DNA from: Eunapius fragilis
Lineage: Eukaryota; Porifera; Demospongiae; Spongillida; Spongillidae
Assembly: GCA_963681505.1 (NCBI GenBank)
Contig: OY811974.1
Span: forward strand, 8,580,239-8,644,238
Length of the DNA: 64,000 nucleotides
Reading direction: 5' to 3'
Shown here: piece by piece, positions 1-64,000 of the stretch
How positions within the stretch are numbered: the stretch's first letter is position 1
How the letters are laid out: each line of letters starts with the position of its first letter
Program-made: the position numbers and the translations under genes
Notes under the pieces: model-generated
Told to the model about the DNA's origin: nothing
The model's input: only the letters and a program-made list of their open reading frames with translations
Databases searched by the model: none

Positions 1-453
1 TGCATGTACCCATATCCCCATCTACACTAACAGCACACATGTTGTGTACCTATGACATGTCGCATACATGTAAATGTCTGATACAAGTATTAGTTCTGAT
101 TTAAATGTCTTGAATATTTAATACCAACATTGGGTCTTCTAGTACCATTAATGTAGCGTAAGGGAATATTTCACATGTAATTGATGAGTCTGCAGTATAA
201 TAATTGTACCGTTGAACTAATTAACTATAATAGTATTATGCATAAATGGCTGACCATTGAAGGTTAAGCAGTCCTTATTCTGCAGGTACCTATAGGAATT
301 ATTTTCATGCAGGCAGATATATGTGTACATCACATCATCACATGTACACACACTTGTACATCACATCATTACATACGTGTATACGTGCACTTGTATGTCA
401 CGTTGTACATCATCGCACCATTACATGTACGTGTACACATGCACACACTACAG

Positions 454-570
454 ATATGTTCTAGACCTCCACCCTCCTGACGTCCAGCTAAGAATGAAGC
501 TGTGGGCCAAGCTGATACCAAGGAGAGCACCTGTGAGCACTGGTCTGGATTTTGTGGGGCTAGCAGAGAG

Positions 571-625
<55 letters not shown>

Positions 626-892
626 TGTATGTGTGTGTGTGCATGTATTTACATGTATGTGTATGTGTGTATATGTGTGTGTGTGAAGCAGTGGTGACTT
701 GCCTTCTATTTGCACAGGTTTGAGTTTACTGGTGGGCAAATTGCCAACAGCATATGTTATGCCTCAGAGTGGGCATCAAATAGACCGCATTCAAATGCAG
801 TCATCACAAATGACGACCTCAATGCAGCAGCAGAAGAGGAGTGGAAAAGAATGCAGCAGGGAATTTCTCCTGCAATGGGCATTTTTCAGTAA
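454..892 (+). CDS. 3' end of a two-domain AAA ATPase gene (duplicate copy, partial)
   Basis: Two exons are visible, 454-570 and 718-892, ending in TAA. They encode the C-terminal lid region of the second AAA module: a YVLDL start, a helical MKLWAKLIPRR segment, then FEFTGGQIANSICYA, the helical-lid signature of classical AAA proteins, and a tail ending GIFQ. The intron uses a GC donor (AG|GCAAGT) and a normal CAG acceptor. A GT donor a few bases further on would lead straight to a stop, so the GC-AG intron is the only one that keeps the frame. The same two exons at 22459-22575 and 22675-22849 differ by very few residues. The rest of this copy should lie left of the window. Whether it is expressed cannot be judged. 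Confidence 0.75.
573..685. repeat. (TG)n microsatellite at an intron donor
   Basis: The intron 571-717 is largely a TG dinucleotide run that starts directly after the GC donor. Copy B has a much shorter run at the same place (22580-22650). Confidence 0.9.
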
Positions 893-1174
893 CTGAGTTT
901 GTAATTGTAGTTGAGTTCGTTGATGGCACTGCTGAAAAGTGCAGTAAAGAATTTTTAATACATGTAGTTTCAAGTGATTGTGTAAATATTCCTAATACAT
1001 TTACATGCATACATAAATTCCATCTTAAAGCCGTCCAAAATGAGATAGCAATGAAAATCCACATGTTGTTCAGTAGAGGTAGAGTCATTGTCACACTCCT
1101 GTGGGAACAGGAAGCAACAGACACTTTTGGTCAGCATGAACAATCTAATTAACCTGATCTTTGAGCACAGTGCC

Positions 1175-1293
1175 TAGTCTCGTACCCAGACCCACATCGC
1201 AGCTGCGGATGGAATACATCACCGCCTACGCGACTCGCGTAGGCGGTGATGTATTCCATCCGCAGCTGCGATGTGGGTCTGGGTACGAGACTA
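1175..1293. mobile_element. Perfect fold-back MITE, MULE-like (TIR TAGTCTCG, 9-bp TSD)
   Basis: The 119-bp element is almost entirely palindromic: it starts TAGTCTCGTACCCAGACC and ends with the reverse complement. It is flanked by the 9-bp direct repeat CACAGTGCC at 1166-1174 and 1294-1302. Copy B of the duplication (near 23120-23130) has the same flanks with a single CACAGTGCC, so the empty site is in the same window and the insertion followed the duplication. Target duplications of 9 bp are typical of Mutator-like elements; that assignment is inferred from the duplication length alone. Confidence 0.9.
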
Positions 1294-2551
1294 CACAGTG
1301 CCAGTCGTTTCTTCAGCAATTCCCAATGTTCTGTACGCACGGAAAAATAACCATCGCTACTGCTGTAACGCTCGCAAAGATAATTAGCATAGTTTACATA
1401 TGTGGTCAACTTTTTCACACCTAATAACTTATGATATTTAAAAGTTAGTATAATACATAAAAATACGCAGGGTAATAGCCTGCACTCATCCACAAAAATG
1501 CTTCCAAAAATGAAACTTTTGTGTGTTGAATCGATATAGAATGACCCATTACCTGCAGCGAAATCACTACCTCGCTTGCATCTACAAAATTAGTTCAATT
1601 CAGCCACACCTAACAGTAAGCACTCATATAATAAATATGGCTAAGGGGACTTTACATACTCTTTACCAAGTTTATCTATTTTCCTTTGAGAATGCAAGTT
1701 GCTCCAGGAAAAAGTTCTAGCAGATGAAATACTGCGACATTATTCCATGGAGAACATACAACTCAGAAGAGGAAAACAAGGATGTTTGTCTTGCTCCTTG
1801 ACAGCCGACTGTACTTTACTAAGAACGGATGGGACACCCATCTGCTGATATATAAACAATGTGAGAATACTGTTTGGATATAGGCTACCACGTAAAAAAA
1901 CATATTTTTTTATTTCAGTGGAAGGCAGGAATATAAAACGGTCGATAAAATGTCCATGCAATGTTTAAATTATCACCATCACGTACTATCTGCGATAACA
2001 TTGCATCATTCATGTATTATTATTCGTATATGCATGGCATGTAATCCCGACATGTCTGTCTCGAAATGCCATTCGATATTGACTTAAGCTCCATGCAGCG
2101 CCATGCATGATGGGATTATGATATCTGCGCCCCATGTAGTGTTACGGTTGAAAATGGCGTGCGCCCCCCCCCCCCCCCCCCCCCCCCCCACAAATACATG
2201 CAAGTACATGTATGGTATCTGCATGTGTAGGAAGCAATCCTAACTTGGAAGTCTGCATGGGCATAATAAACTATACGCCTGTGAGTAGACAAAACATTGT
2301 GTGCCGGTTGTGGATTGAACAGTGTTTCTGTGGTGTACGGCACAGTGTGCATGCGTGGTGTGTGGACTGAAATGTGTTTGCATATGTGTGTCCGATGAGG
2401 ACTGAACGGTGTACACGTATGTGTATTTGTAGGACTAAAAGTATTAAGATGTGTGGACGTTGCGCGTGTGTGGACTGAACAGTGTGAAGTGCAGCTGCAG
2501 GTTGGGTGCATGTGTGCAGTGAAGTTGTGTGTGATCATAGATTATGATCAT

Positions 2552-2665
2552 AGGACTATGACATTTTCCCTTACTATTACAGACCCTTTTTTCCTTGCTT
2601 TTTACACCACCACTGTCTATATCTCACCAACTTTCTCATGGGGAATGTTTTTAGTTACTTGTTTC
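2552..2665. mobile_element. Half copy of a palindromic MITE family (family member at 42234-42506)
   Basis: This stretch reads ACATTTTCCCTTACTATTAC, then a cytosine-rich part and CACCAACTTTCTCAT. It matches one arm of the complete inverted-repeat element at 42234-42506. It is present in both duplicated blocks (also about 25463-25567), so it predates the duplication. Confidence 0.6.
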
Positions 2666-3684
2666 ATAAATTTTATTCTCATGCATAACTGCATGATAGT
2701 TTGGAATTTACAATATATTTACTACTGATCAAGTGCGGTACAAATGCGTTAGTAAATATGGTATTTGTGACATCAACACAGTAGTAAATATAAAGCTTTC
2801 ATTTACTATAGCGGAAATGTCACAATACAATATTTACAACACATTTGCACCATATTTGAACAGCTAGTAGTAAATATACTGTAAATCCAAACTTTCATGC
2901 AGTGATATCTCTAATTATACGCCTTACACTGACCGTACACATGTAGTTGATTGTAAATCATTTGCTACTTCTCCTGTAGTTTTCTGGTTTGGTATTGACA
3001 ATTTTAAACTTGTCAAGATCCTGCCTTGTAATGATACGAGTAGCATTCAGTACGGCCCAAATATAACATTACAATTAATATACAATTGACTATTTCCTCA
3101 AGTAGGCACTTTTCCAGCCAATTCTGAAGCTATTGGTCGACTTACCATTCTTTAATTGTGTTCCTATCCTAAGTTATGCGTGGTCAAGAAGAAGGATAAT
3201 TCTGGGACTGGGTACGCGAGGACGTACCAGTACTCTTTTGTTCTCTACAACCGCGCGATTTTGCGACATAAAACATAGGACGAAATTAATCACTTTCGTC
3301 TTCTCGTTCGATTACAACAACTAGCTAAACGATCCGATCGTCAGGAGTCTCGTTATCACGGATCGTGTGTTTTTAATGATTTCATAGACGGGATCAAGTC
3401 CTATATATAAGGTTGTAAGCGAAACTTCCGATGATGTGATGTGGATTGAACAGTGCGTGTGGTGTGGGCTGGAATATGTGTGCATGGGTGGTATGTTTAC
3501 TGAACAGTGTGCTTGTGGAATGAACAGTCTGTGTGTGTGAATGTGTGCGTGTGTGTGGACAGAACAGTGTGTGTAGTGTGCGGTTGGCTGCATGTGTGCA
3601 GTAAAGTGTGTGGATGTGCGTGTGATTATATCTATGGTGTGATGTGGAGTGTGTACTGAATAGTGTGTGTGGAATGAACTGCCT

Positions 3685-3688
3685 GTGT

Positions 3689-3753
<65 letters not shown>
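3685..3753. repeat. (GT)n microsatellite
   Basis: An uninterrupted GT run inside copy A. The equivalent in copy B (26585-26628) is shorter and interrupted by CG steps. Confidence 0.95.
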
Positions 3754-3758
<5 letters not shown>

Positions 3759-4540
3759 AACAGCGTGTGTTCGTGTGGATTGTATAGTGTGTGCGGTTTG
3801 TGGAATAAAGCTAAGGGTAGGAATCTTCATAAGTACTAACCTTTGTTGTACTTTCGATACAATCACGGAAAGCAGACATAGTACTGAATCTTTAAAAAAA
3901 TCTACTAAGCTTTGTTGTAGAAGTAACTTTCGATGCACCTATATTACATTGGAAATCTGTCCTCAATTACTAGTACCTGTACTCTCCATTCTAGGCCCTA
4001 TATACATAGACCATATCATATTCCTCAGTTGTGATGTATACAGGGCCTGGACATGAGATAAATTGCTAAGGGTTACCGTACATTAAAACATATGCCATGT
4101 CATGCATGATCATTAAAAGGTCCTAAATCATGCATATTAAAATTTAGGCCCTAAACTACCCAACTAAGCCTATCGTTCAGGACCTATCATGCGTACTGCT
4201 AATATTATCGTAATCCGGACTCGGACTTTTCCGGGAATTGTTGAGACAGTGTTGTACATGTATTTATACACCTGCAGCATAACGGAGAACGATGTTGAAT
4301 ATGAATTGCAAACGTAATTTTGACGTACGGCACACCAATGCCCGTATCCAGGTCCGCTTGCTTACTCTCGGTCCGTACACGCGGGATAACATGCATATGC
4401 CGATCACGTAAGACGGTTGCGATCACGTGCTAATATGTGCCTGTCATTGCGCTTGCAAGCCGCTGTGACTGTCTGAAGTCCTTGAGGGAACAGTTGCGGT
4501 AGGTGGGCTTCTTGTTTAGACGGTTGTGTCACAGCCTGGA

Positions 4541-4604
4541 CCGTATATAAGCAGCCTAACAATTTTGGATCAAACTCAGATTTCTCGGACTACAACGTTC
4601 AACG
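4541..4604 (+). promoter_or_regulatory. TATA-box core promoter of the microexon peptide gene
   Basis: TATATAA lies at 4544-4550, about 55 bp before the start codon at 4605. That leaves room for a start site near 4573-4580 and a 5' leader of about 25-30 nt. The segment lies just right of the duplication break at 4262 and has no counterpart at 27126. Confidence 0.6.
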
Positions 4605-5857
4605 ATGGCCTCAATAATCGTGAAAGTAGCTGTAATTGCAGCCGTTTTTGTCATCGCCGTACACGGCCGACCTCGCAATGATGAGCGAGGTACTGCAGAT
4701 ATTATGCATAACATTGACATGTAATTGTTATACATTTACAATTTGAATGAAAGGTATGGAAGAGGAGATGAAATCTAATGGTATGTTTGTATGCCTCATT
4801 CCTTCTCCCCCCCCCCCCCCCCCCCCGAGCCCTTCCGTAAACATGTATCACCCAAATCCCACATTGTATGTGACCGGCCGTTAACAAACAATGATATATT
4901 GCTCCACCAGGCTGTTGGGAATATGTAAGTGTGCAACGTAAACTTGTAGCCACACTAAACATAATTTACTTCTTCATATGATATTCACCTCATGACAACG
5001 AAGTGCGTAAGTTCATCCACTGATAGATGATCTTCAATTCTTGGATTATTTTGCTTCCAATGCATAATGATATTCAAGACAGTAAGTTAGTCACTCACAT
5101 CAACGATTGCGTTACTTGTATTTGCCGCATAGTCTCCTGGCCATGTAAGTACTCAAGATTGGTGGTGGTAAGAAAACCACATTTTGCTCCATGAACGTAA
5201 AATGGCGTCACTCAAATCACTTATCTCTTAGTGCGTAAGTGCGTCAATGAAATTTATGGCATAATATTTACTTATCCTCTAAATTTCTAAAACAGGCCGG
5301 CTATGAATGCGATTACGTGAGTACAATTTTCAACATGCATGCCCCACGGGATGGTAAACGATTGCTACATCCCAATCCTCGTTCCACAATTAATCTCTTA
5401 GTGCGTAAGTGAATTTTGATTAGTACATTATGCCACCTAATATACTTGAATGCATTTTCACATCAGCATCCATTCGTAAGTATTTGTTACAATGACGAAC
5501 CATTCATTTGTCTGTTCAAATTCAACGACGGCCTCCTCGATGGACTTTACAGATAGTAAGCGATGACTGGTAGAATTTATGTCTCAAGTTATAAGCTTTT
5601 CTTCTTTTGCATTTGATTTCTAGCGAGTGAGTTATCCAATTAATTGTACAGTTGTTTCAATAAGTGAATGCATTGTAATATAACTTCAAAAACGATCTCC
5701 TTTTTTTCCAGAAAGTAAGTAAATCATGCCGGTTCTCTGTCATGTTAAACACTTTCGGTTGCCTTTTATTCTAGTGTGTAAGTATAAATGCAACAGTTTG
5801 AAGTGACCTCCATATGTATACCACCTAAAGTGCAAAAACTTTGTGGATTGCTCTTGA
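4605..5857 (+). CDS. Secreted eight-cysteine peptide encoded by single-codon microexons
   Basis: Exon 1 (4605-4689) encodes a Met, a Lys and a hydrophobic run ending VHG: a clear signal peptide, followed by a charged RPRNDER segment. The remaining exons keep one frame: 4911-4924; 5004-5006 (TGC); 5079-5081 (ACA); 5133-5144; 5232-5234 (TGC); 5296-5316; 5402-5404 (TGC); 5467-5475; 5553-5555 (ATA); 5634-5636 (CGA); 5712-5714 (AAA); 5775-5777 (TGT); 5831-5857 with TGA. Every exon after the second has a length divisible by three, and nearly every donor is GTAAGT, GTGAGT or GTAAGC. From exon 2 on the introns are 51-87 nt. The product is about 63 residues; the mature part has Cys spacing C-x3-C-x5-C-x4-C-x2-C-x6-CC-x5-C, eight cysteines, suggesting four disulfides. 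The weakest exons are 5004-5006 (poor pyrimidine tract) and the last. A first AATAAA follows at 6250. Function is not known; a toxin-like, antimicrobial or signalling role is guesswork. Confidence 0.7.
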
Positions 5858-6949
5858 ATTTGAAGCATGTACGTATTTTTTGAATTATATGAATCTGCTT
5901 TTATGCTATGTAATTTTATCGTCTCTGTTGCCTCAATTACTTCAACCAAATTGGTACGTCTCTCATCGTATCAATATATCAATTTAACAAGACTATCCGA
6001 ATTATAGCACTCCATGAATATTTGAAGCGGCATCTACCCTACCCGAGTACGTTAACTCATTGGTTTATTGTACTCATGGTTGACTCATAAATTTCCCAGA
6101 CCATTCACAAAATGCAGTTTGAGCTATGTAGGACATATAGGACTTGCAAGTTGCGTTTTTTTTTTTAATTGGCTGTGTTTTTCGGCGCTCAATGAAAACA
6201 ATTCTCTAATATATGTATTTCAATTCTCCTCGCGCGACACGTACATGCAAATAAAATCAAAACAGTGTGATACGTTCCAGTGTTGCCGCGGTAAAAAAAA
6301 TTTGGACTAACCGTTATTATTAACCGCGAGATGTGTATCGCAGGTAGTCCATTTAACCTTGGTTAATCTACATATTCATTTCTATTGCATACGGCGGGAA
6401 AAACGAGTGAAAAGCAAGCAGAGCCGAGCGACTTAGTGCCTGCCGCCTGCTCTCCCATATCACAATTCACAGCGTGGCCTACTACGTATACTGAGATATG
6501 CAGGGTCAACTCACGCTAATGTATGCAGATACGTAAGCATACATGCGCATATGCGGACCAGTATGTTGGCTCGTACAAAATATGCAAATATCAAGAGCAG
6601 TGTGCAGAAGGGGGTTTACTATTCGAAGGGTATCAAACAATTAAACACACTTAATTTGGAAACGAGCGTGTGCAGTATAAATAGTGCGTAATTAATAGGA
6701 ATATTTAAGCCAGAGATCAATACTTTGTACACAGAAAAAAAAAGGTTTGAAATACATTTGGCCATCTTTTTCAACAATTTTATAACATGGCATTTTAAAT
6801 TCATGATGATATCTGTAGTTTGTGGAAAATACAACAGTTTGCGTCAGTTTTCCACGGATATACATATTAGCCTCCACCGTTGTAGTATTATTCGTAGAAA
6901 AATATACGTTTCTGTCGGTTGAACGTCGTGAATTAGACAGAAACTATGC
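5858..6949. other. Intergenic stretch, no gene seen
   Basis: The stretch is A+T-rich, with a possible poly(A) signal AATAAA at 6250-6255. No exon with convincing splice sites or a coding motif was found. Confidence 0.5.
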
Positions 6950-7076
6950 TCCCTCCGTTTTGTGATTGGTTGTACAGCACGTGATTGCCACGTGGATAGA
7001 GGTTTAAATAGAAATGGAGCTGGGCTCTTATTCAGTCTAAGTGTCGTGCACGTGCTGCTAACATTTTCTTGCTGCG

Positions 7077-8099
7077 ATGCCTGGTGAGGGAGAAACGAAT
7101 GAGCAGGCTACGACAAGCGACTCGATAGCCCTACTACTAGAAGGCATGAGGCAGATGCAGGAGGAGCTCAAGGTGGTGCGACAGGGGCAGGAGGAGACAA
7201 GCCAGCGGTTCGCTATACAGTCGCATAAGGATAGCTACTCCTTCAAGAAAAAAGGCAACGAGTGCCAGTTTAAAGCTAACCAGCAAGTGACAGATCGTCT
7301 GGCGGTGGTTGCGAGCTGTCTTGACCGGGTGGAGGCTATCGGCACATCGGGGAAAGAGCAGTTAGAGAGGGCGAGGAAAGAAGTTGTCGAAGGTATGTCC
7401 TTCCTCGCCCGCAGGCAGAAACTTATAAAGTTGGCGGATCGTTCTGAGTCGGGGTGGGCCGTCGTCGAGGAGTACGACGCGGATGCCCTAGCCGACAACT
7501 CTGAGGACGAGCGGAAGATTGAGAAGGCCGAAAAAGCGGCGGAAAGGAAGTTGGCCAAGCGAAGGAAGGCACAGGATGTGAAGCATAAAGCAGGGATTGC
7601 CAGGAGTGACGCTGCAGAGACCGTAAGGCAGACCTTACCAGTGCTGCAACCGAAGATCCCCAGTGCCGAGTCCAAGGCTGGAGGCAGTGGCATGGCCAGA
7701 GCTAGATTCCCTGTGGGGTCATGCTTCAGATGCGGTGACCCTGGCCATTTTCAGAGAGAGTGCCCAAAGATGGCACCGCCAAGGGCAGAGTATCCATTAA
7801 TCAGTGGTGTTGAGCATGTGGACATGGAGGGTGTTGATGGAGGGGATGTGTCACCTTATATGTGGAGAAGTGGGGAGAATGTGTTACCTGAGGAAGACAA
7901 GTGTATCTCTAATACATATAGATGCTGGGAAGCCCAAGAGGGAGATGATGGTATTGGTTCTGTAAGGGGACGGTTGGGTGCGTGTATTTCATACTGGGAG
8001 AAGGTGCTGTGTGCACCACCATGGGTGTTGGAAACACTGAGAAATGGGTATGTTAGAACTACCCTTCTATTCAGAACTGGCACCCTATGCACGTCCTAA
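7077..8099 (+). CDS. Gag-like part of the DIRS-like fossil
   Basis: The N-terminal half is helical, with coiled-coil character and a ADRSESGWAVVEEYDADALA segment of the kind found in DIRS/Ngaro gag proteins of cnidarians and sponges. A lysine- and arginine-rich stretch follows, then one CCHC zinc knuckle (CFRCGDPGHFQREC) at about residues 217-230. The role would be RNA packaging. It is a fossil part. Confidence 0.8.
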   Translation: MPGEGETNEQATTSDSIALLLEGMRQMQEELKVVRQGQEETSQRFAIQSHKDSYSFKKKGNECQFKANQQVTDRLAVVASCLDRVEAIGTSGKEQLERARKEVVEGMSFLARRQKLIKLADRSESGWAVVEEYDADALADNSEDERKIEKAEKAAERKLAKRRKAQDVKHKAGIARSDAAETVRQTLPVLQPKIPSAESKAGGSGMARARFPVGSCFRCGDPGHFQRECPKMAPPRAEYPLISGVEHVDMEGVDGGDVSPYMWRSGENVLPEEDKCISNTYRCWEAQEGDDGIGSVRGRLGACISYWEKVLCAPPWVLETLRNGYVRTTLLFRTGTLCTS

Positions 8100-9859
8100 T
8101 CAGCATTCTGCTCAAGTAGAGGTAGAATTTGTTTCAAAAGCAGTAGCAGAGTTACTAAATGGTGGGTACATTGAGAAGGTATCCGAGCTACCTGTGGTAT
8201 GTAGCCCATTATCTGTAGTTACCAATGGAGTGGGTAAACAACGGCTTGTAGTTAATCTACGGCATGTTAATCGCTCTCTTTGGAAACAAAAGTTCAAGTA
8301 TGAAGATTTGCGTGTGGCGATGATGATGTTCAAACAAGGTGAGTGGATGTTCTCATTTGATTTGAAAGCTGGTTATCATCATGTGGATGTTGCTAAGTGT
8401 CATCGTAAGTACTTGGGTTTTGAATGGGGGGGAAGCTTTTACACATTTGTGGTAATGCCATTTGGGTTGTCCTCAGCACCTTATGTATTCACTAAGATGA
8501 TGCGTCCCTTGGTACGATTATGGCGTAGTAAGGGGTTAAAGGCAGTTGTGTATCTTGACGATGGCATTGTAGCAGTACCGGATGAGACAGGTGCAATTAC
8601 TGCCAGTGGCTTCGTAAGGTACACACTATATAAGGCGGGGTGGGTGTGTAATGAAGCTAAGTCCACCTGGGTGCCAACACATAGGCTGTCATGGTTAGAG
8701 TTTACTATGGATCTAGAGTTGGGGTTAATCATGGTGCCTGACAAGAAGATTGAAGCCTTAAAAGAAAAATTGCTTACAGCCATGGAGCAACCAATGCTTA
8801 GAGCTAGATTTATAGCAAGCTTAGTGGGTAAGATTATATCAATGAGTCTAGCTCTTGGCTCAGTGGCCAGATTCATGACACGTGCTTTATATGCACTGCT
8901 GCTAACTAGGCAGGCATGGTGCGATAGGTTGCCTTTAACATCTGAGGCGAGGGAGGAACTTAAATTCTGGTCTGAGTCACTCAAAGAGTATAATGCACAA
9001 CCTATATGGCACAGTCCATCTGCAGTCAGATGTGTGTACTCTGATGCTAGTGACACTGGTTACGGAGGCTATACAGTTGAGCATGGCATGCATGTTGCAC
9101 AAGGGATGTGGTCACCAGAGGAAGCAAAGCAGAGCTCTACCTGGAGGGAACTGGTAGCAGTGGGTAGGGTGTTAGATTCAGTTGCAGGCAGGCTTTGTAA
9201 TGCTTGAGTGCGTTGGTTCACAGATAATCAGAATGTTGTACGCATTCTTCAAGTAGGTAGCAGAAAGCCCCATCTTCAGGTGGAGGCCTTAAGAGTGTTT
9301 AGATTTTGTATAAAGTACAATATTCGGCTTGAGCCGGAATGGGTACCCATTGAGATGAATGAGCTTGCAGACTATTTTAGTCGTGTGGTAGACTATGACG
9401 ATTGGTACATTGACCATACTGTGTTTTAAAATGGTGGATGATTGGTGGGGGCCACATAGAATCGATCGATTTGCAGCTCCATACAACAAGCAGGTAGAAC
9501 GATTCAACTCACGTTATGCATGTTCTGGGACAGAGGCAGTGGATACTTTCACAGCGAACTGGTATGGGGAGAACAACTGGTGGTGTCCACCACCCAGTCT
9601 TATCCCAAGGTTGATTAGGCATGCAGAGTGTTGCAAAGCCCAAGGGACATTAGTAGTTCCATGGTGGGAGTCAGCCCCGTTTTGGCCCTTGTTGTGCCCT
9701 AAGGGTGGCAAATGGGCGTCATTTGTAGTGGATTGTGGGACATTGCCATTGTCAGAAGAGCTTATCAGACCAACAATTAGGTTCTACCCCCTGACAACCA
9801 TATTCAAAATCTACCCGCAATGCTATCACTGCAGTGTTAGGGAATTTTCCTCCAAATAA
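8044..9859 (+). pseudogene. Reverse transcriptase / RNase H part of the DIRS-like fossil
   Basis: Reverse transcriptase blocks are recognisable: LVVNLRHVN, FSFDLKAGYHHVDV (motif A), MPFGLSSAPYVFTKMMRP, and VVYLDDGI (the catalytic YxDD). The RNase H start VYSDASDTGYGG and its TDNQNVVRIL block follow. After that come DIRS-typical EWVPIEMNELADYFSR and a WWCPPPSLIPRLIRHA-type segment. The region carries a small number of breaks. Confidence 0.8.
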
Positions 9860-9990
9860 AGCTGAACCCATTTTGCCGTAGCTTTTAGAATTGTGTCGAT
9901 CAGTATATCGACTCCATTGTTGCTCTTCGTGTATGGTTTTTTGTTTTTGTGTTGTACTGTATGTTGCTCTATGTGGTTTGCAGGCGTGCA

Positions 9991-10257
9991 CAATGACGCT
10001 GTACCTATGTGTGGTTAAGTGGTTAGTGCTGTACTGGGAGCATGAGGAGGGAGTTAAAAGTAATGGCTTTCACACAGGCACACAGCATTCTGCCCTTATA
10101 CATGTACCATCCTAACAGCACTGGTCCCCAGCCCCTCCTGACGTGATTCACCCCCATCCCTAATACTGGTCCCCATTCCTCTTAATGCCAGGCTCCTCCC
10201 AGTATCAGTACAGTACCCTATAAATGCAATAACAATGCAAATCAAAAAAAGTGGACG
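9991..10257. other. Intergenic stretch, no gene seen
   Basis: This short unique-looking stretch lies between the retroelement fossil and the MITE end at 10258. No coding or RNA feature is supported. Confidence 0.4.
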
Positions 10258-10320
10258 TAGTCTCGTACCCAGACCCAAAGTTTCACAGCTGCGGATGGAT
10301 TACATCACCGCTAGCCTAAG
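10258..10320. mobile_element. One end of a MULE-like MITE (TAGTCTCGTACCC family)
   Basis: The sequence starts TAGTCTCGTACCCAGACCC and continues with CAGCTGCGGATGGA and TACATCACCGC, as in the fold-back element at 1175. The palindrome is not completed, so this is a solo or decayed end. Confidence 0.7.
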
Positions 10321-10617
10321 TGAAAAATGGGCCTGGTAAAGTCCTATATTCAATTCACCCAGAATGTCGGGGGACCAATCAGATTTGAGGTATGCGTTTA
10401 TCACCCATTATCGTGCGATTAATTAGCAATTACCCGGCGCGAGTGGAGAGAGTGAGAGAGAGCGATCGAATCGGCATGCCGACATTTGGGGCATTCGAAG
10501 TTGAAAGAAACGCAACGGCTAGATACATGTAAGAAGCGGGATGGGCGCATGAATGAATGATTTTTTAATAGTAATATTCGGTGCTCTTTTGGAATATTTC
10601 GCTTCTTCAAAGGTAAT

Positions 10618-10783
10618 GGGTATGAGAAAATTTAGACTGGTGTCACACCGAAAGAATGTAGAACGCATGAAGCGATCTTTCATCCTATCCATTAAACGCG
10701 AGAATATCAGCGTTCATGTTTCATCCCTGAGTATAACAACGTACGTCACAACAAAGATCAATGCGGACTGGAATGAGAGCTGA
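10618..10783 (+). CDS. Short unrecognised ORF with an RKFRL...HRKN motif
   Basis: The reading frame encodes MGMRKFRL, then HRKNVERMKR. The minus strand at about 29040 encodes a closely similar MGRRKFRL, then HRKNEERRK, inside a transposon (28382-29624). The shared, very basic N-terminus suggests a transposon-borne or repetitive coding exon rather than a unique gene. No known domain was recognised. It may be only part of a larger decayed element. Confidence 0.3.
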
Positions 10784-10789
10784 GAGCAT

Positions 10790-13045
10790 ATTATCTGACA
10801 TGGTGATAAATATGTGGGGGTTTGTATTCGTGGATTCTCTTACATCAGTGCGTGGATTGAGAAGTATAAAGTGGATCAGAAAAAAACAACACAGAAGTCC
10901 AAAGAGCTGAGGAAGCAATTGTAGATACTTATACGTGTATTTGAGCACGTAATTGTTGTCTTTTAATCTCGCAAACCCTCAGTATTCAAGGATGGGGAAA
11001 AGTCAATTTATTGCAAAAACTATGACCAAGCACATAACTCAAACAGATATCAGAAGGTGCATTAGAATTCTTAATAATTCAACCTTTAATGCAACCATTG
11101 AGAATGTCTTTCATCTATGTTATAACCTTTATTAAGCAAATGCATTAATATTTGCCTACGAGCATTAAGGACTGTTGAAGCGATTCTGACACAGGCGCCG
11201 GACAATGCTCTGGTCAACGCAGTAGGTACTGGGCAACTGCTCAGGAAGCAACAACAATAACCAGTGTCGTAGTCCAATAAGTACCACATGTAGCTACGAA
11301 CTGAATATTTCAAAGTCACACCAAAGTAGCTCACAGTGGATGTACGGGTGTTTGTAACACACTACATGGGGATTATACTCAGAAGTGTTTACGGACAATG
11401 AATGACATGCTGGCTATGCTGAAGGCAGCGCAAATGGGTTGCAATCTCAGCTGTCCCATGGCGACCAGAAGCATACGTGTGACCCTGCAAATCCCAACAG
11501 GCTCTCGAGACAAGGTTCCACCAGCACCACACGAAGCATTAACTAATGTTTTATTGCTCTTTCAATACAAACGACAGTTTTGAAAACGAAATATTGAAGA
11601 AGACATTCTCTAAATGAAGCTGCACGATCGTAATAAATGCGCTTTAAAAATGTCTTCTACTGTGTTTTAAATAATATACGCAAAGTGTATAGTCAGGCAC
11701 GCCTTATCCTTTCAGTAGATCCTTTGGTATATGAAACCTGTGTTTGCTTTCGGTTGCATCGCGCCCCAATTGACAGTTTGGGCAACTCATACAATAAAGA
11801 GCCACGAGGGACACAAATTTCAAATCTTATAACGATGTGCGATAAAAGGAATACTATGCGCGTGCGCGTCATAGTTATAAGATTGCAAAAAGAAAACCTT
11901 TCCGCTATGATATGTCCCCATCCTAAGTTTCACATGCATGCTAAAGAAAATATTACTGACAAGTAGTTCTCTTCAGCGTCTGTTCCACTTCATTTATGAA
12001 TTGTGGATAATTGTGACGGGGTTGGCAGAGCATACATCTAAACAACAAGCCTGTATATTCAAACCTTCCTTTAAGGTATAATCTAATTAAAGAACTCGCT
12101 ACTTTAGACTGCACGGTCACTGTTCCTCTAAATCAGAAAATCAGCAGTTAAGTGGACAAGTGAGCTGGTGTGAATGTGGGTCAGCAGCAAAGAAAGTTAC
12201 CTATATGACACCACATGGTAGCATGTCTATTCCATGCTATCTTTAGTTAGGGGTCTCTCTTTTCATTGCGCTACTCGGTCTGTAGTGGGTGCCATGGGTT
12301 GGTTGTCATGCACTAAACATCGAAATCTGTACCTGACCTAAGATAAATTTGTTCCATCTGGTTTTCTACTACTGCCCCACTGCTCACCACTGCTTTTCTG
12401 AACAAAGCAGCATGTCTGCAGCAAACAATTTCTACAAATGACAGAGAAACCACAAGTGCCATGAACTGGGCTGGGTGTGTTCTCTTTAGAGCAGTAAATC
12501 ATTTTAATCATCATTATTCAAAAAAACATATTATTAGTTATAAACCAATGCACATGCATTTTACAGCATGCATTGCCAAGCACAATGCCCAGAAAGAATG
12601 GCCCTGGAGTTAGCTCTGATGTGCATAGTTTGGTTTGTTCAATCAAATCCCTTGCTGGATTGTAAAAAGCATATACTGTTGAACCATCTTCAGCACATAA
12701 ACTTCAATTTGTAAAATTGTATCCTATCTCCTGCTTGTATCCTGTATTTTTTTTATCTATGCACATGCCCTGTACTTATAAAACCAAGTCGTTGTTTTGT
12801 ACTGTTTATGATGAGAGGTTTTTGTTGTTGGTTACCTAAAATACTACGTGACTCTATATGCTCGCACTGCCAAACACGTTTCATTTTTATCCTGATTCAT
12901 TATTGCCATTTGGCGTTAAACGTGGCATACCTTCCAACAATATGCCTTGTATTGCACTGATGGATATTGGTTTTAGTCAGCAGAAGCCCTGGTGTTCATA
13001 TGGACGAATTATAAAGTTTGCATATGTAATAGCAAGGCATTGGCC
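10790..13045. other. Long stretch without a recognisable gene
   Basis: The region is A+T-rich with short open frames only. It should contain the 5' exons and promoter of the AAA gene that starts being readable near 13046, but I could not place a start codon or first exon with confidence. Confidence 0.4.
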
Positions 13046-13492
13046 TGGTACTTCAATGGGTAGAGGCCACGCCCCTCGTGTGCGCGCTCGACGACTTCCT
13101 GCCCGCCTTGGACCGCATCCTCCTGAGGCACGAGCCGCCCGGCACCCCGCCCCCAGGTGCCTCCCCCGCCGCGCCCCCTCTTGTCTCGGCCGGGGGACCG
13201 TGACCAGGAGTACGTGGAGCTCCTGGAGATGTACTGTCTCCTGAAGGCAAGGCTATTGGACGTGCAGATGAGGGGAGGGCCGTGGTGACGGGTTCCCAGC
13301 CCGCCTCACGCTTCCCGGGGTTTGCTGAGCGGTATTACAACGAAAACCTCCCCTCCCTCTCCTCCCTCGTACAACACTGCTGGTCCCTGCTCCGTTGCTA
13401 CGAGGGACAAGGGGGAGGGGCCCTGGGGGAGGAACGGGGAGGGGTCCCGTGTCAGTACCTTCGCCTTTTACAGAAGCTGGGCCTCACAAATA

Positions 13493-13544
<52 letters not shown>

Positions 13545-15848
13545 GTGTATGCATGTATGTGTTTAGTATGGTGGTTATATGACCACCTCGTATACATGTA
13601 CTCACAGGAGCGGGAAGCTTTTCACTTCATCTTTGTGAACAACACTGGTATCTTGTTCCCCACGGTACGTACAGGGAATACATATTTGTGTATGTATTTT
13701 CACCCTTCCTACTCCCCCCCCCCCCCCCCATCTCCGCACCCCTCACACACAAAGCTCTACCCACGCTTCCAGCCCCCTATGGCCAACTCAGGGGTAGGGG
13801 GCAGCAGGACCACCTCCATGGCTCTGGCTGCAGCCACCTTTGCCCAAATGTCACCCAAGGAGATGTGTGAGTGAACCACCTCCAGTTATTCAAATAATGA
13901 ACTACCTACCCCCACCTCCCCTTCCTCCTCCCCTTCCTCCTCCCAATCCTCCTCCCCTTCCTCCTCCCCTTCCTCCTCCCAATCCTCCTCCCCTTCCTCC
14001 ACCTCCTCCCCAGTGCAGTTCTTTGACCAGCAGCGTCAACACATGAAGCAAGAGCTGTTTGAAGCTGATGATGAGTTTTCCTCTGTTACCACAACAGCCT
14101 TCATAAAGATCCCTTCCACAGTGTTGAAAGTTTGGTAGGGGATGGAGGAGAGAGGGAAAGGAGTGTAGGGAGGGAGATGAGGGAAAGGAGAGAAGGAAGT
14201 GTGAGAAGGGATAGAGAGAGGAAAGGGAAGAAGAGTTGGGAGGGGGGAGCGGTGGGAGGGAGGTGTAAGGAAAATTCATGTCGGATTGTACTGCCATGTG
14301 TAGACTATGTATTCACACCTCACAGCTGTGGGTGTGTGCTCAGTGCTGATGAACTGTACAAGGTGGACAAGACAGTTGTGGGGGACATCTTGGTGCAAGA
14401 GCACATGGAAGGGGAGGGTAGCCCGCCTGCACCGTTGTCAGGTGACAGGAAGGATGAGGCGGAGCAGGAAGAGGTGAAAATGGAAGAGGTGGAGCTTGAA
14501 AATGATGAGCACAATTTGAAGGAAAGGAAAGTGTTGGATCAGGAAGGGGAGGAGCAGGAAGGGGAGGAGCAGGATGCGGAGGAAGAGGACACATCCGCTG
14601 TGGAATCTCTTCTGCAGGAGAGCAGATCAAACATTCTGGTGGTTGTCAAGGAAACATCACATAAGAAGGGAAATACATGTATGCACATCCCAAACTCGGC
14701 ATACATACCAATCTAGCTGTGTTTTACATTGGCTCACTTTCTCCCCATCCACCTACATGTATCAGGAAGATGGAGCTGAGCGATGACATCATGTTTGCTC
14801 GCCCAGATCAGCGCAAACCTGAGGCCATCATTAGGGAGCTCAAGGCCAAAGCTAGGGGACTGAGGTGGGCGGGGTCATGGAGTGGGTGTGGTTTAGGTAT
14901 GAATATTTTAATGAATATTTGTTCTTGCATCATGTCTTTGTCTTTAGGTCCAAATTGAGAAACGTTTGGAGGCTACACGCAGAATTGGAGGTTGTGTGGG
15001 TGTGGCATGTGTGGGTGTGGTTGTGGAGATGATAGCACATTTGGGTTGAAATGTCTGTACTGTATTTGCATGTGACGCTCGTAACATGGCCTTATATGGT
15101 ATGGGGCTTGTGATGACTTCATCTGATGCATACTTACTCATAGATGGACGAGGGATTGGTGAGGTGAGGTGGTGGGATAAGGGGTGAGAGCATGTGGGGT
15201 GGGGTGTGTGTGGTAGGATGATTAGTCTGTATGGGATCCCCCCCCCACCTCCCCCTCACTCTGCAGTGTGGCTTCCTAGACTGGAGAGGCTCTCAGAGCT
15301 GAGGAAGTTGGAGACATTTGAGAGGAATGTTTTATTGGTTCTCACAGGGTCCATGGTCTCCCGTAACCTAAGAAATCCTGGTAATTTGCCTGTGTGTGTG
15401 TGTGTGTGTGTGTTTGTGCGTGTTCAGTGGTTCCTCCCCCCATCTTTTGTAGTGGTGGGGGTAAGTAGTGAGCACATGTGTGCTATGCCCTTCTGTTGAC
15501 AGGCTCCAATGGTGATTCCTTGTTTGGACGTCACCTGACTATTGGTGCGGCCATTGGTCTGTTCTGTGAGGACCTCAGCGATGAGATACGCTCCAGGACA
15601 TACTTCTATAAGAACTCCAAGCTGGTAACTAAGTCGTTTGGAGGTGTCTTTTATTATGACATCCAAACCCCTCTCTGCATGGTGTGTGTGTGTGTGTGTG
15701 GGGTGGGGTGCACAGGTATCAGAGGGGCTGGTTCACATCAATGACCCGCCCCTCCATGACAGGGGAAACTTTCTGGACTGTGTGGTGGAGCTGGACCGAA
15801 GACTACATAGTGGGCCTGGATACCGAGATGAATGAGCTGGTGGATGGA

Positions 15849-15886
<38 letters not shown>

Positions 15887-18800
15887 GATGTGTGCTCCCT
15901 GTGCCTACCTATCATATTGACCTGCAACCATAGCATTTTTTGCTCATCATTTTTCAAAATTTTGTTATGCAACATTTGGTCATGTGATGGCAGTCATGTG
16001 ATGGTAGTCATGTGATGACAGTCATGTGATGGCAGTCATGTGATGGCAGTCATGTGGCTCATTCCCTCCTCCTCAGACCTCTACCACTATGCTCATTCCC
16101 TCCTTGTCCCTGCAGACATGTAAGGACCTTGGTCTTAGCACCAAGGGAACAGCTAGAGGACTGTGTTTGCTATTCTATGGACCTTCAGGGACAGGTACAC
16201 ACACATGTAGAGGGACAGAGGGATGCAGAGGGGCACAGGGGTTACCTAGGGCATGTGAGGGGCACAGGGGTTACCTAATGGATGTGAGGTGCACAGGGGT
16301 TACCTAGGGGATGTGAGGGGCACAGGGGTTACCTAGGGGATGTGAGCTACATGTACATACATATTGTGTACACGTTTTCTGTGGTGCTGTGTTCACTGGC
16401 ATGGTTTTAAGGATACATGTATGTGTGTATAACCTCAGATTATGGAGATGTTTAGGATGTTACATGTACCATCTATGGAGGTGTTGGGATGGTCCCATCT
16501 ATGGAGGTGTTGGGATGGTCCCATCTATGGAGGTGTTGGGATGGTCCCATCTATGGAGGTGTTGGGATGGTCCCATCTATGGAGGTGTTGGGATGGTCCC
16601 ATCTATGGAGGTGTTGGGATGGTCCCATCTATGGAGGTGTTGGGATGGTCCCATCTATGGAGGTGTTGGGATGGTCCCATCTATGGAGGTGTTGGGATGG
16701 TCCCATCTATGGAGGTGTTGGGATGGTCCCATCTATGGAGGTGTTGGGATGGTCCCATCTATGGAGGTGTTGGGATGGTCCCATCTATGGAGGTGTTGGG
16801 ATGGTCCCATCTATGGAGGTGTTAGGATGGTCCCATCTATGGAGGTGTTGGGATGGTCCCATCTATGGAGGTGTTGGGATGGTCCCATCTATGGAGGTGT
16901 TGGGATGGTCCCATCTATGGAGGTGTTGAGATGGTCCCATCTATGGAGTGTTGGGATGGTCCCATCTATGGAGGTGTTGAGGTGGTCCCATCTATGGAGG
17001 TGTTGGGATGGTCCCATCCATGGAGGTGTTGGGATGGTCCCATCTATGGAGGTGTTGGGATGGTCCCATCTATGGAGGTGTTGGGATGGTCCCATCTATG
17101 GAGGTGTTGGGATGGTCCCATCTATGGAGGTGTTGGGATGGTCCCATCTATGGAGGTGTTGGGATGGTCCCATCTATGGAGGTGTTGAGGTGGTCCCATC
17201 TATGGAGGTGTTAGGATGGTGCATTGGACAAGAACTGTTGTGGGTTGTGTTTCCATGAGGACTGCTTGAATCCATGATGAGGGTTATTAATTGTTTGGTT
17301 GCATAATAGGAAAAACAATGACGGCAAATGCTGTGGCTAACTTCCTGAAGAAGAAGGTGTTGCTTGTGACTGTGTCCATGTTAGAGAAAGACCTCAGCAA
17401 GGTATGTATGTACATGTATGTATGTATGTATGTATGTATGTATGTATGTATGTATGTATGTATGTATGTATGTATGTATGTATGTATGTATGTATGTATG
17501 CATGCATGCATGCATGCATGCATGCATGCATGTATGTATGTATGTATGTATGTATGTATGTATGTATGTATGTATGTATGTATGTATGTATGTATGTATG
17601 TATGTATGTATGTAGGTATGTATGTATGTATGTATGTATGTATGCATGTAGGTACGTACGTACTTATGCATACATGTATGTATGTATGAATGTATGTATG
17701 TATGTATGTATGTATGTACATGTATGTTTGTTTGTTTGTTTGTTTTTTTGTTTGTTATGTGTCATGTTGTCTTTCCTTTACTCAAGGGAAAGTTCTGTTC
17801 TTCTCCCCTAACATGACTGTACTCTGTGCATGTATGTACATGTATATGATGGAAGTTATTATCATGTACGTTCAGTATTGTATGTCATCTTCCATTGTCA
17901 TTTCCCGTACTCAAGGAGCTCTTGAAGTTCCTCTTCAGAGAAGCTAAGATCCATAATGCTATCTTGTTCTTTGATGAGTGTGAGTCGCTGTTTGAGTCCA
18001 GGGAGACACGACCCAACCCAAACCTAGGTGTCCTGCTAACTGAGGTACCTCTAACACTATGATCCCTGCTCTCATTTGGTTGGTGGGTTTTTACGTCCCA
18101 GATTGAGCAGTATGATGGTGTGATCGTCTTGGCAACCAACAGGCACCATGACCTTGATGAAGCCATGCATAGGAGGTAACTGTTATGAGTGGTTTTGACC
18201 ACACCTCTTAATGATGCTGACCACACCTCTCTGCAGGATACAGCTGGCCCTGTCCTTTGCTGTGCCTGACTACACCCTCAGGGTTAGTATATGGCGCCCC
18301 CATGTCCCAGGTATTGTGTGTGTGTGTGTATGTGTGTGTGCACATTTATGTACATGTACATGTATTGTTTTTTGCCATATATGGTTGTGCTTGTCCCAAT
18401 GTAACAACTGCATGCTCTAAAAGCAGTTTTGTATTTTTTTTTTTCATTTTCTATTATTAAATGTACACATATACTCATAAAATGAATAGTGAGTGGTTTT
18501 ACTTCCTAACATCAACTTTTCCTCACCTGTGGTTTGCACATGTATGGTGGTTGCCATGGTAGCCATCTGTGGTACATGCGTGATGGTGTACGTGGGTTTT
18601 ACCATACAAGGGTCACTCCTTAAAACAAGGGGAAGGGGCGGGGCTTATTGTGGTCATTGTTGAGTTGTTGTGTTTACAACAACAAGAACACACATGTGTG
18701 TATACCCTTGGTGTGAAGTAGTGTTACACTCACATATCATATATGTATGTGTGGTTTGTGTGATGATGTAAGTGGGTGTGGTGGGGAAATACGAGGATCA

Positions 18801-19595
18801 CTCACATGCATCAAGGGGGAGTTCTACATTCTGTCATGCCATCTGTGTGATCATTACAAGGGTGATGATCATTTGATGTTAACTGCATGGGTGTATGGGC
18901 CCTTGGTGTTGGTGTCATTACTCTCATGTATTACATGTAAGCCTTGCATGCATGCATACACCTAAACATACACACATACCCACACACACAATTTCATGAG
19001 CTCTATTTGGAAGACCTCTGCAAGCTCACTTGTGCCGCAAGGGTGGTGTGGTGGGTGTCGTCTTGTAGCATTTGGGGGCTGGTCTTTCAAAGGCTGTCAT
19101 ACTGTGATGATGTGTTAGCAGCAATCGTCTATAAGTATATGCAGTCATTCCACGTGTCTAAATTTCACCCCAATCCAAAGAGGTGTGGTCTTCATCATTT
19201 GAAACCACTTTCCCCACCCCTCCAGTTGTTGCCACGGCTACGTCAGGGTGCATGGTTTATGTTCACATACATGTACATGTAAATGTAAAACATTCGGATA
19301 ATTTGCGTTGCATTGTGCTAGAAGTGATGTATATGTATTTGGCTATCCATGCCTTCTGAGTGTTTGTGTGTGTACTTGCATCACTGTGTAAAAGGTTATA
19401 TCAAATAGTGTACATGTATGTCATTCGTTTACAGTGTATAAAATTGCATATTGGGACATCATTTTGTTGTGTATGCACTAGTATTGTAGCCTTCATCATT
19501 GTGCATGTGTTGGGCTATTATTATGTCTGTATGCATAGCATGCTCACCTTGACACTGGGCTAAATCACCAGTGTTTGTATTGGCTACATTGTATA

Positions 19596-19628
<33 letters not shown>

Positions 19629-22600
19629 TTTGGTGGAAGTGCAGTTTGCTGGCTATGCACACACAACATGGTTGTTAGTACAGCAGCAGTGACTATGCGC
19701 ATGCATACATGTACATGGTCACTGCTGAGGGACATTGCTGGGTGAAACTGTTCAATATACCAGTGTGTGTGTGTGTGCATGTGTGTGTGTGCATGTGTGT
19801 GTGTGTGCGTGTGTGCGTATGTACAGTGTACATGTATGTGTGTGTGCGTGCGTGTGTGCTTTGTACACTGACTGGCTGCAGTACATCTACATGTATGTAT
19901 GTCATTTTAGCATGTAAATGATGTAATGCAATATGATGTAATGTGTACGTACTGGAGCTGACAGAGTCCTGTTTCCATTTGATCTGTATGTACATGAACG
20001 TACTGGTCCTGTCCTGTTCCCATTCCGTTCATCTTGCCTCTGTTCCCAGCTGCCGTAGTGGCACCTGATGTGAGCTGGTCCCACCTGGCCATGAGCTATG
20101 AGCTAACAGGAGGACTGATACGTAACGCTGTCCTCTCTGCACTGGCCTTGGCCATCAAGGGTTGCCATGGCGGCACACTTGTCATCACAGAGCAGCACCT
20201 TATGGAGGGAGCCAGACTGCAGCTAAGGTGTGTGTGTGTGGAGAGAGTGAGGGAGGGGGAGGGGAGGGGGAGGGGGAGGGTTGGTGGCAATTTAATTAGT
20301 AGATAAAACACTGTATACAAGTATATATGTATATGACAAAGATGACGACTGTTAGGGATTTAGATATTTAAATGGTGCCTAGCCATAAAGTGTATCATTA
20401 AGCTTGTGAATATTGTGTACTTTTATTTATACTAAAGGCGTGTCCAGGTATTACATCTGTGCACATTTAGCCAATGGGTTAGTGGCATTTAGCTGATGAG
20501 TCATATGACGTTTATGAACCATTAATTAATTGTATTCTTTTTTACTTTGAGGGGGGGATGCTCGCTAAAAAGTTTTATCTCATTGGTACCTGGACTTATT
20601 ATTTTTCTAGCTGGCAGGTGCAGGGTTGGTTGCTCTTGTTGTGTGTACTGAATATCTACATGTACATGTACCTGCTCTCGATAAATTACATCTACTGTAC
20701 TTAAAATTGTCCAAATGTCAAGCTTTATTGATGAAAGTTAGCCAAATTAACCCCCTGGCAACCCCCTGGGGAAATATCCCCTTTGCTACCTCCCCCCCCC
20801 CCCCAGGGGTCTGCTAGAGATGGTGGACTTTGAGAGGCGGGTCATCCCCACCTTTGGTCTGAGGGACCTGGTGTACAGCCAGCCTACCATGGATACCCTC
20901 CAACACTTCCTCGTGGCCGCCAAGGCACGCAAGTTTGTGGCCACCCAGTGGGGCTTCTCCTCTGAGGAGAACGTGGCCCAGACCCACGGCATCATTCTGC
21001 TGGTGTGCGGGCCTCCCGGGAGCGGGAAAACGGCCATCGCCCACGCCATGGGCTACGAACTAGGGCAGCCAATAAAGGTAATCTCCACACCCTCATCCCG
21101 GGCCATGTGTATGAATATGAGTTGACATATAACTTTACATGTATAACAATAACCACACCAAACATCTACACACGTACGTGTAATTACCACGTAGTAATAA
21201 CTATGGGCATTTATAGCAACTACAGGGACCAAATTACATCAATTATTACAGGTAAGAATTACATGTATATTCCATGTTGGTTGGTGAGAGCTTGTGGTCA
21301 ACTGGTGAGGGTGGAGATTGGTTGATGAAGGTGGAGGTGTGTGGTTAGTGAGGGTGGAGGTGTGATTGGTAGAAGTGGAAGGTGTGTTGATACAGGTGGC
21401 AGGTAATCTTTTCTGTTTCAAAAAACAACGTAAGTAGTGCAGTTGCACAAACTTAAGGTTTTGTTTAGCAGATAAGGAGGAAGGGTGTGGTTAGTTAGGG
21501 TAGAAGTTTAGTTGATGAAGGTGTGTTCCTCTCACCCCTCCCTCACACCCCCTCCCTCCCCCTTCACAGGAGGTGAACTGCACAGAGCTTCTCTCCCACA
21601 CGATGACTGCCAGTCCCAGGAACAATAGGGGCGTGGCTGCCTTCTTCAAAGATGCCCAGAGGGCCAATGCCATGGTGGTACTGGACGGAGCAGAAGTTAT
21701 CCTGGGAAGCTATGGAGGTGTGCTCTATTCAGAGTGGTATGTATATATTTCAAATGCTAGCTTTTGTTCCTTGCAGTGGGCAGTTTGGTATCCAGCCTCG
21801 TTGGGTGTGAGACCTTCACCTTGGCATATCAGATTGAGCACTACAACGGGATAGTTGTCCTCACCAGTCGACAGCCGCTGGGCCAGTTGGACGTGCCACG
21901 CCAACCTAGGCTGAGGTACATGTAGTTATGGTTGTGTGCACATGTGGATACGATTGCAGTGTAGTTGGTGTACTGCACATATTGAAATGCATAGTTTGTG
22001 CAGACAATAATGTAAAATGAATATGGCCAGACATGGAAGGCCAATGACACTACATGCATGTACCCATATCCCCATCTACACTAACAGCACACATGTTGTG
22101 TACCTATGACATGTCATATACATGTAGATGTCTTATACAAGTATTAGTTCTGATTTAAATGTCTTGAATATTTAATACCAACATTGGGTCTTCTAGTACC
22201 ATTAATGTAGCGTAAGGGAATATTTCACATGTAATTGATGAGTCTGCAGTATAATAATTGTACCGTTGAACTAATTAACTATAATAGTATTATGCATAAA
22301 TGGCTGACCATTGAAGGTTAAGCAGTCCTTATTCTGCAGGTACCTATAGGAATTATTTTCATGCAGGCAGATATATGTGTACATCACATCATCACATGTG
22401 CACACACTTGTACATCATCCCACCATTACATGTATGTGTACACATGCACACACTACAGATATGTTCTAGACCTCCATCCTCCTGACGTCCAGCTAAGAAT
22501 GAAGCTGTGGGCCAAGTTGATACCAAGGAGAGCACCTGTGAGCACTGGTCTGGATTTTGTGGGGCTAGCAGAGAGGCAAGTGTGTGTGTGTGTGTGTGCA

Positions 22601-22849
22601 TGTATTTACATGTATGTGTATGTGTGTATATGTGTGTGTGTGAAGCAGTGGTGACTTGCCTTCTATTTGCACAGGTTTGAGTTTACTGGTGGGCAAATTG
22701 CCAACAGCATATGTTATGCCTCAGAGTGGGCATCAAATAGACCGCATTCAAAGGCAGTCATCACAAATGACGACCTCAATGCAGCAGCAGAAGAGGAGTG
22801 GAAAAGAATGCAGCAGGGAATTTCTCCTGCAATGGGCATTTTTCAGTAA
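13046..22849 (+). CDS. Two-domain AAA ATPase, many exons (5' end unresolved)
   Basis: Exons read: about 13046-13494, 13608-13664, 13755-13866, 14014-14134, 14326-14638, 14770-14864, 14948-14990, 15287-15380, 15503-15624, 15723-15851, 16116-16194, 17310-17401, 17916-18044, 18102-18175, 18237-18310, 20050-20227, 20807-21077, 21570-21717, 21777-21915, 22459-22575, 22675-22849. Phases agree from 13608 on. Order: N-terminal helical region, a Glu-rich linker, AAA module 1 (GPSGTGKT, LFFDECESLF, VIVLATNR, AMHRR), lid YELTGGLIRNAVLSA, AAA module 2 (GPPGSGKT, lid FTGGQIANSICYA). Module 2 has VVLDGAE where Walker B should end D-E, and VLTSRQ where the sensor asparagine is expected, so it probably does not hydrolyse ATP well. 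The layout fits the classical AAA clade. It is not an obvious NSF, p97, NVL or PEX1/6, and the substrate is unknown. The GC-rich exon at 13046-13494 does not keep one frame (see findings). The exact boundaries at 14638, 14770 and 15287 are tentative. Confidence 0.8.
13495..13560. repeat. (TG)n microsatellite starting at an intron donor
   Basis: The donor after AAT AAG is the first GT of a TG run of about 55 bases. Confidence 0.9.
13914..14010. repeat. CCTCCTCCC-type pyrimidine minisatellite in an intron
   Basis: Imperfect repeats of CCCCTTCCTCCTCCCAATCC run directly into the acceptor at 14013, acting as a very long polypyrimidine tract. Confidence 0.85.
15977..16052. repeat. 14-bp tandem repeat (CATGTGATGGCAGT), about 5 copies
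   Basis: GTCATGTGATGGCA units with single-base variants lie in the intron before the Walker A exon. Confidence 0.85.
16222..16347. repeat. 28-bp minisatellite, about 4 copies
   Basis: Units contain GGGGCACAGGGGTTACCTAG with small length changes. It lies inside the intron that splits Walker A. Confidence 0.8.
16465..17218. repeat. 26-bp minisatellite, about 29 copies
   Basis: The unit is ATGGAGGTGTTGGGATGGTC followed by CCATCT, nearly identical over about 750 bp with a few G/A variants and one single-base deletion near 16950. It sits in intron 16195-17309 of the AAA gene, between GPSGT and GKT of Walker A. Long open frames through it are repeat artefacts. Confidence 0.97.
17402..17745. repeat. 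(ATGT)n / (ATGC)n tetranucleotide tract
   Basis: The intron donor GTATGT is the first unit of an approximately 320-bp TATG run with a central CATG block (17500-17530), ending in a GTTT run. Confidence 0.95.
18311..20049. other. Large AAA-gene intron with TG-rich repeats
   Basis: This 1.7-kb intron begins GTATTGTGTG. It holds several TG/CA tracts (18312-18340, 19600-19626, 19763-19860) and no convincing exon. It is framed by exons of compatible phase 1. Confidence 0.6.
20228..20285. repeat. GTGTG and GGGGAG-rich simple tract at a donor
   Basis: The donor GTGTGTGTG is followed by purine-rich GAGGGGGAGGGG units. Confidence 0.8.
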
Positions 22850-23149
22850 CTGAGTTTGTAATTGTAGTTGAGTTCGTTGATGGCACTGCTGAAAAGTGCA
22901 GTAAAGAATTTTTAATACATGTAGTTTCAAGTGATTGTGTAAATATTCCTAATACATTTACATGCATACATAAATTCCATCTTAAAGCCGTCCAAAATGA
23001 GATAGCAATGAAAATCCACATGGTGTTCAGTAGAGGTAGAGTCATTGTCACACTCCTGTGGGAACAGGAAGCAACAGAAACTTTTGGTCAGCATGAACAA
23101 TCTAATTTACCTGATCTTTGAGCACAGTGCCAGTCGTTTCTTCAGCAAT

Positions 23150-24133
23150 TCCCATTCACCCCCAAAAATCAACGAGGGATGTCTTCATCATCTATATCAT
23201 AACATTGTAGTTCCGTTTGCATATTCACTGATGCCTGTGTCAGAATTTAAATCATTGATGATATTCTGCTTCCCTATACTAGCAGCATACAGTAAAGGAT
23301 GGTTATGAAAAAAAATTTTCAATACATCCATAGACTGGAAATGGCTCTCCAGTCACATCTTCAAGGCAGTTCCAGCACCCCATCTCTTCTCTCAAGTTAT
23401 ACATGTACATGTAATCCTCCATCGATCTGCCTCCTGTTCAGATATGCAATAATTACTGGTGGTACATCTTACACAAGTTGGACTTGTAATAACTTTTATT
23501 CATTGGCCCACAGTAAAACTCTCAACATCACCCATCTCAGAATAACAGTCATCCTACATTGGGCTTTGATTTTCTATGGAAGCCATATTTGTTATTCCAA
23601 ATTTCATGCGTCTTACATAAATATAGTAATCATAATTATGTCATTCTTGAAGCTTAAATGTCCCTCTCAACATCATCAAGTAATTTTCGTATACTCATCA
23701 ATAAAATGTCAACGGGTTTATATTACACACTGATCTTGAGCAACCTCAATAAGATGTATAGCATCAGAAGTTGAGCATATTTGGTACAAACCGATTGACG
23801 TGCAGTTCAACTATTATACACATGCAAGACCTCAAGTAATTTACCGTGCTCTTGTGCTTGTTTCATTCTCTGTGTTTCGTGCACCAGGATCGCATCAGTC
23901 TGCACCACGTGCCATGAACCCACTACCTTCGAGCGTTGGAAGTGTTCATGCAATCGGAGGTAACACTCATCGACATTATGAATATAATTATATCCCTCTT
24001 CGCGCGCGCAAGACGTACAGACCATTTTCATCTGTCATGTGACAATTCCGTAATCTGCCTTACGTCAGCATCACACAACATAAATTAATATATGATTTGC
24101 GGGATTGGAACATGCTCAAGTTATGCACCTATC
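23150..24133. other. Copy-B-only stretch, no gene assigned
   Basis: This has no counterpart in copy A. A possible exon between CACCAG at about 23887 and GGTAAC at about 23961 has usable splice sites but no recognised motif, so no gene is called. Confidence 0.35.
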
Positions 24134-24147
24134 ATTGTTACGTGAGA

Positions 24148-24178
<31 letters not shown>

Positions 24179-24449
24179 TGGGCGAACTACATGTAGGGCG
24201 AAGTCAGGAATAAGTGGGGATTTGACGCGTGAATATCATTACTGGTCACACATTTGACCATAGTCGGGCACGCATTATAGACCTTTTATCAGACCACGTA
24301 GTATAGACATATTATATTAACATATTATTATATTATTATATAGACATATTATATTAACCCCCAACCAGGGGCAGTTTGCTTTAATAAAGGTGAAATCCCT
24401 CCCAATGCCCCAAGGGGGGGTGGGGGGTCTCACGTAACAATAATGGGCG
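24134..24449. mobile_element. TIR element with poly-C/G inner ends (GTTACGTGAGACC)
   Basis: It starts TGTTACGTGAGACCCCCC and ends with the reverse complement, GGGGGGTCTCACGTAACA. It is about 316 bp long with no coding capacity. Flanking bases suggest a very short target duplication (AT or TAT). It is in copy B only. The superfamily is not assigned. Confidence 0.65.
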
Positions 24450-26577
24450 CATTACCGGCGGCGAAATCGCTACCTAGCTTGCATCTACAAAATTAGTTCA
24501 ATTCAGCCACACCTAACAGTAAACACTCTTATGATAAATATGGCTATTTAGTAAGGGGACTTTACATAATCTTTACCAAGTTTATCTATTTTCCTTTTAG
24601 TCAAGTTGCTCCAGGAAAAAGTTCTAGCAGATGAAATACTGCAACATTATTCCATGGAGAACATACAACTCAGAAGAGGAAAACAAGGATGTTTGCTCCT
24701 TGACAGCCGGGCCGACTGTACTTTACTAAGAACGGATGGGACACCCATCTGCTGATAAATAAACAATGTGAGAATACTGTTTGGATATAGGCTACCACGT
24801 AAAAAAACAGATTTTTTTATTTCAGTGGAAGGCAGGAATCAGTATAAAACGGTCGATAAAATGTCCAATGTTTTAATTATCACCATCACGTACTATCTGT
24901 GATAACATTGCATCATGCATGTATTATTATTCGGTATATACATGTGTATGCATGCATGTAATCCCGACATGTCCGACTCGAAACACCATTTGATTATTGA
25001 CTTGAGCTCCATGCAGCGCCATGCATGATGGGATTATGATATCTGCGCCCCATGTAGTGTTACGGTTGAAAATGGCGTGCGCCCCCCCCCCCCCCCCCCC
25101 CCACCCCAAATACATGCAAGTACATGTATGGTATCTGCATGTGTAGGAAGCAATCCTAACTTGGAAGTCTGGGCATAATAAACCACGCCTGTGAGTAGAC
25201 AAAACATTGTGTGCCGGTTGTGGATTGAACAGTGTTTCTGTGGCGACGGCACAGTGTGCATGCGTGGTGTGTGGACTGAAATGTGTTTGCATATGTGTGT
25301 CTGATGAGGACTGAACAGTGTACACGTATGTGTGTTTGTAAGAACTAAAAACTATTAAGATGTGTCGATGTTGCGCGTGTGTGGACTGAACAGTGTGAAG
25401 TGCAGGTTGGGGGCATGTGTGCAGTGAAGTGTGTGATCATAGATTATGATCATAGGACTATGACATTTTCCCTTACTTTTACAGACCCTTGTTTCCTTGC
25501 TTTTTACACCACTACTGTCTATATCTCACCAACTTTCTCATGGGGAATGTTTTTAGTTACTTGTTTCATAAATTCATAACTGCATGATAGTTTGGAATTT
25601 ACAATATATTTACTACTGATCAAGTGTGGTACAAATGCGTTAGTAAATATGGTATTTGTGACATCAACACAGTAGTAAATATAAAGCTTTCATTTACTAT
25701 AGTGGAAATGTCACACATACAATATTTACAACACATTTGCACCATATTTGAACAGTAGTAAATATACTGTAAATCCAAACTTTCATGCAGTGATATCTCT
25801 AATTATACGTCTTACACCGACCGTACACATGTAGTTGATTGTAAATCATTTGCTACTTCTCCTGTAGTTTTCTGATTTGGTATTGACAATTTTAAACTTG
25901 TCAAGATTCTGCCTTGTAAAGATACGTGTAGCATTTAGTACGGCCCTAGTATAACAATACAATTAATATACAATAGACTATTTCTTCACAGTAGGCACTT
26001 TTCCAGCCAATTCTGAAGCTATTGGTCGACTTACCATTCTTTAATTGTGATCCTATCCTAAGTTATGCGTGGTCAAGAAGAAGGATAATTCTGGGACTGG
26101 GTACGCGAGGACGTACCAGTACTCTTTTGTTCTCTACAACCGCGCGATTTTGCGACATAAAACATACGACAAAATTAATCACTTTCGTCTTCTCGTTCGA
26201 TTACAACAACTAGCTAAACGATCCGATCGTCAGGAGTCTCGTTATCACGGCTCGCGTGTTTTTAATGATTTCATAGACGGGATCAAGTTCTATATGTAAG
26301 TTTGTAAGCGAAACTTCCGATGATGTGATGTGGATTGAACAGTGCGTGTGGTGTGGGCTGGAATATGTGTGCGTGGGTGGTATGTTTACTGAACAGTGTG
26401 CTTGTGGAATGAACAGTCTGTGTGTGTGAATGTGTGCGTGTGTGTGGACAGAACAGTGTGTGTAGTGTGCGGTTGGCTGCATGTGTGCAGTAAAGTGTGT
26501 GGATGTGCGTGTGATTATATCTATGGTGTGATGTGGAGTGTGTACTGAATAGTGTGTGTGGAATGAACAGCCTGTGT

Positions 26578-26615
<38 letters not shown>

Positions 26616-27197
26616 GCGTGTGTGTGTGTACTTAACAGCGTGTGTTCGTGTGGATTGTATAGTGTGTGCGGTTTGTGGAATAAAGCTAAGGGTAGGAATC
26701 TTCATAAGTACTAACCTTTGTTGTAGTTTTGATACAATCACAGAAAGCAGACATAGTACTAAATCTACTAAGCTTTGTTGTAGACTTAAGTAACTTTCGA
26801 TGCACCTATATTACATTGTAAATCTGTCCTCAATTACTAGTATACCTGTACTCTCCATTCTATAGGCCCTATATACATAGACCATATCATATTCCTCAGT
26901 TGTGATGTATACAGGGCCTGGACATGAGATAAATTGCTAAGGGTTACCGTACATTAAAACATATGCCATGTCATGATCATTAAAAGGTCCTAAATCATGC
27001 ATATTAAATTTTAGGCCCTAAACTACCTAAGCCTATCGTTCAGGACCTATCATGCGTACTGCTAATATTATCGTAATCAGGACTCGGACCTTTCCGGGAA
27101 TTGTTGAGACAGTGTTGTACATGTAGAAGGGTCTCTCTGCGCTATGACGTAACCATTATACTAAAATTAAAATCGTGTATCGAGTTGTTTGCTTGGC

Positions 27198-27230
27198 GCT
27201 AGGGTCTGGATTTACAGTCCAGACCCTAGC
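27198..27230. other. Perfect 13-bp-stem hairpin
   Basis: GCTAGGGTCTGGA pairs with TCCAGACCCTAGC across a 7-nt loop. It lies 70 bp right of the duplication break in A+T-rich DNA. No run of T follows, and a role is not apparent. Confidence 0.7.
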
Positions 27231-28374
27231 TGTATAGGTACATATCATAATATCCTTTTAAAGTTACCCCCATTCTATTCATTTAAAACCATGAATACTG
27301 CCAAAGACTTTTAAATTTAAAAACAATCAAACAGAAGAGGTTGGGGCCTAATGCAAACATGCACAACGAACAAAAATATGATTTCTGACTGCGTTTTTTT
27401 TTTTGGTGTTATGATAGCACCAAACACACATGCGTTGACCCTCCGTAAACTTGATGATGAGATGTGGTCCAGGAGGCTGGCTTTCAGTCCCCATGCATGC
27501 AGGGTGTCCGTAACACGCACATCTTCTGACACTGAGTGTTGACAGTTGAGGGAACGTGCAGCAAACAGTTGTATCACTCTCAAATGAAAAGTCTTATGTT
27601 TATTCATGCTTGCGTTATTCATAAAAAAAGCAACTCATATTTTTCATTTTTTTTTCGATGGGTAGTGTGCCACACGATTAAGACGAAAGACGAAACAGGG
27701 AGGTGGAGAGGAATACACTCGTTAAATACTTGTTATTTGACCGCAGCAAAATGCAACAGATAAGGTTCGAAGTACAAAAGTACATCTAATCACAATACAC
27801 ATGTTTTATCATGAATGGTGCTTTAACGTTTTAGGATGGCCATCCTTAAATAAGGATGATGACCGCTTTCTAGAAGAATGATGTAATCTTGGTGCTTTGT
27901 TTTATATTAGTGATTCACTAGATTCAAGATCATGCAGATCAGCGATACTGCCGCGATTAAAACAGGTTTGGCTTGCTCAAAAACCGGTAATGCAATGTAA
28001 ATACGGCGAAACCATCATTTGCCGCTGGCGATATAGTAGTAAGCAAAATCAATTTAAAGTGACGTATGGCAAGGAATTAAGGACAGGTTTCTAGGAGTAT
28101 AATGTACACTGTCAGATGGATCTTTGGAACAATATCCTTGCGGCGTCGACAATCTACGCTCACTTACGGACCAGTACTTCCAAAGATCGAAGCGATTGCA
28201 TACACTCGAAAGCTGACGTCAAGCTAAACAACCCTGCTTAGATACCGAGGGGTGCCACAGAAAGCAACGGGTGTAATTCCTCAGTACGGATGGATGACAT
28301 ACATGTAGGCGTATATAGGAGACCAAAGCGGCGGCAGAACAACCACATGCAGTGCACGTGGTTTCAGTGAGGCT
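27231..28374. other. Intergenic stretch with a palindromic ATCCTTAAATAAGGAT
   Basis: No gene is seen. One copy of the 16-bp palindrome lies near 27843-27858; further copies are at about 29855-29895 and 30043-30080. Confidence 0.4.
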
Positions 28375-28381
28375 AAGGTAC

Positions 28382-29624
28382 CAGAGATAATATATAGAGG
28401 GATTGGAAACGAGCCCAATTAACACCAATTAACGCGGACAATGCTACATGCAACATATATGGCTTCGACACCGCATATGTGAGTTTTTTTTTTGTTTTTT
28501 ATATATTATCTCTGCTATTATTGTAACAGCTGAGATGGTAGATGGGACTTCACCAAGTTCAGGGAACTGCTCAGGCATAACCATCTTGTCCAAGACAGTT
28601 GCAGACCATTATAACTCAGCTGTAACTTTAACTGACATCAATACAGTAGGTTGTAACTGCGTACAGTGCATTCTGTAGACAAAAAGGGGTAAGCCATCAA
28701 GAATAACCCACATACATAGAAGGGAGGGTTTTCATTTTCAGCCTTGACAACAGGACATCCAATGCATGCACTTCACTTAGCATAAAAACTGATAGTGGGA
28801 AAGATACAAGAAATGGACCAGTATCCTCCATACGCTGATATTCAACAACAGGATGGAGGTCTGCTTTCGAACTTTGAATGGTCATCGAACCAACTGGCAC
28901 CGCTGTAAATAAATCACTGGGAACTGATACACGCCTCAATGCTGATACACGCCTCAATGCTGCTTTCCTTCGCTCTTCATTTTTTCGATGAACCGACAGT
29001 CGAAATTTTCTTCGTCCCATCTCTTCAAAAATAGTTTTAGACATGTTTTTATACGAAGACACCATATAAAAATACAACTATGCAAAATAGGTAACAGTTT
29101 TTTACATAATGAGCCTTCCGCGACAGTTCTCGATACGAAACAAAAGCTACGCTGTCCCACAAAAAGGAGGCATCCACGTATCGATATGTGACGATACAGC
29201 CGATTCTAGAAGCGCTTTCTCAACAAAACCTTATTCATGCAAAAATTTATTCAGTTACCAACGTTACTAGCTACTTTTCGATTTATACACATCATTAGCT
29301 GAGAAACGGCTGTCCCACAAAAAACAGGCTAGAATAAATGCCCTTTAAAGCATCTTTGTGATGTAAAATACCACGAAAACTGCGTTTTCTTTGCGTAAAA
29401 ACAATATCCTACCATTATTCTTTTTAAAAAAATGTAAACCTACCTTATTGTGTTCAATACTGACGAGCGCAAGCCAAAAAAACCCCTGTACGTGTTCTTC
29501 TTTACCGCCCCTTTTGACACTCTAAAAGGTGTGATTAAACACTTATAGCATTGCCCGCAGTTTTTTTCAACGAATGTATGGCGCACGTGATTCGTTTCCA
29601 ATTCGTTTCTATATATTATCTCTG
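28382..29624. mobile_element. DNA transposon, 17-bp TIR CAGAGATAATATATAGA, 7-bp TSD
   Basis: The left end (28382) and the reverse complement of the right end (29624) are identical for 17 bp. AAGGTAC flanks both sides (28375-28381 and 29625-29631). The element is 1243 bp and has no recognisable transposase. A minus-strand frame near 29050 encodes a basic RRKFRL...HRKNEERRK segment also seen at 10618. A 30-bp miniature with the same ends and its own 7-bp target duplication lies at 48740-48769. The CAG start recalls hAT elements, but 7 bp is not the usual hAT duplication length, so the superfamily is left open. Confidence 0.8.
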
Positions 29625-29854
29625 AAGGTACGTCCTGCACGCTGGCGTTTGAGCAGAAGGGAGCATCTACATTAGTACACGTCATTATAAATGCTTGATA
29701 TTAATTTTGAAGTGTTATGGTGTAAAAAAGCTAACCGCAAGTCATTTCTTCGACGAATCAGGTTGTGAGTATAGCTGGATCAACTGGCTATCAGAGAAAA
29801 TCAAGAGTTTTAAAACCATCATGGTTTTTATGGTCAATAATCTCTACTGTTGTG

Positions 29855-30080
29855 ATCCTTATTTAAGGATGGCGTCAATCCTTAAATAAGGATGTGCCAC
29901 TTCCTCCCTGTTTTACCACACGGACATTGATCATATTGACATCATTAAAAGTTTGTTATGGAGGCTAATCAGTATACAATTGACCAATACCATTTATTCT
30001 ATCTTACTTGGTTAGCAAAAATATGCAATGTAAAAGGTGATCCTTATTAAAGGATAATGACATCCTTAAATAAGGATTTT
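29855..30080. repeat. Paired palindromes ATCCTTATTTAAGGAT / ATCCTTAAATAAGGAT
   Basis: Two clusters (about 29855-29895 and 30043-30080) each contain two palindromes separated by 6-7 bp. A related one is at about 27834-27858. They may be subterminal repeats of an unrecognised MITE. Confidence 0.6.
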
Positions 30081-30432
30081 CCCCTGGATTAATATTAAAA
30101 GATATCTGGTGCTTTTTACCTCAAAGACTGCATGCACCCGCTTCAGCAGTATTAGGCGTAGGATGTAGTGGAGATACTAGCTTTATAGAGTATCAGTTGT
30201 GACACCATGCGAATGACCCTGCGCCAACTTTAACTGGTACAGAAAGACTTAAAAGATTTTCCTGAGCGCATTATGGCGTGAGCTAACATCACCCCTACAT
30301 TTTTAGGCTAAAAAGCTTGGTGTCCAAGTTAAAAGCGTTAAACTATGGGCAGGCTGCACGTTAGAGATTAAGGAATAGAAATTAACTCCTATTACATGTA
30401 TGTTATTCATGGACAGGGTAATTTTTTTGTAG

Positions 30433-32373
30433 TTACAGATGCTGGAAATGAAGCGAAAGACGCTTGTCTATATTCTCCTGCTATTGCTGCTAAAGCGTCA
30501 GTTTGATAAACTTATTTTGTTATTCTATTAATTGGTCCCGTTCTTCTTTCATCTATATAGCATAACCGTTATGGCTAGTAACAGCAGGGACGAATTCGCC
30601 GCTAAATTCAGCAACTATGGCCAATGCGCTCACATCATTGCGCCAGTGAGCGTTATCACTAACTGTTATTATTTGGTGTATTAAATCTATGCATATACAT
30701 GTAAATGGAACAATTTCAGGGTATTAATACTGACTCCATTATGGGCGGAGATGGTCACAATATGTATGCTGGTGAGCAACAGCTAGAATGTAGTAAATTG
30801 CTAAACTGACACAATTCAAGCTATTCTTAAAAATAATAAACTAGAGTTTAATGTCACCTATCTGATGTTCCGGTCATGGGATTTGGACGAACTATATGTG
30901 CATGCCTGTCCACACAAAATATGCTAATTGTACGATTTCACTATTATAATTCATTTGGACGCAACACCATTTTGACTCATCACACCTGCAGGAACATCAA
31001 TGGTGGCACCTCACGTTGTAAGTACATGTATATGTATCCATCTTTATCAACAAACTTAGCTGCATGTACATGTGTACGTATTGGACAAATTCGTGCATGT
31101 ATATTCTTGTTCGTAGTTTTAATTTATTCTTATCACTCATATGGGACAGTTCACTACAAAATGTTGTGACTCAACTGATATAAAAATCCATGCAAAAGGG
31201 AGGTGAAACTGTTTGGATTCCTCGCAATGATGGGCCTACTACAAGGATGAAAAAACATCTGATTGATGTTCATAACTCTCAAGTACCTGGCTATTCCAGC
31301 TTCCAGTGCGCCCTCTGAGAGAGTATTCTCACAGCTATAACTGATCGTGGAACGAAAAAGATGGCGCATGGATGGAGGAAGGGCGGAAAGAGTCATCTTT
31401 CTTCGATGTAACAAAAACTTCAACGTATAACTAACTTTTAAACTTGTATAAACAGGCTATTTAAAATTATTATTCATGTGTTTATTATAGATGTATGTAT
31501 TATTTATCAAACACTCAAGCATCTGGTTCGTCCATAACCGTCTAGATTTTCCCAGTAACAGTGAACTTTGACCGGATGGATTGTAAACGGTCAGCTGACG
31601 TCCACGAACGTGACCGGGATGATCCGGTACAGTTCGCAGTGATCGTGACCAGATCGATCGCGGCTGACCGCGGCAACACTGGTCTTATTCATACAGGGTA
31701 CCAACGTTACTAGGTGATAGTCGTAGAATTGCTATTGATTTGTTCGGTTCGTTAATTTTTACGAACAACGCACAGCAAAAAAAAAAAAAAAAGAAAGCAA
31801 AACCTGCATCATCCTGATACAAGAAGTTCGGTTAACAAATTTGCCGTTTTGCCCATCCCTTAACAGAACTCCACCGCCTATATGGCAATGGAATTCTATA
31901 ATGCAATGGGTTGACAAATACACACGGATGACATGCAGCGAAATAATTTATAGACCCAGCTCCGAACTCGACATCCATAGTAGTTTACGCACAATATACT
32001 TACGGCTAAAATTATAGTCCACTATAGAGGCAGGAATGTGTCCCATACATTGCTGATTGATATTATAATCCACATATGCATTTTGTATTATTTTGTTACA
32101 CACGCAGTCTGGTGCAGTGGCCAAGTTCATTAGCAGCTTGGATGCAAACGATCACCCTGTCGTGCTACAGTTTTACGGAACATGTGAGTTTGCGGGACGT
32201 GGGATGCATGAATTACAACCATACATGTATTATATAATGGATGTCACTTGTGTATGAATGATTGAAAATATGTCCTTACAGACTTGGAAACGCTAGAGCG
32301 ACAAATGTACCTCCAAATACTGAACAGCGGCTGCTATATTACAAGGACTGCTGGTGCATGGACAACTGACTGA
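30433..32373 (+). CDS. Subtilisin/proteinase K-like serine protease (S8), 3' half
   Basis: Exons 30433-30496, 30561-30645, 30720-30771, 30992-31017, 32108-32183 and 32282-32373 (TGA) join in one frame with GT-AG introns. They show the S8 order: an oxyanion-region DAGNEAKDACLYSP (compare the family's AAGNE..DACNYSPAS), ASNSRDEFAAKFSNYGQCAHI followed by IAP, GINTDS, then GTSMVAPHV with the catalytic serine, then SGAVAKFISSL. The catalytic-Ser exon is only 26 nt. The exons bearing the catalytic Asp and His were not found. A fragment at about 30307-30357 (KKLGVQVKSVKLW) may be an upstream exon, but the roughly 60 residues that should follow are missing. This is therefore either an incompletely seen gene or a 5'-damaged one. 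No signal peptide is visible. Confidence 0.7.
31272..31431 (+). mobile_element. hAT transposase C-terminal relic
   Basis: One frame encodes KYLAIPASSAPSERVFSQL, a stop, then a segment ending in VIFLRCNKN. This matches the hAT C-terminal dimerisation signature (YL.IPASSAPSERVFS...LVFL..N). A single in-frame stop separates the halves. It lies in the 1.1-kb intron of the S8 protease gene. No hAT termini were identified. Confidence 0.8.
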
Positions 32374-33000
32374 CTAAAATAGTATAAAGATGGAACATAT
32401 GCATCAGTACTGCATACATTTTAGTTATAAATAGGCAGAACATGTTACACTCTAACAATTATATAATTATAGAGCTAGGCCTTGCATGTGGTCGTAGCAT
32501 GCACTGGCAGATCCTTTCTTTTAACACCACCATTTCTATCCCACCAACTTTCTCATAGAGGTTGTTTTATTTTCTTGTAATATCTCAAACCTTATGAATT
32601 GTGTTACCAAATTAAATTAACACTCTTGATTACTTGGTGGCCATCACGTTTATCGTTTTGACACTTGCAGAATAAAATCGATTGCACTCTAATGAAGACT
32701 ACTCGACGGGTGTGGTATAGTACAAAATACGCACACTTTACACGGACTGAATATTAACTTCTTTGCTTCGTCCAGTGCCACCTTTCTAATGCATGTCAAT
32801 GAGTGCGAAACGATCAGCTCTTCTTCACAAAGTGTCGAAAGGAATCGTTTAATCCTTTGAGGTGATTGCGAGTATCATATGCCTTATCAAAAGATTTCTT
32901 TCGAGCTGTTCAGCGTTTATGCAACAAGTAATAAAAGCATTCTCTGATGGCATATAAGGCAAAAAGGAAGAAAACAAGGGTCTAATAAGCAGGGGAAATG
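32374..33000. other. Intergenic stretch with MITE-family remnants
   Basis: A half copy of the 42234 family (CACCAACTTTCTCATAGAGG) is at about 32516-32570. No gene is seen. Confidence 0.4.
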
Positions 33001-33500
33001 TATAATAGTCCTATATTTCTCACAAAAATATAATGTCCAACAAATAGGCGAAATATAGGACTACTACACTTCCCCTTCGTATTACACCATTGTTTCCTTC
33101 CTTTTTACACCACTATTGCCTTCCAATCTTATATGCACACATTGACTACACGGACTGAATACTAACTTCTTTGCTTCGTCCAGTGTCACCTTTCTAATGC
33201 GTGTGAAACGATCGAGCATATATTTCTTTCGAGCTGTTCTGCATTCTTTATAAAACAAGTAATAAAAGCATTCTCTGATGGCATATTAGATTGGAAGGCA
33301 ATAGTGGTGCAAGGAAACAAGGGTCTGATAAGAAGGCGAAATGTAATAGTCCTATACTTCGCACACAAATACAATGTCCAACAAATAGGCGAAATATAGG
33401 ACTACTACACTTCCCCTTCATATTACACCATTGTTTCCTTCCTTTTTAAACCACTATTGCCTTCCAATCCTATACACCACCAACTTTCTCATAGATTTTC
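33001..33500. mobile_element. Tandem/palindromic copies of the 42234 MITE family
   Basis: The arms TAATAGTCCTATA, TTTCCTTCCTTTTTACACC and CACTATTGCCTTCCAATC occur in both orientations. The segment 33061-33130 is repeated at 33411-33480, and an inverted arm is at 33285-33345. This looks like two adjacent decayed insertions. Confidence 0.6.
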
Positions 33501-33927
33501 TGATAACGACATGGTGTCCAATTGGACTGCAACAAAGTTGTAAAGTTGCAGCTGACCCCTCCCCAGATATGAAGAGATGGTATATTAGGATCTGTGTCTA
33601 CTTGTGGATGTGAAATTGGGGGTTGCATTTACTGGTGGAGCAGCAGGGGTATACTATGCGGAGGGGGCATTTATACTGGTCCAAGAGAGGAAGTGTCTCA
33701 AAGTGGAAGTGCATGCAGCATCTAAGGTAATGGGGTACTCTGGTGAGGAGGAGCCAGGCCTTGTAGTGATGTAAACATCTCAACATGAAAGGAACTTGAT
33801 GGAGCTAACTCACACACTAGGGACAGTGCTACCATGAAAAAAAAAAACAATCCTCTAAGTATGACATATGATCATCAGACAACAGTATATACAGCTATAG
33901 CACACGTATAATGTCAGCTGTGTTATA

Positions 33928-35373
33928 TTACTTTACAATTCCATATGCAGAATTGGCCTCCACCTCAAATATAGATGTAATATTCTTCTGACCAGTATCA
34001 ACCATCTCATACACAGATGGTTCCAGGGTAGGCTTATGGGGAGTAAGTTTGGACTTCGTTTTGAGCACATGACCAACACACATGGTCAGCAACACTCCCA
34101 GAGAGAAGAACGCAACGAATGAGGTGGCAATTGTTATTCCGATAAAAGTGTACCACATGTCAATGGAGGCCGCATTCACTGCAAAGAAATTAAAAGTAAA
34201 AAGCGAGTTCTTTCAGTGGAATGCTTCATTGTAAATGTGAAATTCATGTTAGTTCTAAAGCATGCAATTAAAATCGGCATGTATGCGGAGCCATGCACGA
34301 CTACTATGATTATTGTACTGTATATACGTCAGCTGCATTTTACATCCATTGCATGAATCAATTTGATTATGCAAATAGATTAGTGAATTACTTTGGCCAA
34401 AGGCGGAAAATATTTATTAGGAGAAAAGAATATATTATATAACACTAAGCTTTAATGCTTCGCTGCTGCTCCTAACAGTTTGTCACCATCCTAAGTACAC
34501 ACTGTTTACATACCTGCACTGTTAATTTTCTAGGGTGTATCAGAAGCAAGTTGAATTGTGTCATTTAAGTAACGACCTAGCTGGTATGAAGGTGCAACCT
34601 GCATGTTTGTGCTTTGAGAAGTGCATGCAATAGAGAGTGTTGAATCAAACAAAAATGCACCATTACAGGAATTATTTTGCAGATATGTACCATTGCCGGT
34701 CATTCAGACAGACGTACCTAAATGAGAACCACCAGAACCACTACGAGAAATGTTTTTCTAGCCCAATTCTTTCTTTACTTCAACACATGCATATACATCC
34801 TTGTGTTAACTACTATGCACTTACATGTAGTGGGTGAGCTAGTTGGGAGAAGGCTTGTCACAAAGCTGAAGTACATTGTCACATTACCAATGACAGGAAT
34901 AGTGTAGCTCGCAGAATAATTGTTGGTAGCAGCTGCCTTGCAGTAGTACATCTGACCTCCGGGTAGACCTTGAAGGGAGACAATCACCTTCGTATCTCTG
35001 GTAGTGGAGATGTTGTACACACTTGAATCAGCAGGAACAGATGGATCAGTACTGCAGCACACCATACAGTAGTAGGACTGATTGTTCAGGAATGAACAGT
35101 CAATGGAGTTATTGTAAATTGATATGTTTTGAAAGATATAATTGATAGTAGGTCCTGCAATTAAGTAATGAATCATATGGTATTTGTTGTGCATTGATAT
35201 AATTGTGACGACGGTACATGGAAAGGAACACATAAAGGCATTGCTTCGCCATTCATTCGCTGTATGATCAATCTGTCGACCTGAATTGGTTGGACCTTGC
35301 ATTACTCGCAAGATCCAAAGTCGACAAATTGATCATACAGTGAATGAATGGCGAAGCAATGCCTTTGTGCACT

Positions 35374-35433
<60 letters not shown>

Positions 35434-38400
35434 ACTCATGCCATGACCCTACACCAGGGCTGGCTTGCCAAAAATGAATCTGTTCAAAGACACCAATTTT
35501 CCACTTGTTGCTAAGGTAAAGGCATCAGCTATCATCTGGTCACCACCTCTCTAAATTCCATGTACTCCATGTCTTTTATACATTTGGACCTAGTGTGTGT
35601 CGAGAGTGAGTATGTATGTATTGTACGTGTTGTGTGTATGTGTGTGTGTGTGTGTGTACTCCAGTGTATTGCTAGAACTCTTGGGTACATGGGAACCCAT
35701 GGCTGCAGTTGTATGTGAATACAATTACCACTCAATCCATTACAGAGGCCCAGTCTAGCCACTAGGTTAGAAATGATATTCACTGGCAGGCATGCAAGGC
35801 TTCCAACCCCAGTGAAAATGTATGCAGTAAGCCCTTTTCCAGAGTACTAGAACCACACATATAAATCACACGTACCAGGTACACGCGCAACACGCACAAC
35901 ACATACACAGGTACACACACGCAGGCACACACATGCACACACACAGGCACACATGCACACCCACACATACACACACTGGTAGAGTGTTTCCACTTGTTGC
36001 TGAGTTCTATGGACAGAGGCATCAGCTATAGAATGGCCTCTAGCTGTTTGTCACCACCTCCTTACATGTAGCTAATGGATGTCATTTAGATATTGATTGG
36101 GTTGTGTGTGTGCATGTGTGTGTGTGCCAATGTGTGTGACCCCAGATAACAAGAGTTGGTGTCATAAAACCAGCATACTTTCGATCTTTGTGGCCTGGGC
36201 TGGCATGCTGTATGGCCATCATTTGAAGAATTTGAATAACCGTGCAAGTGATACCGCATGATTGTAGTGGTATTGTCCTGTCGTGAAACCCACTTCATGC
36301 ACTTGAAAGTTCATTAAGTAACTGCATGTGAATAGCAATGGACCGCCACACGTTGTTTACATGTATATACTTCCCCCGGTCCATTTAGGCGAGATCTCAT
36401 AAATGGACCAGGGCTAGCTTAATCTGAAACGCAACCCTTCCTTTTTTACTTCTGCACATGCACAGATCTATCAAACATGCATTCCCTTGTACTCAGGATA
36501 GGGGAACAGCACACCCACAGTCGCCTGAGCCCTTTTGGGCAAACAATCAACTATGCCTTGCACACACTGATTGCAAGCTAAGCATGAGGGAGCATTCTGA
36601 CAGAATTAATTGAAACCAGTTGCTCTGATCTGGGGTTGTGTATGTATTTGAGTGTGTGCATGTGTGTATATGTGACCTATGGATATTATTCTGTAGAACC
36701 AAATTAATTGGTTCACCAATGAAGATAAATTAAACAAGAAACAGATTTTAGTAGGCCAATGAGAGTTTTCTGCATGTTGGTAAATACATGTGTGGCTGGA
36801 TTACCATTTGGTTAGCCCACACCTTGATGCTGATCAAGTTATGGTGGTTAGGTCAGGGTAAACTCCCAAAGGGTGCTGCCTGCCATTGATGTATAAACAA
36901 TAACACCTGTAGCAATGAATGTATAAGTACAGCCAATGCACAGGTGGTAAGCTATGCAGCTGGCATTTAGCTGTAAACTGAGTGATTGCAGCCCACCCCT
37001 ACCATCCTTTATATATACATGTGTGACCTGGAACCATACCAGGTGTCAATATTTAAGGGACAGTGTGTTGGATTGGGTATGACTGAAAGTGAGGGAATTA
37101 GTTCAATGGAGGCGAGGCTTTCCCAGACTTTTAGGCTTAGGGTTGAATGTAAGTGCTGCTTTCCCAGGGATGCTCCAGGCTAAAATCTAGGTGTGAAATA
37201 GCTGTGTATTGCGATGTTGCCATGTGCACTTACACACACACATACACACACACAATGGGCAGTCAGTCATTCACATCAACATCAATGCTTTGCTATTGCA
37301 ATTTATTTTGTTTCCTAATTTTCCACCTACATACAAACACAAAACTGCCTTTAGCAGTCATCCTATTAATCACTTTGTATCTAAATTTGTATTTCTATTG
37401 GAGCCTTTGCTTTTTCTAAATTGGCTTGTGTTTCAATGTCCATATTTATGCTAGCTTGCACACACATACACACCACACACAAATTCAAGCATTAGCATAC
37501 TCTTGCTACTGTAGTCACATGTGTTTCTTTGCTCTGGCAATATTATTACCAATTACCAACTGGTCTCTTGTTGCCTTTTGCACTTTTAAACATATGCATG
37601 CACATGCACACACCCACATGCACACACACTGGAGTATGCTTCAATCACAAACATATGTGCATATACACACATAAAAATGGTTTTGGCAGTCATCCATCAT
37701 ACCACACACACACACACACACACACACTTGTAAATTTGTGTTTTAATTTCCCTGTTGTCTCTTGATGCTATGTGCAGATTTAGATGTGACAAGAATGCAC
37801 ACTTATGCACACACGCATGCACGAACAAACACACACACTCACACAAACAAACAAACACACACACACATACACAAGTACAAGCCACTTGTTGCCACCATTC
37901 TGCTCACACTTGTACCTCCAGCATTATAGCCTTACCCTTTAATTCACCTCATAGGCAATTTCCGTTTATTTACTTTTCCACTGCTCTTGTTTGGCTTCCA
38001 CTAATGTACCCATGGCATCCACTAGATGCTCATGTCCCATGATTTTAAGTACTAATTTATCAGGTTGAATAACGCCAGCAGCTTGGTACGTGCTCAACCA
38101 TAGGCCATCACCCACAGCTTTTGTGGTTTTCAATGTACAGCACATGAATCCAGGCTAAGCATCTCCTACGCTACAGATAGATAGATCCAGAGCTGGCTTC
38201 TGTGATTCCATTATAATTATTCACCTTGACCCATCCATGTTGCAACTTGGCTTGTAGAATCGTCTTATGCCATAGGTTGGCTACCCCCACCACAATAGGC
38301 TCAGTGATTTCCATCACTTAAGCTCACCTCAGTGTATTACTGGAAACTTTAGTAAGCCCATGGCTCTTGACCTGTGGTTTATCGAAACCCCTAATATTTA

Positions 38401-41400
38401 AGTAAGTTTTACTAGGATCGTATTTTTCCACTCACCCAATTAATGTCATAACTTCCCATTCCATACCATGCTGTTCTAGCAAACGTATCAACACCAATGC
38501 AGTCTCCTCAGATGCTAATGAGTACCATAGACACCGTTGTGCAAAAAAATCCAGCGCATGGAGGATTGAAAGGCCAATCTTGACTAAGATCAAGCTGATC
38601 ATCTATTGCTTGACTCATATTGTGCAAATCTGTTGCCGAGCTCTCTGGTGGACAGTCCTAAATTTTTTACGTCTTCTGGAATTTGTATCGCATAGCACCT
38701 GTTCCCCCTCACAGAACAAAGATGATTGAGATTTTTAGTAGAAAAGAGTAACAGCCAGTAGGTGTTCGACTGCCGTACGCGTACAAATACACCGGAAAGC
38801 ATCCGCCTCATTAAAAAATGGCTCGGTTTTTAATGTGTACCCGCGAACGCTTATAAATATCGTTTTTCAGTATTATTTATTCCAAAAAAAGTTTGCGGAA
38901 GCGTTCACAGTTGCGGGATAATTCCTATAGCGCACATTATAAAAATGTTCTAAGAAGAGCATCAAAGTTGCCACGTCCAGTTAAAATGTGCGCTTTTTAA
39001 AGTGTGGGCCACTATAACTCCATGATGGAGTGCGTAAGAAAGAAGTTGTAGAGGACATAGGATATGAAAATACTTGAAAAATGGCGAGAAATAAAATGCG
39101 CTAGGTCCGAACCTGGCTACCTGTGTATACGGGTTATTATCGGTTACAGTACTAATGATTCAGAATATTCTGATGTGCCTTTTCTTTGTGCATGTCGGGC
39201 ACCTTGGCAGATCTCTACCACGCTCTTAATTAACATCAGCATATAAACCATCTGAACATCTTCTTCTCCCCAGCACGCACTTCTTTTCCAGCCAACGCGC
39301 CAATTGCCCTTCTGGCTCCTTGAAATTTTGCATCCATGCCAACGAACTGTGGTCTGTTCTTAAAGTGAATTTCTTACCTAAGAAGTAGGGTCGGAAATGA
39401 TGTGTGAACTCCACCACAGCTAATAACTCCTTCCGGGTTACGCAGTACTTTTGCTCTTGTCTGCTGAGCGTGCGACTAGCGTATGCTATTACACTTTCCG
39501 ACCCGTTGCCCTGGATTTGTGAAAGGACCGCCCCTAACCCAACATCGCTTGCATCGGCGCCTAAAATGAATGGTTTTGAGTGGTCAGGGTAAGCGAGGAT
39601 GGGAGAAGACACTAGGCATTTACGAAGATCGTCAAAAGATTTTTGACATGCTGCAGTCCACTCAAAAGGTGCACCCTTTTCGGTTTGATGTTGGAGAGGT
39701 TTGGCAATCAACGCGAAGCTTTTTATGAATCGCCTACAGTAGTTTGCTAGGCCTAAAAATTGATGCAATTCACGCTTGCTACTAGGGGCCGGCCACTTCT
39801 GTATTACTTCGGTTTTGCCAGGATCGGTTGAAATCCCCTTTCAGATACTATATGCTCCAGAAATTTCACCTCCTTTTATAAAAACCTGCACTTTGAAGGT
39901 TTTACGCGCAGACCGGCTTCACTCAGCCTACCCAACAGGCATCCCAGGTTCTGTAAATGCTCCAGCATGTTGCCTCCCACTACCACAATGTCATCAATAT
40001 AGACTAAACACTTCAGCCCATGGAGCACTCTGTCCATTAAACGTTGAAACGTCGCGGAGGCGTTACATAATCCAAACGGCATCATGTTAAATTGGTACAG
40101 ACCTTCTGATGTGTTGAAAGCTGTCTTTTGTCGATCTGTCTCCTCCACCTCTACTTGCCAGTACCCATTTTTTTAGGTCGAGTGTTGTGAACAGTCTGGA
40201 TCCAGCCAAGGTATCTAAAGTGTCATCAACGCGAGGAAAAGGATACGCATCCATTCTGGTTATCGCATTAACCTTTCTGTAATCAACGCAAAATCGAACA
40301 GACCCATCCTTCTTTTTGACAAGTACAATAGGAGAGCTCCAGGGACTATCTATCCGATGCCTGGATCACTCTTAATTCCAGCATGTCTCGAAGTAGTTTT
40401 CTGACTTCCTCCTTCTGAGCATGGGGCATCCTTCGAGGGGGACAGTGAACAGGAGGGGCGTTGCAGTGTCTATTCTGTGCTTTGTAGCGATGGTGTGCCT
40501 TACATCGTTATCGTGCAAGGAGAAAACATCACCATATGCTGACAAAACAGAAAACAATTGCTCTTTCTCAGTGGACAATATATGGTCGCCAACCTCTGAT
40601 ACCATTTTCCATATAGGGTTTCATTGTCTTCCGGGGATAGCTCTGGACTAGGGGTGATACCCACTGAATTTACGTTGATGGGTCTTTGCTCTACCGGCTC
40701 CATCCTAGCGATTAGGTCTCCTTTCTTAAGTACCACTGGTTGCTCGCGTGGGTTGAGCACCCGAATAGGTACAGACTGGTTATTGGGGCATACAAGCGCA
40801 TGAGCGACCATGACTCCATGTCTGCTAGCCACCTCCCCCTCTAAGATCCAAGCACCACTCTCAATCTTTTCCAACGGTGTTACCATTAACTCTAACTCAC
40901 ATCCAGCAGGTACAGTCGTTACTGAGTTGATAACTAACCCAATAGTTCTGGTGTCACCACCTCGCGGACTGTCATCTAGTGGCAGGGAAAAGTCTTTGGG
41001 GGGAAAAGTTATAACTCGCTTGCTGCAGTCAATCATGCAATGGTTTTCCTTCAAAAAATCTAGCCCCAAAATTGCATCAACTTTTACATCGTCCGTAATA
41101 ATAAACTTGGCATTTAACTGCTTACCTTTCACTGATATTGGGATGAGACTGTAGCCTCTTACCGATAGCTTGTTCTCGTTGACCCCAACTAGCGTCTGTC
41201 CAGTCCACTCCTGTAGCGTTTGCACGAGACCACCAGCCACTATCTTCGTCCATACATTGCCGTGCAGGAGGGAAATTGCAGCTCCTGTATCAAATAAGCA
41301 TTCTACGGGGATGGTATTGATCGATACTACAATACGAAAACTCGCACCACACGTTGCGGATAGTGTTGTAAAGTTACAGTGTTGTCTGGGGCTTTTACAT

Positions 41401-43920
41401 GTCTCCCCTCATGTGGCTGGCCCGTGCCACCGAGGGACTGGAGTTTCCCTGATGCTCTGTGGAGCGGTTTCTACACGCCTGGGAAGTGTGGCCATTCTCA
41501 CCGCAGTTCCAACACACCACAGGTCTTTGCGGCTTTCCACCTCCGCTCCTCTCTGACTTTGACATGGGACGGGAATTATCCCTTGAGCTCAGTCCTCGAA
41601 ATCTGGGTACGCTTTATCAGAAAGAACCCTCAGAGAATCGCCGAAAGAGGCCCAGTCCTCGTCTCGTCGTTTCGACCTCGTCTGTAGCTCCGCGACGTAC
41701 AGGTCCTTCCTGCTATCGGGAACGAAACGTTTTTTTAATGCTTTGACGCACTCACCGTAATCGTCTCTTTCAGTTCCTAGCAGTTTCGTGAAGGCAGTCT
41801 GTGCCTTTCCTGTTAAACATACGCGTAACCATTTCAGCTTCTCACCGCCAGTTTCCCATTTGTTGATCACCGCGACACTTTCGAAATGGCTCAACCATTT
41901 GTCCCAATCTCCCGCCTCGCCACTGAACGGCTCGGGAAATAGTACTGGTTTTGCCATCCTGCCGACTATGCCAGTGTAACGTTTCTTAGATCAACAGATA
42001 TATAATCAAGAGCAGTTACATAGCACGTGTCTGTACATACAAAAATAGAGGTTTATATATCTAACAGTCAGGTGAGAGTTCAGGGTGCAGACATGTAGGG
42101 TGCGCGTCTCAGACATGTACAGAGCCTGCGATGCACAGCTGACGTCACTATTACACTTGTATACATGACATTATGCACTGATATACTTATAATACTCTAT
42201 AAGCCATATGTTGGTGCACCCCAGAAGTTTGGGACAAGTAAATAAAAAGCCTTCTCTATGAGAAAGTTGGTGGGATATATAATTTGAAGGCAGTGGTGGT
42301 ATAAAAAGCAAGGAAACAAAGGTCTGTAATAGTAAGGGAAAATGTCATATAGTCCTATATTTAGCCCGTTTGTAGCATATACTATGTTCGTGTGCTAACA
42401 TTTTCCCTTACTATTACAGACCCCTGTTTCCTTGCTTTTTACACCACCGTTGCCTTCAAATCTTATATCCCACCAACTTTCTCATAGAGGTTTTTTATTT
42501 ACTTGTTTCATTCATTTTTTTCTTTTTTCGTGCACATTGATCCGTAATGTTCAGCCACCAATGTCACTATATTATAAACCACGCTTAGTAAAAGTAGGTA
42601 GCGACATTTACATACCTTTGAATAAATTTATCGATATCACTCTTTCGACGGCCCCGTTTGGTTTTGCAGGGTACGCTTAGCCTTCCCGTACCGCACTCTC
42701 TTCGCCAAGCGAGCAGATTCAGGACTCTCCCAATAACGTTGCCTTTTAGCGGACCGTTTCTTCATTGGGTCTCCTTGATACCGCCATTTTTACTTTAAGA
42801 TATCTAAAATGTTATCTAATTATGCGTCTTACATATACCGTATAGTCGATTGTTTACCAAAATATAACATCGACTATTTTGCATGAAAGCGGCTCTTCCA
42901 GCCTATTCTGAAGCTATTGGTGAAATTTATAAGTGTTCCTATCCCGAGTTATGCGTTGCCAAGAAGAAGAAGAAGTCCGGGACTGGGTACGAGGGCGGGC
43001 AGTACCATTTTGTTCTCTACAACCGCTCGGTTCTGCGACATAAAACAAAGACGAAACTGCTCATTTTTGGCTTCTAGTTAGATTGCTATAAAAAGTTTAA
43101 TGATCCGATCGTCGGGAGTCTTGTTAGAGACGGGTCGCGTATTTTTAATGAGTTCATAGTCGGAGTCAAATCCTGTATGGAAGTTTCTAGCGAAACTTCC
43201 GATAGCTGAACTATCGATCAGAATCACAACTTCCATTGGCTGCCGGAGCGGTTGTAGTGTTGTTGCGTCCTTGGGTATTGTGTCTAGCTATTGTATTGTG
43301 TTAATTTCCAACCAAGCGTATAACGCAATATCATAATATTCTCCTAGGGGTTCGAATGCTCCAATATAATAAGCAGCACAAATGTATTGTATCCCCAATC
43401 GATACAACACAATAAACAATTCCACTATACGCATGAGGAAGCCCTAATCCATTGTACGTGGCATGGGTTCGGATTCCACCCTCGTCGCCAATGTAATATT
43501 TGCTGAACACGCACAGATAGATCCATTTTCCCGCTAATAGTCCAATAATTTACCATACTGATGAATGTTTCACTTACCAAAACTTGCGATGATATTTCGT
43601 GAGCCTAAAGTTAGGTCTTGATCTATAGACGTCACAATAATGTTGTATTTATTTGCAACATGTGTGACTTGGTGGACATAAACACACGGTGAAGTAGTGC
43701 AGACAGTTAAACCTGCACCGACAGAGCTGTCAGAGCCAACAACTCTAACGATGTACCAGGTCACATTGTCTTCCTGTAAGGAATGTAATATCAAAGATAA
43801 TGCCAACAGATACATGTACGAATGTTTACCACAGGCATCCAGGATATCTCAAGTTGTCGAAGGGTGTTGTCTTGGTTGAGAACAGATATAACCTGAATAT
43901 TCCTCAAGGAGATTATTTCT
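33928..43920 (-). CDS. Single-pass receptor: FN3-like domain, TM helix, two ITIM-like motifs
   Basis: Minus-strand exons: 43920-43830 and 43773-43578 (together one fibronectin-III-like domain, with LEISWMP, VTWYIVRV and NKYNIIVTSID); 35154-34888 (a second extracellular domain with several Cys, N-glycosylation sequons and LQGLPGGQMYYCKAA); 34178-33928 (TM helix and tail, TAA stop). Both extracellular domains are bounded by phase-1 introns, as is usual for shuffled domains, and all joins keep frame. The tail of about 50 residues has SVYEMV and SAYGIV, each fitting the ITIM consensus (S/I/V/L)xYxx(I/V/L), with tyrosines 22 residues apart; the second is at the very end. Such pairs recruit SH2 phosphatases in vertebrates; that role here is inference. 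Signal-peptide exons upstream of 43920 were not found. The intron 35155-43577 contains a Ty3/Gypsy fossil. It cannot be excluded that this intron hides further exons, or that the two halves belong to different genes. Confidence 0.65.
35231..35369. mobile_element. Small fold-back element with about 50-bp arms
   Basis: The arm 35231-35280 (AAAGGCATTGCTTCGCCATT and onward) is repeated inverted at 35321-35369. It lies next to a (CA)n tract, in the receptor's large intron. Confidence 0.75.
35377..35427. repeat. (CA)n microsatellite
   Basis: An uninterrupted CA run directly after the fold-back element. Confidence 0.95.
35430..39225. other. Intronic stretch, CA/TG-rich, no exon recognised
   Basis: Several short CA/TG tracts occur (35640-35660, 35880-35975, 37225-37250, 37700-37730, 37850-37870). 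No additional receptor exon or other gene was convincingly found on either strand. Confidence 0.4.
39226..41240 (-). pseudogene. Pol region (PR-RT-RNase H) of the Ty3/Gypsy fossil
   Basis: The protease-side segment contains DAILGLDFL. The reverse transcriptase segment contains YQFNMMPFGLCNASATFQRL and LVYIDDIVV. The RNase H segment contains FLGLANYCRRFI, PFILGADASDVGLGAVLSQ and FTLRTDHSSLAW. All are standard Ty3/Gypsy blocks. Integrase is not seen. Confidence 0.8.
41589..41957 (-). CDS. Gag part of the Ty3/Gypsy fossil
   Basis: The frame opens MAKPVLFPEPFSGEAGDWDK and continues with a WLRVCLTGKAQTAFTKL block, matching the retrotransposon gag fold of Ty3/Gypsy elements. It is a fossil part only. 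Confidence 0.75.
   Translation of the reverse strand: MAKPVLFPEPFSGEAGDWDKWLSHFESVAVINKWETGGEKLKWLRVCLTGKAQTAFTKLLGTERDDYGECVKALKKRFVPDSRKDLYVAELQTRSKRRDEDWASFGDSLRVLSDKAYPDFED
42234..42506. mobile_element. Palindromic MITE, about 125-bp arms
   Basis: The arms run from ACAAGTAAATAAAAAGCC to its reverse complement TTTTTTATTTACTTGT. They contain AGAAAGTTGGTGGGATATA and GTAATAGTAAGGGAAAATGT in both orientations. One-arm copies occur at 2552, 25463, about 32516 and 33001-33500. It is non-coding and of unknown superfamily. Confidence 0.8.
42820..43220. repeat. Third, diverged copy of a segment found at 3100-3430 and 26000-26320
   Basis: Shared blocks are CAGCC(A/T)ATTCTGAAGCT, GTTATGCGT, GACTGGGTACG, TTGTTCTCTACAACCGC, TGCGACATAAAAC and GATCCGATCGTC. 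In all three copies one plus frame reads SGTGY...FVLYNR..LRHKT, then an RVFN/RIFN block. This hints at a decayed coding repeat. No known protein was recognised. Confidence 0.6.
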
Positions 43921-44865
43921 ACAAGTAAGAGATGGACATACTGTGAGGTTCATAGCACTAAGCATATACCTTTGTATGAAGAACATTTATAGTTTATAAG
44001 TCGAACTATGTTCATGGGAATATGTGCATGCATAAATTATTATTATGTGCCCATTAAAGCCGCTTCCGCAAAAAACACCTCAAACCGCCGCATCGAACCG
44101 CACTAATCTAGCTCATTCGGGCTCCATCCGCTTCGTTGGAGCCCGCAACAGAAATTTGATATTCATAGCAAACTGGATCGAGTCGGTTTGGTGTGGTCTT
44201 GGCTGGACCGCATGTTAAAATTGCAGCGTTGCTGATGTGCGTTAATTCACATGGAACTATAAAACGCACCGTATATACAGAGCGGGAATAATTTACTTCT
44301 GGATCATGGACATGGTTTTTTTTTTTTTAACTTTGGTGCTCCCAAGTCTTGCTATAACCGTTCTCAATGCACATATGTGCGTGCAATCCTCTGGTAGATT
44401 GATTTGTTACGGCTGACCCTATCGAGTTGGAGCAGGATTAGCCGCTCCCTATACTAGTGTAAGGATCTCTCCAATTCCATAGCGGCCACCTTAACGTAAT
44501 TGTCTCGATCTAGATTGCTATAATTATATATTTTTAATATTAAAAATTTCATATGGCAAAAAGGAACACAAATTTGTGTAACTCTAAGTATGTAGTGTTC
44601 TCCTAGAAAGGTTAGCTGTGATATTAGCATGAACCGGCCGAATTTTGAAGGTGAAATCCACCAAAAAAGACTATTCTAGCTATACAATTCAAATGAATAA
44701 TGATTTATTGTGTACATGTATATAGTAAAGATCAGTGAATTATAAACACCTATTTAGTGGACAAAACTGCCATAAATTTCATCACGATAAGCCATTCATG
44801 AGCCGGCCTGCTATATGTATATATGGAACGTTCTATGAGAAAATGGGTCTTGTGGATTTATAGAT
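43921..44865. other. Stretch without a recognised gene
   Basis: The upstream (5') exons of the minus-strand receptor should lie here or further right. None could be placed. The sequence is A+T-rich. Confidence 0.35.
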
Positions 44866-45133
44866 ACAGGGGCTGCTCGGTTGAGCGGAAAATGACACCA
44901 CGCTGTAGCGAAAATATAAATTTTTCATCGTACGACTATGCAATTTGAGGTCGATTTTACCGTGGTACGGCTACGTCAACAAAGCCCTTACGTAAACATA
45001 TTCATTATGGTAACAGCAAATTGGTTTGCCGTTACCATGGAAATTGACCTCAAATTGCATTGTGGTGCGATGAATAACTTTACTTTTTCGCTCCGGCGAG
45101 GTGACATTTTCCGCTCAACTGAGCAGCCCTTGT
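44866..45133. mobile_element. hAT-type MITE, palindromic (CAGGGGCTGCTC ends)
   Basis: The left end CAGGGGCTGCTCGGTTGAGC matches, inverted, the right end GCTCAACTGAGCAGCCCTTG. Similarity continues for over 80 bp inward on each side. CAGGG termini are typical of hAT elements. The flanks TATAGATA and TATAGCAC could be a decayed 8-bp target duplication. Confidence 0.7.
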
Positions 45134-45549
45134 ATAGCACAATAATCAAATCGATAAATCTCCCGAAATATTAATGCTATCGGGTTTCTATATTTAAAAA
45201 AAAAAAAATACCACACCGTTACTGTATGTTAAAAATCCAGTTTGGTGTCTTACATTTGGGGTACCGGTCCGATACCCCATATGGTTCAAAACGGCCACAT
45301 CATTAGGTAGGAGCGTCCAAATCGGTTCAAAATCGGCATGTACGTAGAAGGGTCCTGTCGCTTGATTTGTTCTGTGCGTTTATCCGTTACGGAGATATAG
45401 CTGTGCAAAGTGCGTGCACGGTTTCCGCTCTATTCGCGCCAATGATTTCGACACTCGGCTCCCATACATTACATCATTGTTTGGGGTAGGGTGGAATTAG
45501 AGGTGATGCATGCGCAGTTCATGATTTATTGGGGAGCATCTTGCTAAAC

Positions 45550-45625
45550 TAGTCTCGTACCCAGATCATTCTCGCAGCAGCGGGTGGATTATACATCACC
45601 ACTACCCGAGAAATAGTCTGGCCAA
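45550..45625. mobile_element. One end of a MULE-like MITE (TAGTCTCGTACCC family)
   Basis: TAGTCTCGTACCCAGATC is followed by a CAGCAGCGGGTGGATTATAC block that resembles the 1175 and 10258 copies. The partner arm is degraded or missing. Confidence 0.65.
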
Positions 45626-45904
45626 ATGCCTCAACAAAGTTGTTCCGATAGGAATTGACGTAAAAGAGTGCTGTGTGACGTCTTATTTCTACTTCGGTGT
45701 TTGTCAAGCACGTTTCATTAAGAATGAAAGCTGCAAGTGCAGTTTTAAATTGCAAGGATATAGAAGGCTGCTCGTAGGCTTATTGCTCTAACTCCATTAC
45801 ATCATTTATCAAAGGTGTACTCAAGACTGGAAATGCTTGGTTTCTGTCTATACACCACCAGCACTGTTAAACTGCTTGATATCATTGGCAGTGGCGTCCG
45901 CATA

Positions 45905-46002
45905 GGGGGGGGGGGGGCATTTGGGGCAGATGCCCTCCCCCTCCCCGCTATTTGGCGCCCCCTCCCCGCTATATGGCGCCCCCCCCCCCCCCCCCCCCCC
46001 CC
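45905..46002. repeat. G- and C-homopolymer tracts with CCCCGCTAT(T/A)TGGCG repeats
   Basis: A G run near 45906-45917 and a C run of about 22 near 45979-46002 flank two copies of CCCCTCCCCGCTATTTGGCG. The lengths of such runs are unreliable in assemblies. Confidence 0.8.
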
Positions 46003-46019
46003 GCACACACGCACACAAT

Positions 46020-47282
46020 CCTCGTCGATTAATAACTGAAGCGCCTCTGTCTGAAGTTACCGCCCGTATTACATCATTCAAAATATATCGTTGATTTCGA
46101 ATACAATGTCGAACACAAAGCGAAAACTTATAGCGGGGCTGAGAATCGAAATCTATAAGTTGCAACGTCAACTGCATTCAAGCGCGCAATCCGTTGCATC
46201 GATAACGTAGTGTTTTGCACCATCGAGCTCGAGCGAGCCTGTTTCTCTGCGTCGCCAGGTCAACCATGGAGCGCGCAATGCAAGCCTAAATAAAATCAAT
46301 CATAATATTCCCTTATGATCCTTCATGAACCATACTCAGTTCTGTTTCGTCAGTTGCACATATTTGCCTCCGATGTCTCCTGTCTCTGAACCGACGGCGT
46401 CAATTAAAAATCCATCTCATACCATTGTATCCTGTAATTGTTTCTTCTTTTCCATGTTCACTAATCGATCGTCCGCGGCCGGATACTCTTGCATCGACAC
46501 TAATTAGTGGTGATGGGAACGTTTTCCTAATATTTTCCGCTTGATAAAATTTGGTTGCACGCTTCCAAATACTAGTTGCAGCTGCGAGAGAAGCTTTTCT
46601 ACCTTACACCATCTGAGAAAAATGGCTATGTTCCTCTATGAACTGTAGATAGCTTTCTTAGCTAGTACTTATGAATTTCATTACGCACATCAGTAAACTA
46701 CGACACAGCGGTCGAGTTCTTTCTCAAGATGTACCCATGATGAATAGAACTATCAAATCTGCTTATGGAGTAGGGATAGTTTCACAATCTAGCCATACTG
46801 TTATTTTGTGTGCCTCATAGATTAGTCAGAGCCACTCCCCCTTGGCAACCCTGGCCTCTGTATGATTAGCACCCCCCACTCCCCCCCTTTTGAAACACCT
46901 AGGGACGCCATTGATTGGTATTGTTCATATTGTCAAAACACGGATTGAAGAGTCAACGAAGTGAATGCCGACAAGCTATGTGAGTTACACTTCAGCTATT
47001 ATGTTAGTCATAAATTTATTATATTCTTTATTGTTGCAGGGCTTTATCTGCAGTCGGCCACCTCATAACTTGTTGAATTCATCAGATCATGACCATGTTC
47101 CTATTAAATAAAACAATCCAACTCTCCTAGTACTAAGTTTATGTTTTGTCACTTTTTTTTTACCCATGCCTTTACCATTACATCAACCTTCTAGTCCACA
47201 CGTGTCTACTCTACCTATTTCATTTAGCGTGGATTGTGATCTTGCACAGTCAACACCCATTCCAACTATGCGAAGAGGTGTA
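46020..47282. other. Intergenic stretch, no gene seen
   Basis: Only a 35-codon ORF starting at 46106 stands out. It has no recognisable motif and is not called. Confidence 0.35.
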
Positions 47283-48010
47283 TTACATGTCAACAAGGCA
47301 AAATATCTCTAGGTTTGTTGCTCTTATTGGCTTTCTTAAGGGATGAGTAAAAGAAATGGAAAATATGTTTACCCTTGGCAACCTACGCCTTGAATTCCGT
47401 AGCCGGTTTCCTTGGTGATGCCATAAAGATTGCGAGTCGATAAGTCTCAAAATTCTCTCGTGTCGTGGTTGTAGGCATAAACCTGTGTCATATGGATAGC
47501 TGCATACCTGGTTCTTCATTAGGGCAAATAGGGGTGACACCACAATTAAAATACTTCCAGCACTACCACGGGAATAGTCAAAGCAGAATGGAAGCATTAA
47601 GAAGAACAGAGTCTCGGGTGTACATGCTTAAAAGATATTTCCCTTGGTGGAAATGCAACATGCATGTATCAAGCCATCAGATTGTAGGAGAGTTCATACA
47701 AATGAATGTGCAGCATACAGTCATAGCTCACAGCTACGCGAGTAGTGGGTCTGGTGTCCTCCTGTACAAATTTCTGTCCAGCTCACCCGGAATGTTGGGG
47801 CGATATCGGTATGGCGGTATGGATGATGTACAGGTAAAACGTGCGATTCATTCGTCGGGTGAACGTATGAGGCATGCCAAAGTTAAGGACGAACAGTTCC
47901 GAGTCATCGAAGACGTGGTCTGTGGTTGGGACACGTTTGTAAGCTTACCAACATTTGTTATGGCGTTCTGCTATGGGTATATATTTGACGAGTACACTGT
48001 AAAAACCATG
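47283..48010. pseudogene. Inverted fragments of a RecQ-like DNA helicase
   Basis: The plus strand at about 47881-47985 encodes VKDEQFRVIEDVVCGWDTFV, then SLPT and FCYG. This is the Q-motif and Walker A neighbourhood of RecQ-like helicases, with the GxGKS core damaged. The minus strand at 47597-47465 encodes LPFCFDY, then SAGSILIVVSPLFALMKNQV, the motif that should come next in the same protein. The two halves are head-to-head, so one has been inverted. No intact gene is present. Confidence 0.6.
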
Positions 48011-48206
48011 GTGGGTATAGCCCACTAAAACCTTAGCCCACCACTGATTCTACTGTCCCACCAACGATCCAGGGTGGGCAAGTCATACCACGGACATGGT
48101 GGGACTGATTTCTTCTCGTATAATTGGAGGAAAATTTCACCCTACGTAGGAAAATTAAAAGAAAAATGCCACAACCAGGTAACGAACCTGGGGTCTACCA
48201 CTTGAT

Positions 48207-48341
48207 TAGTCTCGCAAGCCAGACGTACTTCGTTGTCGAACGACGCGAGAGGACTGGGGACGTGTACTTCTCAGAACGTTTTACTCGTCCCCAGTCCTCT
48301 CGCGTCGTTCGACAACGAAGTACGTCTGGCTTGCGAGACTA
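48207..48341. mobile_element. Perfect fold-back MITE, MULE-like, 9-bp TSD
   Basis: The 135-bp palindrome begins TAGTCTCGCAAGCCAGACG and ends with its reverse complement. CCACTTGAT flanks both sides (48198-48206, 48342-48350). The ends match the 1175 element for TAGTCTCG, but the interior is different, so it is a related subfamily. Confidence 0.9.
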
Positions 48342-48739
48342 CCACTTGATAGCAATGACTTCACGCGTCAGCCAACATGATATACATGTCTAAAGCGTGC
48401 CGTTAAATTATTAATTATATGGACAAACGTCTGTTTTATGGCGGTGACGCAGATGGGTTAGTAGTCACTCTCTGTGTCCTACACTGCACAAAGCTATGGT
48501 ACAGGATATGCATGCATGTGGACATATATCAGGGTCGTAGAAAACAGGGAATAAACCCGTGTGGCTAATTATATTCTAAAGGGTGTGGCCAAGATCGTTG
48601 GGGTGGGTGAGAGGGGATAAGCCCTCCCGTCCCAGCTAGGGGGCTGTAAGCTCCCCATCAGGGTCCCTCCAGAAGCTCTACAACTATATTTTTTTTGAAG
48701 TCATGGAAGGAAGTCATGGATGATGAATGATAGTTCTTC

Positions 48740-48769
48740 CAGAGATAATATATAGATATATTATCTCTG
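48740..48769. mobile_element. 30-bp minimal TIR element with 7-bp TSD
   Basis: CAGAGATAATATATA is followed almost at once by its reverse complement. GTTCTTC flanks both sides (48733-48739, 48770-48776). The ends equal those of the 1243-bp element at 28382-29624. Confidence 0.75.
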
Positions 48770-48911
48770 GTTCTTCCGCTTCCGTGCCGTACTGTTGTGG
48801 CGGAAGCCATGTTCTTAATAAGAACGCGCGCATGCGTATTTGCCAGCACGTGTTTTTATTTTATTTTTTGCTGCCGCAACATGGTGGTATTCGTGTCTTA
48901 TACTTTGAAAG

Positions 48912-49767
48912 AAATAAGACGTTTTCCGTTCCCGCCCCAAAGGAACAATCGGACTTCGAGTTTCTAAGAAACAGTTCCTCACCGCCTTTGGATTTCGTCC
49001 AATGCAAGACCACACATCCTTTGATGAAGAATTTGGCGAGTTTTTTGACACGGAGGATGATGCAGTGTTTGCGGATAAAACCAAACGTCGTTCCACTCCC
49101 AGAAGCAGCAGGTAGTCTATGTTTATATGGCAACAATACTAAGGAGGTTAGTGGTTTTTTTTTTAAATTTCACACGAAGTTCAGCTTTTTTACCCTCACC
49201 AGAACTCGCGGGACACGGATATTGAATCATCATCACCGCTCAGCACAACTGACAGGCAGAGCGTCATACTGTCACCTAACATTATGCCCATATGGTCTCC
49301 CAGTGCCAGTGACTTTCCCTCGTGTGCGGCTTCATCCAGCGTCAGTGACTTTGAAACGAGCGTGACTTCACCCAGCGCTAGTCGCATACTTATCTCACAA
49401 ACGGTATGTCTTAAGTCCTTTTCGTTTATAAATAAACACAGGAAATATGACAGCTAAGACACGCAACGCATATCTGTCACAGGTTGCATCTGCTATGTCT
49501 AATTCATGCGTGTGGCTGATCAAATCACCAGAATATATCCATTTCTTCAGTCTCCTATGCGTAATGGGTCAAAAAATGTAAGTAGAAAACTTGTTCTATT
49601 CACTATTACATAATTTTGTCTTTTATATAGGGTGCCACAGTTCAAAGTTTCTGTGATCACTTCAAGGAATTTCGTCGACCACTTCGTAATCATGCACCCT
49701 CCCAAAGGATCAAAACTGACCCTGGTTCTAAGAAGCAAAAGGATGTCAAGATGTATTTCATAATCAG
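48912..49767 (+). CDS. Unrecognised spliced gene fragment
   Basis: Three exon-like stretches occur. The first, ending at a donor at 49111, encodes a KKQFLTAFGFRPMQDHTSFD segment followed by an acidic stretch (EEFGEFFDTEDD). The second, 49203-49403, is Ser-rich (SPSASDFPSCAASSSVSDFE). The third, 49631-49767, contains FCDHFKEFRRPLRNHAPSQR. The second and third join in frame with good sites. The first ends in a phase that does not fit the second, so it may be damaged, or an exon may be missed. The start and end of the gene are unknown and no family is assigned. Confidence 0.45.
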
Positions 49768-50499
49768 GTGCATCACTCCCACTATATGACCTGTCCTGCT
49801 GCCTTATATGCTTCGGGATCCTTGGGTAGCTCCAGATTCTTCAATGTATTCCAGTAAGTTTGAATATGATGGTGCATGATACCAAAAAAAATTCGCAATA
49901 TGTTCAAATGATGTTCAGTCTGTTTCATCCATTGTGTATAGGCATCAAGTCATATTTAGCAGGAGATACAGAAGAAAAACGCAGGATCAGCCTTACCTTC
50001 TGTGTTGTGGGGTCTCATCCTATCTTGTCAAGGATTGTGAGGTAGAGCTCACTCTGTATTTGCACTTTTGCACTTTGTTCTGGATTTTTTGTATTTAATG
50101 TACAGTACACCACTGGATGCAGTACGCTGTTCAGCTTTCTGGAGTCCTTGTTGAATTTACAAAGCAAGCAGACAAGGCAACCATCAGTGGCTCTTTTCAT
50201 GACATCATTGACTTAGCAGAACACTGAGATTGTTTGAATTGTACTCTGTGTTTGGTGTTCTTTTAAAAACAACTTTTTGTGCACTTTTTCTGGTTAAGTA
50301 ATTACCGTTAATTTTGGAATGCACGCAGGCCTGACCACCGATTCTAGTGGGGTTATCACACCAAAACTCATGGGTATAGCACACGGCAACTGGTGGGTGA
50401 TCCCACTCCTTTAATAGGTGGGACTGGCACACCTAAATAGGTGTGCCAGGCGGGACAGCGCTAGCACACCATGCAAATCTGGTGTGCTCAGCCCACCAT

Positions 50500-51580
50500 G
50501 TTTTTTACAGTGTAATCGGTTCGAGAGGTACGAAGCAATTAAGCCCCTCACAATCGTGCCAAAAAGGCAAAGAGCGAGAAACGATGCCACAGCTGATCCT
50601 CATTTTCGGAGAGCAGCTCAAGCAGCTCGTCGTCTGAGTCCAGCGACTCCAACGCATGCAAGAAGAAGAAGTTCAAGCGGCGCGAGAGAACCCACCACTC
50701 CAGGTAGCGGGAAAGCAGCTTCCTCAACGCCTCCTTCACTAACATGTCCCTACCCCCTCGAGGCACGAAGTCAAGAGGGGTAAGCATGCCCACTTTGATA
50801 AACTTCCCTCTGAGTCTCCCTTAGACGATCCTTCCTCACTCCCCGTTTGACTGAGATACGCAGTAAAATGGTTGATGGTGTGCTTGATTCCTTGGCAGCG
50901 TGGTCAGGTTAAATCTGTGACAGAAGGCGTAGTACTTCCTGATCCCTGACCTGTAGGTGGTGGACGTTGAAGGGGCCACAGCTCCGTGGAGGAGATGTCT
51001 CAGGCGACCTTCTAGGGCTCTGCCAGCTCTTGAGGCACTGGTGTAGGCAGTTGCCACCGAACCAGGCCCCGCCCCAAAACCACAGGTGCCAGAGGCATCC
51101 GTGTACAACTGGATAGACTCTGCATAGTTCCAGTCTGGGGAATGAACATGAAAATGCCATTCCAAGATGGTATAGCAGAGATAATATATTAAGCTGTTCC
51201 ACCATCGTATGTCAGCTCTGGCTTCAGAATTAAGATGGATATGGTGGTGGAGCCTACTCAAAATCTGCATTCAGAATGGTTTCAATCCAGTCCTCTGAAT
51301 GGGAACTCCATTCAGAGGCCTGGAAATCCATTCAGAGGCCTGGATTGGAACCATTCTGAATGCAGATTGTAGGTCAACCTTGGCCATCGTGGCTCCTTTT
51401 TCAAGCTAAGGAACCCCACCACATGTACATCGTCAATTGTGGAGTAATGGACAGTGAAATTAGGTTGCGTGCAGTGAAAGGAAAGTGAGGTCCGTTGTAG
51501 CCGGTGGACAACCGCCAGGAGACGCAGCCTTGTCAGGATGATAATTCAGTTGCTGGAGCTTACGTAGTCCCAGGCAACAT
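50500..51580 (-). mobile_element. Second DIRS-like retroelement fossil
   Basis: The minus strand shows a reverse transcriptase block ATMAKVDLQSAFRMVPIQ, an RNase H block YTDASGTCGFGAG, then the start of a tyrosine-recombinase-like core-binding domain (LHGAVAPSTSTTYRSGIRKY). It is heavily broken and contains an internal inverted duplication at 51261-51368. A Ser-rich, basic plus-strand frame at about 50610-50710 may be unrelated. The family assignment rests on the RT-RNase H-recombinase order. Confidence 0.65.
51261..51368. repeat. 108-bp palindrome inside the DIRS-like fossil
   Basis: AATCTGCATTCAGAATGGTT is met by its inverse at the other end. The inverted unit is a piece of the fossil's own reverse transcriptase region. 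Confidence 0.85.
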
Positions 51581-51788
51581 TTTTAGCTGATTTCTCCCAT
51601 ATTCAGAAACAGATCAGGCTAAACATTGCCATATAACTACCCCATATATAACTGCACTACTTGGCCGAAAGTTGAATGTGCTAAACGGTTCGACGACCGC
51701 GGCTGCAAATGTGTTGTTTTAGAGGGAAACGCATCTAGCTGCATGATTGTCGCGTATTGCGTTGATTTTTGGCTACCGTATCTAAACA

Positions 51789-52684
51789 ATGCATAGAAGA
51801 CAGGTATCTGTATCTGAAACGCTAGTTTACCGAGAAGTTTCGTTTACTCTGCCGCTAAAATGTTTGCCTCGAACGTTGGCTCTGAAAAGTTAGCCATTGT
51901 CGGATGAATAGCATTATAATTATTGACAGTTTTGCGGTTATCGTGGTTATGATTGAGATCGAGCAAGTTGAAAACGGTTCTTTTCAGAACTAAACGGAGA
52001 GTCCATTAGCACGCAGGCTGCCACGAAGAGCTGGCAGACAGGGACCACCACTTTGGGAGGGTTTGAAGCCAAGGAGCACTCCAAGAGGAAACCCTAAAGC
52101 GGCAGGTTCGCAGCGGCAATCGTTGTTTCGTGCCAAAAAGCTCGAGCTGGCGAGCAGAGCTCGAAGGACTGCTATCAGAAAGTGCAACCAAAGAACTTGC
52201 GTTAGCCGAGTACATGTAGACGTTGATGCTTGGACACTCGCATTGAGAATGTTCTAGCTACATCGAGCTGAGCGAGGGGATTTCCCCAAGAAATGCATAG
52301 AGAAAGGTCGAAAAGATGCTTCTGATTTTAATGCAATCACCGTGAAAAGATGGGTTACTGCCTGGTGAGTAGTTGGAGTTACAATATGAATACATGCATA
52401 CATGTACGATTATAAATGTGTATACACTTCAAACCTTCCCAAAGTGGTGGTCCCTGTCTGCCAGCTCTTCGTGGCAGCCTGCTCACCGTTTGGTTCTGAA
52501 AAGAACCGTTTTCAACTTGCTCGATCTCAATCATAACCACGATAACCACAATACTGTCAATAATTATGTTATTCATCCGACAATGGCTAACTTTTCAGGG
52601 CCAACGTTCGAGGCAAACATTTTAGCGGCAGAGTAAACGAAACTTCTCGTTTCAAATACAGATACCTGTCTTCTATGCACTGGC
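51789..52684. mobile_element. Fold-back element, about 260-bp inverted arms, 360-bp core
   Basis: The left arm (51789 to about 52070) begins TGCATAGAAGACAGGTATCT and matches, inverted, the right arm (about 52425-52684). The core holds a short plus frame containing RGDFPKKCIEKGRKDASDFN and VKRWVTAW, with no recognised family. No target duplication was found. The right end abuts a reversed unit of the 28-bp minisatellite that follows. Confidence 0.8.
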
Positions 52685-52965
52685 TATGGTGCCTTCACAT
52701 GTGTGAAGGCACCACAGGGGTGGCGGAAGCAATTCAGATTTGGTCCGGCTTGGGCGTGGCCATAATAAAATTTACCGAAAACATGCATTCTATGTTCACT
52801 TCCACAAACAAACTCATTCGCTATTGAAGATAAATCAACATCATCCAACTGCTCTTTGTAGATGCTTAGTATTAGGATTTAAGAAACCAATATATTTAAG
52901 CTCAGTATTAAGATTGGTCCTGCCAAAGCCGGACCTGCCCCCTCGGTTGCGCCACCCCTGCACCA

Positions 52966-53447
52966 TAGCCAGTGTATCCATGTGAAGGCACCATAGCTAG
53001 TGTATCCATGTGAAGGCACCATAGCCAGTGTATCCATGTGAAGGCACCATAGCCAGTGTATCCATGTGAAGGCACCATAGCCAGTGTATCCATGTGAAGG
53101 CACCATAGCCAGTGTATCCATGTGAAGGCACCATAGCCAGTGTATCCATGTGAAGGCACCATAGCCAGTGTATCCATGTGAAGGCACCATAGCTAGTGTA
53201 TCCATGTGAAGGCACCATAGCCAGTGTATCCATGTGAAGGCACCATAGCCAGTGTATCCATGTGAAGGCACCATAGCCAGTGTATCCATGTGAAGGCACC
53301 ATAGCCAGTGTATCCATGTGAAGGCACCATAGCCAGTGTATCCATGTGAAGGCACCATAGCCAGTGTATCCATGTGAAGGCACCATAGCCAGTGTATCCA
53401 TGTGAAGGCACCATAGCCAGTGCATCCATGTGAAGGCACCATGGTAA
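52966..53447. repeat. 28-bp minisatellite, about 17 copies
   Basis: The unit is TATCCATGTGAAGGCACCAT followed by AGCCAGTG, nearly identical, with a few C/T variants (AGCTAG at 52992 and 53191). A single unit in reverse orientation lies at about 52677-52702, forming a hairpin CCTTCACATGTGTGAAGG. Open frames through it are artefacts. Confidence 0.97.
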
Positions 53448-53879
53448 GCCTCACCGAATGGGCAAGCTTACAGCATCCCCCCCCCCCCCCCCCCCCCCCA
53501 GTTGCAGTATGAGTGGACCCTCCCATACCTTGTGCCCTCACCCTCCCAAATCCTAAATCCACCACTGCTACATGCTTTTATCTCATTACCTCCACTACAT
53601 GCTCATGTGACCCCTTCACTATGTGCTCAAGTTTAGTGTGTGTTGTGTGGTGTGTGTGTGCATGTACAAAGGTGATGTGACTCTTTTCGTCCCTCAATGG
53701 TACCATTCACATGGTCCTTACTGAACAGTAAGTTCTGTAAGTTCAAGGATTTATAGAGATGTGTGCAGGCTATAATGGGAAGCCTTTATTATTGCTGCCC
53801 AATCAGATCAGATGTGGTAGATCTGAGGTACATGTACTAAAGTTTATATAGACAAGCACCCTGAGAATGTAGCTCCATG

Positions 53880-54304
53880 GCTTCACCATATATAGTGAGA
53901 CAAGGGCATCACAGTGGAGGTTATGAGACATGAGCATTTAATGCAGGCATGAGATAGGAACATGTAATGGAGAAGCACAAGCATGAATGGTTTGTGTTAG
54001 TCAGTGTGTGAAGGTTGTCAAGGGCATGGTCACATGAGTTTGTAGTGGAAGACAATGAGACACAAAGCAGTGGTTGATTTGGGAGAGGGGGTGGCATAAG
54101 GTGTGTGTGGGGGGGGGAGGGGGGGGAACGTAAGGGGTACAGGGGTACAGGCTCATCTTCCCCCCCCCCTCCAACCCCTTGGGGTCCTAGGAGACCTGCA
54201 TGGGCATTCAGGGGAGGATATGAGACATGTAGTGGAGGCTATGAGATCCATGCAGTCCTGCGAGACGCAAGCCTGTGAGGTTTGTGTACATGTCTAAGTG
54301 TTAA

Positions 54305-54343
<39 letters not shown>

Positions 54344-54625
54344 ACATACATCTGCAAGGGGGTGTGACATGCGAGTTAAAGTATTGTCACATAACCTCCA
54401 CTCATGTCCCATGCCCTTCCTTCTCAATAAGTTCAGAGTGGGGGGAGGTGTGGTCGAGTTTAAAACCACTGCCGTGCTGATAGCAACCCTTCTTTTTAGT
54501 TGGGATTTATGCTCTGCACGCACAGATGTATGAACCCCCTCACACAAAAATGTAGTGGAGGCTACATTACAGTACCATGTACTGGAGGTTAAGAGACACA
54601 CATGTAGGGAGTTATGGATGTTAAT

Positions 54626-54700
<75 letters not shown>

Positions 54701-54930
54701 ACCTGTAGCTGCAAGGGTGTGACATGCAGATGAAATTAAAACATGGTCCATCTGTGGTTTCAGAGTAAATTCCAACACAAAATTACGCCTGTGATTTAAC
54801 TCAACCACACCTCCCCCCACTCAGAATTTACAGTGAAGGAAGGGCATGGGACAGGAGCATGTAGTGGAGGCTATGTGACACAAAAATGTATGAGACAGGA
54901 CCATGGAATTGAGGCTATGAGACATAAGCT
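53880..54930. repeat. Degenerate long-period repeats (GTGGAGGCTATGAGACAT) and TG tracts
   Basis: The phrase GTAGTGGAGGCTATGAGACA recurs in variant form at about 53913, 54231, 54552, 54860 and 54905. TG microsatellites lie at 54310-54341 and 54629-54699. Segment 54408-54470 is repeated inverted at 54790-54852. No gene is seen in 53500-55135. Confidence 0.65.
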
Positions 54931-55135
54931 TGCCTTCCTGCTGTGCATTACTAGTATCCTATGTATGTTGTGGCCACGCCTAAATCTGTCTCTGTGTCGA
55001 CTTCCGGTCCAGGGCAACGCCCAAATCGAACTGTCATTTAAGTATGTCATATGGTTACGTCATATTGCGTAAAGTTGACAACTTGACATCGCCCTGCTGC
55101 AAGCCTAATTAACGTACTTAGTTATTGTACGTTCG

Positions 55136-55201
55136 ACGTAAGCAGGACTGGGACGAGGGCCCCAGTCCTCCGTAGCCCGTACGTCCTGGCTTGCGAGACT
55201 A
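55136..55201. mobile_element. End fragment of the TAGTCTCGCAAGCC MITE subfamily
   Basis: It ends CCTGGCTTGCGAGACTA, the same terminus as the 48207-48341 element, with an inner GGACTGGGGCC block. The opposite end is not found. Confidence 0.65.
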
Positions 55202-55300
55202 CATAAGTATTAACTTAATGAAATTATAAATAGTGTCTCATTCCATCGATCGGAAATTGACATCGTCGTATCAACCCGAGGCTGCTAAATTTTGCCTTTA

Positions 55301-55567
55301 GCCTGCGACGTACACGTGCGTACGTATTAGCTCAACTCCACACTCGGATCACGTGCCATCCCCCCGACATCGTTACAACGATTGGAGATTCAATGCTTCT
55401 GGTACAACGCTCCTCACAACTCCTTGTGTGGAGCGTTGTATGCTCCCCCCATAGGGGCCCCCAGAAGTTTTGAATTTATAACTGTGATGTTGCGCGATAA
55501 TTATCAGGGGGATGGCACGTGATCCGAGTGTGGCGCTGAACTAATACTTACGTGCACGTCGCAGGGC
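55301..55567. mobile_element. Palindromic MITE with a central hairpin
   Basis: The arms contain GCGACGTACACGTGCGTACG and CACACTCGGATCACGTGCCA and occur inverted at 55505-55567. A second, inner hairpin (CAACGCTCC ... GGAGCGTTG) lies at 55403-55437. No coding capacity. Confidence 0.75.
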
Positions 55568-56439
55568 ATGTAGAATGTACATAATATACCTCTTGTTTCT
55601 TTAGGACATATTATATCTTTCCTTTTTTCATCTCCAGAACGCATATTGTTGCTGCAGTGTTGATTTTGCTATTGAATTTCATATATAAAGTGCTGGGAAG
55701 TGGTATGTTTGCATGTGTGACCTGCATGTTTATGTTGTATGTGCTGCAAGTTATGTGCAGTATGTGCTGCATGTATGTGCAGTCTAGCAATTGGCGCTGG
55801 CAATCATACTAAACCCATTCTTGACTCTTTGACATGCAAAGTGTACTATTGACTGCATGGCTTGTCTGATGTCGTAAAATTTATGAAAATTGGCTAAAGT
55901 TTCTTGTCTCCAATTGTAAAGACCCTGATATGATATGTTTGATGTAGTTAAGAGGATCACTTGGTATCTTCTATCTGGTCAGGTGCTGTCAACCTAAAAC
56001 CCAAAAATCATTTTAAAAGGGCCATATTTATTGCACACTGAGTACATTTAACAAAATGTTTTTAGCTCACACACATGTACAACTTTTAGTGTACATTTAG
56101 ATTTCAAACGTTTTCATGCAGGAACTTGGCTTTAAAATTGAAAGTTTTGCCCCAAACCATATTGCCTATACCTTTCACTGATCATTAGTCACAGACTTCA
56201 TTACCCCCCCCCCCCCCCCCCCTCCCCTCTGTTTCGTTATATGTGCACCACTATATAGCACAAAAGAGTAAACGCGGCACGGCACTGTAGTGTACATTAA
56301 TTCATTCATGCTGTTGCATTACATACTCAGGTGTATGGGTACACTGTCATATACATGTACACACTATACTGAATTATAGTATTATATGGTTAAGTTTAGC
56401 GTATTTGATAGATATCCTTTGTGTTCGCTTTCATCTCAG
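55568..56439. other. Presumed 5' region of the plus-strand membrane-protein gene
   Basis: Hydrophobic short frames occur (55630-55690, 55725-55800), but none is a convincing signal-peptide exon ending in phase 1. A poly-C run is at about 56204-56221. Confidence 0.3.
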
Positions 56440-59400
56440 AATACACATTCATCCCACCATTGGATGTGGTTTGCCCTGGGCCATGGAATATTGCGGTCAG
56501 ATGTACCACATACGGCTCTGATGTCCAGATCAGAAGAGCTAGTGGCATACAAATAATTCCACCTCTGTACTTGGGATATGGGGTCAATTTCACAGTGCAC
56601 CTGGAACCATGCACCCTCACCTTGGTATACACCAACTCCGAGGGAAAGGTCATGATGTCCTCCATGAACTGTCCAGCTCTTGCCAGTCTGAATGGTACTG
56701 TCTTCACTTGTAAGACTAGTGGTGGACAGATGAACCAGACCACCCTATGGTTTAGGTCGTGCCAATCCTCTCCTCCCCCCCAGATCACACTGGCAGGTGA
56801 GTTGCAAATAGTGTGAATAAACCTTTGTCAACTGACATCAATTATAGTTTCTCTTTTTAACCAGGAAATGATTCAACGCCAAGAAATAGTTCAGACGATT
56901 CAGTTCCACTCACTCCCGTCTGGGGTAGTGTAATAATATTCATGGCACTGGGTGCCATTGCAGTGATTGCAGTTGGTGTCCTGTGCGTGATAATTTACAG
57001 AGAATTGAAAACCTACTGTTGCATTTTTACCCAGCCTACGGGTCTAGAGGTGAGCGCCTGTGCATGTCTTAACAATTAACTTTTTGTGGTAAAATATCCC
57101 CTCTAATCCCCTCACCTCAACTCTACCACCATTTTTAAAAAGTGTTTAAACATGCATATCACCTTACATCAGTGAATGCTTCTGCATACCTCTTTTTTTT
57201 CAAATTTATTATTGTTGAAGAGGTTAACTGACACACATTCATGTGGGTGGTTGGGATATGCAATACTTTATGGTAAAAGGCAAGGTTTAATGAAATATAT
57301 GGATGGGTTTTATGTTGATGTACTGAACACGTGATGTTTGGAAGTTGGTAATGGTTTTAAAGGCGGTTATAAAAATTAGTTACATCTTGAATTTCGGGTC
57401 ACGATTTCAACTGACTGTTGAGTTCATTCTAACGATATTGGCCTTGTACAGTTCTCTTAAGCGAGGGTGGTTATAATGGTATGGTTGCTTGGTATGCTTG
57501 CATTTTTAAAAATTCAACGCTGCGTATTGTGACTTATGTCTTTTTGTAATTTTAGAACACTGGTGATTTATCATCAAAGAATGCAGTAGGAATCAATGAG
57601 TAAGCTAAATTTTTCAATTCAATGAGCATTGTATTAAAATGCTCCATTTTCCTATGGTTGTAGCTATACAGAGGTCATTATTGCAATTGATGGTTGTGCA
57701 CAAATACCCAACAGAGCTGTCTCAAGGGTAGGTGATAAGTCATTAAGATATAAATCTACTTAGCTTGGTAATGATATCATATACACATGCTACATTTTAA
57801 TAAACGGATGGTATTGCTTTTAAATCAAAGTTTACCAGGCCATACCACACCCACTATTGCTACATAACTTCAATATGTCACACGCCTACCACTGACTGAC
57901 CACATATTAGCCACTCCTGACTAGTACGCTATTACCATGCTATTAACCTAGTGGGTGTGGCATTGGTTAGCAATGGTTGTTATGTGGCTGTCGATGTGGG
58001 CATGAGGGGGGAAGGGGGGGGGGGGGGAATCGATTAGAACAGCAATAAGTGAAACGTAGTTTGGTAATGACATCACATACACATGCTATGTTATGCTAAA
58101 CCGATGGCATTGTTATTAAATCATAGTTATCGCAGCCACACCCATCATGACTACATAATTGCAATATGTCACAAAAAATATCCACCACATATTAGCTTTG
58201 CCATTAGCCTAGTAGACTTGCTCCAATAGTACTCATACGTAAATACAATGATGTGTGTGATGAGATATGATTACTTCTCTTCTCTCCCCATCTACTCTCA
58301 TACACTATAGGGCATAATGTAAGTTCTGTGCTTCACACTTGTGATGTTTAATGGATCTGTTAAAACTGATCTTTTTCGTTGATGTGTCAGTAGACCTCGT
58401 CCAGTCTCCCTTGAAGGAGATAGTATTGCCTTGAGCAGTGCAAAAGTATTGGGAGCAAATAAGGAGTCCTGCACAGATGAGTATGGAGATCACAATCAGG
58501 TAAATGATGAACCACAAATGTGCTGTGCCTTACAACTGTGCTGTTGTGTAGAATGAAAACTTCCTGACACAAATAGAACAAGCATCAGGTGATGATAGTG
58601 TTCAAACAAGTTTGGCACTGAACTGAAAATTACAACGCAGTTTTCACACCCTATTCCAGCCTGTCACCACTTCTTCCCCTCCCACTTATTCACGCAGAAA
58701 CGTTCTCAGTTTTTTATCGTTTTCATCTCAGTGTATTTATCTATGCCATTACTCATCTTTGTGTAATATGTGCACATAAATCATATCGACAGTTTACAGT
58801 CTGAATGAGGTTTTTATGGGGCTGTTTGATTTTTACAATGATTCCTTGCACGCGTTTGTTTGCTGTGGACATCCCAATATCAGTAGTCCATGCAGAGCAT
58901 GAACGATGCATGCATATGCTTGCATGTATCGATTGGGGTGCAGCTACATAACATTGAGCATACATGCATGAAATTAACGCGTGACTCGGTGCCACATATA
59001 GATGTACCTCATGTACGTATATACGGCGGGATGGAATTGATTGCTTCGCATGTTGCATGGTGCTGTTCCATGAGAGGAACTACCTGGAGAAGTCCCGGAA
59101 TTGGAAGTCCCAATTAAATTCCCCATAGGCCGTGACAGCATGTGATCAGGTAACGGTACGTTGTATGAATTTACTTTCCATGAATACAATTATCCTTGCG
59201 GTTGCAGCCTATTTAACGGGCGTGTGATGGAGTTAAGCATTTTCCTGCTGATTTGCGCCGCACATGTCGTTTTCAATATGCGTAAAAATCATACTAGGCC
59301 CACTGTGTTCTTGAGCTATATCTGCTGAAATGAGTTCAAACTAAAATACCTATATAGAAAAGAATCTGAAATTAGACAAACTGAATCCAAGGATAGGCTG

Positions 59401-60086
59401 CATGCAGATTGAGCCAATAAATGGAGCAAGGTAAAAACTGGAAATATTTGTACATGGAACGGAACAGGAACACGACACTTATATGTTTTATGTTATTGTG
59501 GGAAACCTAGCGAACGCTAATTAATTACTCATTAATTGTATTGAATGTGATCAATATTTCTGGATTAGTAAAAAAGCGTGCTCTTAATTGCATCTTCTGG
59601 TACGAACTGGATCATGCTGGATGGCGTTAGCTACTCCCATAAACCCGTGTGGGAAATAATCGTCAATAGCAATTAACAATTACCATACATGACGAATAAA
59701 ATCGTTATTTTTTATCGCTGTAGTTCAAATTCAAGCAGGCAGCATATTTTACGATGCACATGTAACCTTTCAAAATTGTTAAAATGATACTCCATTAAGT
59801 GTGGACAGCATTGAGGAAATATATTGCAATAGATGGTCATATTATCATAGCCCATACACAATTACTACAGAGTTTCTCTCCTCTGATTTTATCACTGTTT
59901 ACAGCTCCTTTCAATGGTATGGGAGGGGCGTGCCCCCACCCGTCGCCGGTCCTGGGGCTTAAAATTGATTGACTGCAATTTTTAAAATGTTTATTAGTAC
60001 ATAATTATGCACTCATGGCTATTGTAATCTTTTAGGTCCCCAGACCACTAGATCAACATCATCAACAACTTAACATCACTGTTTGA
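56440..60086 (+). CDS. Single-pass membrane protein with alternative cytoplasmic ends
   Basis: Exons: 56440-56796 (phase 1-1; an extracellular domain with six Cys and three N-glycosylation sequons NFT, NGT and NQT, not a recognised family); 56865-57049 (Thr/Ser stalk, TM helix of about 25 residues, then a short basic and Cys-bearing segment); 57556-57599; 58391-58499; 60036-60086 (TGA). All joins keep frame. At 57599 the donor GTAAGC overlaps the codons GAG TAA. If that intron is kept, the tail ends after about 15 residues; if it is removed, the tail gains about 50 residues including a DEYGDH tyrosine site. A 5' signal-peptide exon is missing from my reading. The layout resembles the minus-strand receptor at 33928-43920. 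The ligand and role are unknown. Confidence 0.65.
58017..58029. repeat. G-homopolymer tract in an intron
   Basis: A G run lies between two roughly similar halves (57770-57850 and 58070-58150). Both halves contain ACATACACATGCTA and a TAAA.CGATGG.ATTG block, so the intron seems internally duplicated. Confidence 0.6.
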
Positions 60087-61117
60087 TATATCACTGGTAC
60101 GTACATGTGGTCCATATACCTGTGGGAGTTTAGGTGTAGCCATGCACATGACAGTTTAGAATACCACAAAAATCAAGTGGACATTTAATACAACTTGCAA
60201 ATGTACAGCCTGTATAGTCACATATGATTGATTATTAAAGGCCACAGCACACACACACACACACACACATACACACATACACACACAAGCATGAATGCAT
60301 GCAACACAAAAGTACATGCAGTTAGTGCACACATATATGTACATGCACACAACCACAATATGCATGCTATACCTTAAAACTGTCCTCTTGTGCAGAGCAA
60401 AACCTTTGCTGGTCAGCCCAATGGTTGAGTTTTTAACCGCACAGATCTGGTCACATGCACTCAGACTACTGGAGGTCAGTTAAGTAATGATCCTAAGTCT
60501 GTCAGCCTTAGATTTTGCACTGCCTTTGTGGAAAATGAACCACACAAGGTTTTCAAGCATCTCTTTATCATGCATTGACTCAAATCTTGTTACCAAATGA
60601 CAATAAAATGCTAATTCTGTGGTGTGCACTAACCAGAAGAGCCAATGTGTTTTCAGAGAGGCAAGCTACATCCCAGCACCTATGACCCCATCTGGTGCCA
60701 CTATGAGAAAGGAAACTCCAATGTATTTAACTTGTGTGTTACTCAGATGTGAACATGCATTTACATGTTCATTATGTATAAATATGTGTACAAACATTTT
60801 GAATGCATTTTGGTCATCTGTTCACATGTTTGTGTTTGGGTGTAGTACAGGTGCATTTACACTGCTGACATTATTGCATTACCAAAAAATCCTCACACGC
60901 ACACACAGAGACAGACTCAGTATAAACATACCTCACACACGCACACACACACACATCATTATTCATACCTCCTACCTACCACCATTGACTAAGCTGTGTC
61001 TTTGGCTGTCATGTGTTCCTATCATGATGTTATCTTTCCTTCCTCCTCAAACATCAATAACAACCACTATCGCTGCCTCTACTGATGATAAGGTTAACCT
61101 TTGCACTGTCAGTATAC

Positions 61118-61179
<62 letters not shown>

Positions 61180-61343
61180 TACAGTTCTGGAGATGGCGGG
61201 TGTTGCTTATTGATGGGTCAATGAAGAGCAAATGGAGGTGTGGTCAGCCCAGTTTGATACACACAAAAAATAATAAAACAAAACTTGTGTGCTGGCTGGT
61301 CCCAGCTCTGCTGTTCTTCAAGCTCTCTCCATCATAAAAGAGA
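60087..61343. other. Stretch with CA/TG repeats, no gene called
   Basis: (CA)n lies at 60248-60287 and (TG)n at 61126-61178. Possible exon-like pieces at 60394-60476 and 60657-60720 lack supporting motifs. Confidence 0.4.
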
Positions 61344-62530
61344 TTGGTCCCCCTAATAGTCTCATTTTCCCTTCTACGTCAATGTGCAGGATTCTGCAAT
61401 CTGGCCCACCTTGCTCGTGGCACACCACCCTCCCAAGCCATATCAGACTTTGAGGCCTCTGATCACGACATCCGAGCTACCTTCTCCAAGTGCACAGCAG
61501 TTGACACCTCCAATCAGGCCTGGCAACAGGCAGAGCTCAGCTTAGGCAGGGGTGGCTTGTGCATGCGCTCCCTGAGTCGGCATTCACCCAGCAGCTTAAA
61601 TCGCCTCTCTGAGCTCCTCTGGTGCTGGTCCATTGTCCCAATAACACCTTATCCATGCAGTTGAGTTGTTTAACCATTATCTGAGGTGGTCAGCAAGAGG
61701 GGGTGTTGATATCCCCTTTCCATCAAAAGGTGCTGTCCTGCAAGATTGGCAACCGTCTGTTTAATATACTCTATGAGCAAACTTCTGCCACAGATAGAGC
61801 ACGTCTTCTCTCTGTCTCCTCCCCTCATGCTGCATCTTGGGTGTCAGTCATTCCATCCAAAGGGCTAGGCCTTTATCTATAGCCTTCAGAGTTCCAGGTG
61901 GCCATCAAGTGGTGGCTGGGCCTAGACACCTCATGTGGCTCAATTTGTCCTCTGTGTCCTGGGAGAGTACTTGATCCCCTTGGCCATAATGCACTCACCT
62001 GCAAGCGTGGTGGAGATGTAGTAACCCGCCACAATGAACTACGTGACACCCTTGCTGAGACCTGTCGCAGGGCCCACCTGAGTGTGTTAAGGTGGAGACA
62101 GGAAGTAACCTCTCCCAAGACCGTAGCCACACTCACCCTGCAGACATCCTAGTACCCAACTGGTCTTTGGGTAAGCCAGCAGCCTTCGACTTGTCCGTGA
62201 CATCACCGCTTAACTCCAATGTTTTACTTGAAGCGGGACTAGCAGCATGTCAGGCTGCCAGAGCTACCGAGCAAAGAAAACATGAAGAAAATGATGCCAA
62301 ATGCCAGGAGCTAGGATGGGTTTGCGTCCCCATGGTGGTTGAGGCATATGGTGCTTGGGGGACAGAAGCAACAGAGTCATTTTCACTTCTGGCCTCTCGC
62401 CTTGCAACTAGCTCCAACAGGGCTAAGGCTGAGGTCCTAGCTGCTTAATATGAGAGGCTGAACCTCAACTTCGTTAGAGCCAATGCCACAGCCATCCTCT
62501 CCAGATGTTTTGTTCCTGACTGTTACCTAT
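61344..62530 (+). mobile_element. Non-LTR retrotransposon (LINE) C-terminal remnant
   Basis: Pieces in order: a AGFCNLAHLARGTPPS block, then AWQQAELSLGRGGLCMRSLS (the post-catalytic thumb region of LINE reverse transcriptases); a cysteine-containing CPLCPGRVLDPLGHNALTCK block (a zinc-knuckle-like C-x2-C...H...C); RHNELRDTLAETCRRAHLSV; then after a frameshift near 62090, HPADILVPNWSLGKPAAFDL, and a tail that continues past a stop at 62448 to about 62510 (RLNLNFVRANATAI). At least one frameshift and one stop are present, so it is dead. The clade is not assigned. Confidence 0.75.
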
Positions 62531-64000
62531 AGTAGGGTGCATTTATTTATCTTACTGCTGTATAATTGTGTTATTTGTCATATGGTATATGGTTATTAAT
62601 TATATATAATCTTGTTGTATATTAAAATGCCATGCTTAAGTTTTTTAAACATGAACAACTGAGACTGAAGGGGTTACACGTTGATAAATAAACATATAGT
62701 TGTCAAGAGTGCTTTGAAAAGGTGTTAAAATGGTGCTGATAGTTGTTAATTTACCCATACCATTAAGAAATCTGTGTGGGTAACATGTTTAGTGCTTGTG
62801 TGTGTGCATATTTAAGTGTGTGCGCGTGTGTTTCAGTGTACATAGTCCAGTTGTGTGTTGTATAATAATAATTTAGCTTATGACCCCTAATGTTTTGGAC
62901 CACATACACCTGGGAATGTAGGGGAGCCCCCCCACCCACCCCACATCCATTTCATCCACTTCAACCATGTCAAAACGGAGATGTACCAATAACTCATCGT
63001 ACAGTGAGGACTTCAGCTTTCTCTCCATTTTTCACGAACAAAATGGAGGAAGCAAAACATTGTATTCATTGCATAAACATATGGCTGTAAATAAAAAACT
63101 AAATTGTAAATGCCGGTAAGCCCCCTCTCTCCTGTCGAACAGATTTATCTACTACTATCAAGGAGGCAGCCTGGTGGAAGAAGACCACACCCCATGCTTT
63201 GTGATGGAAGGCAAAGGTAAGGAGTGAGGGGGAAGCAATAGCTAGTGCAGGAACAGCCAGCAGCAGGAAATACAACTCTAGAAATGACAACCTGCCCCTC
63301 CCCCAATAGAATCCATGGTAACCACCTATTGCGCCATACTCCATCTAAATCTGTTCCTCCATTGCTGCAAACAAACTGCCAAGGGAACTATTGGGCCCTG
63401 CTTCTTTTGGGGTCTTGTCCCCATCCCTCCCCCACCCCCGGTCCTAAGGATATGTTACAGTCAACTCGCCTGCTCCAGACGCAATAATTTTACAAGGTAG
63501 TTAGTGTGTTGTAAAAAATATAATTTTGCCACTTCATTTTGTGGTACATGCAGACATGCGTACATACACATGATTGTAACGAAATTCTACTCACCTGAAC
63601 AGGAAGTACAGACAAGTTCAAGCTTAGTTGGAGAGGATGCGCGAAGTGATATTCGATGTCCTTTTTTGTAACAAAAGGATTTAAAAAGTTTTGTAAACGA
63701 ACAGTAATAGGACTGGTATTAATGACGTCATATATTTGTACAGCAACGGATTGCAACGCGATTATTTAAGCATTGAAATTTTATATACCACATTTAAACG
63801 CGTCGAAAAGTACCGCGTTGTACCACTTAACGCGTCCAATTCGGCCATAATAATGCGATTTACATCAAATAATCGCGGGCCGGTACGGGTTACCAGTCAT
63901 GTAATTACTAACGGGTCTTAACGTGCCGGCACAGCGAAACCGTTACATGGACACGGTAACGTCTCATCACGTGACCTTACCCGTCTCTTTGATGTAGGCG
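62531..64000. other. Intergenic end of the window, no gene seen
   Basis: A+T-rich sequence with a poly-C segment near 62929. No exon, RNA gene or repeat family was recognised to the window end. Confidence 0.4.

Follow-up and report, generated by a model that had tools for sequence, protein, structure and literature searches.

The gene at positions 4605–5857 (plus strand) of the window, by which we mean the whole 64-kb stretch analysed (G000:C4:8580239-8644238), appears to belong, as one of its milder examples, to a class spread through the genome of this freshwater demosponge (Eunapius fragilis), whose genes would encode their secreted peptides through exons of a single codon. A preliminary description had proposed a secreted cysteine-rich gene built largely of such exons at this site, a proposal supported by a duplicate copy, a depletion of stop codons, splice-site constraint in related arrays and the existence of the class itself. 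Beyond it, the pattern extends to a large class, including one array modelled with 52 consecutive one-codon exons set in similar introns. We consider it highly probable that the joint explanation is a working secreted-peptide gene belonging to this class, with ordered splicing, amplification of a repeated unit and products that are probably defensive. Exon anatomy, reading frame, conservation, coding signature and repeat structure are read directly from the sequence; transcription, the order of splicing and peptide function are inferred.

The window gene and its upstream copy

We re-derived every exon of the window gene from the sequence and obtained the same 14 exons, phases and peptide as had been described before (about 63 residues). 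The predicted join is 192 nt and yields a 63-residue precursor, MASIIVKVAVIAAVFVIAVHGRPRNDERGCWEYCTSPGHCAGYECDYCHPFIRKCCKNFVDCS, followed by a stop. Exon 1 (4605–4689, 85 nt, ending in phase 1) contributes 85 of the 192 coding bases; it carries the signal peptide MASIIVKVAVIAAVFVIAVHG, assigned by eye from the hydrophobic stretch, and the start of the mature or pro part. Its donor is weak (GTACTG), and a phase-1 intron of 221 nt separates it from exon 2 (4911–4924, 14 nt, [G]GC TGT TGG GAA TAT). These first two exons are not divisible by three, whereas the other 12 of the 14 are, with lengths of 3–27 nt (exon 14 counted with its stop). All 12 introns after exon 2 are in phase 0 and 51–87 nt long, as claimed earlier, and by eye they are dissimilar to one another.

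Eight of the 14 exons are exactly 3 nt. Three of them read TGC (exon 3, 5004–5006; exon 6, 5232–5234; exon 8, 5402–5404) and one TGT (exon 13, 5775–5777), so that four of the eight cysteines of the predicted mature peptide each stand alone on an exon. The remaining four encode Thr (exon 4, ACA, 5079–5081), Ile (exon 10, ATA, 5553–5555), Arg (exon 11, CGA, 5624–5626) and Lys (exon 12, AAA, 5712–5714). Longer exons lie among and after these: exon 5 (5133–5144, 12 nt, SPGH), exon 7 (5296–5316, 21 nt, AGYECDY), exon 9 (5467–5475, 9 nt, HPF) and exon 14 (5831–5857, 27 nt, CKNFVDCS and the stop TGA). The codons of the eight tiny exons, the even cysteine count and a frame that opens in a signal peptide and closes in a stop all stand as first reported. 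Less uniform than reported are the donors: for exons 2–13, nine of 12 are GTAAGT, two are GTGAGT (one of them at exon 11) and one is GTAAGC (exon 10), apart from the weak site at exon 1. The window peptide is net neutral when only K, R, D and E are counted. A TATA box (TATATAA, 4544–4550, plus strand) precedes the ATG at 4605, and a polyadenylation-like AATAAA (6250–6255, plus strand) lies about 390 nt 3' of the stop.

The motif AG-NNN-GTRAGT occurs eight times on the plus strand of the window, with seven of the sites inside 800 bp, and once on the minus strand. In 200 first-order Markov resamples there were on average 2.4 sites, and never more than three in any 800 bp. The ladder of 3-nt exons in this gene is not a chance arrangement. 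For both the window gene and its copy, the first choice of the gene finder was discarded, as its first exons lay in TG repeats and its last exon was false.

The copy (L009) lies 58.6 kb upstream, at C4:8526226, and is about 99% identical; six-frame matches to exon 1 in the genome were confined to these two places. The duplication around it aligns window positions 1–18350 with C4:8521.6-8540.2 kb at 93–99% identity, and parts of window 20726–27125 match the same region, likewise at 93–99%. Between the two copies, exons 2–14 differ at 8/107 positions (by our reading, seven nonsynonymous changes and one synonymous) and introns at 4/744 (Fisher P = 1.6e-5), while exon 1 (0/85), the splice-site positions (0/104) and the eight 3-nt exons (0/24) are unchanged, as are exon 9 and the TATA box. 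The differences are confined to four of the longer mature exons: three nonsynonymous substitutions in exon 2, the synonymous one in exon 5, a Leu codon for a Tyr codon in exon 7 and two nonsynonymous substitutions in exon 14. In this pair, then, the mature part diverges faster than the introns and the signal exon. This is what would be expected if exposed residues were diversifying under selection and the scaffold, including the four single-exon cysteines, were held in place.

One caveat here is that L009 could be a misplaced haplotype, in which case the comparison would be allelic. Faster exon change was seen in the window/L009 pair only; between L011 and L014, exons do not change faster than introns (7/189 versus 133/2144, P = 0.20). 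An apparent exon excess in L011/L015 and L011/L013 was discounted, since it stemmed largely from misalignment of the first exon.

Elsewhere in the window are pieces of two retroelements. The first (7077–9207, plus strand) consists of two overlapping ORFs, with a CCHC zinc knuckle in one and a reverse transcriptase domain in the other; in the second (39226–41957, minus strand), different ORFs carry RNase H-like, aspartyl protease and gag-like domains. In-frame open tandem repeats at 16466–17220, where the period is 26 bp, and at 52879–53565 give long repetitive ORFs. A single sub-threshold Rfam match to a snoRNA within 3500–7000 (E = 0.09, 23 bits against a cut-off of 47) was taken as chance.

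A genome-wide class and its tandem arrays

We searched an assembly of 218,937,333 bases in 24 contigs. The pattern AGTGCGTAAGT occurs 180 times, compared to 50 for the reversed pattern. A pattern with two successive 3-nt exons is found 746 times, compared to 241 for its reversal, and because the reversal still matches this often, simple repeats also feed the two-exon pattern. Among eight loci cut automatically around AGTGCGTAAGT matches, three carry ladders (L005, L007 and L008, the last two overlapping L011), and 16 of a further 20 stretches have a run of at least three ladder sites on one strand. Scans for AG-NNN-GTRAGT runs found no ladder in L001–L004, in L006 or in the remaining four of the 20 stretches (L010, L017, L018 and L023), and the reversed and complemented controls of 18 scanned sources contained no run of three or more sites. 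On viral contigs there was an isolated single match to the motif (L036) and no ladder.

Gene models were built heuristically; several of their 3' ends are spurious, and the 5' ends of L028, L030, L032 and L034 are uncertain. In the model of L011, 21 of the 26 exons are 3 nt long, and that of L024 includes 26 exons of 3 nt, compared with no 3-nt exon in any of five models from reversed sequences. A signal exon leading into a phase-0 AG-NNN-GTRAGT ladder on one strand and ending in a stop exon was found in the window gene, L009, L011, L024 and L031.

A signal exon of the form MLKELAxLVxLLALFADARP (L031 query) matches the genome at 47 places on 12 chromosomes when E up to 1 is allowed; for five of these E is 0.001 or better, and a few contain internal stops. 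One extra weak match to the same query, at C1:24196169, adjoins a signal exon. The precursors of L031 and L024 also match gene models of Ephydatia muelleri that carry this signal exon (E from 1e-4 to about 1), namely EMCRGX_G021338 and the EukProt entries Em0009g88a, Em0070g11a, Em0001g3292a and Em0015g443a, the last four being assigned to this species, as we infer, by their prefix and their near-identity to EMCRGX_G021338. Since both genera share the signal exon, the precursor would be older than the Eunapius/Ephydatia split. The E. muelleri models have no recognisable array part. Further precursor matches were to ENA contigs.

In the protein collection, no candidate shares three 5-residue words with the window peptide, a method that misses distant relatives, and no spliced array peptide came up in the protein database. 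Pfam returned no family at E up to 10 for ten predicted peptides or parts, and the PDB no credible relative, its one match being insignificant (E = 0.25). A six-frame search of the genome turned up no intronless copy of this peptide.

In part of the class, the introns are near-identical. For the consensus of an 88-bp intron, at least 596 genomic matches were counted. The matches listed mostly run from GTAAGT to CAG, often 91 bp apart, which is the length of one intron plus one codon. Those listed fall on nine chromosomes and are frequent at G000:C21 0.88–1.52 Mb and C20 2.13–2.48 Mb; this concentration suggests local expansion of the intron family on chromosomes 20 and 21. We took seven such arrays (L029–L035) for modelling. 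That of L030 gave 52 consecutive 3-nt exons, 44 of which have strict AG-NNN-GTRAGT sites, and the others gave in total 32 (L031), 31 (L033), 23 (L029), 22 (L035), 19 (L034) and 14 (L032). A 28-base junction pattern, ACAATGCAG-NNN-GTAAGTATCAATGATG, has 804 matches with up to three mismatches, compared to none for its reversal, and among the 100 junction matches listed, all exact, we counted by eye no stop codon. The arrays of L029, L030 and L032 close with short exons that resemble one another, AAATGA or AAATAA (Lys-stop). After an acceptor comes a similar stretch, GTACTGGACACAC or GTATTGGACACAC; this is perhaps a shared 3' UTR exon.

How such arrays arose can be read in two ways. Introner elements are many near-identical short introns throughout a genome, and a mobile intron of that kind might have been inserted repeatedly into ordinary exons, with no tandem duplication of codon and intron together. 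The number and chromosomal spread of the 88-bp introns fit this, as does the ordinary length of the predicted mature peptides for small secreted peptides. However, each insertion would have had to land precisely three bases from the next, and always in phase 0. Moreover, unlike introner elements, the sponge introns form head-to-tail arrays with one codon between them, many units following each other at the 91-bp spacing that tandem duplication gives, and in L030 a block of residues (DPSKVIN..., FCPPDK) recurs along the array. An introner-like origin is thus possible but rather doubtful, and tandem amplification of a codon-plus-intron unit is our preferred reading.

Coding signature of the three-base exons

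If the three bases act as codons, their number should matter. In the ladder strands of 25 sources, we counted AG and GTAAGT separated by L bases and found 398 cases for L = 3, against two for L = 2 and five for L = 4. Multiples of three were also seen (22 for L = 6 and 14 for L = 9), and we attribute the counts for L = 0 and L = 1 (12 and 11) to codons such as AAG and AGA, which themselves contain AG. For L = 3, the opposite strand gave no case and the reversed sequence three.

Stop codons are strongly depleted. Among 379 distinct ladder codons there is one stop, whereas 18.6 are expected, and none of 4000 column shuffles reached so low a count. Because many loci were found via TGC, the share of cysteine codons is inflated (82/379); the figure without them is therefore given as well, and is one stop versus 9.4 expected (P = 0.00125, codon-column shuffling).

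The arrays allow a further comparison. In L029, pairwise differences amount to 4% at intron positions 7–20 and 1% in the last 12 intron bases, compared to 61% in the codons. The corresponding values are 4%, 3% and 59% for L032; 8%, 10% and 58% for L030; 10%, 14% and 67% for L035; and 22–26%, 20–46% and 60–69% for L031, L033 and L034. This contrast is inapplicable to families such as L011 and L016, because their introns are mutually unrelated, and near-identity of introns could be scored in 20 sources out of 25; in the window gene, too few introns lie between neighbouring 3-nt exons.

These results bear on the alternative that the ladders are chance or minisatellite, with splice-like motifs lying in tandem repeats or in an intron and the three bases non-coding. 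Many class members are indeed tandem arrays of ~91-bp units, and the ladders are known from genomic sequence alone. A minisatellite would not, though, be expected to keep its introns and scramble just three bases, as in L029, and stops would not be so depleted. The window gene, which lacks 91-bp units, still has its ladder and an open signal-peptide frame. Splice-site conservation points the same way. In four of six paralogue pairs, splice sites changed less than the flanking introns, most strongly in L019/L020 (0/135 versus 70/846, P = 4e-5) and also in L011/L014 (1/144 versus 65/903, P = 7e-4), L011/L015 (P = 3e-4) and L024/L025 (P = 0.015), although sites were picked as intact in the first sequence of each pair, which somewhat favours conservation. 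The effect was not significant for L013/L015 (P = 0.15) and window/L009 (P = 1.0). Overall, we regard the chance or minisatellite reading as very unlikely, and a coding role for the three bases as far better supported.

A second alternative grants that the gene is real but has its mRNA use longer exons, the 3-nt exons being mostly skipped, as decoys or regulated residues. Skipping of very short exons is common in animals, and splicing of the class is a prediction. Against this, L030 would keep almost no mature peptide if its one-codon exons were skipped, and codon identity is constrained, cysteine most of all: the residue is kept in 25/26 comparisons at Cys codons versus 61/85 at other codons (P = 0.007), comparisons that are not all independent, since L011/L014 enters once in each direction and some sequences take part more than once. 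Predominant skipping therefore seems improbable to us, and we favour inclusion of the 3-nt exons. Alternative splicing that rewires the disulfides, as the preliminary description suggested, would be a further possibility.

Individual copies may have changed by single steps. L024 reads ...SG-V-KIGG... and L025 ...SG-KIDG...; in L025 the Val codon and its donor are retained, and the acceptor before them is AA and not AG. The predicted consequence is that the L025 peptide has one residue fewer than the L024 peptide. In L014 (G000:C1:18024000-18033999, minus strand), a TAA occupies the codon that is TAT in the paralogue L011, in an array that is otherwise conserved. L014 is possibly a decayed copy, and because of its TAA some class copies may be pseudogenes.

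Known systems, proposed splicing and consequences

Several known systems share elements of this architecture. Neural microexons of animals are single insertions in larger genes, not runs encoding a whole peptide. Recursive (ratchet) splicing sites lie in long introns, where AG directly precedes a strong GTAAGT donor to form a zero-length exon; such sites leave nothing behind, whereas each step of a sponge ladder would leave one codon. Conotoxin-type precursors have a conserved signal exon, conserved introns and a fast-changing, cysteine-rich mature part, a pattern that the window/L009 pair resembles and exon change in L011/L014 does not follow; their genes consist of few ordinary exons. That a 3-nt exon can be spliced is known from Ncam (excerpts of PMC8042270).

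Schistosome micro-exon genes (MEGs) had been named as the closest known idea. As an analogue this holds, MEGs and aphid miniature-exon effectors being the nearest, but a family relationship does not. According to excerpts of PMC10526429, MEGs are like the sponge class in that their products are secreted, in having numerous tiny exons whose lengths are mostly multiples of three, in their diversity and in being difficult to annotate. Their exons reach 81 bp, with a lower limit given as 6 bp in the text and 3 bp in the abstract; the majority measure 15 bp, and the introns span 100 to almost 5000 bp. The sponge class differs in its long runs of exactly 3 nt, in introns mostly of 50–92 nt, in products that are often cysteine-rich and, for part of the class, in tandem near-identical introns. 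The window gene itself has a signal peptide (by eye) and lacks long introns (12/13 are 51–87 nt and one is 221). Its small symmetric exons, secretion and rapid evolution would suit a MEG; yet the organism is a sponge, the intron and exon lengths depart from those cited, and the word search of the protein collection with the window peptide, which would miss distant relatives, found no homology. True membership of the schistosome family has a negligible probability.

Aphid cassette effectors (KQY/KHI) likewise combine a conserved signal peptide with a divergent mature part made from miniature exons; KQY1a has 37 exons of 6–416 bp and introns of 180–5168 bp (excerpts of PMC7495047). Bicycle genes also keep their exons in one common phase, almost all internal exons being phase 2 (excerpts of PMC9168663). 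The excerpted parts of these two papers describe no runs of one-codon exons. Among the best-ranked matches in open-licence PMC texts, we found no paper on 3-nt-exon or micro-exon genes in a secreted, cysteine-rich, sponge or Ephydatia context, in keeping with the earlier statement that no equivalent had been described. We rate the one-codon-exon architecture, as read from the genomic sequence, as categorically new.

In the mechanism we propose, class genes would encode many or nearly all mature residues as one-codon, phase-0 exons between introns of ~50–90 nt with strong donors. Intron definition is favoured because the introns are this short and their donors strong, and splicing would most likely proceed in 5'-to-3' order. 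A 3-nt exon would then join the growing exon first and therefore never bind both splice complexes alone. Each AG-NNN-GTAAGT would be a ratchet-like point, and the process would resemble recursive splicing in which every step leaves a single codon behind. Among the arrays, the youngest would have amplified the codon and its 88-bp intron in tandem as a unit, the introns staying near-identical. Since the unit is a codon plus an intron, residues could be added, lost or changed singly without a frameshift. That codon and exon coincide in this way in freshwater sponges, so that tandem amplification of a codon with a homogenised 88-bp intron, ratchet splicing, and recombination between near-identical introns or acceptor loss together form an engine of in-frame diversification for secreted peptides, with single residues gained, lost or exchanged, is an idea towards which we lean slightly.

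The products are probably rapidly evolving secreted peptides, antimicrobial or otherwise defensive. This rests on cysteine content, signal peptides, and the acidic pro-region and cationic mature parts of members other than the net-neutral window peptide: the pro-region of L024 has a net charge of –10 and its array part +3, and the Gly/Arg/Lys/Pro-rich array part of L029 has +7 (K, R, D and E only). On shared signal peptides, charges, cysteines and the accelerated change in the window pair, we put a defensive role at about even odds.

Standard annotation likely misses the class, because aligners and gene finders are not built for successive 3-nt exons. Should the predicted joins prove true, dozens of one-codon exons in succession would probe the lower size limit of the exons that the spliceosome can process one after another, and would speak for intron definition and for ordered splicing of a recursive-like kind. 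Single residues would then be the units of duplication and loss, and the sponge would offer a testable route to making and varying disulfide-rich peptides.
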